64,000 nt of DNA from assembly GCF_000230735.2 (NCBI RefSeq), contig NC_019963.1, positions 62,001 through 126,000 of the forward strand, written 5' to 3'. This DNA is from Natrinema pellirubrum DSM 15624 (GTDB lineage: Archaea > Halobacteriota > Halobacteria > Halobacteriales > Natrialbaceae). A program made the position numbers and the translations under genes. Under the pieces are notes generated by a model that made no database searches, was not told the DNA's origin, and saw nothing but the letters and a program-made list of their open reading frames with translations. Within the stretch, counting starts at the first letter, position 1. Each line of letters opens with the position of its first letter. This document shows, one piece after another, positions 1 through 64,000 of the stretch.

Positions 1-316
1 CACAGTTGTCTGCGTGATTCACGATGGTCTCAGCGGGGCGGCCATGTTGCATCGACATCTCGACGTCGACATCGGTCTCTGCGGCTCGATGTCGGAGTTC
101 CGAAAGCGTCTGCTCGCCGTGTTCTTCGAGACCGTGTTCGGGGCCTTCGGCCTCGTCGACGTATTCGTCCCCGCTATACGCAGTCACGACATCCTCGTCA
201 ACGACGTAGAGCACGTGAAGGACTGCGTTGTGAGCGGCTGCGAGCTCGAGTGCGTGCGTTTCAGCCTCTTCAGACGCGACAGTTCCTTCGGTCGACAGGA
301 GAATTCGGTCGTACAT
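1..316 (-). CDS. Universal stress protein (UspA family), partial
   Basis: The reverse strand from an ATG at 316 reads MYDRILLSTEGTVASEEAET and on to MQHGRPAETIVNHADN, where the window ends. The MYDRIL(L/V) opening, the beta-strand LHVLYVVDEDVV and the GRPAETIV segment match the N-terminal two thirds of haloarchaeal UspA-fold proteins. The C-terminal nucleotide-binding loop (GxxGxxG) would lie outside the window. UspA proteins are cytoplasmic, often bind ATP, and are linked to stress responses; the exact role here is unknown. Two broken UspA-like copies lie further along, near 10.2 and 12.4 kb. Confidence 0.85.
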   Translation of the reverse strand, partial: MYDRILLSTEGTVASEEAETHALELAAAHNAVLHVLYVVDEDVVTAYSGDEYVDEAEGPEHGLEEHGEQTLSELRHRAAETDVDVEMSMQHGRPAETIVNHADNC

Positions 317-471
317 TCAGTCGGAATTCAAAGGCGGGTATCATAAATTCGGCTTCCAATTCCCTCCGCTCAAGAGTCACGGGAGCATGTTCAGTATGGT
401 CACGTCAGCGGATGTGCCCAAGAACGACCGACGGACTCAATCGATACTGTGAACCCTCGACGAACTGTCCG

Positions 472-1857
472 TTAGTGGTCGTGTCCCTCCATCACCATCG
501 GATGCCCGGTGGCGTATTCGTCGGGGTCCTCCTCGAAGGTCTCCTTACAGGTCTGCGAGCAGAAGTAGTATGTCTCACCGTCGTGGGTCGCCGATGGCTC
601 GCTGTCGTCAGTTCGCATCCCACAGACGGGATCACGGTACTGGCCAGGCGCACCGAGGCCGCGACGATACACGTACAGGAGAAAGCCGGAAAGCGCGAAC
701 GCAATGAGGTTGAGGTAGAATGTGTAGTTGAGCTCGAAGTACGTTTGCTCGGTCGCCGTCTCGCCGCCCGCCAGATCAGGGACGATGTTGAGGGCGTCGA
801 ACAGCAGCTCCATGAGGAAGCCGGTGAACGCCATCGTCACGAAGAAGACGCCGAGAATGTACAGCATAATCTTCCAGCCGTAGTATTTCCGGTAGACGTT
901 CAGCACGGGAATCGTGATGAGGTCGGCGTAGACGAACGCGATGATCCCGGCGAAGCTGACTCCACCGCCCCACAACGCGACCGCGAACGGGACGTTACCC
1001 ATACTGCCAACGAAACTGAGGACGGCGATGGTGACACCCATAATCGCGTTTTCGGCGGTCACGAGCAGCCCGTCGCCCTGGATGAACAGGGTGTTCCAGA
1101 CCCACTGGGGCACGAAGACGATGACGAACCCGGAAATAAGGAAGCCGGCGATGACGTCCTTCCAGATCATCGACCACTCCTTGCGGTACTGGTTCCCAAC
1201 TTTGTACCAGCCACCCCACGACAGTAACTCGTCACGCCACCCACCGCGGCTCGACATCTCCTGGCGGTAGGTCTCCATACAGCCCTCCGAGCAGAACTTG
1301 AGCGTCTCACCGCCGTCAGTCGTAAGCGTGTACTCGTCTTTGCCTTCCATCCCGCAGGTTGGATCCTCGGTGACGCCCGCCTCGTGATCGCGCTCGTTGA
1401 GCGTCTCTCGCACCTCATCGAAGAGGTTCTCCGGAAGCGTAAGATGAACGATGACGGCCATCACGGCGATGAGGATGAGGCCGCCAAGTAACTCTGCGAC
1501 CAGGAACTCCCAGCCGAGCAGAATCAGAATCATCAATCCGAGTTCGACGATGAGGTTCGTCGACGCGAACATGAACGCGAGGAAGTTCACCGCGTGCGCT
1601 CCCTTCTTGAACAGGCCCTTCCCGATAGCGACGGCGCCGAAACTACAGCCACTACTGGCCGCGCCGAACGCAGTCGCCTTGGTGAGCCCGCTCAGATCGC
1701 CATCGCCGAGGACCTGCGCCATCCGCTCCTTGGAGACGTAGACCTGGACGAGACTCGTGATCGTGAGGCCCATGATGATCGCCCACGCTGCCGTCCAGAG
1801 GAAGCCCACTCCGATACGTAGAGCTTCGGAGATGCCATCAATCATCGTCGCTACCAT
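472..1857 (-). CDS. YHS-domain permease (ArsP/DUF318-like), probable metal or metalloid exporter
   Basis: This 461-residue membrane protein has the two-half layout of the DUF318/ArsP permease family. The first membrane block contains GAASSGCSFGAVAIGKGLFKKG and the second contains FVGSMGNVPFAVALWGGGVS. Between the halves and at the C-terminus are two cysteine-bearing YHS/TRASH-like modules (TCGMEGKDEYTLTTDGGE...FCSEGCMETY and DPVCGMRTDDSE...YYFCSQTCKETF), which are known to bind soft metals. The tail is His-rich (MVMEGHDH). The likely role is efflux of a metal or metalloid with cytosolic metal capture; the substrate cannot be read from sequence. It lies near SHOCT proteins and a metal ATPase block. 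Confidence 0.8.
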   Translation of the reverse strand: MVATMIDGISEALRIGVGFLWTAAWAIIMGLTITSLVQVYVSKERMAQVLGDGDLSGLTKATAFGAASSGCSFGAVAIGKGLFKKGAHAVNFLAFMFASTNLIVELGLMILILLGWEFLVAELLGGLILIAVMAVIVHLTLPENLFDEVRETLNERDHEAGVTEDPTCGMEGKDEYTLTTDGGETLKFCSEGCMETYRQEMSSRGGWRDELLSWGGWYKVGNQYRKEWSMIWKDVIAGFLISGFVIVFVPQWVWNTLFIQGDGLLVTAENAIMGVTIAVLSFVGSMGNVPFAVALWGGGVSFAGIIAFVYADLITIPVLNVYRKYYGWKIMLYILGVFFVTMAFTGFLMELLFDALNIVPDLAGGETATEQTYFELNYTFYLNLIAFALSGFLLYVYRRGLGAPGQYRDPVCGMRTDDSEPSATHDGETYYFCSQTCKETFEEDPDEYATGHPMVMEGHDH

Positions 1858-2039
1858 AGGTATCAGTTCGAAGGGATCATCTATTGCAGTTTTCCTTCAG
1901 ATAGTTCGGGTCAGAGCCGTGGTGAGTAGGTATTCAAAAGAATTGTGGCAGGTGGAACACGTAGGTCAAAGGCACAACCGCATTGAATAGTTAGTGCGTA
2001 GTATAATCTGAGAACCCCAACTCACGGAGGGATCACAAT

Positions 2040-2411
2040 ATGCCGACAAATTCAGACGATACGCGACTTGTTACGCTCCTCCTCGTTATCATCGGTGCCG
2101 TCTTCATCGTCCCGTTGTTCTTCATGGGCTTCGGGATGATGGGGTTCGGTCCGATGATGGGCGGGATGTGGAGCGGTCACATGTGGGGCGACGGGACGAT
2201 GCCCGGCTGGATGTTCATCGTCGGTATTGTGATGCAGCTGCTGTTCCTCGCTGCCCTCGTCGGTGGTGGGTACCTCATCTATCGCGCAGTCACGGGAGAT
2301 GCGAGTGACTCGGACCAAGCACTCGAAGAGCTTCGGCTTGCCTACGCTCGCGGGGAGCTGACTGACGAGGAATACGAACAGCGACGCGAAGCACTCGAAC
2401 GAGATACCTGA
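2040..2411 (+). CDS. SHOCT-domain small membrane protein
   Basis: This 123-residue protein has two hydrophobic helices separated by a Gly/Met-rich loop (MMGFGPMMGGMWSGHMWG). Its C-terminus, LEELRLAYARGELTDEEYE, is a typical SHOCT module, a short helical domain often found at the end of membrane proteins. The ATG follows a GGAGG-like sequence at 2026-2030. A close relative in architecture lies at 14982-15323. The Met/His-rich loop could contact copper, but that is inference. It is followed 26 nt later by another membrane protein and may be co-transcribed with it. Confidence 0.8.
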   Translation: MPTNSDDTRLVTLLLVIIGAVFIVPLFFMGFGMMGFGPMMGGMWSGHMWGDGTMPGWMFIVGIVMQLLFLAALVGGGYLIYRAVTGDASDSDQALEELRLAYARGELTDEEYEQRREALERDT

Positions 2412-2437
2412 TTACGACGAGACATCAAAGCTGAAGG

Positions 2438-3094
2438 ATGACCGGCTACCCCGACCACCGTCAACAGTCTCCCCGTCCGCAACTTCCAGCGTGGCTTGAC
2501 CGATACACGACGGTGGGGTTATACGGGCTCCTCATCGGGACTGGACTCTGTCTGGTCGCGTTCCTCACGAATCCCGTTCCCGATCCCTCGTTCCCGTGGG
2601 CGACGCTGCCCGAGTCTCTACGATTACCGATTGCACAGCCCCGGATCGAACACTGGCCGGTGACCTACACTATCGGTATCTGGCTGTGGATTATCGGCTT
2701 TCCCGCGCTGTTCCTCGCTGGCTATAGACGATTCGGAGACTGGATGCCGTTCGGAACACCGATGTGGCTTGCTGGACTTCCGGCGCTCGCGATGCTCAGC
2801 TGGACGACATACTGCCGGTTTTTCTGGCCGAAGCTTCATCCGCCGACCTGGAACGCTCCCTCCTACACGGTCGTCTGCTGGCTATACTGCTCCTCGTACA
2901 ACGTGCTCTGGAGTAATCTTGCCTATCTGATTGCGTTCGTCGGCGTCGCCGCGACAGTTCTAGCTGTGCGACGCCGGCACGTAGCCGGATACATCCTACT
3001 CGGGTTCGGAGTCTTCGCACTTCCCCTCGGATTGCCAGCTGTGTATGAGGGATATCGCCGGATAACTAAAACACACGGTGAAGTGAGGCCTTGA
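2438..3094 (+). CDS. Uncharacterised multi-pass membrane protein
   Basis: The product has 218 residues with about five hydrophobic segments: around residues 28-46, 77-95, 105-125, 150-180 and 185-205. It has aromatic-rich loops (FPWATLPESLRL, CRFFWPKLHPPTWNAP) and a central stretch with several Cys (VVCWLYCSSYN). I do not recognise a family. Its place directly after a SHOCT protein and before the metal-responsive regulator suggests a role in the same stress or metal block, but nothing in the sequence proves this. The start is the first ATG after the SHOCT gene. Confidence 0.65.
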   Translation: MTGYPDHRQQSPRPQLPAWLDRYTTVGLYGLLIGTGLCLVAFLTNPVPDPSFPWATLPESLRLPIAQPRIEHWPVTYTIGIWLWIIGFPALFLAGYRRFGDWMPFGTPMWLAGLPALAMLSWTTYCRFFWPKLHPPTWNAPSYTVVCWLYCSSYNVLWSNLAYLIAFVGVAATVLAVRRRHVAGYILLGFGVFALPLGLPAVYEGYRRITKTHGEVRP

Positions 3095-3114
3095 CAGCGG
3101 TACAGGGCGCAAGC

Positions 3115-3639
3115 TCAAGAATCTCGGTGCGCACGAACGAACGCCCGGCGGAGGACAGTTAGGAGCACGTAGGTTTCGTACTTCTGGGTCTGACAGTGCT
3201 CACACGGCTGCATATCTGCGACGATCTCCGCTATCGCGTCGTCGTGGTCTTCTGTGAGAGTATCGAGTGAGTCCCTGATCTGGGGTTGAACGGCCTCGAT
3301 CATCTCCTCAACAGCGTCATCAGCTGACTCTGGCAGCGAGTACGAGAGGACGATCGTATTCGCGTGGTAGTACTTCGTCGTCCCACCGCGCCCTTCCTCG
3401 AAGCGGACGACGTCGACGAGACCGGCATCCCGTAACTCGTTGATGTGATGACGAACCGTGTTCTCCGTGCGGTCGACGCCGCGGTCCTCCAAACGGCCGT
3501 GGACCTCAGTTGCGGTCAGCGCCTCCTCGGAGAGGATATCGAGGATCATCGCCCGCATCGGTTCGTCGATGGCGTCCGAAACCCGGGTGTCTCGCACCGC
3601 GATGTCCTCAAGCCGGTGGTCGGTACCGGAACTACTCAT
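3115..3639 (-). CDS. ArsR-type winged-helix transcriptional regulator
   Basis: The product has 174 residues. Residues about 20-85 form a winged helix (IDEPMRAMILDILSEEALTATEVHGRL, then ENTVRHHINELRDAGLVDV as the recognition helix). The wing is followed by YYHANTIVLSYSLP. The C-terminal half carries CEHC in MQPCEHCQTQKYETY, a plausible metal-sensing pair. It is divergent from the HMA protein and metal ATPase beginning at 3822, so it most likely controls them. A palindrome overlaps its own start codon, which suggests autoregulation. The sensed metal is not known. Confidence 0.85.
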   Translation of the reverse strand: MSSSGTDHRLEDIAVRDTRVSDAIDEPMRAMILDILSEEALTATEVHGRLEDRGVDRTENTVRHHINELRDAGLVDVVRFEEGRGGTTKYYHANTIVLSYSLPESADDAVEEMIEAVQPQIRDSLDTLTEDHDDAIAEIVADMQPCEHCQTQKYETYVLLTVLRRAFVRAHRDS

Positions 3640-3657
3640 ACGAGAACTGAGTATGAG
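3635..3657. promoter_or_regulatory. Palindrome at the start of the ArsR-type gene, probable autoregulatory operator
   Basis: CTCATAC (3635-3641) and GTATGAG (3651-3657) are perfect inverted repeats separated by 9 nt. The start codon of the regulator (3637-3639, reverse strand) lies inside the left arm. A dimeric winged-helix protein bound here would block initiation of a leaderless transcript. Binding by this regulator is inference. Confidence 0.5.
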
Positions 3658-3821
3658 CAGGCGGGAAAAGCTAGCGGGACGCTGCTTTGAACTCAGGTTG
3701 CTGGGTTCGTGATACCGAAAGCCCTAGACGACCTGTTTAACTGTTCCAATCACCTATATCCATATTCAAACATATCATCTAAAAAATACTTATTGGGGTA
3801 CGGGCACTACCTCAAACTGTA

Positions 3822-4037
3822 ATGAGCGACACAACCCAGTTCCGCGTCCTCGACTTCGACTGCCCGACCTGTGCGAGCACCGTCGAACGCGCCCTGTCGA
3901 ACGTCGACGGTGTCCAGCACGTCGAGGTTCACTACGCGACCGGCCGCGTCGAAATCGAGTACGACGACAGCGTCGCTGACCCCGACGCCTTCGCACAGAC
4001 CATCGAAAACCAGGGGTACACGCCGCAGCCCGCCTAA
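3822..4037 (+). CDS. Heavy-metal-associated (HMA) domain protein, probable metallochaperone
   Basis: The 71-residue protein is a single ferredoxin-like HMA domain. It has the metal-binding CPTC motif in FDCPTCASTVERALSNVDGV, followed by the beta-strand VEVHYATGRVEIEYDD. In the family the two Cys bind Cu(I) or Zn(II) and pass the ion to a P1B-ATPase. The next gene, 4 nt downstream, is such an ATPase that lacks its own N-terminal HMA domain, so this protein probably supplies that domain in trans. A TATA-like AATACTTAT at about 3785-3794 lies at the spacing expected for a leaderless start. Confidence 0.88.
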   Translation: MSDTTQFRVLDFDCPTCASTVERALSNVDGVQHVEVHYATGRVEIEYDDSVADPDAFAQTIENQGYTPQPA

Positions 4038-4041
4038 CACC

Positions 4042-5961
4042 ATGACCAAACAATCGATCACGCAGTACTACCAAAAACACCGGAAGGCAATCGTCACGGC
4101 GACGAGCGGCCTGCTGTACGGCAGTGGCTGGAGTCTGGGCTACCTCACGAGTTTCGAGATGGCAAGCGCCGCCATCCTCGTCCTGGCGACAATCGTGGGT
4201 GGCTACGACATCGCCAAGACCGCCTACCACGAGGTCACCAGCCGGACGCTCGGTATCAAGACGCTGGTGACGCTGGCCGCTATCGGTGCCATCGTCATCG
4301 GCGAGTACTGGGAGGCTGCCGCCGTCGTCTTCCTGTTCAGCCTCGGCAGCTACCTCGAGGGCCGGACCATGCGGAAGACCCGGACGGCCCTCCAGGAGCT
4401 GCTGGAGATGACGCCCGACACGGCCACCGTCCGTCGCGACGGGGAACTCCAAGAGGTTCCCGCCCGAGAGGTCGAAGCGGGCGAGGTCGTCGTCGTGAAG
4501 CCGGGCGGGAAGATTCCGGTCGATGGCGAGGTCGTCGACGGCGAAAGCGCCGTCAACCAGGCGCCGGTCACAGGCGAGAGCGCGCCCGTCCACAAGGCCG
4601 ACGGCGACGAAGTCTACGCCGGGACGGTCAACCAGGAGGGCGCGCTAGAAATCCGGACGACGGGTGCGGGCTCGGACACGACTCTCGAACGTATCATCCG
4701 TCGCGTCGAGGAGGCCCAAGAGGCCCAGTCGCCCACGGAGAGTCTCATCGACCGGTTCGCGAAGTACTACACGCCGGCCGTCATCGTGCTGGCCATCGGT
4801 GCGTATGCAGTCACGCAGAATGCGATCCTGTCGCTGACGCTGTTGGTCATCGGCTGTCCGGGCGCGCTGGTCATCGGGCCACCGGTCAGCATCGTCTCGG
4901 CCATCGGCAACGCCGCCCGATCGGGCGTGCTGATGAAGGGCGGCGAACACCTCGAACGCGCCGGCAAAATCGACCTCGTCGCCTTCGACAAGACCGGGAC
5001 CCTCACGAAAGGCGAAACCACCGTGGCCGATATCGAAGGTTTCGGTATCGCCGCCGACGACGTCCTCACGCTCGCGGCGACCGCCGAGAAGAAGAGCGAA
5101 CACCACCTCGCCGACGCCATCGTCGACGCAGCCCGCGAGCGCCCGACTGCTGCGACGGACGGTGGGGCGACGGTCGCCCAGGCGGACGAGACGGACGCGG
5201 GGAGCAGGTCGATTCCCGGTCCGGACGATTTCGACGTGGTCGCTGGTAAGGGCGTTATCGCCCATACCAAGGGCACCGAAGTTGTTGTCGGCAATCGCGC
5301 ACTGCTGGAGGACCGCGACATTAACGTCCCCAGTCGGATCGCCGACTACGTCCGCGAGCGTGAGGAGCGCGGCGAAACTGTCGTCCACGTCGTCCGGGAC
5401 GGGGACATCATCGGCGCAATCGCACTGCGGGACGAGCTCCGGAAGGCAGCTCCTGGGGTCGTCACGGCGCTTCAGGACGTCGGCATCGAGACGGTGATGC
5501 TCACCGGCGACAACGAGCGGACGGCCGCCGCCGTCGCCGAGGAGGTCGGCATCGACGAGTACCGCGCCGAACTCCTCCCCGAGGACAAGCAGACAGTCAT
5601 CGAGGCCTACCAAGCCGACGGCCACGTGGTCGCGATGGTCGGCGACGGCATCAACGACGCGCCGTCGCTGGCGACCGCCGACGTTGGCATCGCGATGGGT
5701 GCCGCCGGGACGGACACCGCCATCGAAACGGCAGACATGGCGTTGATGGCCGACGACCTCGACCGCATCCCCTACGCGGTCAAACTCAGCAAGGCGACGC
5801 GCTGGAACGTCCTCGAGAACGTCGGGCTCGCAGTGCTGACCGTGACCGTCCTGCTCGCGGGCGTGCTCACCAGCTACGTCACCCTCGCCGCGGGAATGTT
5901 GGTCCACGAGGCCAGCGTCCTCGCGGTCATCCTCAACGGGATGCGACTGCTTCGCCACTGA
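4042..5961 (+). CDS. Heavy-metal translocating P1B-type ATPase with a CPG motif
   Basis: The reading frame is open further upstream, but the ATG at 4042 directly follows the HMA gene and gives a normal 639-residue protein. It has the actuator TGES (about residue 177), the metal-site motif CPG in IGCPGALVIGPP (about 272-274), the phosphorylation site DKTGTLT (about D316), an HP-type signature (SEHHLADAI) and the hinge VGDGINDAP. CPG replaces the common CPC or CPH, so the substrate is less certain; zinc, cadmium, cobalt or copper are possible. It lacks N-terminal HMA domains. It is likely an inner-membrane exporter co-transcribed with the HMA protein and controlled by the divergent ArsR-type gene. 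Confidence 0.92.
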   Translation: MTKQSITQYYQKHRKAIVTATSGLLYGSGWSLGYLTSFEMASAAILVLATIVGGYDIAKTAYHEVTSRTLGIKTLVTLAAIGAIVIGEYWEAAAVVFLFSLGSYLEGRTMRKTRTALQELLEMTPDTATVRRDGELQEVPAREVEAGEVVVVKPGGKIPVDGEVVDGESAVNQAPVTGESAPVHKADGDEVYAGTVNQEGALEIRTTGAGSDTTLERIIRRVEEAQEAQSPTESLIDRFAKYYTPAVIVLAIGAYAVTQNAILSLTLLVIGCPGALVIGPPVSIVSAIGNAARSGVLMKGGEHLERAGKIDLVAFDKTGTLTKGETTVADIEGFGIAADDVLTLAATAEKKSEHHLADAIVDAARERPTAATDGGATVAQADETDAGSRSIPGPDDFDVVAGKGVIAHTKGTEVVVGNRALLEDRDINVPSRIADYVREREERGETVVHVVRDGDIIGAIALRDELRKAAPGVVTALQDVGIETVMLTGDNERTAAAVAEEVGIDEYRAELLPEDKQTVIEAYQADGHVVAMVGDGINDAPSLATADVGIAMGAAGTDTAIETADMALMADDLDRIPYAVKLSKATRWNVLENVGLAVLTVTVLLAGVLTSYVTLAAGMLVHEASVLAVILNGMRLLRH

Positions 5962-5989
5962 CCACTAGATACGATCATCACCACCACTC

Positions 5990-6643
5990 ATGACATCAAA
6001 CTCGACTGCGACCGCCGAGACCCAGACTAGAACCAATTGGAAGGTAGACTACGACGTCGATCCGATCGAAATTCGCGACCCTGTCGCGGAGGCCCTCGGC
6101 GTTCTCGAACCGGGTGACCCGTTCGTCATCACCTATAGAGACGCGGTGAAAGAGGCGGGACATTCCTGTCCGACTGCCTCGGGCGCCTACCGGATCGTCC
6201 AGTTGGGGCTCGACGCCCTGTATCCCGACGACTATCCAGTTCGGAGCGAAATCGAGGTGCAGGCGGCCGGCCCGCAGGACGATGCTGCGTATGGCGTGAT
6301 GAGCCGCATCATCTCGTACGTTACTGGCGCGACCGAAGACGACGGATTCAGCGGGCTCGCCGGCGGCTACGGCGGCCGCCGCGACCTCCTCGTCTTCGAC
6401 GCGTTCGACCCGGACACGGCAGAGCCGACGTTCCGGTTCCGGCGAACCGACACGGACGAGACCGTCGAAGTGACCTACCACGTCAGCGACGTTCCTGACG
6501 GTGGACCCGCAATCGGGAACCTCCAAGGGATTCTCGACGAATCGGCAACTGAACAGCAACGAGAGGCTTTCGCTGACGCCTGGCACCGCCGGATACAGGT
6601 CGTCCTCAGTGACGACTCGCTATTCACTGTCAAAGCGGTTTGA
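5990..6643 (+). CDS. FmdE-like protein
   Basis: The product has 217 residues. Its N-terminal half has the FmdE signature around AVKEAGHSCPTASGAYRI (about residues 49-66), where His and Cys are likely metal ligands. FmdE was named for a gene of formylmethanofuran dehydrogenase operons, but many FmdE-domain proteins occur outside methanogens with unknown function. A glycine-rich GLAGGYGGRRD follows. The gene starts 28 nt after the metal ATPase on the same strand, so it is probably in the same operon and may take part in metal handling. Methanogenesis genes are absent. Confidence 0.75.
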   Translation: MTSNSTATAETQTRTNWKVDYDVDPIEIRDPVAEALGVLEPGDPFVITYRDAVKEAGHSCPTASGAYRIVQLGLDALYPDDYPVRSEIEVQAAGPQDDAAYGVMSRIISYVTGATEDDGFSGLAGGYGGRRDLLVFDAFDPDTAEPTFRFRRTDTDETVEVTYHVSDVPDGGPAIGNLQGILDESATEQQREAFADAWHRRIQVVLSDDSLFTVKAV

Positions 6644-6675
6644 CGCGACGGTCTACCCCTCTCACTCGAAATAAG

Positions 6676-7911
6676 TTACTGCGGTACACTATCGATCTCC
6701 TCGAGGGCCTCAGTAGCGACATCACCTAACTCACCAGCCTCGATGTGAGAGTACCGCTCTCGAACCATCTCTTCGGAATTATCAAGATATCGAGCCGCAA
6801 CTGTATACCCGAATGCACGGACGAGGACTTCACCCATCCCTCGGCGACCGCCGTGCGGAGCAAGATAATCGTGTTTCGGATGGTCGATGTCGATCCCTGC
6901 GGCCTCCGAGAGCCGTTGAAGAATCGACCGTGCGCCGTCCGTCGTGATCGACGGCGGCCGAATATTCTCATCGAGCGCCAGCAAGAGGTCCCGGGCGCAT
7001 GCCTCACGTCGCTCGTCGATTCCTTCTGGGCGTTCCCCTCGTTCGGCTAGCTCTTCCCGGACGAGCTCTGCGAGCGTCCGTTGGTCGAACGTCGGAAACA
7101 CCGGCCAGCGGTCCGTCGGCGGGTCCACCAGCTGACGGTAGCTCCGCAACGGAGAAATCACCGGATCGGGAAGGCTCGCGGCGTCCCACTGCTGTTTCTT
7201 CCGGTAGACGTCCATACTCCCGTCGTCGAGGGAAAGGTCCTCCCAGCGAACGCCGCGCCGGCGTGGGTCGTTCGGATCTCGGAGGAGTTCCCCGACACGG
7301 ACAGCTGTGTACGCGAGGACGAACACCAGCGCCCGGTCACGAGCCGCCTTCAGCGCCGCGTAGCGCGCTCGCTGCTTATCGATGGGGTCAGTATCCTCTG
7401 GGAGTGTCCTGTACGCCTCGACGGCGTCGCGGGCCCGTTCGTCGACGTGGCGGGTGAGGGCGTGGCGCTGTTCAGACGTCCAGGCCTGTTGGTCGCCGGG
7501 CTTGCGACCGTCGTCCTCCGGTAACGGCGCCATCGCACTCGCCCGCTGCGCGTAATGCGCCTCGAGATACCCTTCGTTGACGCACCAGCCACACCAGGCA
7601 GAGATATAGCGGTAATAAGTTTGTACCGTGTTCTGCTTGAGTCCCCGATCTCCACCGAGATGCCGGGCATACTCCCGGAACACGCGTTCGTCGAGATCGT
7701 CGAATGTCGGCTCCCGGTCGACGTCGTCGGGGACGATCCCGGTCCAGTCGTCGTCGCCGCGGTCGCCGGCGGCCCACTCGGCGAACCGCTCGAGCTCGCG
7801 TGCAGCGTTTCGTCGATAGTTTCCACCATCCCCACCGCGGCCTTTCCCCTTGTCCTGGAGGTAGCGCTCGAAGCTGTCGTCGAGCGGCGTGGAAAGCGCT
7901 CGATTAGGCAT
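6676..7911 (-). CDS. Tyrosine recombinase / phage-type integrase
   Basis: This is a 411-residue tyrosine recombinase. The N-terminal SAM-like core-binding region spans about residues 10-130 (RNAARELERFAEW, QNTVQTYYRYISAWCGWC). The catalytic domain has Arg in AYTAVRVGELL (about 205), HxxR in APHGGRRGMGEV (about 347-351) and the Tyr nucleophile in RERYSHIEA (about 385). A GTG five codons upstream (7926) is an alternative start; I prefer the ATG at 7911. It faces a decayed region with an insertion element, so it may mark the edge of an integrated element. A partner attachment site was not found. Confidence 0.88.
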   Translation of the reverse strand: MPNRALSTPLDDSFERYLQDKGKGRGGDGGNYRRNAARELERFAEWAAGDRGDDDWTGIVPDDVDREPTFDDLDERVFREYARHLGGDRGLKQNTVQTYYRYISAWCGWCVNEGYLEAHYAQRASAMAPLPEDDGRKPGDQQAWTSEQRHALTRHVDERARDAVEAYRTLPEDTDPIDKQRARYAALKAARDRALVFVLAYTAVRVGELLRDPNDPRRRGVRWEDLSLDDGSMDVYRKKQQWDAASLPDPVISPLRSYRQLVDPPTDRWPVFPTFDQRTLAELVREELAERGERPEGIDERREACARDLLLALDENIRPPSITTDGARSILQRLSEAAGIDIDHPKHDYLAPHGGRRGMGEVLVRAFGYTVAARYLDNSEEMVRERYSHIEAGELGDVATEALEEIDSVPQ

Positions 7912-7926
7912 CCACCGGCCCTCCAC

Positions 7927-8362
7927 CGTCCTGCGGGCCCGGTCTCTGTGCCTCTACCCCGGGGGAAGCGCCGTCGTGAGGCGGTTGCAGCATTCGTGCT
8001 TCACCGACGGCGGCGGGGTACTTCAAAGTGGTCGTGATTACGAGCATAATCAGGACCACCGGTGACAGAAGTCTCATAACCATTTTTCCTATGATAGAAG
8101 GGCTCTATCCCCCGAAATTCGAGTTTGCCCAACGGTATAAATCATATGCCGCTATACCAAAACCGCGACCGTGGAAGTTGAGACTACACCGGGTTTAGTG
8201 GGGCTGTGGTGCGTGGTTTCGACCGAATCCGGTAGCAGAAACTACTTCAGATCGCGTTCTGAACGGGCGTTCTTATTGGATGAGCAACTAATTTGGGGTG
8301 TTTCCGAAACCGCGGGTAGTGTAGCCACTCAGACGCCGCGCTACTACCGGCAGAGATTCTCG
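7927..8362. other. Non-coding interval between recombinase and transposase
   Basis: No convincing gene is seen. GGTATA (8135-8140) and TATACC (8154-8159) form an imperfect palindrome about 220 nt upstream of the recombinase, which could be a promoter or recombinase arm site. The left end of the IS4-type element probably falls near 8249. Confidence 0.4.
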
Positions 8363-10061
8363 CTATCCGATTCCGGTTTCCTTCTTCAACAGCGTCAGCG
8401 TGTTGTCGGCCGTCACAATCGGCGAATGTTCATATTCACCGGTCAACTCGACCTGTACCAACAAATCGACTGCTCGCCAAATCGAGTACAGCAGACACGC
8501 GAACGCGAAGTAGAAGAATCGAAGCCCGAAATTCTTCGACGTGGTGGTGGCCATGAAACGCTTTATCGACCTGTAGCCACTCTCAATTTCCCACCGGTAG
8601 CCGTACTCCGTGAGGTGGCCACTGGCCCTATTCGTCATGAACACCGAGTACTGCCGATGATCGTCGTATTTAGATTTCTCTTTCCGGCGGTAGATCAGCG
8701 TCGCTTCGTGCCACTCGTTCTTCCCAAGGTGGAGCTTCCGGTCGGTCTCGTACCGAACTTGACCGCGCTGGAGTAACCGCTTGGCCTGGGCTTTCTCGCT
8801 GGTCTGCATCCGCTTCGGCACGACATAGGAAAGCCCGCGCTGGCTGATCATCTCCAAGACGTGCTGGCTATCGAATTCTCGGTCCATCAGCACGTTATCG
8901 ACATGGACGAGCTCTTCAGCCGAATCCAGCAAGTCCTCGACGATCTTTTTTCGTGACTCGCCTTTCCGCACGGGGCGAGCATCAAGGACAAGCGGGACCG
9001 CGTTCCCGACCAACTGGACGGTTGCCCACTGGTAAGCGTACTCGTCAGTATTCTCCTTCGTACCGATAATCTCGTCCTCATGGCCCGTCCTATCGCCCGT
9101 GAAGGGAGCAGCCTCAGTGATGTCGATGGCAGCTATCCCTGCCCGGAAAAACTCCTCCGTCCCTGCGACCTCGTCGATGAGTTGTCGAATTGACTGTCGA
9201 TACATCTCTCGAACCTCCGGTATCGAGAGATTGCGAATATGATCGCGGTGGGCGTGACCGAGTGGTGTCCGCTCCCGCGTTGACTCGTAGATGAAGCTCC
9301 GAGCACCCTCGTTGGCGGCCAAGTTTTCACGGAGCCCGAGATAGGTCTGCAACCCCCAGTAGGCGTTCTCGTGGATTTCACAGCCTTCGCCACGGTTCAA
9401 CGAGAACGCTGGGAAAACTATCCTGCTGACGTGGTCAGTAATCGTCTCTACCTGCTTCAAGATCGTCCGGTCGTCTGGATCTTCACTGGCAATACCGTCG
9501 TCTTGGTATTGCAGTTTCCGTTCCGGTTCACGCGGAATTTCGACACCCGTGTTCTGCGCTTTGATGAGAATCGTCCGGGCGGCCGTCTCAGTGGTTTCGC
9601 GAAGCTCCAGGGTAAAACGCTCGTGCCAGCTACGCCACAGCGTGGACTGGTCTGGAACCGCCCCTAGTCCCAGCTGATCGCAGAGTTCAGGACAGGCACT
9701 GAGGTAGTCGACGAGGGCAGTCTCGTGATTCCATTCGTGGCATTCTTGCAGGACGAATACCCGGAAGAGGGTATCCATCTGATAGCGTGTCGAACCCTCA
9801 TACCGGTCATGGGCGCTGAACCGGAAGTAGGCTAGCGGAAGTGCACAGACGAACTCCTCAACCGAGTCGTGGCTATTGTGTCTGAACCACGTCTTCGAGA
9901 CTGTTCGGACATCTGATTCCAGTCCGGCAAGCGACGTTCGATCGAACAGCGGTGTCGAATCATACGCCGGCCACTCGGCGTATGATCGTCGGGCGATCCG
10001 TCGAAAAACCGTTTGTCGAGAGTCGTGGGTTGGTGGCATTAGTTCAGTCGGAACGCGATCT
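8249..10061 (-). mobile_element. IS4-type insertion sequence (boundaries tentative)
   Basis: An 11-bp inverted repeat, AGATCGCGTTC at 8249-8259 and its complement at 10051-10061, brackets the transposase gene in the correct orientation for terminal repeats. No target-site duplication is clear next to these ends. The true ends may therefore differ or one side may have been rearranged. The adjoining UspA and SLC13 remnants show that the insertion zone is decayed. Confidence 0.4.
8363..10039 (-). CDS. IS4-type DDE transposase
   Basis: The 558-residue protein carries the YREK signature of IS4 transposases near its C-terminus: YGYRWEIESGYRSIK has Tyr, Arg, Glu and Lys at the family spacing. Candidate catalytic aspartates are in AAIDITEAAPF and VLMDREFDSQH, followed by the Glu of the YREK block. 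This arrangement fits an RNase H-fold DDE enzyme that cuts and pastes the element. The frame is uninterrupted, so the element may still be active. The start is the ATG at 10039, close to the presumed right end. Confidence 0.88.
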   Translation of the reverse strand: MPPTHDSRQTVFRRIARRSYAEWPAYDSTPLFDRTSLAGLESDVRTVSKTWFRHNSHDSVEEFVCALPLAYFRFSAHDRYEGSTRYQMDTLFRVFVLQECHEWNHETALVDYLSACPELCDQLGLGAVPDQSTLWRSWHERFTLELRETTETAARTILIKAQNTGVEIPREPERKLQYQDDGIASEDPDDRTILKQVETITDHVSRIVFPAFSLNRGEGCEIHENAYWGLQTYLGLRENLAANEGARSFIYESTRERTPLGHAHRDHIRNLSIPEVREMYRQSIRQLIDEVAGTEEFFRAGIAAIDITEAAPFTGDRTGHEDEIIGTKENTDEYAYQWATVQLVGNAVPLVLDARPVRKGESRKKIVEDLLDSAEELVHVDNVLMDREFDSQHVLEMISQRGLSYVVPKRMQTSEKAQAKRLLQRGQVRYETDRKLHLGKNEWHEATLIYRRKEKSKYDDHRQYSVFMTNRASGHLTEYGYRWEIESGYRSIKRFMATTTSKNFGLRFFYFAFACLLYSIWRAVDLLVQVELTGEYEHSPIVTADNTLTLLKKETGIG

Positions 10062-10149
10062 ACTCAAAACACATCTGAACGTCTGCGACAGATAACTGTC
10101 ATCTGTTTTAAGCGGTCTCTCAATCACTCATGTTCGCATAGTGAATCTA

Positions 10150-10360
10150 CTACTCGGGCGCATTCCGAACCGTCAACATCGGTTGTTCGGCGTTCCGCAC
10201 GACACTCGTTGCAACACTCCCCATCACGAGCCGGCCGAGACCCCTTCGCTCGTGGGTCCCGAGAACAACGAATCCATTTCTCGCTTGTTCGCCTACTGGA
10301 CGATCTCACGTTTGGGTATTCCCTCCAGAGTAACGGGAACGAAATCGATGACCGGCGTGT
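10150..10360 (-). pseudogene. Remnant of a universal stress protein (C-terminal part)
   Basis: The reverse strand encodes IDFVPVTLEGIPKREIVQ, then an in-frame TAG, then ANKREMD. A one-base shift follows, and the next frame gives FVVLGTHERRGLGRLVMG and SVATSVVRNAEQPMLTVRN before a stop at 10150. This is the classic C-terminal nucleotide-binding loop and last strand of UspA. One nonsense codon and one frameshift, with no N-terminal half, make it a pseudogene. It is clearly separate from the intact-looking copy at the window start. Confidence 0.8.
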
Positions 10361-10373
10361 TGTTTATGAATCC

Positions 10374-10700
10374 CTACGTAGGACCCGTCACACCTATAGT
10401 GGCGAGCAGCTGACTATTGAGGCTCTCGCCGGCGAATGCAGAGATCTTCCGGCCGACGATTTGCACGATGCCAGTCTGGCTGATCCCTGCACTTAGGATG
10501 AGCATCGCGAGGACGGTAATCGTCGCGAAACTGGAGAATTCGGAGATGCCTTCTGCTGGCCAGATGTCTGTCCAAGGTTTGAAGAGGATGAGCGTGACCA
10601 TGATGGCTATCGCGATCACGTCGATGGGCAGCTACTCAGTGATGAACAGTACGATTGCCCCGATAATGATGAGGAAGAGTTCGTTTGTCGTCACCAGCGG
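10374..10700 (-). pseudogene. Remnant of an SLC13-type anion permease (N-terminal part)
   Basis: The reverse strand reads LVTTNELFLIIIGAIVLFITE, then an in-frame TAG, then LPIDVIAIAIMVTLILFKPW and EFSSFATITVLAMLILSAGI, ending shortly after LLATIGVTGP. This resembles the first membrane segments of SLC13/ArsB-like permeases. The remaining several hundred residues are absent. An internal stop plus the truncation show that it is dead. It abuts the UspA remnant, so both probably come from one old deletion. Confidence 0.7.
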
Positions 10701-10760
10701 TTTTCTTTGGCTCGGAAACCCACAGTTGGGTGAGACACAGCACAAAATGCGCTTCTCGCT

Positions 10761-10871
10761 GGATCCTTGTTTATCGCTGTCGCGCTTGGAAATCTCCTCG
10801 TGGGAGTTGCGTATCTGGAGGCGCTACAGTACACAGCATCGGTATTAGAAGACGACGAACTCTTGGAATAA
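10761..10871 (+). pseudogene. Possible C-terminal fragment of a membrane protein
   Basis: The forward frame reads GSLFIAVALGNLLVGVAYLE then ALQYTASVLEDDELLE and a stop. It has one hydrophobic helix and an acidic tail and no start codon. It looks like the end of a lost gene in the same decayed zone. The family is not recognisable. Confidence 0.3.
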
Positions 10872-10927
10872 CGTGCCATCGGAGGTCTTTGCTGGAGAAC
10901 ACGGTATTCGATTGTCGTAGCGGTCGT

Positions 10928-12094
10928 TTACGTTATTGGGAGGACGACGAACGAGAGATATGACAGGCCAGTCGCGACCGAGGGGCCAATAATCCAAAAC
11001 GAGACAAACCGCACCACTGCTGACGGGTCAAACAACTCGCCAGCATCCTGCAGGTCTTCGGCGCTTTCTTCACCGATCTCCGGCACCTCCTTGTCCGTTT
11101 CCACCGTTACAGCGTTAACTGAGACACTCCCTTCGATCTCACCGCGTGCGAGGTCAGGTACTGTCGTGGTGCGTGTCGCCCGCCCCCACCCAAGACCGAC
11201 GATGGTCATGACGGTCGAGAGAGCGAGGCTGATTGGGATACCAAGCCACGAAGCGACCGTCGTGATGGTCGCAGCGACGACCATTACGATCGTTGCAGCC
11301 ATCAATGGCAGATCAGTGAGCCCGTTCCCAACGGATTCCATCGTTCGTCGAGCGATCGTGAAGGCCCCAATCCCGATCGCGATGGTTCCGAGACCAACTG
11401 CCCAGTCAGGACCGAGGAGATCGCCACCGACCAGCGGTGCAACAGCGTTCGCGATGTTGCTCGCGCCTGCGCTGAACGACATATAACAGGCGATGAGAAA
11501 GACGAGGGTCGTACTGACGAGTTCACGCGGCGTCGTTCCTGGACCGAGTACGGGCCGTGGAACCATTCCTGACGAGTCGTACGTGATGAGCGGCCCCTCG
11601 GTCTGCTGGATCGCGAAGAGGCGATCTAAATGTGGGTAAAGGTAGCGCCCGATCACAGCACCACACCAAAAGCCGATGATTGGTGCAATAATCCACCAAA
11701 CGACGATCTCGCCCATCACAGCCCAGTTCAACGAGTTCGTCGCGAGCCCAAGTCCCGCAATCGCACCGACCGCTGTCATCGAGGTCGACACAGGGACGCC
11801 ATAGATATTGGCGAACAACATCCCCAAGCCGATGAATGAGAGGACGACGATACTCGCCTCGATAGAGAACGCGGTTTCAGGAACGATCTCACTCCCGAGC
11901 GTATCGATCACGTTGCGACCCACAGTCCACCCACCGAAAAAGACGAAAAAGGTCATCAGGGCCGCAGCAGCGGTCTTGTTGATGACTTTCGCACCGACCG
12001 ACGGCCCCCACGCGACACCGGTCGACGAGCCACCGATGTTGAAGCCAACGAATACCGCTGCCAACAGGCCAATGAGGAAAAGAACGGAAACCAT
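10928..12094 (-). CDS. PiT-family inorganic phosphate transporter
   Basis: This is a 388-residue integral membrane protein with the two PiT signature repeats. The first is near the N-terminus (FVGFNIGGSSTGVAWGPSVG) and the second mid-protein (SFSAGASNIANAVAPLVGG), matching the GANDVANA-type phosphate/cation motif. About ten hydrophobic segments are visible, with a cytoplasmic acidic loop (EVPEIGEESAEDLQD) before the last helices. PiT carriers take up phosphate with H+ or Na+. I chose the ATG at 12094; a GTG at 12106 is four codons longer. A possible regulatory partner is the broken UspA gene divergent from it. Confidence 0.9.
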   Translation of the reverse strand: MVSVLFLIGLLAAVFVGFNIGGSSTGVAWGPSVGAKVINKTAAAALMTFFVFFGGWTVGRNVIDTLGSEIVPETAFSIEASIVVLSFIGLGMLFANIYGVPVSTSMTAVGAIAGLGLATNSLNWAVMGEIVVWWIIAPIIGFWCGAVIGRYLYPHLDRLFAIQQTEGPLITYDSSGMVPRPVLGPGTTPRELVSTTLVFLIACYMSFSAGASNIANAVAPLVGGDLLGPDWAVGLGTIAIGIGAFTIARRTMESVGNGLTDLPLMAATIVMVVAATITTVASWLGIPISLALSTVMTIVGLGWGRATRTTTVPDLARGEIEGSVSVNAVTVETDKEVPEIGEESAEDLQDAGELFDPSAVVRFVSFWIIGPSVATGLSYLSFVVLPIT

Positions 12095-12189
12095 ACTAAA
12101 AGTCACTCGTTAAACATATGTATAAGTTGCGAACCCTACTTCGAATATTGAGATAAGTTATCCACAGTATTTATTGGGCGGTCGGCCCT

Positions 12190-12619
12190 ACGTAGTGTAT
12201 AATTTCACGCATTCTCGTTCCGATAGATGACTCAGAGATGGCTACACGGGCGCTCAGGTACGCCTTAGAGGTCCACCCGAGCGCTGAAGTCACCGTGTTA
12301 CACGTGGCCGGCGATCCGTCAGGGATGATGGGCAAGGTGGTGGGAATAGCTCTTGAAGACGATATCCAACAGGCAGCTGAGGACGCCGCAGAGGTCGTTC
12401 TCGCTCAGGCCCGGGAGATTGCGAAAGAATACGATACAGATATCGAAACCGATGTTGGGTGGGGAAGCCCGGCAAAAGTGATTGTCAAACGGGCGGGAAG
12501 CGTCGATGCAGTCGTTCTGGGAAGCCATGCAGGGTCGCTAGCGGATAGATTATTCGTGGGAGATATTGCGAAAAACAGTGTTTCGTCGATCTCCAGTCCC
12601 GGTAACCGTCGTCCGATAA
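12190..12619 (+). pseudogene. Universal stress protein gene with frameshift
   Basis: The frame encodes ILVPIDDSEMATRALRYALE, the UspA opening, but no ATG, GTG or TTG precedes it in frame. Upstream codons run back to a TAG at 12193-12195. The ATG at 12238 would omit the first beta-strand. Near the 3' end, a run of five A (12571-12575) shifts the frame. Removing one A restores KTVFRRSPVPVTVVR and a stop at 12617-12619, the normal UspA ending. The gene is therefore probably inactive, unless the A-run is a sequencing error and an unusual start is used. Confidence 0.75.
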
Positions 12620-12895
12620 TCGTATCTGGGCTATTGTTCTTGGAGTGGCATTGAAGATAAGTTTTTGGCGAACAGAGAGAGTCACCGGGTCACAGATAGT
12701 TACTCTTCATGAAGGACTACCCGGTGAGGAAAGGCTATGCATTGGACCGACCAGTCTCAACTTCTGCGCGACCGCCGTTCGGACCCGGTTCCGAGAATAA
12801 TCGCGAGACTGCAAGCAGATGGCTTGCTACACAATCTGCATAATGTACAATGCGCACGAAATCTGAATGATGAGGGAAATCACCCAAATCCAATG

Positions 12896-13381
12896 TTATT
12901 CGTTCGTAGCTTGCTCGCTCAGCATCTCCACAACTTCCTGAACACGTTCCTCATCGGCTTCGATACCACGCTCCCGGAGGATCTGGAGGGCGACCTCATC
13001 ACCGTGGTCCGCAATTACCCGGAGACACGCATCTTGAAACTCTCTTCCCTCAAATTCGGGAACATCAAACATAGAGCACGCAGCAGTTACCGATGATCGC
13101 ATCCGGGTGACGCCATTCCACGTGTCCTCCCGGACATAGAAGCCGTGCATATCGGTCTCATCAAAGGAGAAGGCCGGTCCACCGGTGGATTCGTCCACAT
13201 CCTCCTCATCCTGCTCAGGAATGGACTCAGTCTCCGACTCTGTGTCCTCGGGAATTATCTCTTCATCCGGTTGCGGTTCATCCTGAGTGTCAGTACGTTC
13301 GTCGTCATCCGATTCGGCTCCTTCCTCCGTTTGTTTGAGCTGTTCAGCGACGTCCCCGAAACGGTCGTCCTCATTAGGCAT
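12896..13381 (-). CDS. ParA-associated small acidic protein, probable partition partner
   Basis: The product has 161 residues. The first 75 are very acidic and probably disordered. The rest is folded (HGFYVREDTWNGVTRMRSSV, EGREFQDACLRVIADHGDEV, EERVQEVVEMLSEQ). Its start overlaps the 3' end of parA by 8 nt, so the two are translationally coupled. In plasmid partition loci the gene after parA commonly encodes the DNA-binding centromere adaptor. I infer that role here; no ParB or ribbon-helix-helix motif is evident. Confidence 0.75.
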   Translation of the reverse strand: MPNEDDRFGDVAEQLKQTEEGAESDDDERTDTQDEPQPDEEIIPEDTESETESIPEQDEEDVDESTGGPAFSFDETDMHGFYVREDTWNGVTRMRSSVTAACSMFDVPEFEGREFQDACLRVIADHGDEVALQILRERGIEADEERVQEVVEMLSEQATNE

Positions 13382-14246
13382 GGCTGTGTTCCTCCACGAG
13401 GTCCGCTAAGTGGTCGAAATTCGGGATTTGGTCGCAATCTTCGTCGAACTCCGAGACCGGCATTCCTTGCTTGAACGCGCGAGAAATCGCGGTCCGTTCG
13501 CGAATCCCTGGCTTCGGAATACTATCGATGGTGCGTCCCGAATCATCGAGGGCATCGAAGATCTCCGGGTCCACACGAGCGTACTCGGGGACGAATGAAC
13601 CGAACTCCCGGTTGAGATTTTCAACGAGAGTCCGATGCTCGTTGCGTTGTCCCATTGTTTCGCGAATCATATTCGGAGTGACTGCGAGGATATCCAACCC
13701 GATATTCTGCCGGATTGGGGAGATCTGGCGTTCAATCATCTTATTGAGGCCGTTGATCGAGCCAGCACGCGGGATTAGCGGGATTATGACGCGCTGGACG
13801 GCGATGAGGGCGTTGTCGGAGAGTTTCCCACGGCCGCCTGCGGCATCAATTATCACGTAGTCGTATCCGTTTTGAATGAGCGGATCGACAACGTTCCGTC
13901 GAAGCTTCACGTCTGCGAACCGTTCGTCCTTCAGCCTCGTCTCGACGTTCTCGAGCTCGTTACTCGACGGGAGTAGGTGAACGCCGAAGTCCGTCTCGAT
14001 AAGCAGGTCTTCGGGGTCCTCACCATCGATAAGGGCGTCACCGAGGTTCGCATCTCGGTCGTACGCATCGTCGTATCCCAACTGGGTCGTCATGTGCCCG
14101 TCCTTATCCAGATCCAATAGTACCGTCTCATGGCCACGAGCAGCGAGTCGATCAGCGATGTTGAGCGCGATCGTGGATTTCCCTACCCCTCCCTTAAGCA
14201 ACGAGACAGCTGCTCCGGGGAGCCCTTCAAACTCGTCAGCACTCAT
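13374..14246 (-). CDS. parA: ParA-family partition ATPase
   Basis: The 290-residue protein has the deviant Walker A motif KGGVGKST at residues 18-25, with the signature Lys18 needed for the ParA sandwich dimer. It also has switch I in DLDKDGHMTTQLG and Walker B in YVIIDAAGGRGKLSD. It acts on the nucleoid to separate plasmid copies. It has no N-terminal helix-turn-helix, which places it nearer small ParA/Soj proteins. The partner gene is coupled downstream, and an AT-rich repeat array lies directly upstream at 14.27-14.62 kb. Confidence 0.92.
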   Translation of the reverse strand: MSADEFEGLPGAAVSLLKGGVGKSTIALNIADRLAARGHETVLLDLDKDGHMTTQLGYDDAYDRDANLGDALIDGEDPEDLLIETDFGVHLLPSSNELENVETRLKDERFADVKLRRNVVDPLIQNGYDYVIIDAAGGRGKLSDNALIAVQRVIIPLIPRAGSINGLNKMIERQISPIRQNIGLDILAVTPNMIRETMGQRNEHRTLVENLNREFGSFVPEYARVDPEIFDALDDSGRTIDSIPKPGIRERTAISRAFKQGMPVSEFDEDCDQIPNFDHLADLVEEHSHA

Positions 14247-14272
14247 AGCTCAGCACCCCCGTGAGAAGCGGA

Positions 14273-14615
14273 TTTTGTACATTTTGTAGGTAATGTACAT
14301 TGGGTAGATGTTGAAGGTTGCGCAAGTTTTGTCGATAATGTAAGTTTCGCACTGGTCATACGCGGTCAATGAAGCTCGTCCACCTTAATTCTGTGTCAGA
14401 CAGATTGCGTACGCCATCTACACAATTTACATTTTGTACATTACGTAGATTGTTGGCACAACCTCAATTGTCATAATCACCGTCGACCCTACGCAATCTA
14501 CATAATTTAGATTATTAGCATTTCATACGTATTCATCACAATCTTTGCCACTCACACGAACCAATTGAAGAAGCCCAATTTGCATTATCTACATTATCCA
14601 CATTATGTAGATTGG
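14273..14615. repeat. AT-rich inverted/direct repeat array upstream of parA, probable centromere
   Basis: Copies of a degenerate box with core ATCTACATAAT or its complement ATTATGTAGAT recur. Examples are TTTTGTACATTTTGTAGG (from 14273), CCATCTACACAATTTACATT (from 14414), TTTTGTACATTACGTAGATT (from 14432), GCAATCTACATAATTTAGAT (from 14493) and ATTATCTACATTATCCACAT with TTATGTAGATTG (14584-14614). The array sits upstream of parA and is much richer in A/T than its surroundings. By analogy with plasmid parS/parC sites it is probably where the adaptor protein binds and where the operon is autoregulated. Confidence 0.6.
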
Positions 14616-14981
14616 CTATGAGATTTACATTCTTCAGTCATTCAATAGGAGAGTCCTGAGTGATAGAACTCAGACAGGGCCCATGGCTTTCGTAAAATAA
14701 TTCTTGAGGGCCTGAATCGACCAAATTCGACATTTTATCCATTATGGTATTGGCTGGTCTGACAGGCTCATCCAAAATTTGCGGGGTTCTGAGCCAGCTA
14801 TTTTCGAAGGGATGACGCGAATGAGATTGTCACCGGTGATGATGAAGTAAGAATTATTGGACATATGATAGATAACACTCTTTATAAGTACTGCCAAGAC
14901 AGTGACTACCGCTGAATCCGACCATGGACTACAACTATTTGAATTTCTCACCAAAGACGTTCCTAAATCAAATGTAACCAG
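14616..14981. other. Intergenic region without a supported gene
   Basis: A reverse-strand open frame of 70 codons (14742-14954) is present but has no recognisable domain and an ordinary composition for non-coding DNA. I see no repeat or RNA structure that I can support. Confidence 0.4.
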
Positions 14982-15323
14982 TTACGTTTCGTCCTCCAAA
15001 CGCTTGCGACGTTCCTCGAACTCTTCGTCCGAGATCTCACCACGAGCGTATGCAACTCGCAAGTCTTCGATCGCAGTATCTCGATCGATGGACCCGGATC
15101 GCTGGACCGCCCTATACAGAAGGTATCCGAGCCCGAGGAATACGAGCAAAGGGATGAGCCCCATCAAGAGCCACATCCAAGCGGCTCCAGTACCGTTCCA
15201 CATGTGTCCCCAGCCCCACAGCCCCATCATCGGCATCATTATTGCCATCATCAGGATCGGCAACAGGAGGATTGCGGCGGCGACAATCACGACCATCCGA
15301 ATTAGGGAATCATTGGCTACCAT
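14982..15323 (-). CDS. SHOCT-domain small membrane protein
   Basis: The product has 113 residues with two hydrophobic helices (IRMVVIVAAAILLLPILMMAI and WLLMGLIPLLVFLGLGYLLY). They are separated by MGLWGWGHMWNGTG, and the tail is a SHOCT module (IEDLRVAYARGEISDEEFEE). It has the same build as the protein at 2040-2411, including the Trp/Met-rich loop, so the two are paralogues. It opens the second metal/stress block. Function is unknown. Confidence 0.8.
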   Translation of the reverse strand: MVANDSLIRMVVIVAAAILLLPILMMAIMMPMMGLWGWGHMWNGTGAAWMWLLMGLIPLLVFLGLGYLLYRAVQRSGSIDRDTAIEDLRVAYARGEISDEEFEERRKRLEDET

Positions 15324-15415
15324 ATCTCAAAAGAGGTGTGCGCGAGTGATGAACCAGTGGGACGGATTTCACCACATGGGATCACTATGACGCATTTTCT
15401 ACCCTGCCACAGTTA

Positions 15416-16417
15416 TCAATCGATCCCCTGTGTAGGCCACTGTCGAACGTCGGATTTAACGAATCCAAGTAATATTCGCCGACGTTTATCCAGATCCTCA
15501 AGAGAAGCTTCGAACTCTTCGTCCAACACGGTTGGAATACCCGCTTCACGGAGAGTTCCTAGATCCGGTGCGGGAGGTGAATCGTCAGCAGGTTCGACGA
15601 AGGCCTCGTGAAGCGTTTCGAGGTAGTTTTCGATACTATTACGAGCGTTTCGAATAACGATCTCGTTCGGTCGATGCGGTTCCGGGACGCCGAATCGGAT
15701 GAGCGTCAAGGCCTCGTCGAGTGCAGCGATTTCGACGGCCGGAGATTGCTTTCCCTGAGCACTGTGAAAGTAATGAAGAACTGGGTATGCATTGTGATTC
15801 TCTGTAAGGGTCGAAAGCAGCGTTACGAAGGTGTTCAACGGGAGGTCAAGTCCCTCAAACTCCTCGCTGTTCCAAGCAGTCCGAACAATCTCCTCACTTT
15901 GCGTTCCAAATCCGCTCACATTGATGGCGAACGCACGCTTCTGGGTGACTGCATCGAGCACTGAAAGCGTATACGTGACGCCCAGCGTCACGAAGAGCAA
16001 TCCGCTTCCCGTTGCGAGTATCGTGATCAACTGCCAGATTCCTGTCCGTGGAGCAAAATCACCGATACCTAACGTGAAAACCGTGTATCCGACGAAATAG
16101 ATCCGGTCGGTCCACGACACGGGACCACGATTGAGCGTATCGATGAGAATGTTTTCGGCCCCGGCGAAAATAAGCGTCCACCCGCTCCAGAGCAGCACAA
16201 TCCATACCGCGAGGGTCAACACGAAGATCAGCGGTCCTGAAAGACTGAGTAGCCGTGAGTTGTGGGCACCAATCCGTCGTAGTGATCGCCACGTCCACAC
16301 CATCAACCGAGATGTAAGTGGACCAGCGCCGCCTTCGACCCAAAGCGTTGTCCAGAGAAGGTCAAGTACGGTCCCGATGAGAAGAATCACACCAAGAGCG
16401 AGATAGACGCGGTTCAT
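15416..16417 (-). CDS. Two-helix potassium channel-like membrane protein
   Basis: The 333-residue protein has an N-terminal helix, further membrane helices, and a pore loop with TLGIGDFAP at about residues 115-123. This corresponds to the K+ selectivity filter TVGYGD with Ile in place of Tyr. A final helix follows (ITILATGSGLLFVTLGVTYT). The C-terminal 170 residues are cytoplasmic and carry no RCK/TrkA nucleotide-binding motif. The family (ion channel 2) conducts K+, but the altered filter makes ion selectivity uncertain. Confidence 0.75.
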   Translation of the reverse strand: MNRVYLALGVILLIGTVLDLLWTTLWVEGGAGPLTSRLMVWTWRSLRRIGAHNSRLLSLSGPLIFVLTLAVWIVLLWSGWTLIFAGAENILIDTLNRGPVSWTDRIYFVGYTVFTLGIGDFAPRTGIWQLITILATGSGLLFVTLGVTYTLSVLDAVTQKRAFAINVSGFGTQSEEIVRTAWNSEEFEGLDLPLNTFVTLLSTLTENHNAYPVLHYFHSAQGKQSPAVEIAALDEALTLIRFGVPEPHRPNEIVIRNARNSIENYLETLHEAFVEPADDSPPAPDLGTLREAGIPTVLDEEFEASLEDLDKRRRILLGFVKSDVRQWPTQGID

Positions 16418-16468
16418 TTCGCCTGCTGAGTGGTGTGACGGCTTACTTGATGTCGATAGACATTCATT

Positions 16469-18736
16469 TTAATCTGCCGGTTGTGCACCTTTAGCTTGTG
16501 ATACACCCGGCAAACTCGGAATGGAGAGATCGACGCGGCGGAGTAGTTGTGCGTTGATTGCGACGATAACAGTACTGAGTGACATCAGGAGCGCACCGAC
16601 TGCTGGCGAGAGTAAGATCCCGATCGGCGCAAGAACACCAGCCGCGAGCGGAATGGCGAAGACGTTGTACCCGGCAGCCCAGACGATATTTTCTTGCATC
16701 TTCCGGTAACTCGCCTTGCTCAACTTCACGAGACGGGCAACGTCCATCGGGTTGTTCTGCACGAGGATGACGTCTGCAGACTGAACAGCGACGTCCGTCC
16801 CGCTTCCAATAGCGATGCCGACGTCCGCCCGAGTCAGCGCGGGCGCGTCGTTGACACCGTCGCCGACCATCGCCACGAGTTTTCCCTGATTCTGTAGCTC
16901 CTGGACCTTCTCGTCTTTGTCTTCGGGCAGTACCTCCGCGAACACCGTATCGATCCCCAGTTCGTCGGCCACCGCATCGGCCACGTCCTGCGAGTCTCCG
17001 GTTAGCATCGCTACTTCGATATCCAGCTCGTGGAGCGCATCGACGACCCGGTAGCTCTCTTCCCTGATCACGTCCGCCATGGCGAAGGCGGCGATCGGCT
17101 CTCCATTTCGAACAACGTACACGACAGTCTGCCCGTTTTCGCCGGCCTGATCGGCGAACCGCTGCAGATCCGACGGAACATTGGTATCAAGGTAGGTTAG
17201 GAGGTTCGGACCGCCGACGTAGACCTCATCACCCGTAACCTGTGCGCGAACTCCTCGACCTTTCATCGCTTCGAAATCTTCCGCCTCAGGAACGCTAACA
17301 CTGCGTTCAGCAGCCGCTTCGCGGATGGCGCGGGCGATCATGTGTTCCGAGTCCCCCTCGACCGCAGCTGCGAGAGCCAGCACCTCTTGTTCGTCGATAT
17401 TGTCTGCGGTTTCTGTACCGACGACGCCGTGTTCGCCCTCAGTGAGCGTCCCGGTCTTGTCGAAGATGATCGCATCCAAGTTTCGCGCTTCTTCCATGGC
17501 GATACGATCTCGCACCAACATCCCGTTTCGGGCGGCCAGCGAGGTGTTGATCGCAACCACGAGCGGAATGGCGAGTCCGAGCGCGTGTGGACACGCGATC
17601 ACGAGGACGGTGACGACTCGCTCGATGACTGCCGCGTCGAACGACACGGCGATCGTCCACGCGATGGCAGTCACAGCCGCCGCGGCCACGGCGACGTAGA
17701 ACAGCCAACCGGCGGCTCGATCGGCGAGGACTTGCGTCTGCGACTTGCTCCCTTGCGCTTCTTCGACGAGACGCATGATCCCCGCCAGGGTCGTCTCCTC
17801 ACCCGTCGCTTCGATGCGGACGCGAAGGCTCCCGTCACCGTTGATGGTCCCGCCGATCACCTCGTCGCCCGGCTCCTTTGAAACCGGCATCGACTCGCCG
17901 GTGATCATCGATTCATTCACGTCCGAGTCTCCCTCCTCAACCACACCGTCCGCGGGGACGCTGGCACCCGGACGGACGAGGACAAGATCTCCTTCGGAAA
18001 GTTCGCTCACCGGGACTTCTTCGGTTTCACCGTCTTCGGTGATTCGTTCGGCGGTGTCGGGCATGAGCTGCGCCAGCTCGTCGAGCGCACTCTGTGCTCG
18101 CCGAACCGATCGCATTTCGATCCAATGGCCCAACAGCATGATGTCGATAAGAGTTACCAGTTCCCAGAAGAACGCTGACTCGGTCGGGAGGACAACACTC
18201 GCCAAACTGTAGACGAATGCGACTGAGATTGCCATCGAGATGAGCGTCATCATCCCAGGTGACCGGTCCTGTAGTTCAGGAGCGGCCATCCGGAGGAAGG
18301 GGACGCCACCGTAGGCGAAGACGATTACCGCGAAGACCGGATTGATCCACTCGCTTCCGGGAAACGCCGGTACGGAAAACCCCAGCCACTCCTGGAGCAT
18401 CTCGCTGTAGAGGAGGACCGGGATCGAGAGTATCGTCGAGACGAAAAACCGACGGCGGAACATCTCTTCGTGGCCCTCGTGCATTCCACCGTGGTCTCCA
18501 TGATCGTGACCGCCTTCGTCATGACCCATTTGATGTCCGTGTTGCTTCTCAATCGCCTGCTCGGCCTCGTCGGCGTCCGTGGCCTCTTCCTCAAGCATCG
18601 ACTGTTCTACTTGAGGTTCTGATTCCCCCTCGCTACCACCAGTCTCGTTGGTTTCGGTGGGTCGTTGATTGTGGTCAGAGTGACCTTCAGACGTATTTTC
18701 ACCGTTCGTCGAGTGATTGTGATCGTGATCGTCCAT
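16469..18736 (-). CDS. copB: CopB-type copper-translocating P1B ATPase
   Basis: The 755-residue protein begins with about 90 residues rich in His and acidic residues ([31 protein letters not shown]), which replace the usual HMA domains. The transport motif is [10 protein letters not shown] (about residue 380), typical of the CopB/P1B-3 subclass. It also has TGES (about 277), DKTGTLT (about 423), SEHMIARAI and VGDGVNDAP. CopB pumps export copper or silver across the membrane. It ends a minus-strand run that includes an SDR, a VKOR-like protein and a GH15 enzyme; the 23-nt gap to the SDR suggests co-transcription. Confidence 0.92.
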
Positions 18737-18759
18737 TGGTCTCTTAGTAAATCCAGTAG

Positions 18760-19824
18760 CTACGGCGATCCGTATGTTGTATTACTATCATTTGTTTCTG
18801 TCTTGGCGTCATTGTCGGGGGAGAGAAGGTATTGACCGAGGATTACGCCCATGACCACTGTTATAAATCCAGTGATCAAGGCGAGCGTTCGTCGATGCAT
18901 CGATATCCAGAGCTGAATACTTCGGTCGTGTGCCCGCTCATCGAACGGCCCGTGTGCACCGTAATCGCCCGCAAGCGGCTCGTGAAGATTGTGTCTTCTA
19001 TCGGGATCTACTGGTTCGTCGGTTTGCTGGGAATCGTATCCGCTTCGCGCGAGGTAGCGATCGAGCCGACGCGGAATTAGCCGGTTGCCGAGGATCGCCT
19101 TTAGCGTCGGCCAGCCGACCCACAGTTCGTCTCGACTGTTATCGACGGCCCAGACGATCGCGCGAGCAGCGACTTCCGGCTGATAGATCGGCGGCACCGG
19201 CTGCGGTTGGCGCGGCAATCGGCTCTTCGTCCACTCGAACTGTGGCGTGTTCATCGCGGGCATCTGCACCATCGACAGTTGGACATCGCAGTCCTCGTGG
19301 AGGAGTTCCGTCCGAACAGATTCAGTGAATCCTTGAATTGCGTGTTTCGCACCACAGTAAGCCGACTGGAGCGGAATGCCACGATAGGCGAGCGCTGATC
19401 CGACCTGGACAATGGTTCCGTCGTCACGGGGCCGCATTCGATCGAGGGCAGTCTGAGTCCCGTGAACGTAGCCCAGATACGTCACTTCGGTGACGCGCTG
19501 ATAGTCAGCGGCGGTCATCTCTGCCGCAGGTGAGAACACGGACACCATCGCGTTGTTCACCCAGACGTCGATCGGACCAAACTCGTTCTCGACCGCTTCT
19601 GCCGCCGCCTCGACTTGGTCGGGATCGGCGACGTCAGTCGGGACGGGTATTGCTTCACCGCCGGCCTGCTCGACATCATCCCGCGCACCTTCGAGTCCGT
19701 CTTCACCCCGAGCAAGGAGACCGATCTTTGCGCCGCGTTCAGCGAACAAGCGAGCAGTTGCTCGACCGACACCGGCCGATGCGCCCGTGATAACGACGAC
19801 TTCGGATTCTTTGGTGACAGACAT
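18760..19824 (-). CDS. SDR-family oxidoreductase with C-terminal membrane anchor
   Basis: The product has 354 residues. The Rossmann motif is [19 protein letters not shown] near residue 14, followed by [10 protein letters not shown] in place of NNAG. The catalytic Ser and YxxxK are in [22 protein letters not shown]. Classical SDRs are about 250 residues. This one has an extra C-terminal region ending in one hydrophobic helix ([20 protein letters not shown]), so it is probably membrane-attached. The substrate is unknown. Its start is 3 nt after the VKOR-like gene, so the two are in one operon. Confidence 0.88.
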
Positions 19825-19827
19825 GGG

Positions 19828-21339
19828 TTAACTTCCAAGTGGATTCAATTGTTTGATCGATTCGACAGTAGCATAGCGTTCCCAGCCGTCGTAGCGGTCC
19901 ACAATCGGGCCACGGGGAACACTCAGCAGGATCACGAGAACGCCGGCGACGACGGCGTTTACAGCGGCGATCATCGGGACGCCCGAAAGTAACCACGGGA
20001 CGGCAATGATCCACCCGGCCAACGGAACGTTGAGGAACCGAACTGCACGAGCGGGTTCACCCGTTGCGATCACAGTGAACGAGACGATTAGCGAACCGAC
20101 TATGTGACTACTGTCGGCCATGAGGCCCGTCGTACCGAAGATGGTAGGCGAGAGCATGAGCCAGACGCCCAGTACCATCGCACCGAGCAGCGTCCACGGG
20201 ATTGACACTCCCCAGAACGGCTCGCGGATCGGTGAATCGCCAATCGGCCTTGTCGTCGTCTCGTCAACGCCGGATTCTTCTTCTGAGATCGTCCCACCCA
20301 TCCAAAAGGCGGTCCAGAGGCTGTCGCCCTGCCTCATCAGTCGAACGACGTACTGGCTCATCGCAACTACCTCGTCAACCGTCAGCGAAATCATCCATAG
20401 CATACCAAACGCTGACAGGAGGCAAAGGGTGCACCACGTCCCGACCATAACCGGCTGCATGATGACCAATAGTACCTGGACGAAGCCGAGTGGGATCACG
20501 ACGACGCCGAAGAACGCGACCATCCACGGCATCGTTCGCCACCGGCGTCGGTCGCCCATAAAGCCCATCAGGGCCTCGACCGAGTAGGCAACCGCCCCAA
20601 GTCCCGCGTCGGAGACTGGAAACGCCGCAGACACTTGGGACGTGAGGACCCCCTCCGTTCCAGGGTCGTACAGCGGATCCCAGACATTGCCGATGTAGCC
20701 CAGTTGGTAGGCAGCCATGTACCACGATGCGAAAAATCCGAACACTCCGAGCGCGATCAGCGGCGCACGCTGGGCTCCCGTCGAGGGGTTGTACGACCAT
20801 CCCGGCGGGACCGTCGGCCCTTCCATCTCGGACCGCATCACGATCAGGACCGAGAACGTGATGACCATGATCCCGACGAGCGTATAATTAGCGTATGCCG
20901 CGGCTGTCGGTGCCCAAAAAGCGATCGGTGCGAACACCAACCATAGGCCAACGAATCCGTTGGCGTAGTTGGCGTAGCCATTATCCTGATAAATAGTAAG
21001 GCCTGCGAGCGCAATAAGGACAAGTCCGCTTACGTAGCTGTTCCACGTCACCAGCGCGCTTTCGTAGCCCAGTGTTGGCGGGCTCACGAATAGCCAGAAT
21101 CCGAGCGAAATGATGGCGTACTGCGGCCAGATCTCCTTCGTTGGATGAGCGAGCATCATGTCGCCTGGTCGCATCGATGCCCCGTTATCGTCGTTTTCTT
21201 CTCCGTCGTCACCGTTGTTCCCGGCTTGAGCGCTCTTGCCGTCGTTTCCGCGTCCGTCCGTTACCGGGTGCTGCGCTTCCTCGTCATTCGTCCCGGTGTT
21301 CAGTTCTTCGTCCGAGTCGTGGTTTCTATCGTTGGTCAT
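19828..21339 (-). CDS. SPW-repeat / vitamin K epoxide reductase-like membrane protein
   Basis: The 503-residue protein has an acidic disordered N-terminus (about 60 residues). It is followed by an SPW-type membrane region, a central VKOR-like domain with the redox pair WCTLC (about residues 297-302 in MVGTWCTLCLLSAFG), and another SPW-like membrane region (WTLLGAMVLGVWLMLSPTIF). VKOR proteins re-oxidise disulfide carriers outside the membrane. The SPW fusion on both sides is unusual. It overlaps the GH15 gene by 4 nt and precedes the SDR by 3 nt. Confidence 0.8.
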   Translation of the reverse strand: MTNDRNHDSDEELNTGTNDEEAQHPVTDGRGNDGKSAQAGNNGDDGEENDDNGASMRPGDMMLAHPTKEIWPQYAIISLGFWLFVSPPTLGYESALVTWNSYVSGLVLIALAGLTIYQDNGYANYANGFVGLWLVFAPIAFWAPTAAAYANYTLVGIMVITFSVLIVMRSEMEGPTVPPGWSYNPSTGAQRAPLIALGVFGFFASWYMAAYQLGYIGNVWDPLYDPGTEGVLTSQVSAAFPVSDAGLGAVAYSVEALMGFMGDRRRWRTMPWMVAFFGVVVIPLGFVQVLLVIMQPVMVGTWCTLCLLSAFGMLWMISLTVDEVVAMSQYVVRLMRQGDSLWTAFWMGGTISEEESGVDETTTRPIGDSPIREPFWGVSIPWTLLGAMVLGVWLMLSPTIFGTTGLMADSSHIVGSLIVSFTVIATGEPARAVRFLNVPLAGWIIAVPWLLSGVPMIAAVNAVVAGVLVILLSVPRGPIVDRYDGWERYATVESIKQLNPLGS

Positions 21340-23249
21340 TGGATATCTGATCCCTCGTTTTCGTCCGATTCGCGGACGATCTTCCCGCCCAGATCACCAT
21401 CTTTGAGCAAGTCATTGGGCCCGAGTGGATCTGGCGACTCGCCGTTCGAGTCGGTGGCCTTCCCGAGGTAGAGCGCGCTGTTGATGAGCCCGATGTGGCT
21501 GTACGCTTGCGGGAAATTCCCGCGCTGTTCGCCGGTCTCCGGATCTACTGCCTCGGCTAACAGACCAAGCGGGCTGGCGCACTTGAGAATCGACTCGAAG
21601 TAGTCTATCGCCTCGTCAGTCCGCCCCGATAGCGCGAGTGCGGTAACGAGCCAGAACGAACAGACGATGAACGGGCTTGCTTCGCCTGGAAGCCCGTCAT
21701 CGTTTTCGTATCGCCGGACTAATCCATCGTCTGTGGCCAATCGGTCGATCGTTTCGTCAATTGTTCCTTGGACGCGTGGATCCTCGGGCGAGAGGAAGCC
21801 GACAACCGGAACGAGCAGATTCGCCGCGTCGAGCGTCTCGTCATCGTTAAATGACTGTACGAAACTGCCCGTACGCTCACTGTATCCCCGTTCGAGGATT
21901 GCCTCCCGAACGTTCGCACGGCACGCCTGCCAGCGGTCGAGGGGGGCGTTAACGCTGTCGGCCGCATATGCGAGTTTGATCCCGCGGTCAAGCGCTACCC
22001 AACACATCACCTTCGAGTAAACGTACTGTCGGGGGTCATCACGGGGCTCCCATATGCTAGCGTCGGGCTCATCCCACCCCTCGCAGACGTAATCGACGAG
22101 TTTTCGCATCACCTCCCAGTCGGCGGGCGTTATCGGCTCGCCATAGCGGACGCTCTCGTAAATGGCGAGAATCAGCTCGCCGTAGACGTCGAGCTGGTGC
22201 TGGTTCTGGGCTGCGTTACCGATGCGAACGGGTGCCGATCCTCGATATCCCTCAAGGTGACCGAGTACCTGCTCGTCGAGGTCGTTTTCGCCGTGGAGAC
22301 TGTAGAGAGGTTGGATCTCTGCGGGATCGTGGTCCCGGCAGTGATCCAGACATAACTGGAAGTACGAGCGGGCCTCCGTGAGATGGTTGAGTTCGGATAG
22401 CGCTCGGACCGTAAAGGCCGCGTCACGGATCCAGTTAAAACGGTAATCCCAATTTCGTACTCCGCCCACTTCTTCAGGTAACGAGGTCGTCGGGGCTGCA
22501 CACACCGCGCCCGTCTCTCGGTGGATGAGAAGTTTGAGAACGAGCGACGAGCGAACCACGAGGTCGTGCCATGGACCTGCTACGGGACAGTTTGACTCGT
22601 CACAATCGTGAGTCCATTCCTGCCAGTACGTGACGACGTTCTTGAGGGTGGTCTGGTGGCGGGATGGCTCGGGTGGAATCTTCTTGCCGTAGCTCAAAAC
22701 AAGCCAGCGTGTCTCGCCCGGGCTGAGCGTTACTCTCGCGTTCGCTCCGTGACCGTCGGCAGTTCGGCTGAGTGGCAAGTCGCTTGAGAGGACAACCCGG
22801 TCGTTATCGCCGCTTGCGACGATTCCGTCAGCAGTTGATTCAATTTCAGGTACGTCCCGTGCGTAGTCGAAACGCGGCTCGAACTCGATAGATAGCTCGA
22901 TCGGTCCATCGTCACAGCACAATTTTCGATAAATGGCAGACGATGGATCGTCGAAACTGCTTGCTCCGGAGACTGGCATGAAGTCCGTCACCGTCGCACT
23001 CCGACCTGCGGTGGAGAACGTCGTCTCTAGAACATTGGTCCGGTCATAGTACCGCTGAACGGACTCAAATGATTGTGTTGGGCGGACGGCAAAGTAGCCG
23101 CCTCGATCGGAATCGAGTAGCGCGGCGAAAACGCTTGGCGACTCTACGTGAGGTAACGGGCACCAGTCGATCGAGCCGTCACGGCCGACTAAAACGACCG
23201 TGTTTCCATCGCCGATCGCGGCGTATTCTCCGAGCCTTTTATACGTCAT
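21336..23249 (-). CDS. Glycoside hydrolase family 15 protein (glucoamylase/trehalase type)
   Basis: The 637-residue protein matches GH15 from end to end. It has the N-terminal YAAIGDGNTVVLVGRDGSID and WCPLP, the (alpha/alpha)6-barrel motif GGVRNWDYRFNWIRDAAFTV, the conserved IWEPRDDPRQYVYSKVMCWV and the C-terminal SPFIVCSFWLV. GH15 enzymes hydrolyse alpha-1,4 glucans or trehalose using two Glu residues; I cannot tell the substrate. In a haloarchaeon, trehalose metabolism for osmotic or desiccation stress is a reasonable guess. Its stop overlaps the next gene by 4 nt (ATGA). Confidence 0.9.
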   Translation of the reverse strand: MTYKRLGEYAAIGDGNTVVLVGRDGSIDWCPLPHVESPSVFAALLDSDRGGYFAVRPTQSFESVQRYYDRTNVLETTFSTAGRSATVTDFMPVSGASSFDDPSSAIYRKLCCDDGPIELSIEFEPRFDYARDVPEIESTADGIVASGDNDRVVLSSDLPLSRTADGHGANARVTLSPGETRWLVLSYGKKIPPEPSRHQTTLKNVVTYWQEWTHDCDESNCPVAGPWHDLVVRSSLVLKLLIHRETGAVCAAPTTSLPEEVGGVRNWDYRFNWIRDAAFTVRALSELNHLTEARSYFQLCLDHCRDHDPAEIQPLYSLHGENDLDEQVLGHLEGYRGSAPVRIGNAAQNQHQLDVYGELILAIYESVRYGEPITPADWEVMRKLVDYVCEGWDEPDASIWEPRDDPRQYVYSKVMCWVALDRGIKLAYAADSVNAPLDRWQACRANVREAILERGYSERTGSFVQSFNDDETLDAANLLVPVVGFLSPEDPRVQGTIDETIDRLATDDGLVRRYENDDGLPGEASPFIVCSFWLVTALALSGRTDEAIDYFESILKCASPLGLLAEAVDPETGEQRGNFPQAYSHIGLINSALYLGKATDSNGESPDPLGPNDLLKDGDLGGKIVRESDENEGSDIQ

Positions 23250-23329
23250 CTTTAGCTGATCTCGGGGTTGTTTCGCGTACGGATTGATTGCCCGCTGTTG
23301 ATCCGGTGGTTATCGGTGAGTCGAACGCT

Positions 23330-23704
23330 CTATTCGGTAGCCATCTGGAAAGATGGGGTCTGTCCGATGATTGCCGCGACGTATGCATTGTAGCTCCCGA
23401 AGCCCGCTATGATCGTACCCAAAATGACATCGTGCCACAACGGCAGTCCCTCAAGTCTGAGCACGAACGGTTCGACGATGAGCCAGAGACCAAGGACTGT
23501 GACGAGTACAGCTCCGGTCGCACTCAAGGGCCGTCGTCTATCCGCCCTGTCGTAGTTGTAGCCGGCAGCGAGAACGACCATGAGACCGACGAGTACAGCG
23601 TTCCAACGGCTGACCGTTGGCATTTCGAAGATAAACGAACCCACGATCAGCCAGCATCCGAGTACAACGTTGCTGCCGGTAGTATACTTCGCTATTGGCC
23701 CCAT
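23330..23704 (-). CDS. SPW-repeat membrane protein
   Basis: The product has 124 residues with four hydrophobic helices in two similar halves. Each half has the SPW-like beginning NVVLGCWLIVGSFIF or LVTVLGLWLIVEPFVL, followed by RWNAVLVG or LWHDVILG. The repeat family is found in membranes with no proven function. It lies 80 nt upstream of the GH15 gene and may lead that operon. The SPW modules of the next-but-one protein show the same fold, so the two may associate. Confidence 0.8.
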   Translation of the reverse strand: MGPIAKYTTGSNVVLGCWLIVGSFIFEMPTVSRWNAVLVGLMVVLAAGYNYDRADRRRPLSATGAVLVTVLGLWLIVEPFVLRLEGLPLWHDVILGTIIAGFGSYNAYVAAIIGQTPSFQMATE

Positions 23705-23775
23705 CGTCTAGTATTTGTGTGAGGTCGATCGAGAGCTGTTCAATCTTGAAACCACAAATTGCCGCGCTCGGAACC

Positions 23776-24129
23776 CTAGGCCGATGCCATGTTCCGACAG
23801 GTTTCTGCGCACTCGCGGAGGACGTCTGCACAGACCTGACAGTGCTCAGCATCGTGGCGCTCACATTCGTCAGCGCACTCCTCACAAGCGTCAGCAGTGA
23901 TCGCAGCAATATCCGAACTGAATCCGGAATTGCGGGCCATGAAGCGCGCGTGCATAGTCGTCAGGTCAGCGACGTCCCGACAAAGCCGGAGGCACTCGGC
24001 CATCTCCTCCCCATCATCGGCGCACTCGTCAGCGCACCACTCGCATGCCTGAGCGCACTCGAAGCACGCGTCGATACATCGCTGCATCTCATCGTTCTCG
24101 CTCACGTGGTCGATTTCGGTTAGTGCCAT
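23776..24129 (-). CDS. Four-helix Cys-rich copper-binding protein (DUF326 family)
   Basis: The start is the ATG at 24129, which gives 117 residues beginning MALTEIDHVSENDEMQRC. Repeated CxxC and CxxxC spacings run through the helices: CIDACFECAQACEWCADEC, CLRLCRDV, CEECADECERH, CQVCADVLRECAETCR. This Cys pattern is that of the DUF326/Csp-like four-helix bundles, which store Cu(I) in bacteria. It sits at the head of the block that ends with the CopB ATPase, consistent with copper buffering plus export. Confidence 0.85.
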   Translation of the reverse strand: MALTEIDHVSENDEMQRCIDACFECAQACEWCADECADDGEEMAECLRLCRDVADLTTMHARFMARNSGFSSDIAAITADACEECADECERHDAEHCQVCADVLRECAETCRNMASA

Positions 24130-24474
24130 CGCATTTGCCTGCTTGAGGTGAATCCGTTTTGTTATCCATACCCCACACTCAGTGGACGAAATGGTGAGGT
24201 GCACAATCCAGCGAGAGCGGTAGGGTCGTCGTAATCAGTGAGGTTCGGGTTATGCTGGATTACTGCCGCTACGCGCGGTCTGAGCAAGAAGTGACTCCCG
24301 TACCAGCGCAAACCACTAGTGCTGGCACGCTCACACATATTTTCTCATAACCAGATCTCAACGTTGATCTCGTAAGTTCTGTAATACAGTATTAGATCGC
24401 CTCACTGGCAACACGTTTTTACCGGCGCGATTTCATGGTGCGGTTTGACAGGCAGTGATGACGATGGCTACACT

Positions 24475-24795
24475 ATGGTCCACCCTGTTATCCATTACGC
24501 CAGCATTCCCCTCGTAATCATAATTAGTACTGTAGCTGGCGTGTTCGCACTCCTTTCCTGGCGAATATTTCGCAACTCACCGTTCGGAACGGCAATTGCC
24601 CTTCTCACCCTGGGGATGGTTGCAATGGCGGCGTATCACGTGATCCTCCTCGCCACTGAAACGGAGCCTTTCGTCCTCCACGTATTCAGAAGCGCCATCA
24701 ATACGATAATTGCGATATTCATCGGGTTAATGGTGATTCGTCATCGCCAACTTCGGCAGGGTCAAATAACCGGTGATGGTGAATGGGTGGATTAG
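24475..24795 (+). CDS. Small multi-pass membrane protein
   Basis: The product has 106 residues (ATG at 24475; a TTG at 24445 would add ten). Three hydrophobic helices are visible: ASIPLVIIISTVAGVFALLS, FGTAIALLTLGMVAMAAYHV and INTIIAIFIGLMVI. The 3' end overlaps the next gene by 13 nt, so they are coupled. The next gene adds a winged helix, so the pair may form a two-part membrane-linked sensor. No family is recognised. Confidence 0.7.
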   Translation: MVHPVIHYASIPLVIIISTVAGVFALLSWRIFRNSPFGTAIALLTLGMVAMAAYHVILLATETEPFVLHVFRSAINTIIAIFIGLMVIRHRQLRQGQITGDGEWVD

Positions 24796-25364
24796 ATACC
24801 TTCGTTTGGTACAATCTAGTGATTGGACTTGTCGTCACCATGGAAATTTGTTATTTCCTATATTCAGAGTCATCAGTGGCTGAATATCGACGATTCGTGA
24901 TGATCACCGTTGGCGGGTTAGCCCTAGTAACGACCGGAGGGCCGATAACCGAGTTGATCGCACCATCGCTGGTCCACGTCGTTCACGGAGTGGCGGCCCT
25001 ACTAGTTGTTTTTGGACTCTATGATCCTGTGAGAAATGATCTCCGCACTGTAGAATGGTCACAAGTCTTGCTAAGTGATCCGGTTAAACTTAGACATTCG
25101 GCCGGGTGGATGACACCAATGGACGACGAGATTCTTGGTATGTTTTACGATACGGATCTGATTTTATCTCCATCAATTATCGCATTTAACACTGGGTACA
25201 GCAAAAAAGAGGTGAACCGTCGTTTGATCAAATTAGAGAAACACAGGCTCGTGGAGAGGATAGAACGAGGAAAATATCGACTCACAAAATTTGGTGAAGA
25301 ATACCTCCTTGGACACCAGCCTGAGGATGTTGGGACCACTGATGATGTTGGTGTTCCTAAATAG
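24783..25364 (+). CDS. Membrane protein with C-terminal winged helix-turn-helix
   Basis: The product has 193 residues. The first half has three hydrophobic helices (YNLVIGLVVTMEICYFLY, FVMITVGGLALVTTGGPITE, HVVHGVAALLVVFGLY). The C-terminal half is a winged helix (DDEILGMFYDTDLILSPSII, SKKEVNRRLIKLEKHRLVER, RGKYRLTKFGEEYLL) like those of haloarchaeal PhiH/MarR-type regulators. It probably binds DNA from the membrane. It is coupled to the preceding small membrane protein. Confidence 0.8.
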   Translation: MGGLDTFVWYNLVIGLVVTMEICYFLYSESSVAEYRRFVMITVGGLALVTTGGPITELIAPSLVHVVHGVAALLVVFGLYDPVRNDLRTVEWSQVLLSDPVKLRHSAGWMTPMDDEILGMFYDTDLILSPSIIAFNTGYSKKEVNRRLIKLEKHRLVERIERGKYRLTKFGEEYLLGHQPEDVGTTDDVGVPK

Positions 25365-25430
25365 CTTCACTAAGTTTAGACTCCACAGTTCTCAGTTCAC
25401 GAACTCTGAATAGCCGCTAATGATATTTAT

Positions 25431-25619
25431 ATGAATGTTGATGGTCCTATAACTCGAATGAATGATGACTGGACTGGTGAAGAGGTAGTCGCTATCTGCT
25501 CTAACTGTGAGGCCGTCTATCCGGCCATACGTTTCTCTGACGGAGAAATAAGACGCATGGGGAACCTTCCGTATTGCCGATGTGGATGCGGATCGTTCGT
25601 CGAAATTAAAAGCGAATAG
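25431..25619 (+). CDS. Small zinc-ribbon-like protein
   Basis: The product has 62 residues with two Cys knuckles, CSNC and CRCGCG, about 25 residues apart, as in small haloarchaeal zinc-finger proteins. These are widespread and mostly uncharacterised. An ATATTTATATG sequence directly upstream (25423-25433) supplies a TATA-like element. Function is unknown. Confidence 0.65.
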   Translation: MNVDGPITRMNDDWTGEEVVAICSNCEAVYPAIRFSDGEIRRMGNLPYCRCGCGSFVEIKSE

Positions 25620-25661
25620 TGAGCATTTGCATGTAACAGATAGCTCTGGTCACTTTCGGAA

Positions 25662-25838
25662 TTAGGACGTTGAAATTTGACCTAAATAAAACGCCACCAG
25701 TGACACGGTAGTGAGGATCAGCAGCATCAACACCGTTTGTACCGAGAGTCTGTTCGTAAGACCAAGCATCCCAACTACAAATAGAGCCACACCGATCAGC
25801 AGGGTCGCAAATTGGTAAAATCGTAGGATAGTCATTGA
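25662..25838 (-). CDS. Small two-helix membrane protein
   Basis: Starting at the ATG at 25838 gives 58 residues with two hydrophobic helices (FATLLIGVALFVVGMLGLTN and VLMLLILTTVSLVAFYLGQI). The open frame continues upstream into the end of the recombinase gene, but that overlap would be implausible. No family recognised. Confidence 0.5.
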   Translation of the reverse strand, partial: SMTILRFYQFATLLIGVALFVVGMLGLTNRLSVQTVLMLLILTTVSLVAFYLGQISTS

Positions 25839-25857
25839 CCCGATTCGGTTCAGGGAC

Positions 25858-26871
25858 TCAATTACCGGGAAGGTAGCGTCGTCGCTGCCGAAGTTTTTCG
25901 CGTTCTGATCGCTGGTCATAGTGGCGGTCAAGAACCGCCTCGCTGCAATCCATCCGATCGCTCACGACGTTCTCAGGGACGTCCGATTTGAGAAAATGCG
26001 TGATCGCGCCCCGTCGGACTGGATGAGGACTCAATGAGGAAGGACACGCGTGCGAGCGCTCAGTGGGTAACGCATCACAACCATCAAGATCCCTGTTGTG
26101 AGGACAGCTATCGCTGTAGACACACGGGCGGGTGTACTGGTAGACGATAGTTCGACCACGAGTTCGACTCAAGCGATCTATTTTCGTCGCAAACAACGGC
26201 TCACGGCCGTGCTGATCACGGACTCCGGGATGGTTGACTGAGAGCCAGTCATCCAAGACCTCACAAATTGAATCGCTTAGTGCGACAAGTCGTTCGCTCT
26301 TTCGCCCGTTCTTGAGCGAGGAACCTTCTTCGGGCCGGTGGACAAGCATGAGGTACTGCTCGTCGCTGTTGTAGTCATCAATATCAAGTCCAATTGCTGC
26401 TCCGATGCGTAGCCCAGTGTGCCAAAGGACTTCCATCAACGCATGTTCCAGCCTCGCGTAGCGATATTGATTAAGGAATTTCAATATCTGCTGGGCTCGT
26501 TCAGGATTCAGTAGTTCGGTTCGAGCATCGTCTTCGGTCGTGGTCGGAAGGATGATTTTCTCGTCGAGCCCTGGCTCTACTGCATCGATCGTCGCACAGA
26601 AGCGGAGGAACATTCTCAGGGTTGCTAGCTGCCCCTTCATGCTGGCAGTTACGAGCTCGTCTTCGTTTCTACGTTTGACACGGAAGCGGTGGATGTCCCG
26701 CCCGCTAAATTCGTTGAGGTTGTCGATACCGTCCTGTTCACACCACTGGACGAACTGCTTGAGACGATACCGATGTGACTGGATTGTCGCGTCCGCGAGT
26801 TCGTGACGTCGCTCGTTGAGGTACATCTGCATCGCCTGCGCTGGTGCGAGGGGTTCGAGGTCGTTTGTCAT
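25858..26871 (-). CDS. Tyrosine recombinase / integrase with Cys-rich insert
   Basis: The product has 337 residues from ATG 26871. The N-terminal core-binding domain (LAPAQAMQMYLNERRHELAD, TASMKGQLATLRMFLRFC) is followed by the catalytic Arg in WHTGLRIGAAIGLD (about 153), HxxR in LSPHPVRRGAITHFL (about 283) and Tyr in RHYDQRSERE (about 316). A short insert, CVYSDSCPHNRDLDGC, has Cys/His suitable for zinc. Haloarchaeal plasmids often carry such enzymes for integration or copy resolution. It is unrelated at sequence level to the recombinase at 6.7-7.9 kb. Confidence 0.88.
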   Translation of the reverse strand: MTNDLEPLAPAQAMQMYLNERRHELADATIQSHRYRLKQFVQWCEQDGIDNLNEFSGRDIHRFRVKRRNEDELVTASMKGQLATLRMFLRFCATIDAVEPGLDEKIILPTTTEDDARTELLNPERAQQILKFLNQYRYARLEHALMEVLWHTGLRIGAAIGLDIDDYNSDEQYLMLVHRPEEGSSLKNGRKSERLVALSDSICEVLDDWLSVNHPGVRDQHGREPLFATKIDRLSRTRGRTIVYQYTRPCVYSDSCPHNRDLDGCDALPTERSHACPSSLSPHPVRRGAITHFLKSDVPENVVSDRMDCSEAVLDRHYDQRSEREKLRQRRRYLPGN

Positions 26872-27020
26872 GGTTCTCTCACTGAAGGCCAAAGACAGCG
26901 AGTTCTAAACGCCAGCCTAGACGCTTCTCTCGCGTACTAACAGCTGGCTGAGAGCCCCGCAAATTCTGGACGTTCCCCGACAGAGCCGTTCTACCCCGGC
27001 CTCTAGTAAGACTTTTAACT

Positions 27021-27040
27021 GTTACCGGATTATTGGTAAC
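27021..27040. promoter_or_regulatory. Palindrome in promoter of nucleotidyltransferase toxin-antitoxin operon
   Basis: GTTACC (27021-27026) and GGTAAC (27035-27040) are perfect inverted repeats with 8 nt between. They lie six bases before the ATG at 27047 and just after a TATA-like TTTTAAC (27013-27019). This position fits autorepression by the winged-helix antitoxin. Confidence 0.5.
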
Positions 27041-27046
27041 CACCAG

Positions 27047-27721
27047 ATGTATGAGGTGCTCGACGACACGGCGGCACAGACTATCCTCGCCATCGAGAGT
27101 GGTGACTCCATCCGCCGTGTCGCCCAACACCTCCACACGCCCTACGAGACAGTGAGACAGGCCGTCAATCGGCTGGAAGACGCAGGCTACGTTTCCTATG
27201 ACGACGGCCTCACTGTAGTCGACGAGCGCGTACACGACGCAGCGCTCGAGCTCGTCGCTGCCAGCGCCGGCGTCAGTCCACCCTCCATCGAGGAAACGTA
27301 CGTCATCCCACAGTTCAGTGACTGGCCGTTCGCGTTCACGCGGATCGACGCCGTCTACGTGTGGACTCATGGCGGCTACCAGGTCGGTCGCGAGCCCGAC
27401 GACTATCCACTGTTCCTTGCTGTTCGTGAGCAGGACGTCGACGCCTGGGAGACATTTTTCGAGTGGTTCGACCTCCCGACCGCATTCGAACGACAGCCCC
27501 GAGACGAGTTGGACGGACCGCTGCAGATCGTCCTCGAGCCACACGCGTCACTCGATATCGAGCACGTCGAAGGGTACCCAGTGATCCCGAGAGCAGAGAC
27601 AATCGAGTACATGCGCGAGAACTACGCCCAGTTCCAGTCGGCGCTCGCGATGCTCGACCGGATGTACGAGGACCTCGACCTCGGCGTCACGTATCGAGAG
27701 ACCGAACGGGCACAGCCATGA
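27047..27721 (+). CDS. Winged-helix protein, probable AbiEi-like antitoxin
   Basis: The product has 224 residues. The N-terminal winged helix (AAQTILAIESGDSIRRVAQHL, YETVRQAVNRLEDAGYVSYD) is followed by a C-terminal domain of unknown fold. The gene's stop overlaps the start of the next gene by ATGA. That next gene is a nucleotidyltransferase of the kind paired with AbiEi-type transcriptional antitoxins (type IV toxin-antitoxin). The upstream palindrome supports autoregulation. The toxin-antitoxin role is inferred from this arrangement. Confidence 0.7.
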   Translation: MYEVLDDTAAQTILAIESGDSIRRVAQHLHTPYETVRQAVNRLEDAGYVSYDDGLTVVDERVHDAALELVAASAGVSPPSIEETYVIPQFSDWPFAFTRIDAVYVWTHGGYQVGREPDDYPLFLAVREQDVDAWETFFEWFDLPTAFERQPRDELDGPLQIVLEPHASLDIEHVEGYPVIPRAETIEYMRENYAQFQSALAMLDRMYEDLDLGVTYRETERAQP

Positions 27722-28413
27722 GCTTCAACAACCGAAGTGACGCGCTCATCGAACTGCTCGAGGAGCTCACCCAACAGGGCCACGAGTACGTTCTTGTCGG
27801 CGGCTACGCTGTCTCAGCGTTCAATGCTCGCTTCTCCACGGACCTCGATATCGTCGTCGCGCCGGACTCCAAGGCTGACTTCGTCGAGTTCCTCGAACAG
27901 CAGGGGTTCGAGGAAACGGACAGTCACGCCAAGAAATGGTTCTACGACACCGAAGTAATCGAGTACGAGAAGCGGCTCACGCCGCAGCAGCCGATCGGCT
28001 TCGATCTCCTCGTAAACGGACTCGGGTGTCGCCAGACGGAGGCACAGTGGTCGTTCGACTACCTGTACGACCACAGCCACCAACAGGAGGTGAGCGGGGG
28101 CACAGTGACGACGACGGCCAGAGTCATCGATGGGGCCGTCCTCGTGGCGGCAAAGCTCCACAGTGGCCGAGAAGCGGACCTCCGAGACGTCCTGGCAGTG
28201 GCTGAAGAAATCGACCTCAACGCTGTCACGCCCCATCTGCGGCGAGGGGACGACAATGCCCTACGGGAGCAACTTGAGCGTGGACTGGATATCTTGGAGA
28301 GCGACGAACTCAAGCACGGATTTCGGAGTGACTTCGGGGCCTCAGCTGTCTCAGAAGAAACGGTCACCGCTCTCCACGAGTATCTGTCTGCACAGATTGA
28401 CCAGCTGAGCTGA
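27718..28413 (+). CDS. Nucleotidyltransferase, probable AbiEii/DUF6036-type toxin
   Basis: The product has 231 residues starting at the ATG overlapping the previous stop. The polymerase-beta-type motif GGYAVSAFNARFSTDLDIVV has the GG and the paired Asp (DLD) that bind Mg2+ and nucleotide. Helical C-terminal parts follow (VAAKLHSGREADLRDVLAVA). In related AbiEii/MenT toxins this fold transfers nucleotides to tRNA or proteins and stops growth until neutralised by the AbiEi antitoxin. The target here is unknown. All core residues seem intact. Confidence 0.75.
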   Translation: MSFNNRSDALIELLEELTQQGHEYVLVGGYAVSAFNARFSTDLDIVVAPDSKADFVEFLEQQGFEETDSHAKKWFYDTEVIEYEKRLTPQQPIGFDLLVNGLGCRQTEAQWSFDYLYDHSHQQEVSGGTVTTTARVIDGAVLVAAKLHSGREADLRDVLAVAEEIDLNAVTPHLRRGDDNALREQLERGLDILESDELKHGFRSDFGASAVSEETVTALHEYLSAQIDQLS

Positions 28414-28497
28414 ATCGGTCGGGACTCCCTTGGCCAGAAGTGAAGATAAGGCCCTTCAGCGGTGCTTGCAGTCAGTCAAAAAATTGGAGGGGGGTTG

Positions 28498-28770
28498 TCA
28501 GTCGATCGTCGCTAACACACGGACATCCGTAGCTGAGTGTCGTTCCCGTTCAGTACGAGCACCGTGCTCGCGGAGGAACTCATCAATACGGTCGGCTAAG
28601 GACTCCGCATCCTCCCTATCGACGTGGACGATTAGCGTCGGACGCTCCTTGTCGCTGTTCTCAATCACGAGCGAGACATCCTTGAATTCGTCCGGCTGTC
28701 TATACGCCTCGAACTCATCGGCGACCTGGTCAGCCAGGTCGTCAAGCACCTCAATCGGTTCCTTTGTCAT
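28498..28770 (-). CDS. Small acidic protein of unknown function
   Basis: The start at ATG 28770 gives 90 residues. It contains a helical start (EPIEVLDDLADQVADEFEAY), a beta-hairpin region (FKDVSLVIENSDKERPTLIVH) and a helix (AESLADRIDEFLREHGA). It has no known motif. The longer frame to 28851 adds a segment without haloarchaeal character. It is alone between the toxin-antitoxin pair and the TRAM gene. Confidence 0.55.
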   Translation of the reverse strand: MTKEPIEVLDDLADQVADEFEAYRQPDEFKDVSLVIENSDKERPTLIVHVDREDAESLADRIDEFLREHGARTERERHSATDVRVLATID

Positions 28771-28926
28771 AGATTGAATATCGGGGTTGGAAGGTTGTGC
28801 CATCGCGAACGGGTGGAGAAAACGTGACGTGACTTTCAGAACCACCTCCATCAGACAAAGACGAACGGAGCCTTCTCACACCGATGGTTTACCGAGAAGC
28901 AGATTGATCCACAGAAAGAACAGCAG

Positions 28927-29361
28927 TTAGAAGGCTCGTGGATCGCTATCGACGATGCTCGCAAACGCGACGTTCTCCTGAACTTGTTCGATTTCGACTG
29001 TTGGCTCGTCGCCGGGTTGAGCGCCGGGAACGATCACGACGTAGCCACGTTCGACTTTTGCGATACCATCGCCCTGATCGCCGACTGTCTCGATGGTCAC
29101 ATCACGTACTTCGCCTTCCTCCACGGGAGGTCCTGAGGAAGAATAGCTCGCAGTCTCACGAGAAGGTGCTCTCTGTGAACCCTGTTGTACTGACGACTCC
29201 GTCGAGACAGAAGATTCCAGAATAGCTACGCGATACGTTTCGTCATCTGATAACGCTTCATAGTTGATTTCATTCGAAGGGACCTCCACTATGTACGTCC
29301 CATCCTGCTCTTTAATTGGAGCACTGAACAGAGAGCTAAGGGAGCTGGGAATTTCGACCAT
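28927..29361 (-). CDS. TRAM-domain protein
   Basis: From ATG 29361 (MVEIPSSLSSLFSAPIKE) the protein has 144 residues. The opening resembles other haloarchaeal TRAM proteins, which is why this start is chosen over the ATG at 29406. The C-terminal TRAM domain is VRDVTIETVGDQGDGIAKVE through YVVIVPGAQPGDEPTVEI, a small RNA-binding beta-barrel. It follows the helicase-nuclease genes by about 37 nt on the same strand and may be transcribed with them. In archaea TRAM proteins act as RNA chaperones. Confidence 0.8.
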   Translation of the reverse strand: MVEIPSSLSSLFSAPIKEQDGTYIVEVPSNEINYEALSDDETYRVAILESSVSTESSVQQGSQRAPSRETASYSSSGPPVEEGEVRDVTIETVGDQGDGIAKVERGYVVIVPGAQPGDEPTVEIEQVQENVAFASIVDSDPRAF

Positions 29362-29398
29362 TGAGTTTCTAGTGCTCAGTATCCACGAGACAAGTAAT

Positions 29399-32248
29399 TT
29401 AAACACTATGTGTTAGCACTAGCTCTCGAAGATCCGCCTTATCGAGAGGGGTAATATTGTGACGAGTGCCATCATCGGTGTAGAAAATAGACGCAGTGAC
29501 CGATCGCTCTGGATATTGGTCGGCGACGACATGGTAGTAGATACTGAGCTGTTTCTGGTATTCATCTTCTGCATACGTTGTGAGATCGGTTTTGTAGTCA
29601 ACGATCTCAACACGGTCAGATGTCACGTGGAGCAAGTCGATGATGCCTCCGATCGTTACCTTCTCGCCGTCGACGGTAAGCGGAAGGAACGCATCGATCT
29701 CGGCTCTCGTCTCACCATCGAGTGAGTCAATTAACTCCTTGACGTGCTCCTTGTCAGGATTATCGCCGGTTTCGACTGCGTCACCGAGAACATACCGTTC
29801 CGCAAACTCGTGGACGTCTGACCCGAACTCCATTCCCCGGCCGCCGGTATTCCCTTCGAAGACTGCGTCATCGATGAAAGTGTGTGGTGAGTAGCTTGCC
29901 GGTCCATCAGGATCCGGAATATCGACCGTGTAGGTCGAATACTCGCCGGGTTCTGGGTCGAACGCAGATAGATCGGGGTCGATATCTTCGACATCAACGG
30001 GGAGTGCATCGAGGAACGAATTTGGGTCAGTACCGCCAGTCAAGACGAGGTGGCTCTCAGCGCGCGTGACAGCCACATAGAGAAGCCGACGTTCCTCGTC
30101 GTAGTTCTGGGGGAGGCAGCGATTAAGAACGTCAGTCTTCCAATTGTCGTAGACGTGTGGGACGCCGTGTGCGTCCTCTGAGTACACCTTCCGCTGACGG
30201 AGGCCAATCGGGTCGGTGTAGGCGATATCGCTTCCGCTGCCACCGGAGGACGGGAATTTGTTAGCGTTCATATTTGCGAGGATGACGATCGGGTATTCGA
30301 GCCCTTTCGTCGCGTGGATCGTTTGGACAGTCACCGCGTTCGTCCCAGCCCCGGCGTCGACGTCGTGTGTACTCCCATCAGCAATCGCCTCCTCGATGAA
30401 TCGGATCAGCTCCCCACGGGTGAACGTCGTCGTCCCGTGAACCGACTGAATAGTGTCGAGAACGACGTCTGCGGTCGGGCCGGAACGGCCGTACTGTTCG
30501 AACACGCGTCGGGCGACGCCGCCGAACGTCTCCAAATCCCGTAGATCCTCTCGGAATGCGACCATAGCTTCGGGATATGCCTCACGCTCGATGATCGTCT
30601 TCGTCTCGTCAATCGTGTAGCCAGCCTCTTCGAGGACGAGTGCCCACCCGCGTTCAGCGTCACGTTCGAGGATACGCAACCACGCTAACACCAGCTTCGC
30701 GGCGTCGGTCCGGAAGACCTCGATCCCACCCTCGTAGGCCATCGGCAGACCGAACTTACTCGCCGTATCGAGCAGATCCCGACCGAAATCGCGGGTTCGC
30801 GTCAACACAGCGATGTCGCCGTACTCCGGAGCGCGATACGTGCCGTCTTCGCCTTCGACGGCGTAGTCGTCGTTGTCGACGATTGCGTCGATCTTCGTGA
30901 GAATGGCCTCGTGTTCGTCCTCACTCGTGAGCGCCTCGATGTAGCTATCATCTCGATCTGTATCGGCAGTCAGTGGTGTTACCTGCTCGGAGATAGCCTC
31001 CGCATCCAGAGATTCGTTCTTTATCGCACGGGCAGTCAGGGCGTGGGTAGAGAAGTCCAAGATGGACTGCGTCGACCGGTAATTCCGCGTCAGCTGCTTA
31101 TCGTCAATCGGCGTCGTCGGGAACGTGACTCGATTGACGTCCCGATTCAGCTCCGCGGCAAATCGTTCGAGGCGATCGTCGAACTCGCGGATGTTGTCGA
31201 CGTCCGCGTACTGGAAGCTGTAGATGCTCTGTTTCCAGTCGCCGACCACACAGATGTTGTTCGTGCCGGCGAGCAGCAGCGTGAGTTTGAACTGGATCTC
31301 ACTGGAGTCTTGGAACTCGTCGACCATCACGTACTCGTACCCCAGCTGCTCTCGGAGGTCGTGATCCTCACATAGAAGCACGAACGCGAACAGCTGAAGG
31401 AACCCGAAGTTCAGGTAGTTCCGCCGAAGCGCAAACTCAAGATAGGCGTGATATACGTCGTGGACGAACCGCTTGAGAGCCGTTCGGTCCTCCTCGAAGA
31501 CACGTTTAGCGAGGTCCGCCGGGACTTGCTTGCCATCGCCGCGGATGTCCCACTTTGCGGGCGCCTTCGGGAGATACGTCTTATCTTCACCATACTGATA
31601 GAGCTTCTTTCGAAGCTTCGATTGCTTGCTTCCGCCGTTCCGTGGTTCATTCCGGTCGGTGAACAGCGTCTCGAACGCCTCAAAGTCCCCATCGAGGTGT
31701 GACTCGCTGTTCCGGTACCAGCCATCCGCAGTGGGGAACACACCCTTTGCGGAAAGTTCCTTGATCAGATCGAGTAGCTCCGACGTCTCCGACAATGCCG
31801 TGAAGAACTCGTCATACTCTGGGTGATTATCGATGAACTGTCCGATGAACTCACGAAACAGTGCCTGTTCAATGATTTCGTCTTCGATAATCCGTGTCGA
31901 GCCAGTGATCGTCTCATCAATCCCGAGGGACATCGGTGCGTCGTGTCCGTATTCGTCGAGCAGGTCGTGTGACAGCGAGTGGAACGTTTGGATCGGCGCG
32001 TTCGCGAGTTCCCGCATCCCGTACTCGCTGTGACGGACAATCCGCTCTCGCATCTCCTCGGCCGCGTTGTTCGTAAAGGTCACCAACAGCACGTCTTCGG
32101 GTTCGACGCCATCTTGGGCGACAATGTTTGCGTATCGCCGGGTAACGGTGAACGTCTTCCCGGTGCCAGCACCCGCGTCGACGAGATAGAGGCCATCAGT
32201 CGCCTCGATGAGTTCGCGTTGCTCCCGGTTCGGGTTGACGCCGCTCAT
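29399..32248 (-). CDS. UvrD/AddA-like helicase with PD-(D/E)XK nuclease domain
   Basis: The 949-residue protein starts with a superfamily 1A helicase: Walker A GAGTGKT at residues 26-32, the DVLLVTFTNNAAEEMRERI motif Ia, YVMVDEFQDSSEIQ (Walker B) and VTVQTIHATKGLEYPIVILA (motif V). The C-terminal 120 residues hold a RecB-type nuclease: GGIIDLLHV, then VEIVDYKTD. Together with the next upstream gene, a second nuclease overlapping it by 4 nt, it forms an AddAB-like pair that would process double-strand ends for recombination or degrade foreign DNA. It lacks the UvrD auxiliary zinc region. Confidence 0.9.
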   Translation of the reverse strand: MSGVNPNREQRELIEATDGLYLVDAGAGTGKTFTVTRRYANIVAQDGVEPEDVLLVTFTNNAAEEMRERIVRHSEYGMRELANAPIQTFHSLSHDLLDEYGHDAPMSLGIDETITGSTRIIEDEIIEQALFREFIGQFIDNHPEYDEFFTALSETSELLDLIKELSAKGVFPTADGWYRNSESHLDGDFEAFETLFTDRNEPRNGGSKQSKLRKKLYQYGEDKTYLPKAPAKWDIRGDGKQVPADLAKRVFEEDRTALKRFVHDVYHAYLEFALRRNYLNFGFLQLFAFVLLCEDHDLREQLGYEYVMVDEFQDSSEIQFKLTLLLAGTNNICVVGDWKQSIYSFQYADVDNIREFDDRLERFAAELNRDVNRVTFPTTPIDDKQLTRNYRSTQSILDFSTHALTARAIKNESLDAEAISEQVTPLTADTDRDDSYIEALTSEDEHEAILTKIDAIVDNDDYAVEGEDGTYRAPEYGDIAVLTRTRDFGRDLLDTASKFGLPMAYEGGIEVFRTDAAKLVLAWLRILERDAERGWALVLEEAGYTIDETKTIIEREAYPEAMVAFREDLRDLETFGGVARRVFEQYGRSGPTADVVLDTIQSVHGTTTFTRGELIRFIEEAIADGSTHDVDAGAGTNAVTVQTIHATKGLEYPIVILANMNANKFPSSGGSGSDIAYTDPIGLRQRKVYSEDAHGVPHVYDNWKTDVLNRCLPQNYDEERRLLYVAVTRAESHLVLTGGTDPNSFLDALPVDVEDIDPDLSAFDPEPGEYSTYTVDIPDPDGPASYSPHTFIDDAVFEGNTGGRGMEFGSDVHEFAERYVLGDAVETGDNPDKEHVKELIDSLDGETRAEIDAFLPLTVDGEKVTIGGIIDLLHVTSDRVEIVDYKTDLTTYAEDEYQKQLSIYYHVVADQYPERSVTASIFYTDDGTRHNITPLDKADLRELVLTHSV

Positions 32249-34830
32249 TGTTCACCCTCTAAGAGAAGGTCACGATTGTCCACCCGTCGGTAGTTCGGCT
32301 CACCGGCGAGCCCCTCGATTGGGAACGCCTCGTCGCCAGTGCGGCGTCGGTTGAGTTCCGCCAGTCGCTCGTCGACAAACGATTCGAACGCATCGAGATC
32401 ATTCTTGAAGAATGCACCCTTCTGTCGGTCGACGATTGCTCGCATCACCTGCTTGCTCCCTGTTGTCACGTACTTGTACTCGCCAATCTCGGCTTCGAGC
32501 CGGTCAATCATCGTCTCTCCGAACTCGGAGTCGATGAGTTCGTCGCTGTCAGTCGTCTCGACAAGCGGCGCAGCATCGAAGAGCGCGGCGTATGTCTGAT
32601 AGTCGATCTTCGAGAGGATCTTCTGGCATTTCTGTGCCCCCTCCTCACGGAGATACTCGAAGAATTCCTCACGTTGCACGTGCTCGGTGAGCGATTCAGG
32701 GTAGTATGTTACAGTCGTCAACGCGTCGTCGATGTCGGCGTCGCCGGCGATCACGTCGTCGACGAGTTCGGTGACGTAGAAGAAGGTGAACGAGAGTTGG
32801 TCACCCGGACGTTGTAATCGCCAATAGGTGAGATAAAGTGCTGCCTGAAAGTCAGGCTCGTCTGTCGGCTCGTCAATCGCAGCGTGTTTGACGATTGAGG
32901 TGGCGCTGCTCTCGCTGCCACTCTTGTAGTCGAGCAGTTCTTGCTGCGACTGAACGAGGTCGATCATTCCATTGATGCCCAGTTCTTCGTCAGTAAACCG
33001 ACGTTCAGTCACGGGAGAGTCGACATCCCGACCGAAGTGAGCAGCGACGGCATTATCACCCCCACTGGACGGCGTCAGAAACGCGCCCTCGGTCGGCTGG
33101 TTCGCGTCAAGATATGAGACGATCGTTTCGAGGCTCGCACGATATTCAGTGCGCCGGGTCCGTTCGTCGACGGAGCGAACCAGCGGACGGACGTCCTCGA
33201 GCATAAGTTCGACGACCTCCGAGAGTGTCTCTTCGTCAATCTCGTCCGGATGGTTGACGTAGAACTCCGCGAAGTCGTGGAGCAGGTTGCCCTCGGTGAG
33301 ATACGCCTTCTCCGGACCGTCGACTATCCGGCTGAAGTAGTAGTCTCGCGGTGAGTTCACGTAGGTGTTGAGACTCGACTTGCTGATCGTCTCGACCGGG
33401 TCGGAAGTCACACCGACAGGTTCGTTCTCGAATCCGTCACCAGCTCGTGCTGCGGTTTCGATCTGATGACTTGTCGAAGGTAGATCGGAGAAGCGGTCGT
33501 ACTCCGGTTCGAGGAGCTCTTCGAAGTACAGGCACGGCGTAACGGGTGATCCGCCGGTCGCATCTTGGACGAGATAGTGTTGCTGGCTGCCGCTCTGCAA
33601 CAGCAGCTGGAAGCTCTTAAGATTCCGTGTAAACTGGGCGTCCTGGTCGACCCACGGACGACGTGGGGCCGAGTGGGTCCAGCGGTCGTCAAGCCCTAGG
33701 TAGAAGACAACCTCACGACCCACGTACGACGCTGATTTCGCATCGGCGAGCAAGACACCCTCGTTCTCTCGATCGACCGGCACCTCGTAGGTCTGGAGAT
33801 AGAACGACAAATCGTCGAGGCGCGCTTCCGTGATGGATTCGTCCGCGATGGTGAGTGTCTCCAGTTCCTCCCGGAAGGCATCCATCGTGTCGCCGGCGTG
33901 GCGTTCAAACACTGAAAGAGCATCCGAGAACGTGTACTCTTGGACATCGTGGCAGAAGTCGATCAGCCACTTGAGATCTCCATCGTCAAGCTCGTGCAGT
34001 CGCTTGTTTGTGTCAGCGTCGACGACGTCACAATCGAAGACCGTCAACAGCGACCGGATCTCGCTTATTCGGGTATCAGTCCCCCGGTGGGCGGTCCGGA
34101 GGAGGTGGAGGAACAACCGGTGTTCGCTGCGATCTGTGAATCCCGGCCCGCCGAAAAACGGGATATCGGCCGCTTCGAGCGCGGACTCGATAAGCGGTGA
34201 ATACTCGCTTTCCTGGTCGAGAACAATCCCGACGTTATCAGCGTTCTCGTCATCGACGGAATCGACGACGGTTTCGACGATCGCAGTCGGCGAATCGTGT
34301 ATACGGAACGGCGGAAGCTCGAACTCGGTATCAGCGAAGAGGTCGACCGTGTCGTACTCGGCAGGCAGATACGCTCGTTCGAGCTGGGTGAGCATCGCCG
34401 GCTCGACGACGACCACGTCGAGATTCGGATCGATGGTCTCGTTTGTGAGCTTCATCGAGGCGGTCTCGAGTTCCGCGATTCGCTCCACAGCTCGTTCGGT
34501 GGCATCGTCGACGTAGCCGTCGTACTCGAAGATAGCGTCGTGTGACCCTCGGTGTTCCCAACACTGGAGGATATTCCCAACCGCGTATGCACAGCGCTTC
34601 CAGGAGAGGTCCTCGTGATCAAGCATACCGAGGAAAGCGAGACGGTCCTCGGACTCTTGGCGTCGACCAACTGCAAGTCGGCGTGGTGGGATCGCGAACG
34701 GACCGAGATGCGAACGATCGAGGTGGCGGTTGAGAGCACTTGCAAGCGGCCCATCCGGAGTGATCACCCGGTCGTACGATTGAACCTCTTCGTAGAGTTG
34801 GCCTGGCGATTTGGCGCGGGGAAATGGCAC
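32245..34830 (-). CDS. AddB-like protein with PD-(D/E)XK nuclease domain
   Basis: The 861-residue protein has an N-terminal part lacking a clear Walker A and thus resembles an inactivated helicase of the AddB type. Its C-terminal half has a nuclease core: ISKSSLNTYVNSPRDYYFS, then GINGMIDLVQSQQELLDYKS. The four Fe-S Cys seen in many AddB proteins are not evident. It overlaps the AddA-like gene by 4 nt (ATGA), so the two subunits are made together. The AddB assignment rests on domain order and coupling. Confidence 0.8.
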   Translation of the reverse strand: MPFPRAKSPGQLYEEVQSYDRVITPDGPLASALNRHLDRSHLGPFAIPPRRLAVGRRQESEDRLAFLGMLDHEDLSWKRCAYAVGNILQCWEHRGSHDAIFEYDGYVDDATERAVERIAELETASMKLTNETIDPNLDVVVVEPAMLTQLERAYLPAEYDTVDLFADTEFELPPFRIHDSPTAIVETVVDSVDDENADNVGIVLDQESEYSPLIESALEAADIPFFGGPGFTDRSEHRLFLHLLRTAHRGTDTRISEIRSLLTVFDCDVVDADTNKRLHELDDGDLKWLIDFCHDVQEYTFSDALSVFERHAGDTMDAFREELETLTIADESITEARLDDLSFYLQTYEVPVDRENEGVLLADAKSASYVGREVVFYLGLDDRWTHSAPRRPWVDQDAQFTRNLKSFQLLLQSGSQQHYLVQDATGGSPVTPCLYFEELLEPEYDRFSDLPSTSHQIETAARAGDGFENEPVGVTSDPVETISKSSLNTYVNSPRDYYFSRIVDGPEKAYLTEGNLLHDFAEFYVNHPDEIDEETLSEVVELMLEDVRPLVRSVDERTRRTEYRASLETIVSYLDANQPTEGAFLTPSSGGDNAVAAHFGRDVDSPVTERRFTDEELGINGMIDLVQSQQELLDYKSGSESSATSIVKHAAIDEPTDEPDFQAALYLTYWRLQRPGDQLSFTFFYVTELVDDVIAGDADIDDALTTVTYYPESLTEHVQREEFFEYLREEGAQKCQKILSKIDYQTYAALFDAAPLVETTDSDELIDSEFGETMIDRLEAEIGEYKYVTTGSKQVMRAIVDRQKGAFFKNDLDAFESFVDERLAELNRRRTGDEAFPIEGLAGEPNYRRVDNRDLLLEGEQ

Positions 34831-34983
34831 GCTCAGAGACAGTCAGTGATGTCGGTTAAATCTTTGTCAGTTAGATCAGACTTTGGAAAAGTACAGCTTA
34901 AGAACGACGGTTGTGATACCTCTACGCCGACGCGTCGTTCTGTATGAATGGAGGACTCAACCCTCACAAACACCGCCGACAAT

Positions 34984-35766
34984 TCACGGCGGGTACTTGA
35001 ACGTCTCCTCAACCCGGCGATGCAACTTGTGATCTGATGACTCCGACGAGAACCGAAACTCGCTGATGTCCTCCAGCGTCACCCCACCCGTGATTTCTCC
35101 CGGCTTCCCCATTACCTGCTCCGCGTACACGTTCTCATTCACGTCCGTGTACAGCACATGCAACTGGAACGAAACGTACCGAATTCCGGCGTCGTACAGT
35201 CGCTGCATCGTCTCAAACACGGGCGACTGGACGTACTCCGCTCGCCCCTCCTCACCGTGGAATACCTCCTCGAACTCGACTTGCGTGCTGAACTCAACCC
35301 GACCTTCGTTCGGACTTAACACTCCACCTTCCCGTGAATCGTTCTCGAACTGGTCCCCTTCGGTCCGATTCAACGGGAAGTACCGCGGGAGAATCTCGAA
35401 CCCGTTATCGTCCGAAGTGAGGAAACACGCGTCCTCGATGTCGATAGGCGTCCCCTCCCCGGGGTCCGGGTCGTAGCTAACGACAAGTGTCGGGCGGACA
35501 TACAGGTTCTGTGCGACGCCTTCACCGAGGTTCTCCAACTGGATTGTGAGAATGTCGAACGTGGTTCCGCGGCCACTCTTCGACTCGATTTCTTTCCGTC
35601 GGCTCTTCACGATTGGTTTGCTTTGACGTTCGATACTGTCCTGCAGGTCGTCGGTCTGCACTTCCGTGGTGGTGTTCGACTCCCAGAATACGAGTTTCTC
35701 AGTGAGCGTGACTTGTAACGCTGTTAGGCTGATTTGAGGGATATAGTCGCGTAGACGGTCGAACAT
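34984..35766 (-). CDS. Unknown protein near restriction-modification genes
   Basis: The product has 260 residues. It begins with a hydrophobic stretch (LRDYIPQISLTALQVTLTEK) and then alternates beta-strands (FDILTIQLENLGEGVAQNLY, YVSFQLHVLYTDVNENVYAE). The middle resembles a beta-sandwich of the kind often used for binding. No family is recognised. It is next to a type IIG enzyme on the same strand, with one small opposite-strand gene between them, so it may be part of that defence island. Confidence 0.6.
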   Translation of the reverse strand: MFDRLRDYIPQISLTALQVTLTEKLVFWESNTTTEVQTDDLQDSIERQSKPIVKSRRKEIESKSGRGTTFDILTIQLENLGEGVAQNLYVRPTLVVSYDPDPGEGTPIDIEDACFLTSDDNGFEILPRYFPLNRTEGDQFENDSREGGVLSPNEGRVEFSTQVEFEEVFHGEEGRAEYVQSPVFETMQRLYDAGIRYVSFQLHVLYTDVNENVYAEQVMGKPGEITGGVTLEDISEFRFSSESSDHKLHRRVEETFKYPP

Positions 35767-35825
35767 ACTGGTTAACGCTCACTCGTTGATAATAAATGGG
35801 TGGTCGTGGTACTCGATGGTAAGGA

Positions 35826-36074
35826 ATGGAGGATATCCCGCAACCAGCGTCGGACCCGTACGACCCGGGCGACTCTGTCCGCGTGCACCTCGGCCCAGAT
35901 GACCCGGACAGTCGCTTCCACGGCGTCCGCTGCGAGGTTGTAGACCGTTTCTCCGATAACTTAGACCGAGAGACCGGGCGTGACTCGGACCGGTTCACAT
36001 ACCGTGTGCGGAGCGTAGACGGTGACGTGCTCCCCGTCGAATTCCGACACGCGGATCTCGTCCCCAAAGAGTAG
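35826..36074 (+). CDS. Small haloarchaeal protein (DUF8139-like)
   Basis: The product has 82 residues, acidic, with a beta-rich SH3-like pattern (GDSVRVHLGPDDPDSRFHG, GVRCEVVDRFSDN, DVLPVEFRHADLVP). Such short proteins are widespread in haloarchaea. It lies between the unknown 260-residue protein and the type IIG enzyme, on the opposite strand to both. Function unknown. Confidence 0.65.
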   Translation: MEDIPQPASDPYDPGDSVRVHLGPDDPDSRFHGVRCEVVDRFSDNLDRETGRDSDRFTYRVRSVDGDVLPVEFRHADLVPKE

Positions 36075-36085
36075 CCGCGTCTCGT

Positions 36086-39000
36086 CTAATCGTCCGCTTC
36101 GGCCGCTTCCGCGGCGTCCACGTTCAACGTCACGTCCTGCTTCCGTTCCGGTGCCGGTGGCTTCCCATCCGGGTACAGCTCCTGCATCTTCTTGTGATAC
36201 GCACCGAGCCCCATCTGCGAGTTGATGTACACGAGTTTCCCCGGATCCAGGCCGTACAACTCCATTAGCAACCGGTCGATCTTCCAATCCGTAGTGTCAC
36301 CTAACTCGCCGTCATCGAACATCGTATCGACGCAATCAGCAATCTCTTCTGCCCTCTCACGCCCGTCTTCTTCGGAGAGTTTCGCCACCGGGACCGGGAG
36401 TTCCCTGATGTCCGTCTGCCGCATATTAGCGAACGCCTCTGCGGCGTCAATCTCCCCGCTACGCTTGAACATGTAGTAATGCAGCACACGGGAGTTCATC
36501 AACCCGAGTAGGAACTTGTGGTACGTCGTCGTGTCGAGACCGCTCGGGACGTTCTCCGGGTCGGTCCATTTCCCCTCGTACTCCTCGTCCTCGTTGTCAA
36601 GATCGACGTCCACGTACCAGTCCAGCATGTCACCCTGGTCGGAGCGGATCTTATACACGTACACCGACCGCGGACAGTACACCGTGTCGTCGTGGAACGC
36701 GACCGACAACCCTACGCCGGCTTCCCGGATGAACAGCTTATCCCCGTCGTACACGGACTGGTCTTTGTAATTGACGCCATCGTACCCTAAGTCGAGACCC
36801 TTCAACTCTAGTTCGTCGTACCGTGCATCGAACGAATCACCGTCCATGTACGGCACGTCACCGTCGTCCGGGTCGTCGCTAATCAGGTACTCCTCGGCTG
36901 TTCGGTCCTGATACTCGAACACGACGTCACAGTAGTTGCACGTCTTCTCCGTGTCCGGGTCTCGACCGCGCGGCGGGGCAATCCACTTCCCGCACGCCGG
37001 GCACTTGATGACGTGCCCAGCCTTATTCAACTCGACGCCACGGTGCGACTCACAGAACGCACCGACCGGTATCGAATTGTCTTCCATCGTTTCGAGGAGC
37101 TCGTCGTCCTCAACGTACCGAAACGGCTCGATCTCCCCGGACTCGATGCATCGGCTCTGCGGGATGTCGAACGCGTACGCTGACTCCAGCTGCGATAGGC
37201 TCAACTCACCTTCAATCGCTTTCCGACGGTCTTCATCGACGAGAGTCATCGACCGGAACGTGTTGTCGTCGCTCGGCTCGGTGTTCTTGAGCTGCATCGT
37301 CACCGTGGACATGCGGATATCACTTCCGAACCAGTCCGCGCCCATGATGTGGAATCGTTCGAATTCGTAGTTATCGAGCAGGTGCTGCCGGATTTCAGCC
37401 TTCTCGGACCGGAGCAGGGTTTTCGGGAGAACGTACGCTAACCGGCCACCGTCGTCTAGGTACTTGCACGCGGTGAGGATGAACAACTCGTACGTGTCCA
37501 TGTTCTCGACGTCGAACTCGTCACCGAACTCATCGTCAACCCATTCGGCCGCTTCGGGGCTTACTTGCCCGCCCCACGGCGGATTCCCGATTATCAGGTC
37601 GAACTCGCCGAACCCGGCCGTTTCATCGATGTCTTCGAATTGGATTTCCCCGGCGAGCGCGTCCTGTGACGCGAAATTCCCGGTGAGCATACCGAGTGAC
37701 GTGTTCTTCCGCGCTGAGCGTAGCCACACGGAGAGTTTCGAGATTTCAATCGCTTCCTGTAGTAGGTCGTTCCCGTGCAGGCACTTGTCCAGAATCTCGA
37801 TTTCCCGCTTTTCGAACGATTCAAGCGGCACCTGTACCGGTCCGTCCGAACCGGCTGCTGCTACCTTCGCGGATCGGAGCTTCTCGTGCACTCGACGCGC
37901 CTCACGGCTCAAGTGGTTGAAACAGGACACCAGGAACGCACCGGACCCGCACGCTATGTCCGCGATTCGGATGTTGACAATTTCCTTCAGGTAGGCTTCA
38001 AGGAATTCCTTGTCGGGGTTCTCCATCTCCATCTCCCCGTTCTCAAGGTCTAACTCGTCCCGAATCTTCGCGCGCTTGTCCTGTAGAAGGTCCTGTATCG
38101 CGTGCTCGGCGACGTACTCGGTGAGACCCTCCCGCGTGAAGTACAGGCCATAGTCCCCTCGGTCACCGCTGAACGGGTTCGATTCGCCTTCTGCGAGGTT
38201 CGCTCGCACCTGCTCGATATCACCCACGCTCTCCTCGAAGATACGGCCGAGAACGTGCTCATTCAGGTCTTGGTGGAAGTCGTACTCGTAGAACCCGTAC
38301 ACGCCGTTAATCGTCGTATCCCCGATCTCGTATTCCCGAGTGAACAACTCGTCCGGGAGGATCACTGACTGCAGCACTTCGTCCTCCTCGAACAACCCGC
38401 CGTCGTACCCGAAGATATCGTACGGGTACTCGTCCGGGCTCCCAGTGTCGATGACTCTGAACATATCCTGAATGAGCGGGTAGATTTTCCGGTCGTCCAG
38501 CGTCGGGAGTGTCGCGCCGGTGCTGACGACGTCCTCAAGCAGGTCGTCCGGGAGTAGTCCGGACGGGTGGTCTGAGAAGAAGCAAATTACGAGACCGCGG
38601 TGTATCAGGGTTTGAGCGGCTTGAATCGCGGCAAGTTGCCCGTCGCTGGATTCGCCGAGTTCCGGGGCTTCGTTGATAATTTCCTCGTACACGTCCTCCA
38701 CAGCTTCCCGGTAGAATTGGTAGAAGTCCTCGGTGAGTTCCAACCGTTCGGACAGGTTCTGCGCCATGAGGTCCTCGATGTCCGAATCGGCATCCTCACC
38801 GATTAGGAACCGTCGGTGCATAATGAAGTAGAATTCCCAGAACGTCTCGGTCAACTCACCGTCGGCGTCAAGGAACTCGTCGATCTCCCACTCCTCGTAA
38901 TGGTCGATACTGCCGTGGTGGTACAACCTGACTACTTCCATGTTCGACGCGACAACCCACCGAACGGACAGACCGTTCGTGATCGCGTACTCGAATGCCT

Positions 39001-39370
39001 GCTCCACCGGTGATTTGAGGCGCGATGGATCGACTTTATCGAGGTCCGTCCCCGGGTCTTTCAGCTCACCGACGACTTTCCTGACGTCTTCAGTGAGATC
39101 CCCGTCGTCCTGTTCGAAGTGACCGAGTAGAACGTCGGGGAACCCGTCACCGCCTTCGGAGAGTGATTCAGGGAGGAGTTGGAATTCACCGGCGCTGCCG
39201 CGCGGTCGAGTGTATCCAAGTACATCGCTGAAAATGTCACTTACGAACGATTGCTGCAGGTTGCGCTCAGTGAGTGACGTGCTCGTTCCCGTCCAGCCTT
39301 CCACGGCATCAACAATGTCGTCGGTGTCGACTGGGCGTTCGACTTCCTGTTGCTGTAAGTACTCATCCAC
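36086..39370 (-). CDS. Type IIG restriction-modification enzyme (Eco57I-like)
   Basis: The 1094-residue protein has an N-terminal endonuclease-like region with FPDVLLGH and VVGELKDPG (about residues 77-105), a PD-(D/E)XK pattern. The methyltransferase domain follows: motif [15 protein letters not shown] (about 465-480) and motif [12 protein letters not shown] (about 590), which is N6-adenine type. Around residue 790 is a zinc ribbon, [13 protein letters not shown]...CNYC. The C-terminal region ([20 protein letters not shown]) probably recognises DNA. A single chain that both cuts and methylates fits type IIG. No separate specificity gene is seen. Confidence 0.88.
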
Positions 39371-39827
39371 TAGGTCCGCGTCGAAGAGAGAGAGTGCTGA
39401 TTAGTCGGCAAGGATATTGGGTTCTTTCTTATACAGGATACTTTGTTCTATCCCTTAACCAGTCACGGCGCCATTGTCCATCCCCTTGGCCGCTATTAAA
39501 AAATTTGTCGTGTTGGGTAAATTACTGGAATTTGAGGTGGGGTATTGAGACACCTCTGACATGACCGTGTCGCTCTCGACAATGAAACAATTTTGGCCGC
39601 CCCTGAACCGTAGTTCAACCGACCGGAACACTGAATTCCCGTTGCTATCGTATCGGACACGTCTCCCCCGTCGTCCTGTCCCCGGACGGAGAGTACGATT
39701 TTGAATGGACTCGACATACAAAGCCGAAGCACAGCTACTGTATGATGTCGTGGACTGGTTTGCTGAAAAGTTGCTCTGTTGCAGCGTCGAATAGCACCAG
39801 TTTCAGCCTTGTTCTCGGCTGATTTCC
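39371..39827. other. Intergenic region upstream of the type IIG gene and the IS5-type element
   Basis: Short reverse-strand open frames exist (39455-39721) with no recognisable domain. The stretch between 39500 and 39740 could be a degraded gene. I see no clear terminal repeat of the insertion element here. Confidence 0.35.
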
Positions 39828-39863
39828 GTGAGGCTTGTGGGGAATTGGACGCCGTCTTGCGAT

Positions 39864-40679
39864 ATGAGGTCGAAACGGCCGATCATACGGCAGTGTAAGA
39901 ATCTTGCCAAACAGCACGTGGATAACCCTGACGAACCCGCTGCGCCGGACGGCGCCAGCGGGTTCGCCGAGTGGACTCAGATCGCGTTTATCCTCTTGCA
40001 TGCGGAACTCGACAAAGATTTCCGAGAGACTGAAGCATGGTTCAATGACTCCAGAGCCATCCGTGAAGAGCTTAACATCGACAAATCGCCGGATCACACC
40101 ACGCTCTGTCGATGGGAGCAACAGGTCGACATGCGTGAACTCCGCAGCCTGCTCCGCCGCAGTGCGGAGCAGGCTGGCTGGTCGGGAACAGCAGCAATCG
40201 ACGCCAGTGGCTTCCAGCGAGATCAAACCAGCTATCATTACCGGAATCGTGCTGGCTTCTCGTTTCACAAGCTGAAGACAACGATTTTGGTCGATACAGA
40301 GTCACTGGCGATCAAAGACGTTCATTTCACGACGAAGCGCAAGTGGGACGGACACATCGGCTTGCAGGTCTATCGGCGCAACGCCGAAGACCTGCAAGAG
40401 TTCCTTGCAGATGCGAACTATTCGTGGTCAGATCTCAGAGAGGAGTGTCGCGCTGGCGCGACACGACCGCTAATCAAACACAGGGAGCACAATGCGCTGA
40501 AGAAAGCGCATAACGCTCGGATGGACGAAGATCTGTACCATCAGCGGACACTGAGTGAGACTGCGTTCTCACTGCTGAAGGATGACGGTGAGAAGTTACG
40601 CTCTCGGAGCTGGCACGGCCAGTTCCGAGAGCTCACGCGCAAGTGTATCGTGCATAACCTATCGCAGGCGGCGAGTTAG
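39864..40679 (+). CDS. IS5-type DDE transposase
   Basis: From ATG 39864 the protein has 271 residues. Catalytic Asp candidates are in TAAIDASGFQ and FLADANYSW, and the Glu is in RTLSETAFSLLKDDGEK, the order of IS5-family (ISH1-like) transposases. An upstream ATG at 39828 would add 12 residues; the shorter form starts like others of the family (MRSKRPIIRQC). The frame is intact. Terminal inverted repeats could not be defined confidently. Confidence 0.85.
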   Translation: MRSKRPIIRQCKNLAKQHVDNPDEPAAPDGASGFAEWTQIAFILLHAELDKDFRETEAWFNDSRAIREELNIDKSPDHTTLCRWEQQVDMRELRSLLRRSAEQAGWSGTAAIDASGFQRDQTSYHYRNRAGFSFHKLKTTILVDTESLAIKDVHFTTKRKWDGHIGLQVYRRNAEDLQEFLADANYSWSDLREECRAGATRPLIKHREHNALKKAHNARMDEDLYHQRTLSETAFSLLKDDGEKLRSRSWHGQFRELTRKCIVHNLSQAAS

Positions 40680-40693
40680 GGCTCGCCGCCTGC
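40664..40693 (+). terminator. Strong hairpin terminator after the IS5-type transposase
   Basis: GCAGGCGGCGAG (40664-40675) pairs perfectly over 12 bp with CTCGCCGCCTGC (40682-40693) around a six-base loop containing the TAG stop. A pyrimidine-rich TCTCTTTCTCT tract follows. It would end transcription from the element and protect the downstream origin region. Confidence 0.65.
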
Positions 40694-41182
40694 TCTCTTT
40701 CTCTGGACGTATCCGCCAGAGACATCGCCGTCATCCACGTACGGGTTCTCACAAAGTGACCTAATTCTGATGGTTGCAGAATCAACGAACTGTACTCCTC
40801 CCACATCATCCAGATCTCAAAACCATCAGTACAGGAGTTCTAACGCCACCTGCCTGAATGTCAAAGTTTCAATACTGCCGCCGTCTTGCGTTCAACAGAG
40901 CATGAAAAGTACAATTTCGGCAACCAGATGCTCGTCACGTACAAGATAGCGACTATGATATCGCGGTTTTTTGAAGCACTAGGGTATGATTGACGTGGCA
41001 TTGCCTTGCCAAACGCCACATTACGTTCGACCTCAGGTGTTTCCGGAAATGCTTGGTTTCCTCAAAACGAACCGCATCACAGCGTGGTCAAACTTGGATT
41101 GAACTGAGATTGAATAGTACTTTCCGGAAACACCCCGGTCACGTTTTTAGTACTAGCCAGAAAACCAGTCTATCAATCAAAG
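40694..41182. other. Candidate replication origin upstream of the first orc1/cdc6 gene
   Basis: Two inverted boxes face each other: GGTGTTTCCGGAAA (41037-41050) and TTTCCGGAAACACC (41121-41134), each with a G- or C-rich flank. They lie 45-145 bp before an orc1/cdc6 start and match the form of haloarchaeal origin recognition boxes (TTTCC core, dyad, G-string). The DNA between and upstream is AT-richer than the genes. No gene is supported in the interval. Origin function is inference. Confidence 0.6.
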
Positions 41183-42211
41183 ATGATCCGCGATGCTCGC
41201 GTTCTCCGCGCCGGGTTCGTCCCTCGGGAAGTTGAGCATCGCGACGCCGAAGTCAACCACCTCTCCAGCGTCCTCGAGCCCATCACGAACGGAGAGCCTG
41301 CAGACACGGCCATCGTCACTGGACCCAGTGGCGCCGGCAAGACCTGCATCTCGCAATTCGTCACGGAACGGCTCCGCGAAGAGGTCCTCGACGTCGAGAC
41401 TACCTACGTCAACTGCTGGCGCAACTACACCCGGTTCCGCACGCTCTACCAGATCCTCGACGACTTCGGCGCGACCATCGACATCCACCGGCAGTCGACG
41501 CCGCATGACGAACTCGTCGACCGCCTCCAGCAGCATGACGGCCCGCGGACCGTCGTCATTCTCGACGAGGTCGACCAACTGGAGGACCCCAGCGTCATTT
41601 ACGACCTCCACAGCCTCCCGCAGTTCGCGATCATCTGTATCGCGAACAAGGAAGAGGAGCTGTTCAGCCGCGTCGACGACCGCCTCGTGAGCCGGCTGCG
41701 CTCCAGCGAACACGTCCGGATGGACAAGTACCACGACGAGCAGCTGTACGACATCCTGAGTGCGCGGGCGAAGTGGGGACTCGATGAGGACGTCATCACC
41801 GACGACCAGCTCTACCGGATCGCCGACGCGGCCGCCGGCGACGCCCGCCTCGCAATCGGCATCCTTCGAACGGCCGCCGGCAAGGCCGATCGCGAGAACC
41901 ACGAGCGCATCACCGACGACATTCTCCTGGACGCCGCCGAGGATGCTCGAGCCCAGATCAAGCAGAAGAGCCTCGACTCACTCACCCCCCATCAGCGGGT
42001 TGTCTACGACATCGTTCGCGAGCACGGCCCGGTCGGGCCGAGCGAGATTCACGAGCGCTATACCGAGGACGTCGATGATCCACGGACGAAGCGGACTATC
42101 CGCACGTACCTCTCGAAGATGGAGCAGTACAACCTCCTCGAGGCGGAAGGGACGAGTCGGGATCGAGAGTACTCGCTCGTCGATTCAGCAGCTGCGTCGC
42201 CGATGCAGTAA
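41183..42211 (+). CDS. orc1/cdc6: Orc1/Cdc6-family replication initiator (first copy)
   Basis: The 342-residue AAA+ protein has Walker A in TGPSGAGKTCISQF, Walker B in TVVILDEVDQL, sensor 1 in AIICIANKEEELF and sensor 2 in GDARLAIGILRTAAGKA. The C-terminal winged helix starts near residue 265 (LTPHQRVVYDIVREHGPVGPSEIH) and would bind the origin. It recognises ORB sites and loads the MCM helicase. The gene lies directly after a pair of candidate ORBs. It differs clearly from the second copy at 48.2-49.5 kb. Confidence 0.92.
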   Translation: MIRDARVLRAGFVPREVEHRDAEVNHLSSVLEPITNGEPADTAIVTGPSGAGKTCISQFVTERLREEVLDVETTYVNCWRNYTRFRTLYQILDDFGATIDIHRQSTPHDELVDRLQQHDGPRTVVILDEVDQLEDPSVIYDLHSLPQFAIICIANKEEELFSRVDDRLVSRLRSSEHVRMDKYHDEQLYDILSARAKWGLDEDVITDDQLYRIADAAAGDARLAIGILRTAAGKADRENHERITDDILLDAAEDARAQIKQKSLDSLTPHQRVVYDIVREHGPVGPSEIHERYTEDVDDPRTKRTIRTYLSKMEQYNLLEAEGTSRDREYSLVDSAAASPMQ

Positions 42212-42229
42212 CGGTGACCCCGTCAGCTA

Positions 42230-42916
42230 TCAGGAACTGAACTCGCCGAGGCCCGATTGCTCGTGGTCTAGCGGCTCGATGACCTGAGGATCGTCGTTGC
42301 CAGGGTTGTTGACCCGCGTCGAGATCTCGTAGGCGTCCAGATCGTCCTTCGGATACGGCTGGCACAGTTCCTTGCGGGTGTCCGGGTCTGCGGCGAGCCA
42401 GTCAGATTCCGCGTCCTGCGGGAGGACGACCGGCATCCGGTCGTGGATTGAGTTCATCAGGTCGTTCGGCTCCGTCGTGAGAATCGTGACGCACGAGATC
42501 GTCTCGTCGTCGCCCTCCCAGACATCCCAGAGCCCGGCCATCGCGAATGCGGGGTCGTCCTCCCGGTAAATCCGATAGGGCTGTTTCGACCCGCCGTTCG
42601 GCGATTTCCATTCGTAGAACCCTGACGAGGGGACGAGGCAGGGACGTGATTCCCACGCCCGCTCGAAGACGCGTTTCTCGTCGGCAGTCTCGGAGCGAGC
42701 GTTGATGATGCCCTCCTCGGGTTCGTCCGCCCAGAACGGAATCAGCCCCCAGTGGTAGGCGTCGATCTCGTCGGAAGCCTCGTTCGTGATGATGTGGAGG
42801 TCGTCGCCAGGCGCGATGTTGTATCGGGGTGCGTACCCGCCGTCCGCGACGACCTCGGCATCGAAGCGGGCCTCGAGGTCAGCCTGGTCGATGAAGAGCG
42901 AGTTTCGGCCACACAT
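42230..42916 (-). CDS. SRAP (HMCES/YedK-type) abasic-site protein
   Basis: The start is ATG 42916, because the family needs Cys at residue 2 (MCGRNSLFIDQ) for its covalent bond to abasic DNA. The 228-residue product has the other catalytic elements: Asn in GRNS, YNIAPGDD, PSSGFYEWKSPNGG (Glu) and MNSIHDRMPVVL (His). These enzymes shield abasic sites in single-stranded DNA. It is tail-to-tail with cdc6 and sits close to a RecA/PolB2 set, consistent with a DNA-damage cluster. Confidence 0.92.
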   Translation of the reverse strand: MCGRNSLFIDQADLEARFDAEVVADGGYAPRYNIAPGDDLHIITNEASDEIDAYHWGLIPFWADEPEEGIINARSETADEKRVFERAWESRPCLVPSSGFYEWKSPNGGSKQPYRIYREDDPAFAMAGLWDVWEGDDETISCVTILTTEPNDLMNSIHDRMPVVLPQDAESDWLAADPDTRKELCQPYPKDDLDAYEISTRVNNPGNDDPQVIEPLDHEQSGLGEFSS

Positions 42917-43126
42917 ACATCCGGGTCCGACCGGGAGAGTCTTCAACGTATTTGAAAATGTGAAGGGCTGGTTCTGAGGCCCCTTCGTTTGATGGTAGAT
43001 TTGGGATGATTGGCAAGTACAAAGGTTCTATACAACAGAGGAGGCTTCTATGGAAAACAGATAAACGGCACTTCTCTACTGACAACCTACAAAACTATTT
43101 CACCATTACATCCGATTGATGTAAGC

Positions 43127-43723
43127 ATGAAACGGGTGTTCTTCGACAAGATAGATTCTGTGGGTACATTCCCAGATAACAGAATCAAGATGGATATCAT
43201 CTTCCAGGATAGTAACGGGAATGAGTATGTCTGGACGCCGAAGTGGGAGGAGGTGATGAGTATATACGCTGAGTCAGAGAGAGTAGAGGAAATGAATCTG
43301 GCAGGCGGAGAGTGGTTGGAGGAGTTGAAGGAAAAGAAGCAGTTCAGTGACGAGGTGCTGGATGAACTGGCGGAGGTTATCGCTGACGGACGTAGTACGG
43401 ATGAGATAGCTGATTTCTTCGAGATAGTTGGATTTGACGCGGATGAAATGAGGTACAATTTAAGCCATGATGATCCGTTGCGGAGTAAGGCTGAGGGCCA
43501 TAGTAATCGCGTTTATATTGCTAAAGAGAAGTTGCAAGAGCTGAACAGCGAGGATTACCGATATGTTGTGCAGATTGTTCAGAAGGCCGCGGATCCTAAG
43601 CAGTATATCGGCGAGCAGGAGAAGCATCAAGAAGTGGTAGAGAAGTTGAATACGGCTTTAGAGTTTGAAAATCTCCGCGTTACGGAGGATGGGCGGGTTC
43701 TTCCGATAGAAAAGGACGGTTGA
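43127..43723 (+). CDS. Unknown protein of low GC content
   Basis: Starting at ATG 43127 gives 198 residues (a longer frame reaches 43010). It opens with beta-strands (KRVFFDKIDSVGTFPDNRIK, MDIIFQDSNGNEYVWTPK) and continues mostly helical and charged. Codon use is visibly AT-richer than the flanking genes, which suggests recent transfer. No family is recognised. Confidence 0.55.
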   Translation: MKRVFFDKIDSVGTFPDNRIKMDIIFQDSNGNEYVWTPKWEEVMSIYAESERVEEMNLAGGEWLEELKEKKQFSDEVLDELAEVIADGRSTDEIADFFEIVGFDADEMRYNLSHDDPLRSKAEGHSNRVYIAKEKLQELNSEDYRYVVQIVQKAADPKQYIGEQEKHQEVVEKLNTALEFENLRVTEDGRVLPIEKDG

Positions 43724-43826
43724 ATCCTTTCCCTTCGTGTGTGTAAGACTCGCAAGCTTACGTACCGGCTGTTGGTATGTGGCCAAGAGCATTTCTACAG
43801 AGCCGAAAAGCCTCTGAATCGTGCGA

Positions 43827-44417
43827 TTAGAGCTCGGTCGGTGGCAGAAGATCACAGAGAACAGGTGCTTGGCCAAGAAGTGCGTCGAAGAGCCGTTCAG
43901 TCGGTCGATACAGTGCGTGGTGTTCATCAACAGAATAAGGCGTTTTCTCATCATCTGTGTGTGAGAGAAATCCGCTTTCCAGGAATGGAGCAAGGGTAGT
44001 ATCCAGCGCAGTTCCGGAACGGCCAGATTCGACTTCGAGTGTGTGTCGAGAGAATTCAGAAAGGAACCGTGTACAGCAACTCAGGACGTGAGCACGTCGA
44101 TCAGCGAATAGTTCGTTGAGCGCAGTACGATGGGTGCGTGTCCAATACTCGTCGAGTTTGACGTATGTACGAACGACAGGGGAAAGCTCGTTCAAGGAAC
44201 CATTAGCATGGACGATGCCAAGGTCGTTGAGCGCATGTTGGTCTTTGGTGTCCAGAGACTCGCCGAGGGGATGGAGAACAGTTTGAAGCGCCTCGTGGTA
44301 CCGCGAAGTGAGAAATTCCCCGGCAACAACGTGGGCGTTCACGATATTTCGAGCTGGGTGCATTGACTCGTGGTGGTCGGGGTTTCGGTGGTCGACGTGG
44401 GTTCGTGGATAGCTCAT
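43827..44417 (-). CDS. Uncharacterised haloarchaeal protein
   Basis: The product has 196 residues, largely helical and His-rich at the start (MSYPRTHVDHRNPDHHESMH). It has no recognised motif, but the length and acidic character are those of a coding sequence. It is divergent from the RecA-like/PolB2 set, with a paired palindrome between them. It could belong to that regulon. Confidence 0.55.
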   Translation of the reverse strand: MSYPRTHVDHRNPDHHESMHPARNIVNAHVVAGEFLTSRYHEALQTVLHPLGESLDTKDQHALNDLGIVHANGSLNELSPVVRTYVKLDEYWTRTHRTALNELFADRRAHVLSCCTRFLSEFSRHTLEVESGRSGTALDTTLAPFLESGFLSHTDDEKTPYSVDEHHALYRPTERLFDALLGQAPVLCDLLPPTEL

Positions 44418-44491
44418 AGAGCACCTCTTCCAACGTGGCTTTGAGCATTAACATTCCGAGCAGTCAGGCTCGAGACTGCAGCTGTGAAGGT

Positions 44492-44533
44492 TTAACCAAC
44501 ACGCCGGCGTCAATACGGGCAGATGTTGGTTAA
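44492..44533. promoter_or_regulatory. Paired operator TTAACCAACA / TGTTGGTTAA before the RecA-like/PolB2 set
   Basis: TTAACCAACA (44492-44501) and TGTTGGTTAA (44524-44533) are perfect inverted 10-mers with a 22-nt gap. The same pair, with a 21-nt gap, lies at 50455-50495. Repeated sequence at nearly the same spacing makes these regulatory sites for one protein. The regulator is unknown. Confidence 0.6.
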
Positions 44534-44689
44534 CACGGAGAACACTGGATTCAGGAACTATTCTCGGAAACAGGATCCAAACAGAGACTACTCGGGACCG
44601 TACCGGGATTGGAGGGGATCAAGTCGAGTTCCCTGAAACGTGGAAGCGACACGCCGCGGCTTATCGGGAACGTAGACAACTAATCGAAT

Positions 44690-45634
44690 ATGGGAGAACA
44701 CTCAACGTCGAACCGATTGGCGGTGGACCAGCCGACACGGGGCGCTGACCGCAATCGGTCCCTTGCTGACCAAGCCGATCCGGCTACGGACGAGATGTTG
44801 TTGCCGTCACTCGGCGACGGCATCACGCTGCTCGACGTCGAGGGAGGCCGCGGCGTCCCGATCCTGCAGTCGCTCGTGCTCGACCATCTCCTCCTGCACG
44901 ACGGGCCCGCCTTCTGGGTCGACGCAAACGGACACGCGACGACGACGACACTCGCTCAGATCGCGCCCAGTCAACGGTTGCTCAACCGAATCCACGTGGC
45001 ACGCGGATTTACCGCCTACCAGCACTACGGCGCCGTCTGTAATCTCCCGACGGCAGTGAACAAGTCGATCCAGATGTCTACCACTGACGCCGGGAGGGCC
45101 GGTCGAGGGGAACCGAGTCGTGACGAGGACACGTCGCCCCACACACCTGCCCTCATCGTCGCGCCGGCCGTCGACGTCCAGTACCGTGCCGACGATACCC
45201 TCGGCGAGACCCACGCGAGAACCCTTCAGGCTCGAACTCTCGCCCGGTTGGCGACCTACGTCGATGGGTACGACATCCCGGTGCTCGTTACGCGAAACGA
45301 ACGAAACGAATTCACCGAGCCAGTCGCGACGGTCGCCGACCATCACCTCGAGTGCGAGCAGACGCGGATGGGCCCACGGGTCGTCGGCGAGGGCTTCGAG
45401 ACGCTCGTCTACCCCGTCGACGACGGCGCGTACTACCAGACGACGTTCGCGTACTGGCAGCAGCTGCTCGCAGCACGCGCCACGCAGGTCGGCGTGGAAC
45501 CGACGACGCCGGCGCCGTCGACGCCGACTCCGGAGGGTGTCGGAACGGGCGTCACCGCTGACGGTGAGACGGTGGCGGCCACCGCGGATCCCTTGCTCGA
45601 TGCGTGGACGGCGAGCGGTACAGGAGGCCGATAG
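44690..45634 (+). CDS. RecA-like protein without a Walker A lysine (PolB2-associated)
   Basis: The 314-residue protein looks like a degenerate RecA/RadA core. LLDVEGGRGVPILQSLVLDH stands where a Walker A would be, but GGRGVPIL lacks GKT. The strand PALIVAPAVDVQY (near residue 157) resembles Walker B, followed by RLATYVDGYDIPVLVTRNER. The C-terminus is Pro/Thr-rich. It starts a tightly packed three-gene set with a small helical protein and PolB2. This resembles bacterial ImuA-ImuB-DnaE2 in having an inactive RecA partner. ATP hydrolysis is unlikely. Confidence 0.7.
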   Translation: MGEHSTSNRLAVDQPTRGADRNRSLADQADPATDEMLLPSLGDGITLLDVEGGRGVPILQSLVLDHLLLHDGPAFWVDANGHATTTTLAQIAPSQRLLNRIHVARGFTAYQHYGAVCNLPTAVNKSIQMSTTDAGRAGRGEPSRDEDTSPHTPALIVAPAVDVQYRADDTLGETHARTLQARTLARLATYVDGYDIPVLVTRNERNEFTEPVATVADHHLECEQTRMGPRVVGEGFETLVYPVDDGAYYQTTFAYWQQLLAARATQVGVEPTTPAPSTPTPEGVGTGVTADGETVAATADPLLDAWTASGTGGR

Positions 45635-45636
45635 CG

Positions 45637-45942
45637 ATGGGGCGCACGAACCCGACGTACCGGGATGCGCTCCGGGCCATCGAAGAACGCTGGGCGGAGT
45701 TCCGCCGGGCACTGCGGCGTCGCGACCAGCCGCGCTTCGACCGGCTGTTCGAGTACGCCCGCGAGCACGCCGACGCGAGCGGGCTGTTGAACCACCAGAA
45801 TCCGCTGCTGCCGGCGCTGTTCAGCATCGATCTCGAACAGGAGGCCCGCCTCGACGACCACGAGGAACGCCTCAAGGAGGTCGAAGCCGCGGTCGCAGCG
45901 AGCGATAACCAGGAGGCTGCCCCACCGGACTCGAACCCGTGA
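45637..45942 (+). CDS. Small helical protein of the PolB2 set
   Basis: The product has 101 residues (ATG 45637, three bases after the previous stop). It is mostly charged helix (YRDALRAIEERWAEFRRALR, LFEYAREHADASGL, DDHEERLKEVEAAVAASD), suggesting a coiled-coil or adaptor. It ends with TGA three bases before the PolB2 ATG. It likely bridges the RecA-like protein and the polymerase, an inference from position only. Confidence 0.7.
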   Translation: MGRTNPTYRDALRAIEERWAEFRRALRRRDQPRFDRLFEYAREHADASGLLNHQNPLLPALFSIDLEQEARLDDHEERLKEVEAAVAASDNQEAAPPDSNP

Positions 45943-45944
45943 CG

Positions 45945-48114
45945 ATGCCATTCAGTATCGACTTCCTGGACGACGGCCGCGTTCTGGAGTGGGAGGCAAC
46001 CGCCGACGGCGCCGTCGCGACCGAACGCAATGATTACACCCCACGCTTCTACGTCGCCGCTCGCGACCCAGAGACCGACCTCGACCTCACGACACTCCAA
46101 TCGGTGTACGACCAGCACCCCGGATGTCGTCGCGACCGAGATGGTTGCGCGACGCCCCGGCTTTCGACGGGACGAGGAGGCCGTTCTCGCGGTTGATGTC
46201 GCCCACATCGACCGCGTCACCCCACTCGCCCGGCAGGCACGCCAGCTGTCGGACTATCCAGTCGGGGATCTCGCCTGTTTCAACGTCGACTTCTCGCGGG
46301 AGTTCCGGTACTGTCTGGAGACCGGTGTCGATCCGACGCCGGCGAGCGAGCTGTCGACGCTCCGGCTCAGCGTCCCGGTGACCGAAACGAGCAACGACGT
46401 CTACGGCGAGCTGACCGTCGCCGGCGATACTGTTACCGGTTCGCCGACGGATCTCCTGACCGCCGTCCAGAGGGCGCTCGACGCGCACGATCCGGACGTC
46501 CTGGTCTGCTCGGCGAGCGAGATCGTCCCGACCCTGTACGAGATGGCGACGGACGCCGGCGTCGACGACTTCTCGCTGAGTCGGTGGCCGGACGTCGACT
46601 ACCAGCAGCTCGCGAGCCGGTCGACGTACTCGAGCTACGGTCGCGTCGGCCACTCGCCGGCACGGTACAACGTGCCCGGCCGGGCGATCATCGACGAATC
46701 GAACACGTTCTTCTACGGGGAGACGAACCTCGAGGGCGTCCTCGACCTCGTGTCGCGCTCGAAAAAGCCCGTCCAGGAGCTCGCGTGGGCGTCAATCGGG
46801 AACGTCCTCACGGCGATCCAAATCTGTGAGGCCAACGACCGCGGCGTCCTCGTCCCGTGGAACTCCTGGCGCCACGAGTTCTACAAGTCGATGGGGACGC
46901 TCCACGATGCCGACCGCGGCGGCTTCATCCTCGCACCCGAGGTCGGCCTCCACGAGAACGTCCACGAACTCGACTTCTCCTCGTTGTATCCGAACATCAT
47001 CTGTACCCGGAACGTCTCGCCGGACGTCATCCGATGTAGCTGCCACAGCGACCGCGACGACGTCCCCGGCCTCGGATACTCGATCTGCGACGACCGGGGC
47101 TACCTCGTCGACGTGCTACAGCCGATCATCGACGCGCGCGACGAGATCAAGGCGGCCATCCGTCGCGAGAAGGAACGGGACGACCCCGACGAGGACCGGC
47201 TGGCGGAACTCGAGGGACGGTCGGGAGCGCTGAAGTGGATCCTCGTTGCCTGCTTCGGCTATCAAGGGTTTAGCAACGCGAAATTCGGCCGCATCGAGTG
47301 CCACGAAGCAATCAACGCGTTCGCTCGCGAGATTCTGCTGACGGCGAAACAGCGGCTGGAAGCCGGCGGCTGGCGCGTCGTCCACGGTATCGTCGACTCC
47401 ATCTGGGTGACGCCGGACCCTGACGTCGACGACGAGGACCGCGAGGACCTCGGGACGCTCGCGACGGAAATTACGGAACGCGTCGAGATTCGGCTCGAAC
47501 ACGAGGCCCACTACGACTGGGTGGCGTTCGTCCCGCAGCGCGAGAGCGACGCCGGCGCGCTAACGAAGTACTTCGGGAAGGTCGCCGGCGACGACGACTT
47601 CAAGATCAGGGGCATCGAAGCCCGACAGCGTTCGACTCCGCCGTTCATCGAGAACGTCCAGCGGGACTGTCTTGACCGGCTCGATGCCATGCGGTCACCG
47701 GACGCGGTGCTCGGACGGCTCGAACGAGCAATCGACGAACTGCAGGCGGGCAACGTGGCAGTGGAGCGGCTCGTCGAGCGGAACCGTGTCTCGAAGCCCC
47801 TGGAAGGCTACTCACAGAATACCCAGAATGTGGCCGCCTTGAAGCGAGCCCGCGAGCAGGAACTTGCAGTCCACCCGGGCCAGGATATCGAGTACGTGGT
47901 CGTCGACGACGACAAATCCTCGCGAGACCGGGTCGCCCTCGCCCACGAGGAGATCGAGACCTACGACGCCTCGTACTACGAGACGCAGCTGGTCAGAGCG
48001 ATCGAGAGCGTGCTTTCACCGCTCGGATGGGACCGCTCCGACATTCGCCGGGAGCTCTCCGGTGAGAGGGACGCCGTTTTGACCTCGTTCGGAGCCACCA
48101 ACGAACTGTCGTAG
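45945..48114 (+). pseudogene. polB2: PolB2-type family B DNA polymerase, frameshifted
   Basis: The N-terminal frame (MPFSIDFLDDGRVLEW) runs to QSVYDQHP. There a run of four C at 46118-46121 shifts it, and the rest continues in the next frame as DVVATEMVARRPGFRRDEEA. The joined protein would be about 720 residues. Motif A is intact (ELDFSSLYPNIICT). Motif B is altered (ALKWILVACFGYQGFSNAKF). Motif C reads HGIVDSIWV, lacking the first Asp of the usual DTD. PolB2 proteins are known as catalytically weakened archaeal polymerases. Removing one C restores the frame, so this may be a real mutation or a read error. Confidence 0.8.
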
Positions 48115-48128
48115 TGGACCCCACCCCT

Positions 48129-48228
48129 GGTTTCCGTCGTTTCGAACCAACCCCACGTTTCCGACGTAATTTTCGACCCCCCTCGTTTCCGTCGTTTCCT
48201 CACGCCCCACCCCGGATTTCCGTCGTCC
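48129..48228 (+). repeat. ORB cluster downstream of the second orc1/cdc6 gene
   Basis: Four boxes in the same orientation: GGTTTCCGTCGTTTCG (48129-48144), CCCCACGTTTCCGACGTA (48151-48168), CTCGTTTCCGTCGTTTC (48182-48198) and GGATTTCCGTCGT (48214-48226). Each has a C-string on its left. They share the GTTTCCGNCGT core with boxes on the other side of the gene. The cdc6 gene is therefore flanked by candidate binding sites. Confidence 0.7.
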
Positions 48229-48253
48229 GCACCCACTCAGTAGTAGGGGGTCA

Positions 48254-49486
48254 CTACTTGCGAGTCCAATCCTGCATCCGGCTGTCCTCGAGGATCGTTT
48301 CGCGGACGACCTGGGGATCTTCGATGAGTCGGTTCTGGAGATGGATGCCGCCCGCACTCCCCTTGTTGATCTTCTCGATTTCGACAACCCCGAGGAAGGC
48401 TTGCTCTTTCAGGATGTCGCGGAACCGGCGGACGGAGAGGATATCCATATCGAGATGGTTGCAGATGCGTTCGTACTGGTCGTACACCCGGCTCGTGAGG
48501 AACGCATCGTCATTGCTGTTGACACTCAGTTCCGTGAGCGCCAGCAACGCCGCCTTCGCCTGCGTGGGTGCGCCGTTCACGAGTTCTCTGAACCGGTCCT
48601 TTTCGGCGTGCTGCTGTGCCTGGCGGACGTGTTCCTCCGTCACCTGCTCTGCTCCGGCCTCGTAGGCGACCTCCCCGGCGTGGCGAAGAATGTCGATCGC
48701 CTTCCGAGCGTCGCCGTGTTCCTGCGCGGCGAAGGCCGCCGAGAGCGGAATCACGTCCTCAGAAAGGACGTCGTCCTGGAAGGCGTCCTCGCGGTTGAAC
48801 ATAATCTCCCGGAGCTGGTTGGCGTCGTATGGCTTGAAGAACAGCTCCTTGTGCTGGAAGCTACTTTTCACGCGCTCGTTCACGTTGTCGACGTACTGAA
48901 TCTTGTTGCTGATCGCGATGACGCCGACGCTACAGTCGATTTTCCCCGCCTCCTCAGCGCGCGAGAGCTTCATCAACACGCTGTCGTCGTTCATCAGATC
49001 GATCTCGTCGAGGATGATGATCACAGAATCGAATTGAGCGTCGAGCGTCTTCCAGAGGAGTTTGTAGTATTTCGACGTACTGAGGCCGGTATGTGGGACG
49101 GAGATTCCAGTCGAAGATTCATCGTTCAGCTTCGCGGCAAGTGAGGAAATCGCCTGAGTCTCCGTGTTGTCTTCAGCACAGTCGATATACGCTGTTCCAA
49201 TCTCGACGCCATCCTGAGCGGCATTTTGAGCTCGCTGGCAGACGTGTTTTGAAACGAGAGATTTCCCGGTCCCCGTTTTCCCGTAGATCATCACGTTCTC
49301 CGGGGAATACCCGTGGACAGCACCGTTGAGACGTTTCGCGAGCTTCGAGATTTCCTCGTCGCGACCGACGATCCGGTCAGCCTCCGGAACGTGGCCGATT
49401 TTCAGGAGATCCTTGTTCGCGAAGATTCGATGCCCGGATTCAAAGAGTGGATCGTCGACAGAACTGGGTGAAGAGTCGGGCGTCAT
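48254..49486 (-). CDS. orc1/cdc6: Orc1/Cdc6-family replication initiator (second copy)
   Basis: The 410-residue protein is a full-length Orc1/Cdc6. Walker A is MIYGKTGTGKSLVSKH, Walker B VIIILDEIDLMNDD, sensor 1 VGVIAISNKIQYVD and sensor 2 GDARKAIDILRHAGE. The C-terminal winged helix includes VYDQYERICNHLDMD and VRRFRDILKEQAFLG. Its ORB family (GTTTCCGTCGT) lies on both sides of the gene and differs from that of the first copy. A palindrome and TATA lie just upstream of the start, so it is likely autoregulated. Confidence 0.93.
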   Translation of the reverse strand: MTPDSSPSSVDDPLFESGHRIFANKDLLKIGHVPEADRIVGRDEEISKLAKRLNGAVHGYSPENVMIYGKTGTGKSLVSKHVCQRAQNAAQDGVEIGTAYIDCAEDNTETQAISSLAAKLNDESSTGISVPHTGLSTSKYYKLLWKTLDAQFDSVIIILDEIDLMNDDSVLMKLSRAEEAGKIDCSVGVIAISNKIQYVDNVNERVKSSFQHKELFFKPYDANQLREIMFNREDAFQDDVLSEDVIPLSAAFAAQEHGDARKAIDILRHAGEVAYEAGAEQVTEEHVRQAQQHAEKDRFRELVNGAPTQAKAALLALTELSVNSNDDAFLTSRVYDQYERICNHLDMDILSVRRFRDILKEQAFLGVVEIEKINKGSAGGIHLQNRLIEDPQVVRETILEDSRMQDWTRK

Positions 49487-49492
49487 TGAATA

Positions 49493-49520
49493 TCACACGG
49501 TGTGAGCGGGGGGAGTATAA
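49493..49520 (-). promoter_or_regulatory. Promoter and palindromic operator of the second orc1/cdc6 gene
   Basis: On the reverse strand a TATA-like TTTATACT (49513-49520) lies about 27 bases upstream of the ATG. Between them is TCACACNGTGTGA (49493-49505), a perfect 13-bp palindrome with an odd centre. A protein bound there would block a near-leaderless transcript. Confidence 0.5.
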
Positions 49521-49536
49521 ATCTAGTGGAGAACGC

Positions 49537-50100
49537 CACCCCACGTTTCCGACGTTCCTTGTCCGATATCAGCCGGAAAATGCCGTCATTCGGTGGAATT
49601 GGATTGCTGACAATATAGCCGCGTTTCCGACGTGAGAGAGGAAACCCGTAGACGGAAGCATCGCCTCGATGTCGAATCCCGAACCCACACACCCCACGTT
49701 TCCGTCGTAATCACCGAACAGGAGGGGAGGGGACTCGAAGAAGACATCCACGACGGGATACCAAAGACGAGAGCGGCCTATACGTCCAATACTGGCCGTC
49801 TACAGAGTCAGCTGGAAAGGATCGTTTCATCTGAGGGGGCGAAGTACTTCGCTCCCTCCTTGGTCGAAGTACACTTAGTGAGCGTTTCTCAGCTATACCA
49901 CTTTAATCTATGTGTTGCAGAAGTTAGTTCATCTCTAGATTGGTTCTAGGTCAACAGAATTAGTGGCTGTATAGCACTATCGTAGCCTCTCCCTACGCCG
50001 TCGTGGAGAAACGACGGAAACGCGGGGGGTGTGGTCCCTTCGAAATCAGCGTCACCCCCTCCACCAACATCCAGTTACGACGGAAACGTGGGGTGGGTGT
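49537..50100. repeat. Candidate replication origin: converging ORBs around an AT-rich spacer
   Basis: Forward boxes: CCACCCCACGTTTCCGACGT (49538-49555, approximate), GCGTTTCCGACGTGAG (49621-49636) and ACCCCACGTTTCCGTCGTAA (from 49691). Reverse boxes: ACGACGGAAACGCGGGGGG (from 50011) and ACGACGGAAACGTGGGGTGG (from 50078). The two groups face each other across about 300 bp (49710-50010) that is AT-rich in its right half and may be the unwinding element. Long G/C strings flank the boxes as in known haloarchaeal ORBs. No gene is supported inside. Confidence 0.75.
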
Positions 50101-50116
50101 CCTCCATCATCGAGTT

Positions 50117-50440
50117 TTACTCGGCCGGGTTGACCGGACCCTTGTACTGAGAACGAATCTTCTCTCCCTCCCGCCACTGCCAGTAGTAGTAGCGATTGTC
50201 GTTGATTTCCTTGATCGTGATCGTTGCTTTGGCCGGGACGTCGTCCGGAAGATCGTCTGGTCGTTCTTCGACCTCTTCTTGATCTGCCGACTCCTCGAGA
50301 CGGGCCTCTCGTTCCTTGTGCTCGGCGAGCGCTTCAGTGTACGTCGCAACATCTCGGAGCTGCTCCGGATCCGACTCGTTGAGCGTGCTGACGATCTCCG
50401 TCGGGAGGTTCGCCGGTGGGGTCGGGGGTTCGTAGGACAT
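50117..50440 (-). CDS. Small DUF6788-like protein
   Basis: The product has 107 residues. Its second half has the pattern KATITIKEINDNRYYYWQWR and EGEKIRSQYKGPV, which recurs in small archaeal proteins of the DUF6788 type. Function is unknown. It is divergent from the next winged-helix gene; a paired palindrome lies 14 nt upstream of its start and may regulate it. Confidence 0.7.
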   Translation of the reverse strand: MSYEPPTPPANLPTEIVSTLNESDPEQLRDVATYTEALAEHKEREARLEESADQEEVEERPDDLPDDVPAKATITIKEINDNRYYYWQWREGEKIRSQYKGPVNPAE

Positions 50441-50454
50441 CGGCTACTCTCGTG

Positions 50455-50495
50455 TTAACCAACACGACCCACGAGTCCATAGTTTTGTTGGTTAA
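50455..50495. promoter_or_regulatory. Second copy of the TTAACCAACA / TGTTGGTTAA paired operator
   Basis: TTAACCAACA (50455-50464) and TGTTGGTTAA (50486-50495) with a 21-nt gap. They sit between the divergent DUF6788-like and winged-helix genes. They match the pair at 44492-44533 base for base in both arms. Confidence 0.6.
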
Positions 50496-50538
50496 GACGG
50501 TGGGGACGGTTCTCGCGATTGCTGTCTGTAACACTACT

Positions 50539-50564
50539 CGAAACTTCTTTATATACAAGTTTCG
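50539..50564 (+). promoter_or_regulatory. TATA box framed by an inverted repeat, probable autoregulatory site
   Basis: CGAAACTT (50539-50546) and AAGTTTCG (50557-50564) form a perfect inverted repeat around TTTATATA (50548-50555). The GTG start at 50579 follows the TATA box by about 25 bases, typical for a leaderless transcript. A regulator bound here would exclude TBP. Confidence 0.6.
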
Positions 50565-50578
50565 TACTATGTTACACC

Positions 50579-51502
50579 GTGCTCCGGCGCATCGAACTCG
50601 AGGTCCTCGCCATGGTCGACCGCGGCGACACGATCTCCGAACTCGCGACGAAGCTCGACCACAGCGAGAGCTACCTCTCTCGGGCCGTCAGCGACCTCGT
50701 CGAGAAGGGGCTCGTCTACACGGAACGCGACGGGCGGCGAAAACGAGTCATCCCGTCGGATGCTCGTGCCGTCGAACGCTACCAGGACCTCGTCCGCCAG
50801 CACTCCCACATCGACTTCCCCGAACTGCTGACCGGCAAGGCACTCGAAGTGCTGTACTACCTTGACCAGTCGCAAACCGTCTCCGAGATCGCCGACCGGA
50901 GCGACAACTACCGCAACACGATTAACCGCGTCCTCAAGCGGTTTCGCGACCGTGGGCTCGTCGGGACCGTCGACAGCCACTACGAGTTCAACGCCGATTT
51001 CGACCGCCTCCACGAGTTCGCCCGTGAACTCGCACATCATCTACATCGCCAGCGCCTCGAAGCCGTTGCCCCGAAGGGTACGATTCTCTGGGAGGACTAC
51101 GACGAATTCCTCGCCCAGACCGAGACGGAGATCGACGCAGAGGCGTTCCACGAAACCGGCCTCACTCGGTTCGCAGCCTTCGACCTCCAGTTCCTGCTCA
51201 CCGGCCACCGCTACTACGTCTCCTCCGAGGAACTTGACGAAGTCTCGCCGACGGAGCTCTGCTGTCACACGCTGCTGATCGACGACGGCAGCCGCCACCG
51301 CTCGTACTGTCTCCTCCTGCTCAGCCACGTCGACGTCGACGAGGCGGACCTCCGAGAGCAAGCGGCGAAGTATGGCCTCGAAGACGAAATCGACGCCTTG
51401 CTCCACTACCTCGAGACGCACGGCGAGGTCGACGACGACCGGCTCCCGGAGTGGGACGAGTTCCAGGAGCTGGCGGCTGATTACGAGGTGGATCTACCAT
51501 AA
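50579..51502 (+). CDS. Double winged-helix regulator, probable antitoxin of a broken nucleotidyltransferase
   Basis: I chose GTG 50579 because the TATA spacing supports it and the product then begins (M)LRRIELEVLAMVDRGDTISE. The 307-residue protein has two winged helices: ISELATKLDHSESYLSRAVS with LVEKGLVYTERDGRRKRVI, and VSEIADRSDNYRNTINRVLK with RFRDRGLVGTVDSHYEFN. The rest is an acidic helical domain. Its 3' end overlaps the next reading frame, a nucleotidyltransferase. By analogy with the pair at 27.0-28.4 kb it is probably the DNA-binding antitoxin. Confidence 0.75.
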   Translation: MLRRIELEVLAMVDRGDTISELATKLDHSESYLSRAVSDLVEKGLVYTERDGRRKRVIPSDARAVERYQDLVRQHSHIDFPELLTGKALEVLYYLDQSQTVSEIADRSDNYRNTINRVLKRFRDRGLVGTVDSHYEFNADFDRLHEFARELAHHLHRQRLEAVAPKGTILWEDYDEFLAQTETEIDAEAFHETGLTRFAAFDLQFLLTGHRYYVSSEELDEVSPTELCCHTLLIDDGSRHRSYCLLLLSHVDVDEADLREQAAKYGLEDEIDALLHYLETHGEVDDDRLPEWDEFQELAADYEVDLP

Positions 51503-52184
51503 TAAGACCAACATTCGGGCGCAAGTACATTGAGAACGAGTTCCAGCGAATCGCGGATGGCCTCTCAGCCCCGCTCACGGTCTACCTGATCGGTGGTGGC
51601 GCGATGTCGCTTCGCGACCTCAAGAGGGCGACGAAAGATATCGACCTGGTCGTCCCGAATGGCGACGCGTACGGCCAGCTGTGGGCCGTCCTGATGGATC
51701 TCGGGTATGCGGAGGTTCAGTCGTTGGATCCAGATTACCAAGCGCTGGGGCGACGAGCTGCGTCGAGAACGACGATGGGTGTCGGCTCGACATTTTCAAT
51801 CAGCAGGTCGTGAACAAGCTCGTCCTCACCGATGGGATGCAAGAGCACGGAGAGCCGTTCCTCAACCTGGACCGACTGACGGTCCGGCTGGTCAGCAATG
51901 AGGATATCTTTCTGTTCAAACTGATCGCCGGCCGCGACGACGATATCGAGGACATGAATATGCTCGTACAGGCCGGTCTCGATTACGATGTCGCCCGGGA
52001 TGAACTCGAAGCCCAGATCGAACGCCTGGGGGACGATCAGTTCGCCACGTTCGCGAATGAGGCCTTGGTCGAACTCGAGGAACGGTACGAGGTGACCATG
52101 CCGATCGAGGGCCGCGTCCAAGAGCTCACGAATAGGTACTACCGGGGTTCGTACCTGTTGCCGGACGCGGACTGTACCTCGTAG
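51499..52184 (+). pseudogene. Nucleotidyltransferase (toxin-like), start codon lost and frameshifted
   Basis: The frame beginning IIRPTFGRKYIENEFQRIAD has ATA where an ATG would be expected and no ATG until 51604, inside the catalytic motif. The motif is VYLIGGGAMSLRDLKRATKD with IDLVV, a nucleotidyltransferase core. After YQALG near 51752 the frame shifts. One extra G would rejoin it to ATSCVENDDGCRLDIFNQQ, and the product ends at 52184 (about 228 residues). Two separate lesions argue for genuine inactivation. Confidence 0.75.
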
Positions 52185-52250
52185 CGGCCACCTTTCGAGA
52201 GGAGTGAGACGTCCATCGCTTCGAGTCGCCAGCGAAAATGAATTCAAGAT

Positions 52251-53939
52251 TCAACAGATCAGTAAGAATAGCCAATATGGAAGATAGCAGACATCGCTAT
52301 CGTCATAGGAAATACGCAGCGAACCCTGCTCGAGTATGTCTTTCGGAAGACTATCTGTGATGATGAACCGGCAGGGTGCTTTGTAGTTGTAGTCTTGTAG
52401 CTCCTCGCTACCGGGTTTCGTGTGTTGGCCGACCGCAGGATCGAATTCGATCGCAGTTTGTTCGGCAGCGTCCGTATTGGGATGGTAAGAGAGTACGAAC
52501 GGCAGAACGTTTCCCTCGCACTGTAGGACGTAATCCACGAGTCCAGAGTTCGTCTCGCAGTATTCGACGTCGTAGGCGCCGACGGTGAACGCGAGACGCT
52601 TTGCGTGGTCGAACGCGACCGTTCTGGCCAATTTGTACTCGAATTCGTGATTGAGTGTGCCTTCGTGACTGTACTCCTCGAATCCATAGTGTTCTTGACG
52701 CTGTGATAACAGAACAACGTGCCGGGGATTGCGGAGATACAGACGAGTTCGTCGATATCGACGAAGCGAGTAATCGTGGGACTCGGACACTGCAATTCCC
52801 TCATCCAATGCCTCGAGATAACTGTCGACAGTCCGACGATCGACACCGATTCGATCACTGATATCCGTGTATCGAAGTTCCTCGCCGGCTTGACTCGCTG
52901 CGATCGAACTGAGTTTGTGCAGATTTTCGGGCTTTTGAATGGATTCGTGCTTCGCTAACTCCTTGTACAGATACAGCAAGAAGTATGATTTAGTGAGTTC
53001 ATTTCGTACTGACGCGTCACTGGCACGGTGTACCGTCCCGCCGATTTGCAAGTACTCACGAGACGCATCGTGGAGGTCATCTCGCTGACTCGGTGAGAGG
53101 TGTTCAAAATAGAGCTCATTGAGGGACGCGATCGCGTCATCGATATTAGCACCACCGTCTCTCAAATTGAGCGACCGTCGAACCGCTTTGATCGGTGCTG
53201 GTCCGGGTAATCCGTCTGACTGATATGCTTCAAGTTGCTCCCTGAATTCGGAGCCGAGGTCCACTTGGAGGCCACCCTCGGCGGCGCGATGTTGAACCGT
53301 ATCGACGAATTTCATTGGGAGCACTGGTGTGGGGCCTTTGAATGCGTCTATTTCGTCGGCATCTGATCGAGTCTTGAGATCGACTTGCGAAGCGACGATT
53401 CCAGTGAGAAACAGATATGTTCGCTGGTCGACTAGATCGAGAAGCTCATTGTGTTCGTCTTCCTCGAGATTGAGCGCACCGATGTCGTCCAGAAATATGT
53501 ACTTTTGACCTCGCCGCGGAGCAACGTGTGAGTCGAAGTAGTCTACGACTTGCTTCAACCGCGTAATCGCATCTTCTGGCCGCTCTAAGTGATAGAGCGA
53601 CGCTTCGAGTGGTACATATAGTATCTGGCGTGGCGATACTGATCCTGCGATTTCGTGATCGCGTCCTCCTCCCGGAAAATCGGTTGTATCCAGCAGTGCC
53701 GCGATGAGCTGCTGGAAGAGAGTCGTCTTTCCCATTCCGGTCTGTCCGTAGATCTGGTAGACGAGATTTTCCGTGCCGTTTTGTCGCGCTTCGTTGACCG
53801 TTTTGAGAAGTTGGTGAAAGTCGGAACGCGGTGTGAGTGAGGCAGCTTCTAAGACTGTCGCCGGTCGCTCCTCCCTCCACCACTCATTGTGGCGCTTAGC
53901 GTCGGCGATAAACTTCTCTTCACTACCTGCGTCGGTCAT
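52251..53939 (-). CDS. AAA-family ATPase with C-terminal winged-helix region
   Basis: The 562-residue protein has Walker A in YQIYGQTGMGKTTLFQQL (about residues 63-72) and Walker B in KYIFLDDIGALN (about 146). A lid-like region follows, with a helix-turn-helix near residue 360 (YTDISDRIGVDRRTVDSYLE). The layout is that of archaeal AAA/DUF4143-type ATPases, which are common in defence islands and mobile elements. It is the first of two minus-strand genes facing away from the Argonaute. A role in the same system is possible but not shown. Confidence 0.75.
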   Translation of the reverse strand: MTDAGSEEKFIADAKRHNEWWREERPATVLEAASLTPRSDFHQLLKTVNEARQNGTENLVYQIYGQTGMGKTTLFQQLIAALLDTTDFPGGGRDHEIAGSVSPRQILYVPLEASLYHLERPEDAITRLKQVVDYFDSHVAPRRGQKYIFLDDIGALNLEEDEHNELLDLVDQRTYLFLTGIVASQVDLKTRSDADEIDAFKGPTPVLPMKFVDTVQHRAAEGGLQVDLGSEFREQLEAYQSDGLPGPAPIKAVRRSLNLRDGGANIDDAIASLNELYFEHLSPSQRDDLHDASREYLQIGGTVHRASDASVRNELTKSYFLLYLYKELAKHESIQKPENLHKLSSIAASQAGEELRYTDISDRIGVDRRTVDSYLEALDEGIAVSESHDYSLRRYRRTRLYLRNPRHVVLLSQRQEHYGFEEYSHEGTLNHEFEYKLARTVAFDHAKRLAFTVGAYDVEYCETNSGLVDYVLQCEGNVLPFVLSYHPNTDAAEQTAIEFDPAVGQHTKPGSEELQDYNYKAPCRFIITDSLPKDILEQGSLRISYDDSDVCYLPYWLFLLIC

Positions 53940-54029
53940 TGTCTCTCCTTTTTAGCGGTCAGCATAAATATTCGTGCATCTCAATTGCGCTATTTCGATT
54001 TTCTCGTAGATAGACTGTACTACTACCGA

Positions 54030-56309
54030 TTACAAGACTTGTCGCACAAGAGCCGCTTGAACGACTTCGTCCTTCGTTTCGTGAGGGCAGTTCTCGTTCT
54101 CGGTTGTCGCAACGATGAGTTCGTCCATCTCCTCGAGGGTACTGACCGGTAGCTCGCGATCATCGACATCGAGACCGATCGCATCGCAGAGTGTCTGAAC
54201 GACGAAGGACTCCGCGTCCGAGGCGTCATCGTTCGCCGCAGTAGTTGCGATGAGCTTCTCGAGTGCCGGATCGGCATCGATCGTGAGTTTTCGTTCTATG
54301 ATTCCTTCCCATTCGGACCACGGCTGGTTGCCCCGTAGCACTTCCGTGAGGTACGTTTTGACTGCCGACTCGACGAACGCTGCGGTCGATTCGCCCTCGG
54401 TACTGGCCCGGCGTTCGGCGAGTGTTCGAATTGCGGGATCGATCCGAACTGTTTCGTCGGTCACCGTCCCTGTTGTCTCTTCAGCTATAGTTTTGCTCAT
54501 TGTCGAATCCGAATCTTCCGTATTCTTGTCCTCGGTCTCGCTCTCAGTTTGCTCTGTGTACGAGACTGCAGTCGATTCATCAGTAGTTTCCGTCTCGGTA
54601 GCCGATTCGCCCTCTCCGAGGCTATCAGCATCTTTTCCGCTGGCTTCCTTCGATTCAGCTTTCGATGTCCGCTCGGCAGTAGTATCATCCGAGGAGGTAT
54701 TGCTCTCCGTTGACGCCGACTCGCACAGCACGTTGACGACCGTCGGATTTACGATCTCGTCAGGCACCTTCGACGGATTCGGCGTCACATACTTGGTGTC
54801 GTTCGATGGCTGATCGACAGTTCGATACAATCCGCCATCGGTCGCATGAGTCGGAGCGACGTGTGCGTTCTGCGTGGTAGTTGTCTCCGTTTCGGGCTCT
54901 ACGGATTGAGTCGCCACTGCCTCCTCGGGCTGAGATCGACCGATATGGAGTTCTTCGCGGAGCCGAGCGACGTCTACGCCTTCTTGTTCGAGGGTGGCCA
55001 TCCCTCGGCGCTCGAGTACCGGAACGCTCGCTGCCGCTTGCAGGACCCCGTCTCCGACGTCGATCGTGCTCCGTTGCTCGTCGCAATTACGCACACGTCG
55101 CTTCGCGGCATCACCGATCCAGTCCGGTGCACAGAAGTTTCCGTCCTGATACAACTGCTCCGTTCCGGAACTGCCGGTTGCCCACGTATATGCGTCCCAC
55201 TTGTCTTTATACCGCTTCAGGGATCGGCCACGCTGGTGCGTGATGACGACGTGGGTTGGAGCGATCGTTTCGACGACCTCGTCGAGAACCGCTTCGGTCG
55301 GATGGTTCGAAAACGTGAACGACGAAACGGTGCCAGCGAAGTCGCCGGCGTCTTTCGCAGTCGTGGTTCCGCCCTGAACCTGTATCAGCGTCGCATTCCC
55401 GTCGTCACGTATCGCCTCGAAGAGCCGTTCGCTGCTTCCCTCGGTCGGAACCTCCGGCCCGGCGATAGTTACGGTCCCTTCCTCGAGGCAGTCGTGAGGA
55501 ATCGCGAACTCTGGGATGGTCTCCACGTTCGGATAGTCATATTCCAATGCATCGTAGAGTTTCGCGACTTGTCCGACGAGAGTAACTGGAACTGAATAGC
55601 CGAGTTCGTGTTCGATCGAACCGAGAAGCGTTGCGAGGTGAACGCCAGTCAGTCCACTTGCCGTACAGAGCGTCTTCGAGCCAGCGTTGGCACGAGCGGC
55701 GAGCGTCTCGACGATATCAGTGATCGTCTCGTCGACGCCATCGTTCGTCGCGGCCGTGAGGAATAGTGCATCGACCTCGAGGAACTGTTCCGGATCGAAT
55801 CCGATGTATCCGCCAGCGTCGCGTCGTGTGAAGTCCCCGGTAGCGAGCGCACGGAAACTCTCCTGTCCGTCGCGGGCTCGAATCAGGAATCCGCACGCCC
55901 CTGGCGTATGCCCCGCTGGCACGGGGGCTACACTGATGTCATCACCGACGACATCGGCCCAGTCGTCGATCGCTTCGACTCGTTCGAGTATCGAGTCAGG
56001 ATCTGACATCGAATGGTGCCGTACACCTTCTGCTAAGACGTCCTCGAGGATCGCCGCTGTTCCGGGGGACGTGAAAATCGGTGCCCCGTCACGATGGGCC
56101 TCGTCCAACGATTGGTAGTGATCGAGGTGCGCGTGGGTGAGGAGTATCGCTGCCAAGTATTCGTCGTCACCGAGTAGTGTCGATGTGTCGACGCCGTCCC
56201 CCGCATCGACGAGAATGCAGGGAGTCTGCCGTTCGTACTCTCGTTGAACCCGAAGAAGAAACGACTCGTTGCCCGCCCTCGGATTCGCATGTTCGTAAGA
56301 AACCTCCAT
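54030..56309 (-). CDS. MBL-fold (beta-CASP-like) hydrolase with long acidic linker and C-terminal domain
   Basis: The product has 759 residues. The N-terminal metallo-beta-lactamase domain has the zinc motif THAHLDHYQSL (about 56-66) and further ligand segments (PAGHTPGACGF, RALATGDFTRRDAGG). It also has a beta-CASP-like SNHPTEAVLDEVVETIAP and VVITHQRG, as in RNase J and CPSF nucleases. Residues about 450-610 are low-complexity and acidic. The last 140 residues are helical (ESTAAFVESAVKTYLTEVLR). It is divergent from the Argonaute across 430 bp, so it may be a partner nuclease. Confidence 0.78.
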   Translation of the reverse strand: MEVSYEHANPRAGNESFLLRVQREYERQTPCILVDAGDGVDTSTLLGDDEYLAAILLTHAHLDHYQSLDEAHRDGAPIFTSPGTAAILEDVLAEGVRHHSMSDPDSILERVEAIDDWADVVGDDISVAPVPAGHTPGACGFLIRARDGQESFRALATGDFTRRDAGGYIGFDPEQFLEVDALFLTAATNDGVDETITDIVETLAARANAGSKTLCTASGLTGVHLATLLGSIEHELGYSVPVTLVGQVAKLYDALEYDYPNVETIPEFAIPHDCLEEGTVTIAGPEVPTEGSSERLFEAIRDDGNATLIQVQGGTTTAKDAGDFAGTVSSFTFSNHPTEAVLDEVVETIAPTHVVITHQRGRSLKRYKDKWDAYTWATGSSGTEQLYQDGNFCAPDWIGDAAKRRVRNCDEQRSTIDVGDGVLQAAASVPVLERRGMATLEQEGVDVARLREELHIGRSQPEEAVATQSVEPETETTTTQNAHVAPTHATDGGLYRTVDQPSNDTKYVTPNPSKVPDEIVNPTVVNVLCESASTESNTSSDDTTAERTSKAESKEASGKDADSLGEGESATETETTDESTAVSYTEQTESETEDKNTEDSDSTMSKTIAEETTGTVTDETVRIDPAIRTLAERRASTEGESTAAFVESAVKTYLTEVLRGNQPWSEWEGIIERKLTIDADPALEKLIATTAANDDASDAESFVVQTLCDAIGLDVDDRELPVSTLEEMDELIVATTENENCPHETKDEVVQAALVRQVL

Positions 56310-56330
56310 ATTATGGATAACAGGACCTAG

Positions 56331-56618
56331 TCATATAGCTGTTTCTATTAGGGACATTTGAAACACGCTAAATACACAATAACATCTCGAATAGGATACA
56401 GAGTCCACTCTGTAAGCTATAATGGCTAGTTTCTCGCCAGCGAAGACGGTGACTTTTACATAAACCTCATTTCGGTCCGAACAGTGGACGATCTGTCCCC
56501 ATGCGTCGTGTTCGGGTGTTCGTTCGATCGTATCGATATGAAGTAGAATCGAAAGCCCGTATTTTCCCTCCTGATCGGCTGTGAGAAGAGTACTAGCAGT
56601 CGAAAGTGTTGAATGCAT
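56331..56618 (-). CDS. Possible small OB-fold protein
   Basis: The 95-residue frame has YGLSILLHIDTIERTPEHDA, then EVYVKVTVFAGEKLAIIAY. The alternating strands resemble an OB fold. The pattern recalls the first domain of the Argonaute nearby (ERIDIQVKVLSELDRPSEK). It ends 21 nt before the MBL gene on the same strand. It could be a real small protein or a broken copy of such a domain. Confidence 0.4.
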   Translation of the reverse strand: MHSTLSTASTLLTADQEGKYGLSILLHIDTIERTPEHDAWGQIVHCSDRNEVYVKVTVFAGEKLAIIAYRVDSVSYSRCYCVFSVFQMSLIETAI

Positions 56619-56673
56619 AATCGATGTCTACATCAGAACACTATGTGGGTTTCTGAATGCAATATATTCTAAA

Positions 56674-56710
56674 TAGCGTTTCCTAAAATACGCTAGTAGA
56701 AAATTATTTA
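56674..56710 (+). promoter_or_regulatory. Argonaute promoter with adjacent palindrome
   Basis: TAGCGT (56674-56679) and ACGCTA (56690-56695) are inverted repeats with a 10-nt gap. They are directly followed by an AT-rich TATA-like AAATTATTTA (56701-56710), which lies about 27-36 nt before the ATG at 56737. The palindrome could bind a regulator of the locus. Confidence 0.45.
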
Positions 56711-56736
56711 GTACTACGGCCATCTCGTTCGAATCG

Positions 56737-59280
56737 ATGCCGACGCAGTCCGATATCGAGGACGGGGAACGAATTGATATACAGGTCAAGGTCCTGTCCG
56801 AACTGGACCGACCCTCTGAAAAGATGGCAAAACGGCTTCGCGTTCGCGACACCGACGGAAACGAATTTCCGCTTACCATCTGGAAGAACAACGCCCTGTG
56901 CGACTTCGCATGGGAACGCGGTCGGTGGTATGAACTCGAAAACGCACGTGGCAACGAATTCCGTGGCGAAAAGAGTCTGAACGGTTCGTCACGACTGCAC
57001 GCCGACCCGGTTGACAATCCGATAGACTCTGATCGATCGCAGCAGTCTACGACAGCTGAATCAACTGACAAGCAATTCGATAGCCTAGAAGACGGACTCC
57101 CGTATCTCTCACTGTTTCCGATCGACCGTGAATTCGAGACCGTAGACGTCTACGAGTATCGGATTGAGGCCGACGGACCGTTCGACGATGATCCGATGGA
57201 CGCAACGTATACACTCGCCGCGTATCTTCGATCGTGTAGTGACGCTGCCGTCACGCACGCTGGTATCTTCTCGGTTATCGCGACCAATCGGTTGACGAAC
57301 GCGCTCCCCGATCCGTTTGAATTAACTGATGAGTCTCGAGTGACGCTTCGGGCGGACGACGAGACGGATAACGAATGCCTCGTTCGACTGCTCCAGCAAG
57401 TGTTCAAAACCGCAGTCGACGATGAAACGTACGAGACGGGTCGCGTCGATCGCATCCGGACACAGGACCCGGTCATCACGGGGCAAGATGGGCTCTTCGA
57501 GGCGTGTCTCGCGTACACGGCGCGTCTCGAAATTCTCCCGTCTGGCAAGGCGTTCGTCGGGATCGACATCAGTTATCATGCACGGAGCCAGGTTACCGTC
57601 GACAAGTACGTTGATCGGATCAATGCTTCCGTCGACGAACTCATCGATACGCCTGTCGAACATGATCCGGAAAGGTACGAAAAATCGGGTAGCGGCCGAC
57701 TCAAAGGATTTGCAGACGTAACGTTTACCGATCCCGTCGACGACTTCGGAAATCAGTCGCTCGCCGACTGGTACGAGCAAAAGGGCCGCATCTCCGACGA
57801 TATGCTCGAGCGACTTCGGTCGGAGGACCCACAGCTTGTCGAAATACAGTACAATCCCAATTCCGACGAGACGAACCTTCACGTCCCGCAATTACTCCGG
57901 GTCGCTCCGCGCAAGGAGATCGTCAAGAAGCTCGCGCCGACGTTCCACCGCAAATGGGACCGCGCCGCCAAGATGCTTCCCGACGACCGGTTCCGAAAGG
58001 CAACGCGATTCGTCGCTCGGCTGGATTCGCTTTCCGAGGTCGACGCGCAGATCGAACCCAATCCCGTCGGACCGAACATCTCGTTCATGTCTACGGAGGT
58101 CGACCGTTCAGACAACCTGCGATTCGGCGACGATCAAACGACGACCTTGCCGAACAACGGACTGAAGCGATACGGGATCTATCGCCGTCCATCGTCGCTC
58201 CACCTCCACTATCTCGTCCCCGAACGGTACACTGACGAGTTCGCGTCGTTCAGAGAGCAACTCGAACGACAGCTCGCCACCATCGGCTGCTCACCGGACG
58301 ACATCTCCTACGACGAGTACGGACTGGGGAACGCGATCAACTACAATACGACGGCCGCAGCGGTCGACGATGTCGATATCGTCCTCGCTGTCGTTCCCGC
58401 GCCGGACAACGACTTCATCCGGAACGGGACCATCGACGATCCGTATCCCGAGTTCAAGAAATCGCTCGGCAAGCAAACCATCCCGTCACAGATGGTCCGG
58501 GAGGACAACCTCGACGACAGGTGGATTCTCCGAAACACTGCGCTCGGAGTGATCGCAGGTGCCGGCGGAGTTCCGTGGCGCGTCGACGAGATGCCGGGCG
58601 ATGTCGACTGCTTCGTCGGCCTCGATGCGACACGCGACCCGGAGACTGGACAGTTCCTCGGGGCGAGTGCGAACGTCGTCCTCTCCGATGGGACCGTCTT
58701 CGTCTCGAAAACGCAATCGCTCCAGTCCGGCGAGACGTTCGACGAGAACGCTATCGTCGACGTTCTCAAAGACGTCCATCGCGAGTTCGTACGTGAAGAG
58801 GGCAAATCCCCCAATAACATCGTGATTCATCGCGATGGCCGCCTCTTCGAGGACGTCGATACCATCCTCGAACCGTTCGACGAAACGGACATCGATATCG
58901 ATATTCTCGACGTTCGAAAGAGCGGTGCTCCGCGAGCTGCCGTCTATCAAGACGACCAGTTCCAGGTCGATCACAAAGGCCGTCTCTTTGTCGCCCAGAG
59001 CGGTGACTACGGATTCCTCACGACGACCGGACGTCCGGAGTTCGATGAGGATGACGGACTCGGGACACCACGGTCCCTTCGAATCGTTCGACGAGCAGGC
59101 GAGACGCCGATGCGGACGTTACTGGAGCAGGTGTACTGGCTAAGCGAGAGTCACGTCGGGAGCGCACAGCGGAGTACGCGCTTACCGATCACGACGTACT
59201 ACGCCGATCGCTGTGCCGAACACGCTCGAGAGGGATATCTCGTCAATGGAGAGCTCATTCGCGGTGTCCCATACCTCTGA
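56737..59280 (+). CDS. Long prokaryotic Argonaute with N-terminal OB-fold (NgAgo-like)
   Basis: The 847-residue protein begins with an OB-like domain (IDIQVKVLSELDRPSEKMAK to WYELENARGNEF, residues about 12-80). The MID/PIWI half follows from about residue 540: YPEFKKSLGKQTIPSQMV is the guide 5'-end pocket region. The PIWI tetrad is D630 (CFVGLDATRD), E666 (QSGETF), D700 (VIHRDGR) and D824 (LPITTYYADRCAEH). All four are present, so a nuclease is likely. The C-terminus, TRLPITTYYADRCAEHAREG then YLVNG, closely matches the Natronobacterium gregoryi Argonaute. Such proteins use short guides to target DNA and act against plasmids or viruses. Confidence 0.92.
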   Translation: MPTQSDIEDGERIDIQVKVLSELDRPSEKMAKRLRVRDTDGNEFPLTIWKNNALCDFAWERGRWYELENARGNEFRGEKSLNGSSRLHADPVDNPIDSDRSQQSTTAESTDKQFDSLEDGLPYLSLFPIDREFETVDVYEYRIEADGPFDDDPMDATYTLAAYLRSCSDAAVTHAGIFSVIATNRLTNALPDPFELTDESRVTLRADDETDNECLVRLLQQVFKTAVDDETYETGRVDRIRTQDPVITGQDGLFEACLAYTARLEILPSGKAFVGIDISYHARSQVTVDKYVDRINASVDELIDTPVEHDPERYEKSGSGRLKGFADVTFTDPVDDFGNQSLADWYEQKGRISDDMLERLRSEDPQLVEIQYNPNSDETNLHVPQLLRVAPRKEIVKKLAPTFHRKWDRAAKMLPDDRFRKATRFVARLDSLSEVDAQIEPNPVGPNISFMSTEVDRSDNLRFGDDQTTTLPNNGLKRYGIYRRPSSLHLHYLVPERYTDEFASFREQLERQLATIGCSPDDISYDEYGLGNAINYNTTAAAVDDVDIVLAVVPAPDNDFIRNGTIDDPYPEFKKSLGKQTIPSQMVREDNLDDRWILRNTALGVIAGAGGVPWRVDEMPGDVDCFVGLDATRDPETGQFLGASANVVLSDGTVFVSKTQSLQSGETFDENAIVDVLKDVHREFVREEGKSPNNIVIHRDGRLFEDVDTILEPFDETDIDIDILDVRKSGAPRAAVYQDDQFQVDHKGRLFVAQSGDYGFLTTTGRPEFDEDDGLGTPRSLRIVRRAGETPMRTLLEQVYWLSESHVGSAQRSTRLPITTYYADRCAEHAREGYLVNGELIRGVPYL

Positions 59281-59344
59281 GACAGCGATGCTGTGAGCCC
59301 GAACCAACTCGAATCACCACTTTCAGACGCCCATTCCACGACAG

Positions 59345-61498
59345 ATGCAATTCGACATTCCGATTGACACCGCCGAAACGGACGATAGCTACGTCGAGAT
59401 TTTCAAAAGCTGGCGCTCGTTCTCCGACCTCTTCGAGGATGCACGACGGATGCGTGTCGTCACGTACTGCGACTCCCCGGAGTTCATTCTCGATCTCTTC
59501 GAGGATCTCGATGAACTGGAATCGCTTGAGGTGATCGTCGGTGACGTCGATGACTATCGCGAGCGACTCATCGACAAGCCGGACCTCGCTGACAGACTCG
59601 AGCGCCTTCGCCGGGAAGGGAAGCTCGTCATCTACCTCTGCGAGAATAAGGAAGTCCACTCCAAACTCTATCTGATCGAGTATGCAGACACCGCTAATGG
59701 GTCTGATGACGATATCGAGAGCGAGGGGAAAAGCGATCAAATGACGTTCGATTACGATGAGCAATCTGGAGAAGAAGACGAAGCCGAAAGATCGCCGGCG
59801 AAAGTCATCGTCGGTTCTCCGAACCTCTCACGCAATGCGTGGTCGAATCAGACCAACGTCGGCGTCGTGTACGAGACGACCACTGCCAGTGACCTTTTCG
59901 GGGAATTCGAAGATTTGTACCGAGACCACCGCGACTCGTATAATAACAGTGGTCCGTTCCTCGAGGATCTAACGGAACAGATCGAACACTCGGAGGACGA
60001 TCGAGAGGAAGTGATTAAACTCTTCACCGAGGGTGCGGTCGGAACACAAGACGAACTCGGTGAAGTCCACGGTCGTCTCGCCGATCACATCGATGCCGAG
60101 GTCGATACGGTCGATCTCGTTCTCGGAGACGGACATGACGAGGAATCATCGAGCGATGAATCCGAGACAACAGAGAGCGACCCTGTATCGGAAACTGACG
60201 ACGCTGAGCCGGGACTGGAAGATGCGCCGCAGGATCGTATCACGCTCTCGCTGCGAGGATACGACGAGTCGACTGTCGATACGTTATCGCAGATGTCGGA
60301 CTTCGATGCGACCGTCTCGAACGATACGTTGACGGCGACGCCTGATGCGTTTCAGCGGTATGCCCAGCAGGTGTTCGACGTCCCGACGATGCATCTCGAC
60401 CAAGAGGAAGACCAACTCAAATTCCACTACGATGGGACTGTCTATCGCCTTACCCGACCTCCAGGTGAGCCCCAACAGGTTAACGATGCTCTCGCTGAGA
60501 TAGAGGCGTACTTTGAGACCGTCGACGATTACGGGAATTCCAATAATCCCACAGCGGTGAAAGCACACATGTACGAGGCGCTTCTGTGGTTCTTCTGGGC
60601 ACCGTTTGCGAATCGACAAGCGGAGTTCTATCAGCGACACGGTATTAATCTCGATAAAGCCCTACCGTACCTCTACGTATTCGGCGAGTCGAACGGTGGC
60701 AAGGGGACGTTCTGTCGATTCGCCCTTTCGCTGATTAGCGGAAACCGAGTCGAAGCGCCGGTTGACGCCGACGAGATCGGCAAACGGAAGGTCCGTAATC
60801 TACGGTCGGTCCATACGTCGTTCCCGGTTGTAGTCGACGACATCACCAAGCAGAAGGTGAATTCGCTGGACACGCTGCGTAACTACTGGAGCGGCTGGAC
60901 CGGTGAGACGTCGTATCCAATGTTCGCGTTCATTTCGAACGACAAACGCCCCGGTGAGTGGTTCCGGAACCGGGCCAAGATTCTGCGATTCGACGTCAAC
61001 TTTATGACCTCACATCAAGGTGAGGCGGAGGTCAATCGGTTGATCGATACGGAGAATCCTCTCTATCAGTGGTTCGGATACGAGTATCTGAATCGAGATC
61101 TCGAACTCGGCGAAGATTCCGATGCACTCCGCGAAGTGCGAGAGGCGATGTTGGATCTATACGAATATGCAGATCGTTCGGTCCCCAATTACTTCCCGAA
61201 AGACCCGGCTGAGAACGCTTACGATACGGGTCGCGAGCGATGGCGGAACCTCATCGATCGCGAGGATGTGACGATCACCAGAGACGGAGATACGCTCCAA
61301 GTCACGTTCCCCGAATCGATGAACTTCGAACTCCACGAGTACAAGCGAGATCCGCCGATGACCGTTCGTATCGAAAAGCGGGGGCTAGATCTCATCATCA
61401 AAACGCCGGACGAATTCTTCGAGTGGTTAGGTGAGTCTACTGAAACAGGTCCACGTGGGAGTTTCCTCTCACGGGCCCGGTCAATTCTGAAACGATAA
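59345..61498 (+). CDS. PLD-like nuclease fused to an SF3-type ATPase
   Basis: The 717-residue protein starts with a PLD-type region: HSKLYLIE (His about 105) and GSPNLSRNAWSNQTNV (about 157), one HxK and one GSxN unit. An acidic linker and a middle domain follow. Then comes an ATPase core: Walker A VFGESNGGKGTF (about 445-456), Walker B FPVVVDDIT (about 493), a motif-C-like MFAFISNDKRPGEWF and an Arg in FRNRAKIL. This resembles superfamily 3 or D5-like helicases. It is 64 nt after the Argonaute gene on the same strand, probably one transcript, and would unwind or degrade targeted DNA. Confidence 0.75.
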   Translation: MQFDIPIDTAETDDSYVEIFKSWRSFSDLFEDARRMRVVTYCDSPEFILDLFEDLDELESLEVIVGDVDDYRERLIDKPDLADRLERLRREGKLVIYLCENKEVHSKLYLIEYADTANGSDDDIESEGKSDQMTFDYDEQSGEEDEAERSPAKVIVGSPNLSRNAWSNQTNVGVVYETTTASDLFGEFEDLYRDHRDSYNNSGPFLEDLTEQIEHSEDDREEVIKLFTEGAVGTQDELGEVHGRLADHIDAEVDTVDLVLGDGHDEESSSDESETTESDPVSETDDAEPGLEDAPQDRITLSLRGYDESTVDTLSQMSDFDATVSNDTLTATPDAFQRYAQQVFDVPTMHLDQEEDQLKFHYDGTVYRLTRPPGEPQQVNDALAEIEAYFETVDDYGNSNNPTAVKAHMYEALLWFFWAPFANRQAEFYQRHGINLDKALPYLYVFGESNGGKGTFCRFALSLISGNRVEAPVDADEIGKRKVRNLRSVHTSFPVVVDDITKQKVNSLDTLRNYWSGWTGETSYPMFAFISNDKRPGEWFRNRAKILRFDVNFMTSHQGEAEVNRLIDTENPLYQWFGYEYLNRDLELGEDSDALREVREAMLDLYEYADRSVPNYFPKDPAENAYDTGRERWRNLIDREDVTITRDGDTLQVTFPESMNFELHEYKRDPPMTVRIEKRGLDLIIKTPDEFFEWLGESTETGPRGSFLSRARSILKR

Positions 61499-61598
61499 TA
61501 AAAACCATCTACCATGTGGACCTCGATTTGATCTATATCGAACCATCAGTTATTCGTTAGCCGGTTGAACCAAGTACTTTCAATATAATTGTCCGTAT

Positions 61599-62450
61599 AT
61601 GACAGGTGGCATCTCTCCCGGGGACAGGTGGCCGTACCATTACCGAGGATACGGACTAAGTGCAAATCAGGACGGAGAGGTGTGGTGGCAAGTTTACAAT
61701 GGAACTGATCGATTGAAACTTGAACCTACTCCGACTCGTCTCGTCGAGAATTTCCTCGGAATCAAGTATAAAGGCGGCGCCATGAGGGTTACAGAGGGTG
61801 GTGCCGTCATTTCGCGACTCGAGACCGATACCGACGGTGATTCGAACGACTACGAAACCATCTATGTCTGTGATATCGAGTTCGATGGAAAACTTGTCCC
61901 GCCTGAGAAACCGGAACACGCGGTACCGATCAATCCTCGTGGATTGAGTCCGGGAGATCTCTGGCCCAGTATCTACGACGGCGCCAAATATTCGTTCAGC
62001 GGCACTCGGTTCTGGTGGCAGAACGGAGCGACGAAACTCCGGCACTCGTTCGTCAACGCACTTCCTGACAGAATTATTGACGAATTGCGACAGCTGCGGC
62101 CCGATGGCGGGTCCTTTCAGATCACTCCGGCGGGTGATGTCCTCACACAAATCCCGACTGAGGAATCACCGCCTGACGTCCAAGAACAGTTCCGTGACCT
62201 CCCCCGCCCGGTCAAGCGGATCCTCAAGCTCCGACGCGATCGCGGCAATGTCGATATGTTACCGGTCTATGTCGGACAGCTATCGGAAGACGATCGTCCG
62301 ATAGAAATCGAAGAAGCGACCCGACTCACGGATCCATTGAGCGAGAAGGAGGAATCATCCCTCGAGGCGTGGGCTGCCATGGGTTCGTACGACGAAAGCG
62401 ACCTTTCGGTGGAGGACCACCGACTTGATGAGCCGGAGGGGGACCGCTAA
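61599..62450 (+). CDS. Unknown protein with two copies of a GDxWP domain
   Basis: The product has 283 residues. Two repeats are visible: SPGDRWPYHYRGYG...GGAMRVTEGGAVISRLE...TIYVCDIE, and SPGDLWPSIYDGAK...GGSFQITPAGDVLTQIP...PVYVGQLS. The first seems more diverged. The domain is Trp- and Gly-rich and beta-strand-like, and I do not recognise it. A TATA-like ATATAATT precedes the ATG. Its stop overlaps the next gene's ATG by one base. Its place directly after the Argonaute and PLD-ATPase suggests a shared system. Confidence 0.75.
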   Translation: MTGGISPGDRWPYHYRGYGLSANQDGEVWWQVYNGTDRLKLEPTPTRLVENFLGIKYKGGAMRVTEGGAVISRLETDTDGDSNDYETIYVCDIEFDGKLVPPEKPEHAVPINPRGLSPGDLWPSIYDGAKYSFSGTRFWWQNGATKLRHSFVNALPDRIIDELRQLRPDGGSFQITPAGDVLTQIPTEESPPDVQEQFRDLPRPVKRILKLRRDRGNVDMLPVYVGQLSEDDRPIEIEEATRLTDPLSEKEESSLEAWAAMGSYDESDLSVEDHRLDEPEGDR

Positions 62451-63340
62451 TGGGTACACAAGTGACTCAAGCGGCCCTCGAACAGCAGCCCACAGATGTT
62501 CCCGTAGAGGGAGGTCGACAAGTAACTGTCTTGCCTGGTGACCCATGGCCTTCTGCATATCGCGGCTCGGAATACAGCATCGTCACTTCGAGAAAACACG
62601 GCGCTGTCGCGAAATGGAGCCACATGGGTGATATCCAGGCAATAACGGATGTTCCGGACGGACTCCAGGAAGCTCTCCGTGATCTCGGGAAAGAGGCCGG
62701 TCTAGGGAGTTTTCGGCTGACAGCTGCAGGCGAAATCCTCACGAAAATACCTGATTCTGATTATCGGAAGAGAGGAAAGGCGCCTGTCTCCCGTGGGTAT
62801 ATTCCAGTCTACGTTGGACAGATCGAAGGAATGTTCGACTTTCAGGCGTTCTCGAACGATCCCGCCCCACCTAAGGCTGTGGGAGACGTAAGTGTCTGGT
62901 CCGGCCTATCATTCAAACACGGTGAAACATGGGCAGTGACTTCCGATGATACCCTCTGCTGGAGCTGGCAGGACTACTACTTCGAGTCAGCGTTCGATCA
63001 CTCAGAGATCGTAGAAATATACAAACGATTCCGCCCTCCTGGTGGGCTGATCTACATTAATGAACATGGTCATATCTGGGGGAATATAAACCGTGAGAAC
63101 GTTCCGGCGAGCGAACAAGAACGAATTGGTAAAGCCTTCAGTGAGTGGCAGCAAACGGCTTCGAATGCGGAGAGACGGCTCGTCACTCGTCGTTTGAAAC
63201 GAATGGAAAGTAAGTCTGCGCCTGACGGGCTTCTTCCAATGTATTTCGGTCATCTCAGCCAGTACGACGAGGGTCTTATTCCGAAACCTGTCGTCAACGA
63301 TGAGCACTACTTTACCGATACAGCGAAGGATCTGGATTAG
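62450..63340 (+). CDS. Unknown protein with two further copies of the GDxWP domain
   Basis: The product has 296 residues. It carries LPGDPWPSAYRGSE...LGSFRLTAAGEILTKIP...PVYVGQIE, and VGDVSVWSGLSFKHG...PGGLIYINEHGHIWGNI...PMYFGHLS. Each copy has the same order: GD-x-W, Gly-rich strand pair, then (P)xYxGxL. It is a paralogue of the preceding protein and is translationally coupled to it (TAATG). Two adjacent paralogues suggest a heteromeric complex. Function unknown. Confidence 0.75.
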   Translation: MGTQVTQAALEQQPTDVPVEGGRQVTVLPGDPWPSAYRGSEYSIVTSRKHGAVAKWSHMGDIQAITDVPDGLQEALRDLGKEAGLGSFRLTAAGEILTKIPDSDYRKRGKAPVSRGYIPVYVGQIEGMFDFQAFSNDPAPPKAVGDVSVWSGLSFKHGETWAVTSDDTLCWSWQDYYFESAFDHSEIVEIYKRFRPPGGLIYINEHGHIWGNINRENVPASEQERIGKAFSEWQQTASNAERRLVTRRLKRMESKSAPDGLLPMYFGHLSQYDEGLIPKPVVNDEHYFTDTAKDLD

Positions 63341-63378
63341 AACTGATTCACATCGAACCGCGACAACTGGACTGACTA

Positions 63379-64000
63379 ATGGGACGACGCTTTCCGACTC
63401 CGATATTCGGTATCGAACGAGGACCTGAATGGATACCGACGCTCGTCAACGTCGCTAGACGCCATGACGGTGAACTTACACGCGATCAATTCGAAGACAT
63501 CTGTCGCGAAGAGTGCCGGAAGCCTAACGGAAGCCGCTATTCTTCGAGTTACATGCAGCGGGCCCTCTCTACGTTTATTCGGCTCGGGATCGTTCGCGAG
63601 GTCGACGGGAAGATAAGTATCTGGAAATTCGCGGACGAATTCGCAAACGGCGAGATCGAGTATGCGGAGTTCCTCTGGCGCGGGATCAAACAGAGCTGGG
63701 TTCTCGCTGGGAACTTCCCAGAGGGAATCGAGGGACTCCGTCGAGTACACTACGTCGTGATACATGCGGAGGAACCCCTTTCGAGTACAGAAATCAGAGA
63801 CCAGCTGACTGCTCAATTCGATTACGAATACAACGATGCAGGTATTCGCGGATATCCGGAACTACTCGTTCAACTCGGTGCGCTCCGTCAAACCGATGAC
63901 GGATACGTGACTGGCCCCAGATCTAGTACATTCGAAAATCGCTGGCGGCGTGCGGACGTCTTCTTCAGACTCGAGCGCTGGTTCCATCATCGCGGCCCGT
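63379..64000 (+). CDS. Winged-helix protein, partial (runs off the window)
   Basis: The frame opens at ATG 63379 and stays open to the end of the window (207 codons). It starts MGRRFPTPIFGIERGPEW. One winged helix is near residue 32 (LTRDQFEDICREECRKPNGS, SYMQRALSTFIRLGIVREVD). A second is near 125 (LSSTEIRDQLTAQFDYEYND, IRGYPELLVQLGALRQTDDG). It is 38 nt after the repeat protein on the same strand and likely continues the cluster. The full domain set cannot be seen. Confidence 0.7.
   Translation, partial: MGRRFPTPIFGIERGPEWIPTLVNVARRHDGELTRDQFEDICREECRKPNGSRYSSSYMQRALSTFIRLGIVREVDGKISIWKFADEFANGEIEYAEFLWRGIKQSWVLAGNFPEGIEGLRRVHYVVIHAEEPLSSTEIRDQLTAQFDYEYNDAGIRGYPELLVQLGALRQTDDGYVTGPRSSTFENRWRRADVFFRLERWFHHRGP

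Follow-up and report, generated by a model that had tools for sequence, protein, structure and literature searches.

The long Argonaute gene of Natrinema pellirubrum DSM 15624 is followed on the same strand by agaP, R1, R2 and HEL, and this arrangement raises the question of whether these genes act together as one defense system or fall into separable parts. We examined the locus within a 64,000-nucleotide stretch of contig NC_019963.1, referred to below as the window. Altogether, the results favor, at a probability of roughly 0.85, two separable modules: the pair ago-agaP, corresponding to the published APAP system (PMC11442185), and R1-R2-HEL, a helicase unit that is found elsewhere in other restriction-like clusters.

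The ago gene (56,737-59,280, forward strand) encodes a long-A prokaryotic Argonaute of 847 aa (PADLOC pAgo, E = 0; Pfam Piwi, E = 8.7e-13). An earlier note on this DNA had described a long Argonaute with the residues D630/E666/D700/D824 intact, and this was confirmed by both of these matches and by alignment to CbAgo, where the four residues align with positions 541/577/611/727 of chain 6qzk. We take these to be the catalytic positions of CbAgo, and 6qzk, in which residues 541 and 611 are alanines, to be a double-mutant construct. An N-terminal OB-fold, claimed in the same note, was not borne out, as Pfam gave nothing convincing and the best single-stranded DNA-binding chain in the PDB matched at E = 1.5; the N-terminal segment is similar to parts of other haloarchaeal proteins. 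Upstream, on the reverse strand, lie an AAA_14-DUF4143 ATPase gene divergent from ago (52,251-53,939; Pfam DUF4143, 2.1e-08; AAA_14, 3.3e-07) and the gene of a metallo-beta-lactamase-fold (MBL) protein with an acidic linker (54,030-56,309; Pfam Lactamase_B_2, 3e-08). The locus as first delimited omits these two genes, which also adjoin the two closest Argonautes: in both of the closest Ago loci found (L065 and Halomontanus rarus, L246), as in this one, the MBL gene separates the DUF4143 gene from ago, and 21 of 49 Ago loci have a DUF4143-ATPase homologue no more than 9.5 kb from Ago. Other defense-like genes of the window are an AddAB-like pair (29,399-34,830) and a type IIG enzyme (36,086-39,370).

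Directly after ago, at a distance of 64 bp and on the same strand, agaP (59,345-61,498) encodes a protein of 717 aa whose reading as a PLD-type nuclease (residues ~5-208) fused to an SF3-like ATPase (~350-630) was supported by both motifs and predicted structure. The PLD motifs are H105xK107 and G157-S158-x-N160, with GSxN about 50 aa after HxK. The SF3 motif set consists of Walker A, Walker B, a motif C ending in N and a conserved downstream arginine; AgaP has Walker A at 447-455, Walker B extending to D499 and a motif-C-like FISND at 529-533, and G452, K453, D499, N532 and R543 are invariant among 40 aligned AgaP sequences. In the predicted structure (mean pLDDT, 80.3), residues ~5-208 match PLD nucleases and ~350-630 match SF3/AAA+ helicases, the structure-alignment (VIA-align) rows spanning chiefly residues 5-208 and 371-555. 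With this model, the PLD part aligned to the NgoAVII R-protein (Z 12.0, rmsd 3.6, 153 residues aligned) and the ATPase part to Cch (Z 12.2, rmsd 4.6, 243 aligned) and the SaPI5 primase-helicase (Z 9.5, rmsd 4.0, 191 aligned), while the lower matches of the ATPase part, namely AsfvPrimPol (Z 8.8), MPXV E5 (Z 8.2) and MCM and Rix7/NVL AAA+ rows (Z 8.3-8.9), are near a level that possibly means only a common arrangement. The ATPase part matched no Pfam or NCBIfam ATPase family, an AgaP profile gave no credible match for it among PDB sequences, and no AgaP relatives were found in viral contigs by single-protein and alignment scans. By motifs and modeled fold, the C-terminal part of AgaP is a predicted SF3-type ring ATPase, a domain for which we found no report in the text of the literature searched; with such a motor, AgaP probably moves along DNA as its PLD sites cut. 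The eukaryotic piRNA-biogenesis nuclease Zucchini/MitoPLD (PLD6) has a PLD fold like that of AgaP (Z 10.3, rmsd 3.3, 135 aligned, a likeness seen for numerous other PLD nucleases among the same matches) and also partners an Argonaute-family protein, but it has no ATPase and acts on another substrate.

Going by sequence, ago-agaP appears to be the published APAP system of N. pellirubrum (PMC11442185). All 12 residues named in the text of that paper for the N. pellirubrum proteins match by position, i.e., Y570, K574 and D630 of Ago and H105, K107, E112, G119, S120, D122, G157, S158 and N160 of AgaP. The gene order and the spacing of the catalytic motifs (HxK ... GSxN) are likewise the same, the 64 bp between the genes is the upper end of the published range of 31-64 bp, and both features that define APAP, a long Ago with an intact DEDX tetrad and an adjoining PLD protein in which GSxN lies far from HxK, are present in the window. 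It has been reported that ago and agaP are co-transcribed, that the toxicity of AgaP is held back by Ago, that the two proteins remove plasmid DNA via the PLD active site of AgaP, and that a single-stranded DNA virus is suppressed mainly through the active site of Ago, with AgaP enhancing the effect; in Haloarcula hispanica, Ago and AgaP alone gave immunity to plasmid and virus (PMC11442185). As inferred both there and here, Ago would use short guides and bring AgaP to the invader. These two genes were the ones tested, with a helicase gene noted only as near some ago-agaP operons and the word "ATPase" absent from the text, and R1-R2-HEL lies outside the system as tested (PMC11442185). The earlier proposal of a defense system pairing the PLD protein with an Argonaute whose catalytic site is intact was therefore right, having been shown experimentally for what is apparently the same pair, and its view that the gene set is not a described system holds for the remainder but not for the Ago-AgaP half. 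In loci presumed, from protein length, to be of the NgAgo type (Ago of ~890 aa, AgaP, AddB-like F8, Cas4-like F20 and AddA-like F4), Ago-AgaP adjacency and the upstream divergent DUF4143 ATPase are found as here, but the window Ago belongs to a different Ago clade (~37-39% identical), and the downstream helicase is UvrD/AddA-like in those loci as opposed to the SF2 helicase HEL in the window.

A gap of 100 bp separates agaP from R1 (61,599-62,450, forward strand), which encodes two diverged copies of a ~110-aa unit, and R1 overlaps by one base with R2 (62,450-63,340, forward strand), whose product is homologous to R1 with a more diverged second unit; the two had been correctly recognized as coupled repeat proteins. 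With identical sequences removed and the proteins cut between units, a profile of the R1 first unit found 18 of 18 R1 second units, 23 of 23 R2 first units and 4 of 23 R2 second units (E ≤ 0.1), and none of ~103 shuffled units at the same threshold. Neither protein belongs to a Pfam, PADLOC or NCBIfam family. No R2 relatives were found in viral contigs by single-protein and alignment scans, and an R2 profile gave nothing credible against PDB sequences. A structure prediction of R2 from two sequences (pLDDT, 45.9) was set aside.

HEL starts 38 bp after R2 on the same strand, and the window contains its N-terminal part (63,379-64,000). What had been called a winged-helix gene turned out to be the start of a gene (L002:13379-16261) for an SF2 (ResIII/DEAD) helicase of 960 aa that ends 2,261 bases past the window, and a small winged-helix regulator was accordingly rejected. 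HEL matches ResIII (2.6e-25), PADLOC PbeA (2.7e-47) and TIGR04095 dnd_restrict_1 (2e-34, far under the curated cut-off). PbeA/DndH-type helicases of phosphorothioation restriction (TIGR04095) thus resemble HEL in the helicase core, but the match does not span its first 330 residues, and the partners of HEL are R1 and R2. No linked Dnd or Pbe genes were detected among the window proteins scanned with PADLOC, which are part of the total; a PbeC/DndD-like gene (N118) is present in the R/HEL loci L169 and L172 elsewhere. The C-terminal end of HEL likely, if with weak support, carries an R-related unit: over the final 160 residues, 7 of 21 HEL proteins hit the profile of the R1 first unit (best E, 2.4e-6) and 1 of 21 hits that of the R1 second unit.

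The distribution of these genes argues for their separation from ago-agaP. Across 20 other genomes with R2 (19 of the 22 other R2 genomes of the class sample and one same-genus genome), none of the loci examined has R1-R2-HEL beside Ago or AgaP, and the remaining 3 of the 22 have no Ago match and either no AgaP match or a distant one (E ≤ 0.001). A conserved four-family system of Ago, AgaP, R1 and R2, as put forward in the earlier note, was therefore rejected, since R1, R2 and HEL travel together elsewhere without adjoining Ago or AgaP and Ago with AgaP suffices for plasmid and virus immunity in H. hispanica (PMC11442185); the test named beforehand for that idea, whether Ago homologues are linked to the remaining genes, came out positive for AgaP and negative for R1, R2 and HEL. 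The closest Ago+AgaP locus found, that of Halomontanus rarus (Ago 82.6% identical), does not have R1-R2-HEL. We conclude that R1-R2-HEL is dispensable for core Ago-AgaP activity and is a hitherto undescribed helicase module of haloarchaeal accessory loci; no report of it was found in the text of the literature searched, and some of these genes may appear in Figure 1B/1C of PMC11442185. The module could act in its own host by opening DNA or supplying ends to Ago-AgaP, or be no more than an independent neighbor.

The last of these possibilities, a neighbor by chance within a defense island, aimed at its own target and functionally unconnected to Ago-AgaP, is fairly probable, given that R1-R2-HEL is elsewhere linked to N112, N111, SNF2+N103+Mrr, AddAB-like or PbeC-like genes and that the window holds further defense-like genes (the AddAB-like pair and the type IIG enzyme). 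It fits less well with the same-strand position of the module, where other Ago-AgaP loci have a DNA end-processing machine.

Such machines (AddAB-, Mre11-Rad50-NurA-HerA- or MrfAB-like; here HEL) lie within 9.5 kb of Ago in 37 of 49 loci and are missing from 12, compared to 1 of 24 control regions (random or unrelated). The Ago count is inflated because the machine families were defined from the same Ago neighborhoods, and relative to a second type of accessory locus the difference shrinks (36/49 versus 5/20, p = 3e-4). The genome sample comprised 391 genomes drawn evenly from the larger class (Halobacteria), and 49 of 52 Ago loci were counted, leaving out G107, G261 and G359 and including L261 and L263 on contigs of just 7.3 and 6.4 kb. 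The controls were 20 random regions, L003, L004 and two window stretches; the only one of them scored positive owes this to the AddA-like gene of the window itself, and L231, also a control, contains an AgaP. L066 has no machine at 100 bits, as counted, and a DEAD-MZB match at 60 bits; the "Mre11-Rad50-NurA-HerA-like" counts include F10 by position only, F11 alone being identified as NurA; and genes were called by a simple script that missed the AgaP of L246, though it is annotated in the record. On a quick tree of 48 Agos (radius of 12.5 kb; eight states, including "none" and combinations), the machine state changes at least 17 times, with long-branch warnings, L103 (474 aa) dropped for length, L067 hand-labeled Mre11/Rad50-like and L082, whose Ago is broken, placed on a very long branch. 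Among the loci examined, R1-R2-HEL occupies the machine slot only in the window. The wider pattern of machines beside Ago may be new, as no report of it in haloarchaea was found in the text of the literature searched. In a survey of pAgos, their operons are described as containing nucleases (Cas4, PLD and further ones) as well as UvrD or DEAD helicases, the gene content being fixed for no group other than MID-OH, and its genomic-context section does not describe exchangeable whole machines as seen in haloarchaea here (PMC6299218).

It is unlikely, though conceivable, that the five genes form one integrated operon in this lineage, in which HEL with R1 and R2 unwinds the target for Ago-AgaP; HEL would then stand in for the AddAB-, MrfAB- or Mre11-Rad50-NurA-HerA-like machines that may assist other Agos in this way. 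The shared strand and the short gaps (100 bp for AgaP-R1 and 38 bp for R2-HEL) speak for a single operon and count against two modules, and the same-strand run of Ago+AgaP includes a machine gene in 12 of 17 loci (this locus included; either side). Because the machine state changes so often, a new machine type in the slot would also be in character. However, the module stands apart from Ago and AgaP in the loci of the 20 other R2 genomes, the H. rarus locus has the pair without it, the pair is active alone in H. hispanica (PMC11442185), and the 100-bp gap looks AT-rich on visual inspection and may contain a promoter.

A different origin for the pair itself, with AgaP at root the nuclease of an end-processing defense machine of the Mre11-Rad50-NurA-HerA type and Argonaute a targeting module that some lineages acquired in addition, is also rather improbable. 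AgaP has relatives in more of the 391 genomes than Ago (89 versus 52 at E < 1e-40; 98 for AgaP at E ≤ 0.001, some partial), and 17 of 51 named AgaP loci, by family labels assigned with no bit-score floor, have at least two of the Mre11/Rad50/NurA/F23/HerA families alongside, 15 of these 17 without an Ago called in the locus. Yet in L251-L255, where Ago, machine and AgaP co-occur, 8-11 kb separate Ago from AgaP, which means that some AgaP loci look "Ago-less" only because of the flank length read, and 15 of 29 AgaP-only loci have no machine within four genes.

The most far-reaching proposal, and a distinctly improbable one, is that haloarchaeal Ago belongs to a two-part immune pathway in which a dedicated, swappable DNA end-processing machine (AddAB-, Mre11-Rad50-NurA-HerA- or MrfAB-like; here R1-R2-HEL) would both open and degrade the DNA of the invader, while AgaP, as a PLD nuclease of the Zucchini kind mounted on an SF3 ring motor, would trim the products into Ago guides and serve as effector. 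If true, this pathway would provide archaeal Ago with a guide-making apparatus of its own. AgaP is likewise recast as a predicted motor-nuclease that occurs in more genomes than Ago. If the pattern of exchangeable machines holds, it points to the source of guides for long-A archaeal Argonautes and to how extrachromosomal DNA is singled out, a question left open in PMC11442185.

The Argonaute gene ago (56737-59280, + strand) is followed on the same strand by agaP (59345-61498), R1 (61599-62450), R2 (62450-63340), and HEL, a gene beginning at 63379 for a 960-aa helicase that continues past the window end; these open reading frames are separated by 64, 100, -1, and 38 bases, respectively. The contig has 275,821 bases and is part of a haloarchaeal genome of 4.35 Mb in three contigs. 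Upstream of ago and divergent from it are genes for an MBL-fold protein (54030-56309) and, farther out, an AAA-DUF4143 ATPase (52251-53939), both by Pfam match. An AddAB-like pair (29399-34830, - strand), a UvrD-PDDEXK helicase adjoining a PDDEXK protein, lies about 22 kb from ago on this contig; it is of the helicase-nuclease type counted most often beside Ago in other loci. The window also encodes an Eco57I-type methylase (36086-39370, - strand), likely a type IIG restriction-modification enzyme, and a protein just past the window end with ArdC N-terminal and M78 peptidase domains (L002:16367-17365, - strand, on the extended stretch) resembles an anti-restriction factor.

The window Ago is a long Ago (PADLOC pAgo match, E = 0). 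The earlier note had described an intact tetrad, and D630, E666, D700, and D824 indeed align with positions 541, 577, 611, and 727 of CbAgo (6qzk); the OB-fold that it assigned to the N terminus was not confirmed by Pfam scan or PDB chain search. The Ago-AgaP core is a known system, very likely APAP of Natrinema pellirubrum itself. According to its description, plasmid DNA is restricted by Ago and AgaP via the AgaP active site, action against an ssDNA virus depends mainly on the Ago active site and is enhanced by AgaP, and AgaP is toxic alone, with this toxicity suppressed by Ago (PMC11442185). The residues named there for N. pellirubrum (Ago Y570, K574, and D630; AgaP H105, K107, E112, G119, S120, D122, G157, S158, and N160) are identical by position in the window proteins (12/12). 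The same paper places AgaP beside 28 of 63 haloarchaeal Agos, mentions that certain ago-agaP operons have a gene for a helicase nearby, and does not use the word ATPase (PMC11442185).

The PLD-ATPase fusion predicted for the gene after ago was upheld, with PLD motifs (HxK, residues 105-107, and farther along GSxN, residues 157-160) and ATPase motifs (Walker A, residues 447-455; Walker B, ending at D499; and FISND, residues 529-533, resembling motif C) present in one protein; G452, K453, D499, N532, and R543 are invariant among 40 aligned sequences. The AlphaFold model of AgaP (pLDDT 80.3) matches both folds in separate parts: PLD nucleases in one (NgoAVII R-protein, Z 12.0, rmsd 3.6, 153 aligned; Nuc, Z 10.4, rmsd 3.8, 145 aligned; Zucchini, Z 10.3, rmsd 3.3, 135 aligned) and SF3/AAA+ helicases in the other (Cch, Z 12.2, rmsd 4.6, 243 aligned; SaPI5 primase-helicase, Z 9.5, rmsd 4.0, 191 aligned). 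The ATPase part had no family match in Pfam or NCBIfam.

That ago, agaP, R1, and R2 form one conserved set, as was also proposed, did not survive comparison across genomes; R1-R2-HEL is a separate module. R2 is present in 23/391 haloarchaeal genomes, and at the loci inspected in 19 of the 22 others, as stretches of 14-20 kb, neither Ago nor AgaP adjoined R2 (0/19). Several R2 genomes carry the Ago-AgaP pair at a separate site (e.g., G317, G024, G214, and G343). The remaining three (G030, G313, and G318) gave no Ago match at E ≤ 0.001 and, at the same threshold, no AgaP in G030 and G318 and a distant match in G313. A family-wide search found R2 in 3/125 genomes and added one of the same genus, whose R1, R2, and HEL show 75, 76, and 85% identity; family N112 precedes this module, with no Ago or AgaP within 19.5 kb. 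A Haloferax lucentense plasmid likewise carries R1-R2-HEL without either gene. Partners of the module in other loci are SNF2 with N103 and an Mrr-type gene, AddAB-like genes, N111 with N112, or a PbeC/DndD-like gene. Position in the window favors a functional link of R1-R2-HEL to Ago-AgaP, but such a link is doubtful, as both this linkage elsewhere and the published two-gene function weigh against it.

HEL resembles PbeA and TIGR04095 helicases. R1 and R2 gave no family match in Pfam, PADLOC, or NCBIfam. The R1/R2 repeat is real: a profile of the first R1 unit matches 18/18 second units of R1, 23/23 first and 4/23 second units of R2, and none of about 103 shuffled units. It also matches 7/21 HEL C termini, a weak match since the other three unit profiles find only 1, 0, and 0 of the 21. 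A cluster of HEL, R1, an SNF2 helicase, an N103 protein of about 1,100 aa, an Mrr-type nuclease, and R2 recurs (L161:3957-14898; similarly in L159, L160, L162-L168, L171, L172, and L174, some with one gene uncalled); we know of no name for it.

Helicases and nucleases in pAgo operons generally were noted in an earlier report (PMC6299218). Ago relatives (E < 1e-40) occur in 52/391 genomes, and 49 of these loci were fetched. A DNA end-processing machine, scored as a helicase-nuclease family at ≥100 bits within 9.5 kb, was found in 37/49: AddAB-like in 19, Mre11-Rad50-NurA-HerA-like in 14, MrfAB-like in 10, R-HEL in 1, and SNF2 type in 1, some loci having two. The control value was 1/24 random or unrelated 18-20-kb regions. 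The first three types were found in 36/49 Ago loci versus 5/20 R2/HEL loci (p = 3e-4). The contrast is inflated because the families were built from Ago neighborhoods and most of the random regions come from chromosomes. No machine reached threshold in 12/49 Ago loci; L067 is one of these, although its Pfam matches include a phosphoesterase and an AAA_27 protein. A quick tree of 48 Agos requires at least 17 changes of machine state and at least 9 in the presence of AgaP, which lies within 12.5 kb of 23/48. The closest Ago to that of the window in this tree (G386, 91% identical) is accompanied by an MrfA-like helicase, without AgaP; Halomontanus rarus (Ago 82.6% identical) has DUF4143, MBL, Ago, and AgaP and lacks R1-R2-HEL.

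AgaP relatives were found in 89/391 genomes at E < 1e-40 and in 98 at E ≤ 0.001. Among 51 named AgaP loci, 4 contain Ago and 17 contain at least two of the Mre11, Rad50, NurA, F23, and HerA families. Some seemingly Ago-less AgaPs are parts of larger clusters, as in L251-L255 Ago and AgaP lie within 19 kb together with an operon of Mre11-Rad50-(NurA or F10)-HerA-like type (F10 assigned to the machine by position only). No machine lay within four genes in 15/29 AgaP-only loci. AgaP relatives also occur in two metagenome assemblies labeled bacterial (L187 and L188), and an E1/JAB (ThiF) protein adjoins AgaP and MrfAB-like genes in L068, L079-L081, and L087.

Apparently new are the putative SF3 motor of AgaP, the exchange of machines beside Ago, and the R1-R2-HEL module. 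In the boldest reading, drawn by analogy with Zucchini and with findings for RecBCD and CbAgo, the machines would make guides and AgaP would trim them.

Follow-up and report, generated by a model that had tools for sequence, protein, structure and literature searches.

The gene at 59345-61498 of the window, by which the whole 64,000-nucleotide stretch of Natrinema pellirubrum DNA analysed is meant, encodes a PLD-type nuclease joined in one chain to what is, judging from motifs, profile comparison and structural models, a D5/SF3-type helicase-like ATPase. Almost certainly, the product is the AgaP that has been published as part of the N. pellirubrum APAP system (PMC11442185), and the locus as such is already known. 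In that paper the protein is handled as a PLD nuclease only, a split of about 50 residues is given as a feature of AgaPs, and only ago-linked copies are covered; here, the ATPase half is added, the split is found to be the feature of a clade, and Ago-less copies are included. The preliminary description, which had placed HSKLYLIE, GSPNLSRNAW, a Walker A, a Walker B and ISNDKRP in one chain, is confirmed as an observation, all of these motifs being located in the 717-aa open reading frame, and its interpretation is partly supported. As an explanation of the whole, it is reasonably probable that AgaP is a nuclease-helicase-type module working for the neighbouring Argonaute.

Identity of the locus and its surroundings

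The ago and agaP genes lie on the same strand, and the 64 bp gap between them (59281-59344) is within the range of 31-64 bp given in PMC11442185:

56737..59280, + strand: ago, long-A Argonaute, 847 aa (PADLOC pAgo, E = 0), ending 64 bp 5' of agaP
59345..61498, + strand: agaP, PLD nuclease plus SF3-like ATPase, 717 aa (ATG start; motifs, alignment and model)

Every residue numbered in the AgaP of Cheng et al. 2024 matches the product of 59345-61498 by position (H105, K107, E112, G119, S120, D122, G157, S158 and N160), the numbering of the Argonaute (D630, Y570 and K574) agrees likewise, and the HxK(x)49GSxN spacing is that of the APAP system (PMC11442185). The identity with the N. pellirubrum AgaP rests on this agreement of numbered residues, spacing and intergenic length. 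A text search of PMC11442185 found neither 'ATPase' nor 'Walker'.

Cheng et al. described this haloarchaeal system and assayed the N. pellirubrum operon, in which ago and agaP are co-transcribed (PMC11442185). AgaP is toxic without Ago, which suppresses the toxicity; H105, K107, G157, S158 and N160 are all required for it, as it was lost in the H105A and K107A mutants and in alanine mutants of the GSxN residues. AgaP-dependent loss of plasmid was reported, and plasmid restriction requires catalysis by AgaP, that by Ago being dispensable. Against an ssDNA virus, Ago catalysis is required and AgaP enhances immunity, Ago still conferring partial immunity without it. Abortive infection was not seen, viral DNA being selectively suppressed, and soluble protein was not obtained by the authors (all PMC11442185). 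The earlier proposal that this chain could be the effector of the Argonaute locus had therefore already been shown experimentally, because toxicity depends on the HKD residues and plasmid restriction needs AgaP catalysis (PMC11442185).

The Argonaute retains an intact DEDD tetrad (D630, E666, D700 and D824, none of which varies among 18 Agos), and no other Piwi protein was found in its genome; its N-terminal ~80 residues (56737-57000) look OB-fold-like by eye. Two genes on the opposite strand lie upstream of it:

52251..53939, - strand: AAA/DUF4143 ATPase, divergent companion of ago (co-occurrence with ago loci)
54030..56309, - strand: MBL-fold protein, accessory (PF12706, E = 3e-8)

The AAA/DUF4143 ATPase is found near 22 of the 28 ago-adjacent AgaPs as against 4 of the 61 others (p about 1e-11, uncorrected for relatedness), and the MBL-fold gene is conserved, among the loci compared, only in L122 and L079. 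On the 3' side of agaP, 61599-63340 contains a tandem gene pair in which PGDxWPxxYxG motifs are repeated and for which no Pfam or NCBIfam family, and no relatives among the neighbouring loci compared, were found. Outside the window, the largest contig of this genome carries a decayed AgaP fragment containing two stops (C1:1688441-1688872; L002).

One HKD site with a clade-limited insertion

The N-terminal half of AgaP comprises the following features:

59384..59989, + strand: PLD nuclease domain, aa about 14-215 (PF13091, Foldseek)
59657..59665, + strand: HxK, His105 and Lys107 (HSK, aa 105-107); invariant, mutants in PMC11442185
59693..59782, + strand: disordered acidic insert, aa 117-146 (pLDDT < 50); absent from 70/89 relatives
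59813..59824, + strand: GSxN, Gly157-Asn160 (GSPN, aa 157-160); conserved, mutants in PMC11442185

The match of the window AgaP to PF13091 (E = 3.4e-4) falls below the family cut-off, and the same profile is found at E<=1 in 42 of 43 AgaP members, the best at 6e-8. H105, K107, S158 and N160 are invariant in 59 full-length relatives, and G157 is retained in 58 of the 59; a 43-row alignment of AgaP agrees. That the motifs arose by chance can be rejected because of this invariance across the family. When the AlphaFold model was compared with solved structures, Foldseek returned SauUSI, the NgoAVII R protein, Nuc and Zucchini as PLD-type targets, all targets being assigned to the N- or C-terminal half by their known folds and not by aligned residues; the match to Nuc (1byr) has a TM score of 0.60 by target length. 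Thus the PLD assignment made from the letters alone is upheld by the invariant HxK...GSxN residues and by the matches to Nuc, NgoAVII R and Zucchini.

The 49 residues between K107 and G157 include 16 that are Asp or Glu. In the model, a strand following HxK (aa 108-113) and another leading into GSxN (aa 151-157) flank the disordered segment at 117-146, and together with the Nuc match this bears out the view that a single HKD site has its halves split by an acidic insert. As a description of this protein the acidic insert stands, but it misleads if taken as a trait of the family: only 14-15 residues separate the Lys and the Gly in 70 of 89 distinct AgaPs, which rules out the insert as a defining feature, and it is confined to the window's clade and a sister clade. 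Two members, L143 and L145, read HSKVY at the HxK site and carry a longer insert. Given this short spacing in 70/89 and the tight hairpin of a second model, described below, the separation of about 50 residues is due to an insertion that interrupts an ordinary HKD site, a point relevant to the wording in PMC11442185 that AgaPs generally have it. Within the variable, disordered insert of the window's clade (about 59693-59782) there is a short conserved peptide, (S/D)QMT(F/L) or QQT(F/L), that is possibly a docking motif.

Each AgaP chain has one H.K and one GSxN, and a search of the same chain for a second, degenerate HKD found none. With only these two half-motifs per chain, the inference from sequence that the PLD half probably acts as a homodimer, as the preliminary description had supposed, is a sound one.

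A predicted D5/SF3-type ATPase in the C-terminal half

The second half of the chain carries the motif order of SF3 ATPases:

60452..61264, + strand: D5/SF3-type ATPase domain, aa about 370-640 (hhalign, Foldseek)
60683..60709, + strand: Walker A GESNGGKGT, aa 447-455; G447, G452 and K453 invariant
60827..60844, + strand: Walker B VVVDDI, aa 495-500; D499 invariant
60932..60952, + strand: SF3 motif C ISNDKRP, aa 530-536; N532 and P536 invariant
60971..60973, + strand: Arg543, candidate arginine finger; invariant

G447, G452, K453, D499, N532, P536 and R543 are all invariant in the 59 full-length relatives, and R543 is followed ten residues on by an invariant F553, matching the R...F tail of D5 helicases. 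Alignment by hhalign of aa 370-640 with six haloarchaeal DUF5906 helicases covers 148 columns, which take in Walker A, Walker B and motif C as well as the Arg...Phe behind it (E = 1.2e-4, with a probability of only 55%). Of the controls, Rad50 aligned over just 18 columns, corresponding to the P-loop, and other families gave short or weak alignments. A sequence-only search of solved structures with AgaP gave no useful match.

The AlphaFold model of the window AgaP, made from a 40-row alignment from which plasmid-collection rows were left out whole, has a mean pLDDT of 81. Its best solved matches for the C-terminal half are the SCCmec helicase Cch (5dgk, E = 3e-7), the JCV and SV40 T antigen helicases (6e-5 to 9e-5) and the SaPI5 primase-helicase (7ola, 5e-4); against viral predicted structures, phage primases, primase-helicases and SF3 helicases came out on top. 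An adenylate-kinase-like P-loop, considered because of the GKGT sequence, was set aside on this fold result. The SF3-like assignment is accordingly supported by motifs, by the alignment to DUF5906 and by AlphaFold with Foldseek. The second model, built for an AgaP from the largest Ago-less clade, repeats the two-domain plan; its HKD hairpin is tight, its PLD fold matches are the same and its helicase match is weaker (SV40 T antigen, E = 2e-3).

The Walker A that had been read as GESNGGKGT is present, but as GxxxxGKGT, with Gly in place of the usual Ser/Thr after the Lys. Relatives have GKGT, GKGM or GKDK at this point, never Ser or Thr directly after GK, with GKDK in 41 of 89 members. Because that Ser/Thr is absent and GKDK common, ATP hydrolysis by AgaP is uncertain, chiefly outside the window's clade. 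This weakened Walker A, together with invariant Lys453, Asp499, Asn532 and Arg543, would suit nucleotide binding over fast hydrolysis, and so a STAND-like alternative has to be weighed, in which the ATPase half, instead of acting as a helicase, serves as a sensor or a platform for oligomerisation whose assembly on a trigger joins the PLD halves, nucleotide binding alone arming the nuclease. The need of single-HKD PLD domains for dimers fits such a scheme. It is nonetheless rather unlikely, as the nearest folds (Cch, T antigen, SaPI5, phage primase-helicases) are replicative helicases and the genes replacing agaP in L079, discussed below, are a helicase and a nuclease.

Distribution with and without Argonaute

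AgaP was found in 94 of 391 halobacterial genomes and a related Ago in 55, both being present in 39; no Ago was detectable in the other 55 genomes with AgaP. Binomial p-values computed on these occurrences are rough, as they take the genomes to be independent and leave clustering in defence islands out of account. While 27 of 55 haloarchaeal Agos lie <=5 kb from an AgaP, only 27 of 99 AgaP places lie <=5 kb from an Ago, and among 89 distinct AgaPs an adjacent ago is present in 28 and absent in 61. AgaP as an obligate partner of Ago is thereby ruled out, and the tie to Argonaute drawn in the preliminary description applies to the window locus but not to the family at large. A tree of the 89 AgaPs, quickly built and with some long branches, implies at least eight changes in the state of ago adjacency; even in the window's own clade, five of 11 members are without ago, lying amid AddAB-like genes, MrfA/Hrq1-like helicases and an RNase H-like HHH protein. 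In the 17 loci with both proteins, AgaP and Ago identities are correlated (r = 0.65, 0/5000 permutations). All 65 of the genome-scan loci are haloarchaeal, outside Halobacteria matches were to the PLD part only (2 genomes), and no AgaP relatives were found in viral contigs.

This distribution bears on whether AgaP might be a free-standing toxin with Ago as its antitoxin, plasmid loss being indirect. The toxicity of AgaP alone and its suppression by Ago (PMC11442185) are what such a pair would give, but abortive infection was not seen and viral DNA was selectively suppressed (PMC11442185), and Ago cannot be a general antitoxin when Ago was not detected in 55/94 AgaP genomes; this explanation is considered very unlikely. 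The Ago-less majority poses the question of how toxicity is held off there.

Recurring neighbours and exchange of partners

Two sets of genes for processing DNA ends recur beside AgaP, in counts uncorrected for shared ancestry. An AddAB-like set, consisting of a UvrD-type helicase, a PD-(D/E)XK nuclease and a UvrD plus PD-(D/E)XK protein, is present at 14/28 ago loci and 7/61 ago-less ones, with the direct order ago-agaP-UvrD-PDDEXK-UvrD in one large clade. Genes for Mre11-like, Rad50-like and NurA proteins, an unnamed protein and HerA show the opposite tendency (24/61 ago-less, 4/28 ago loci). They form an operon, Mre11-Rad50-NurA-(about 225 aa)-HerA, adjoining many AgaPs (L089:423-8000 and similar), the fourth gene of which has no Pfam or NCBIfam match. 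The Mre11-like gene of this operon was found in 43/391 genomes, and at 18 of these 43 places an AgaP lies <=20 kb away; the operon looks accessory in haloarchaea since Haloferax volcanii is without HerA and NurA (PMC7776575). At L067 (about 10900-13700), and also in L065, L066, L069 and L076, AgaP is followed on its 3' side by genes of 109 aa, 163 aa and a 588 aa JAB-ThiF fusion, a trio with the look of a defence-associated module for ubiquitin-like conjugation.

As RecBCD shapes pAgo guides in E. coli (PMC10269773), it is plausible, by analogy, that the AddAB-like neighbours supply guides to Ago. The same observations, with the presence of Zucchini among the fold matches, could be taken to mean that AgaP is itself mainly a guide-making nuclease for Ago, its toxicity being a side effect. 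This appears highly improbable, given that Ago confers partial virus immunity without AgaP and that plasmid restriction requires catalysis by AgaP and not by Ago (PMC11442185), both of which point to AgaP acting on the target.

The composition of one locus from the same family, L079, is informative in this respect. Identity to the window proteins is 92.5% for its AAA ATPase, 84% for its MBL protein and 91% for its Ago, and the layout is the same, but no AgaP was found in a search of its genome; at L079:3911-10343, what directly follows ago on the same strand is instead an MrfA/Hrq1-like helicase together with an XPG-type nuclease. This suggests, from a single replacement, that AgaP occupies a slot for a 'nuclease plus helicase'. 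Close Agos also accompany distant AgaPs in L081 (Ago 67%, AgaP 41% identical) and L102 (57% and 32%). Through such exchanges, nature has in effect tested which functions an active Argonaute needs downstream, namely a helicase and a nuclease. Neither this swapping nor the PLD-SF3 fusion has apparently been reported in the open-access papers searched (subscription papers and preprints lay outside the search).

A wider reading, offered only tentatively and as a single joint proposition, is that AgaP may not have originated as an accessory of Ago and may serve a haloarchaeal anti-plasmid network as an exchangeable nuclease-helicase of PLD-SF3 type. That network might be built from Mre11-Rad50-NurA-HerA or AddAB-like DNA-end machinery with Ago as one of several partners, and Ago might alternatively use the MrfA/Hrq1-like helicase and XPG-type nuclease in the AgaP slot.

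Proposed mode of action

In the preferred reading, that of a module working for the adjacent Argonaute, the PLD half would cut DNA, probably as a homodimer completing its active site from two HKD halves, while the C-terminal SF3-type ATPase, probably ring-forming, would bind DNA, unwind it or gate the nuclease, with replicating plasmid DNA as a possible site of action. Argonaute loaded with small guides would restrain AgaP and direct it to extrachromosomal DNA. The dimer, the ring, ATP use, unwinding and direction by Ago are steps that we infer. In favour are the catalytic residues, which are invariant and essential in vivo (PMC11442185), the SF3/D5 fold, the 64-bp gap and co-transcription, the 27/55 Agos near an AgaP, the correlated identities, the L079 swap and the two-domain plan of the second model; the Walker A without Ser/Thr, the hhalign probability of 55% and the weaker helicase match of the second model argue against it. 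How AgaP and Ago distinguish plasmid from chromosome was a question left open by the authors of PMC11442185, and a viral-type helicase half could explain it.

Comparison with known systems

SauUSI (7clg) likewise combines a PLD nuclease with an ATPase in one chain, and the NgoAVII R protein (4rct) joins a PLD nuclease to a DNA-binding part; both belong to the best matches to the PLD fold. Whereas SauUSI contains an SF2 helicase and an SRA reader, and NgoAVII R a B3 domain, AgaP has an ATPase of SF3 type, and no modified-base reader is known in it. With the D5/P4-type SF3 primase-helicases (DUF5906, SaPI5 and SCCmec Cch) it shares the fold and the order of Walker A, Walker B, motif C and Arg, but a PLD nuclease replaces the primase and the Walker A Ser/Thr is missing. 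The effectors of long-B and short pAgos (BPAS and SPARTA; PMC10620215, as cited in PMC11442185) resemble AgaP in being toxic partners adjoining an Argonaute, and the Agos of those systems are catalytically dead and bring about abortive infection. By contrast, the window Ago has a full DEDD tetrad, and abortive infection was not seen with the APAP system (PMC11442185).
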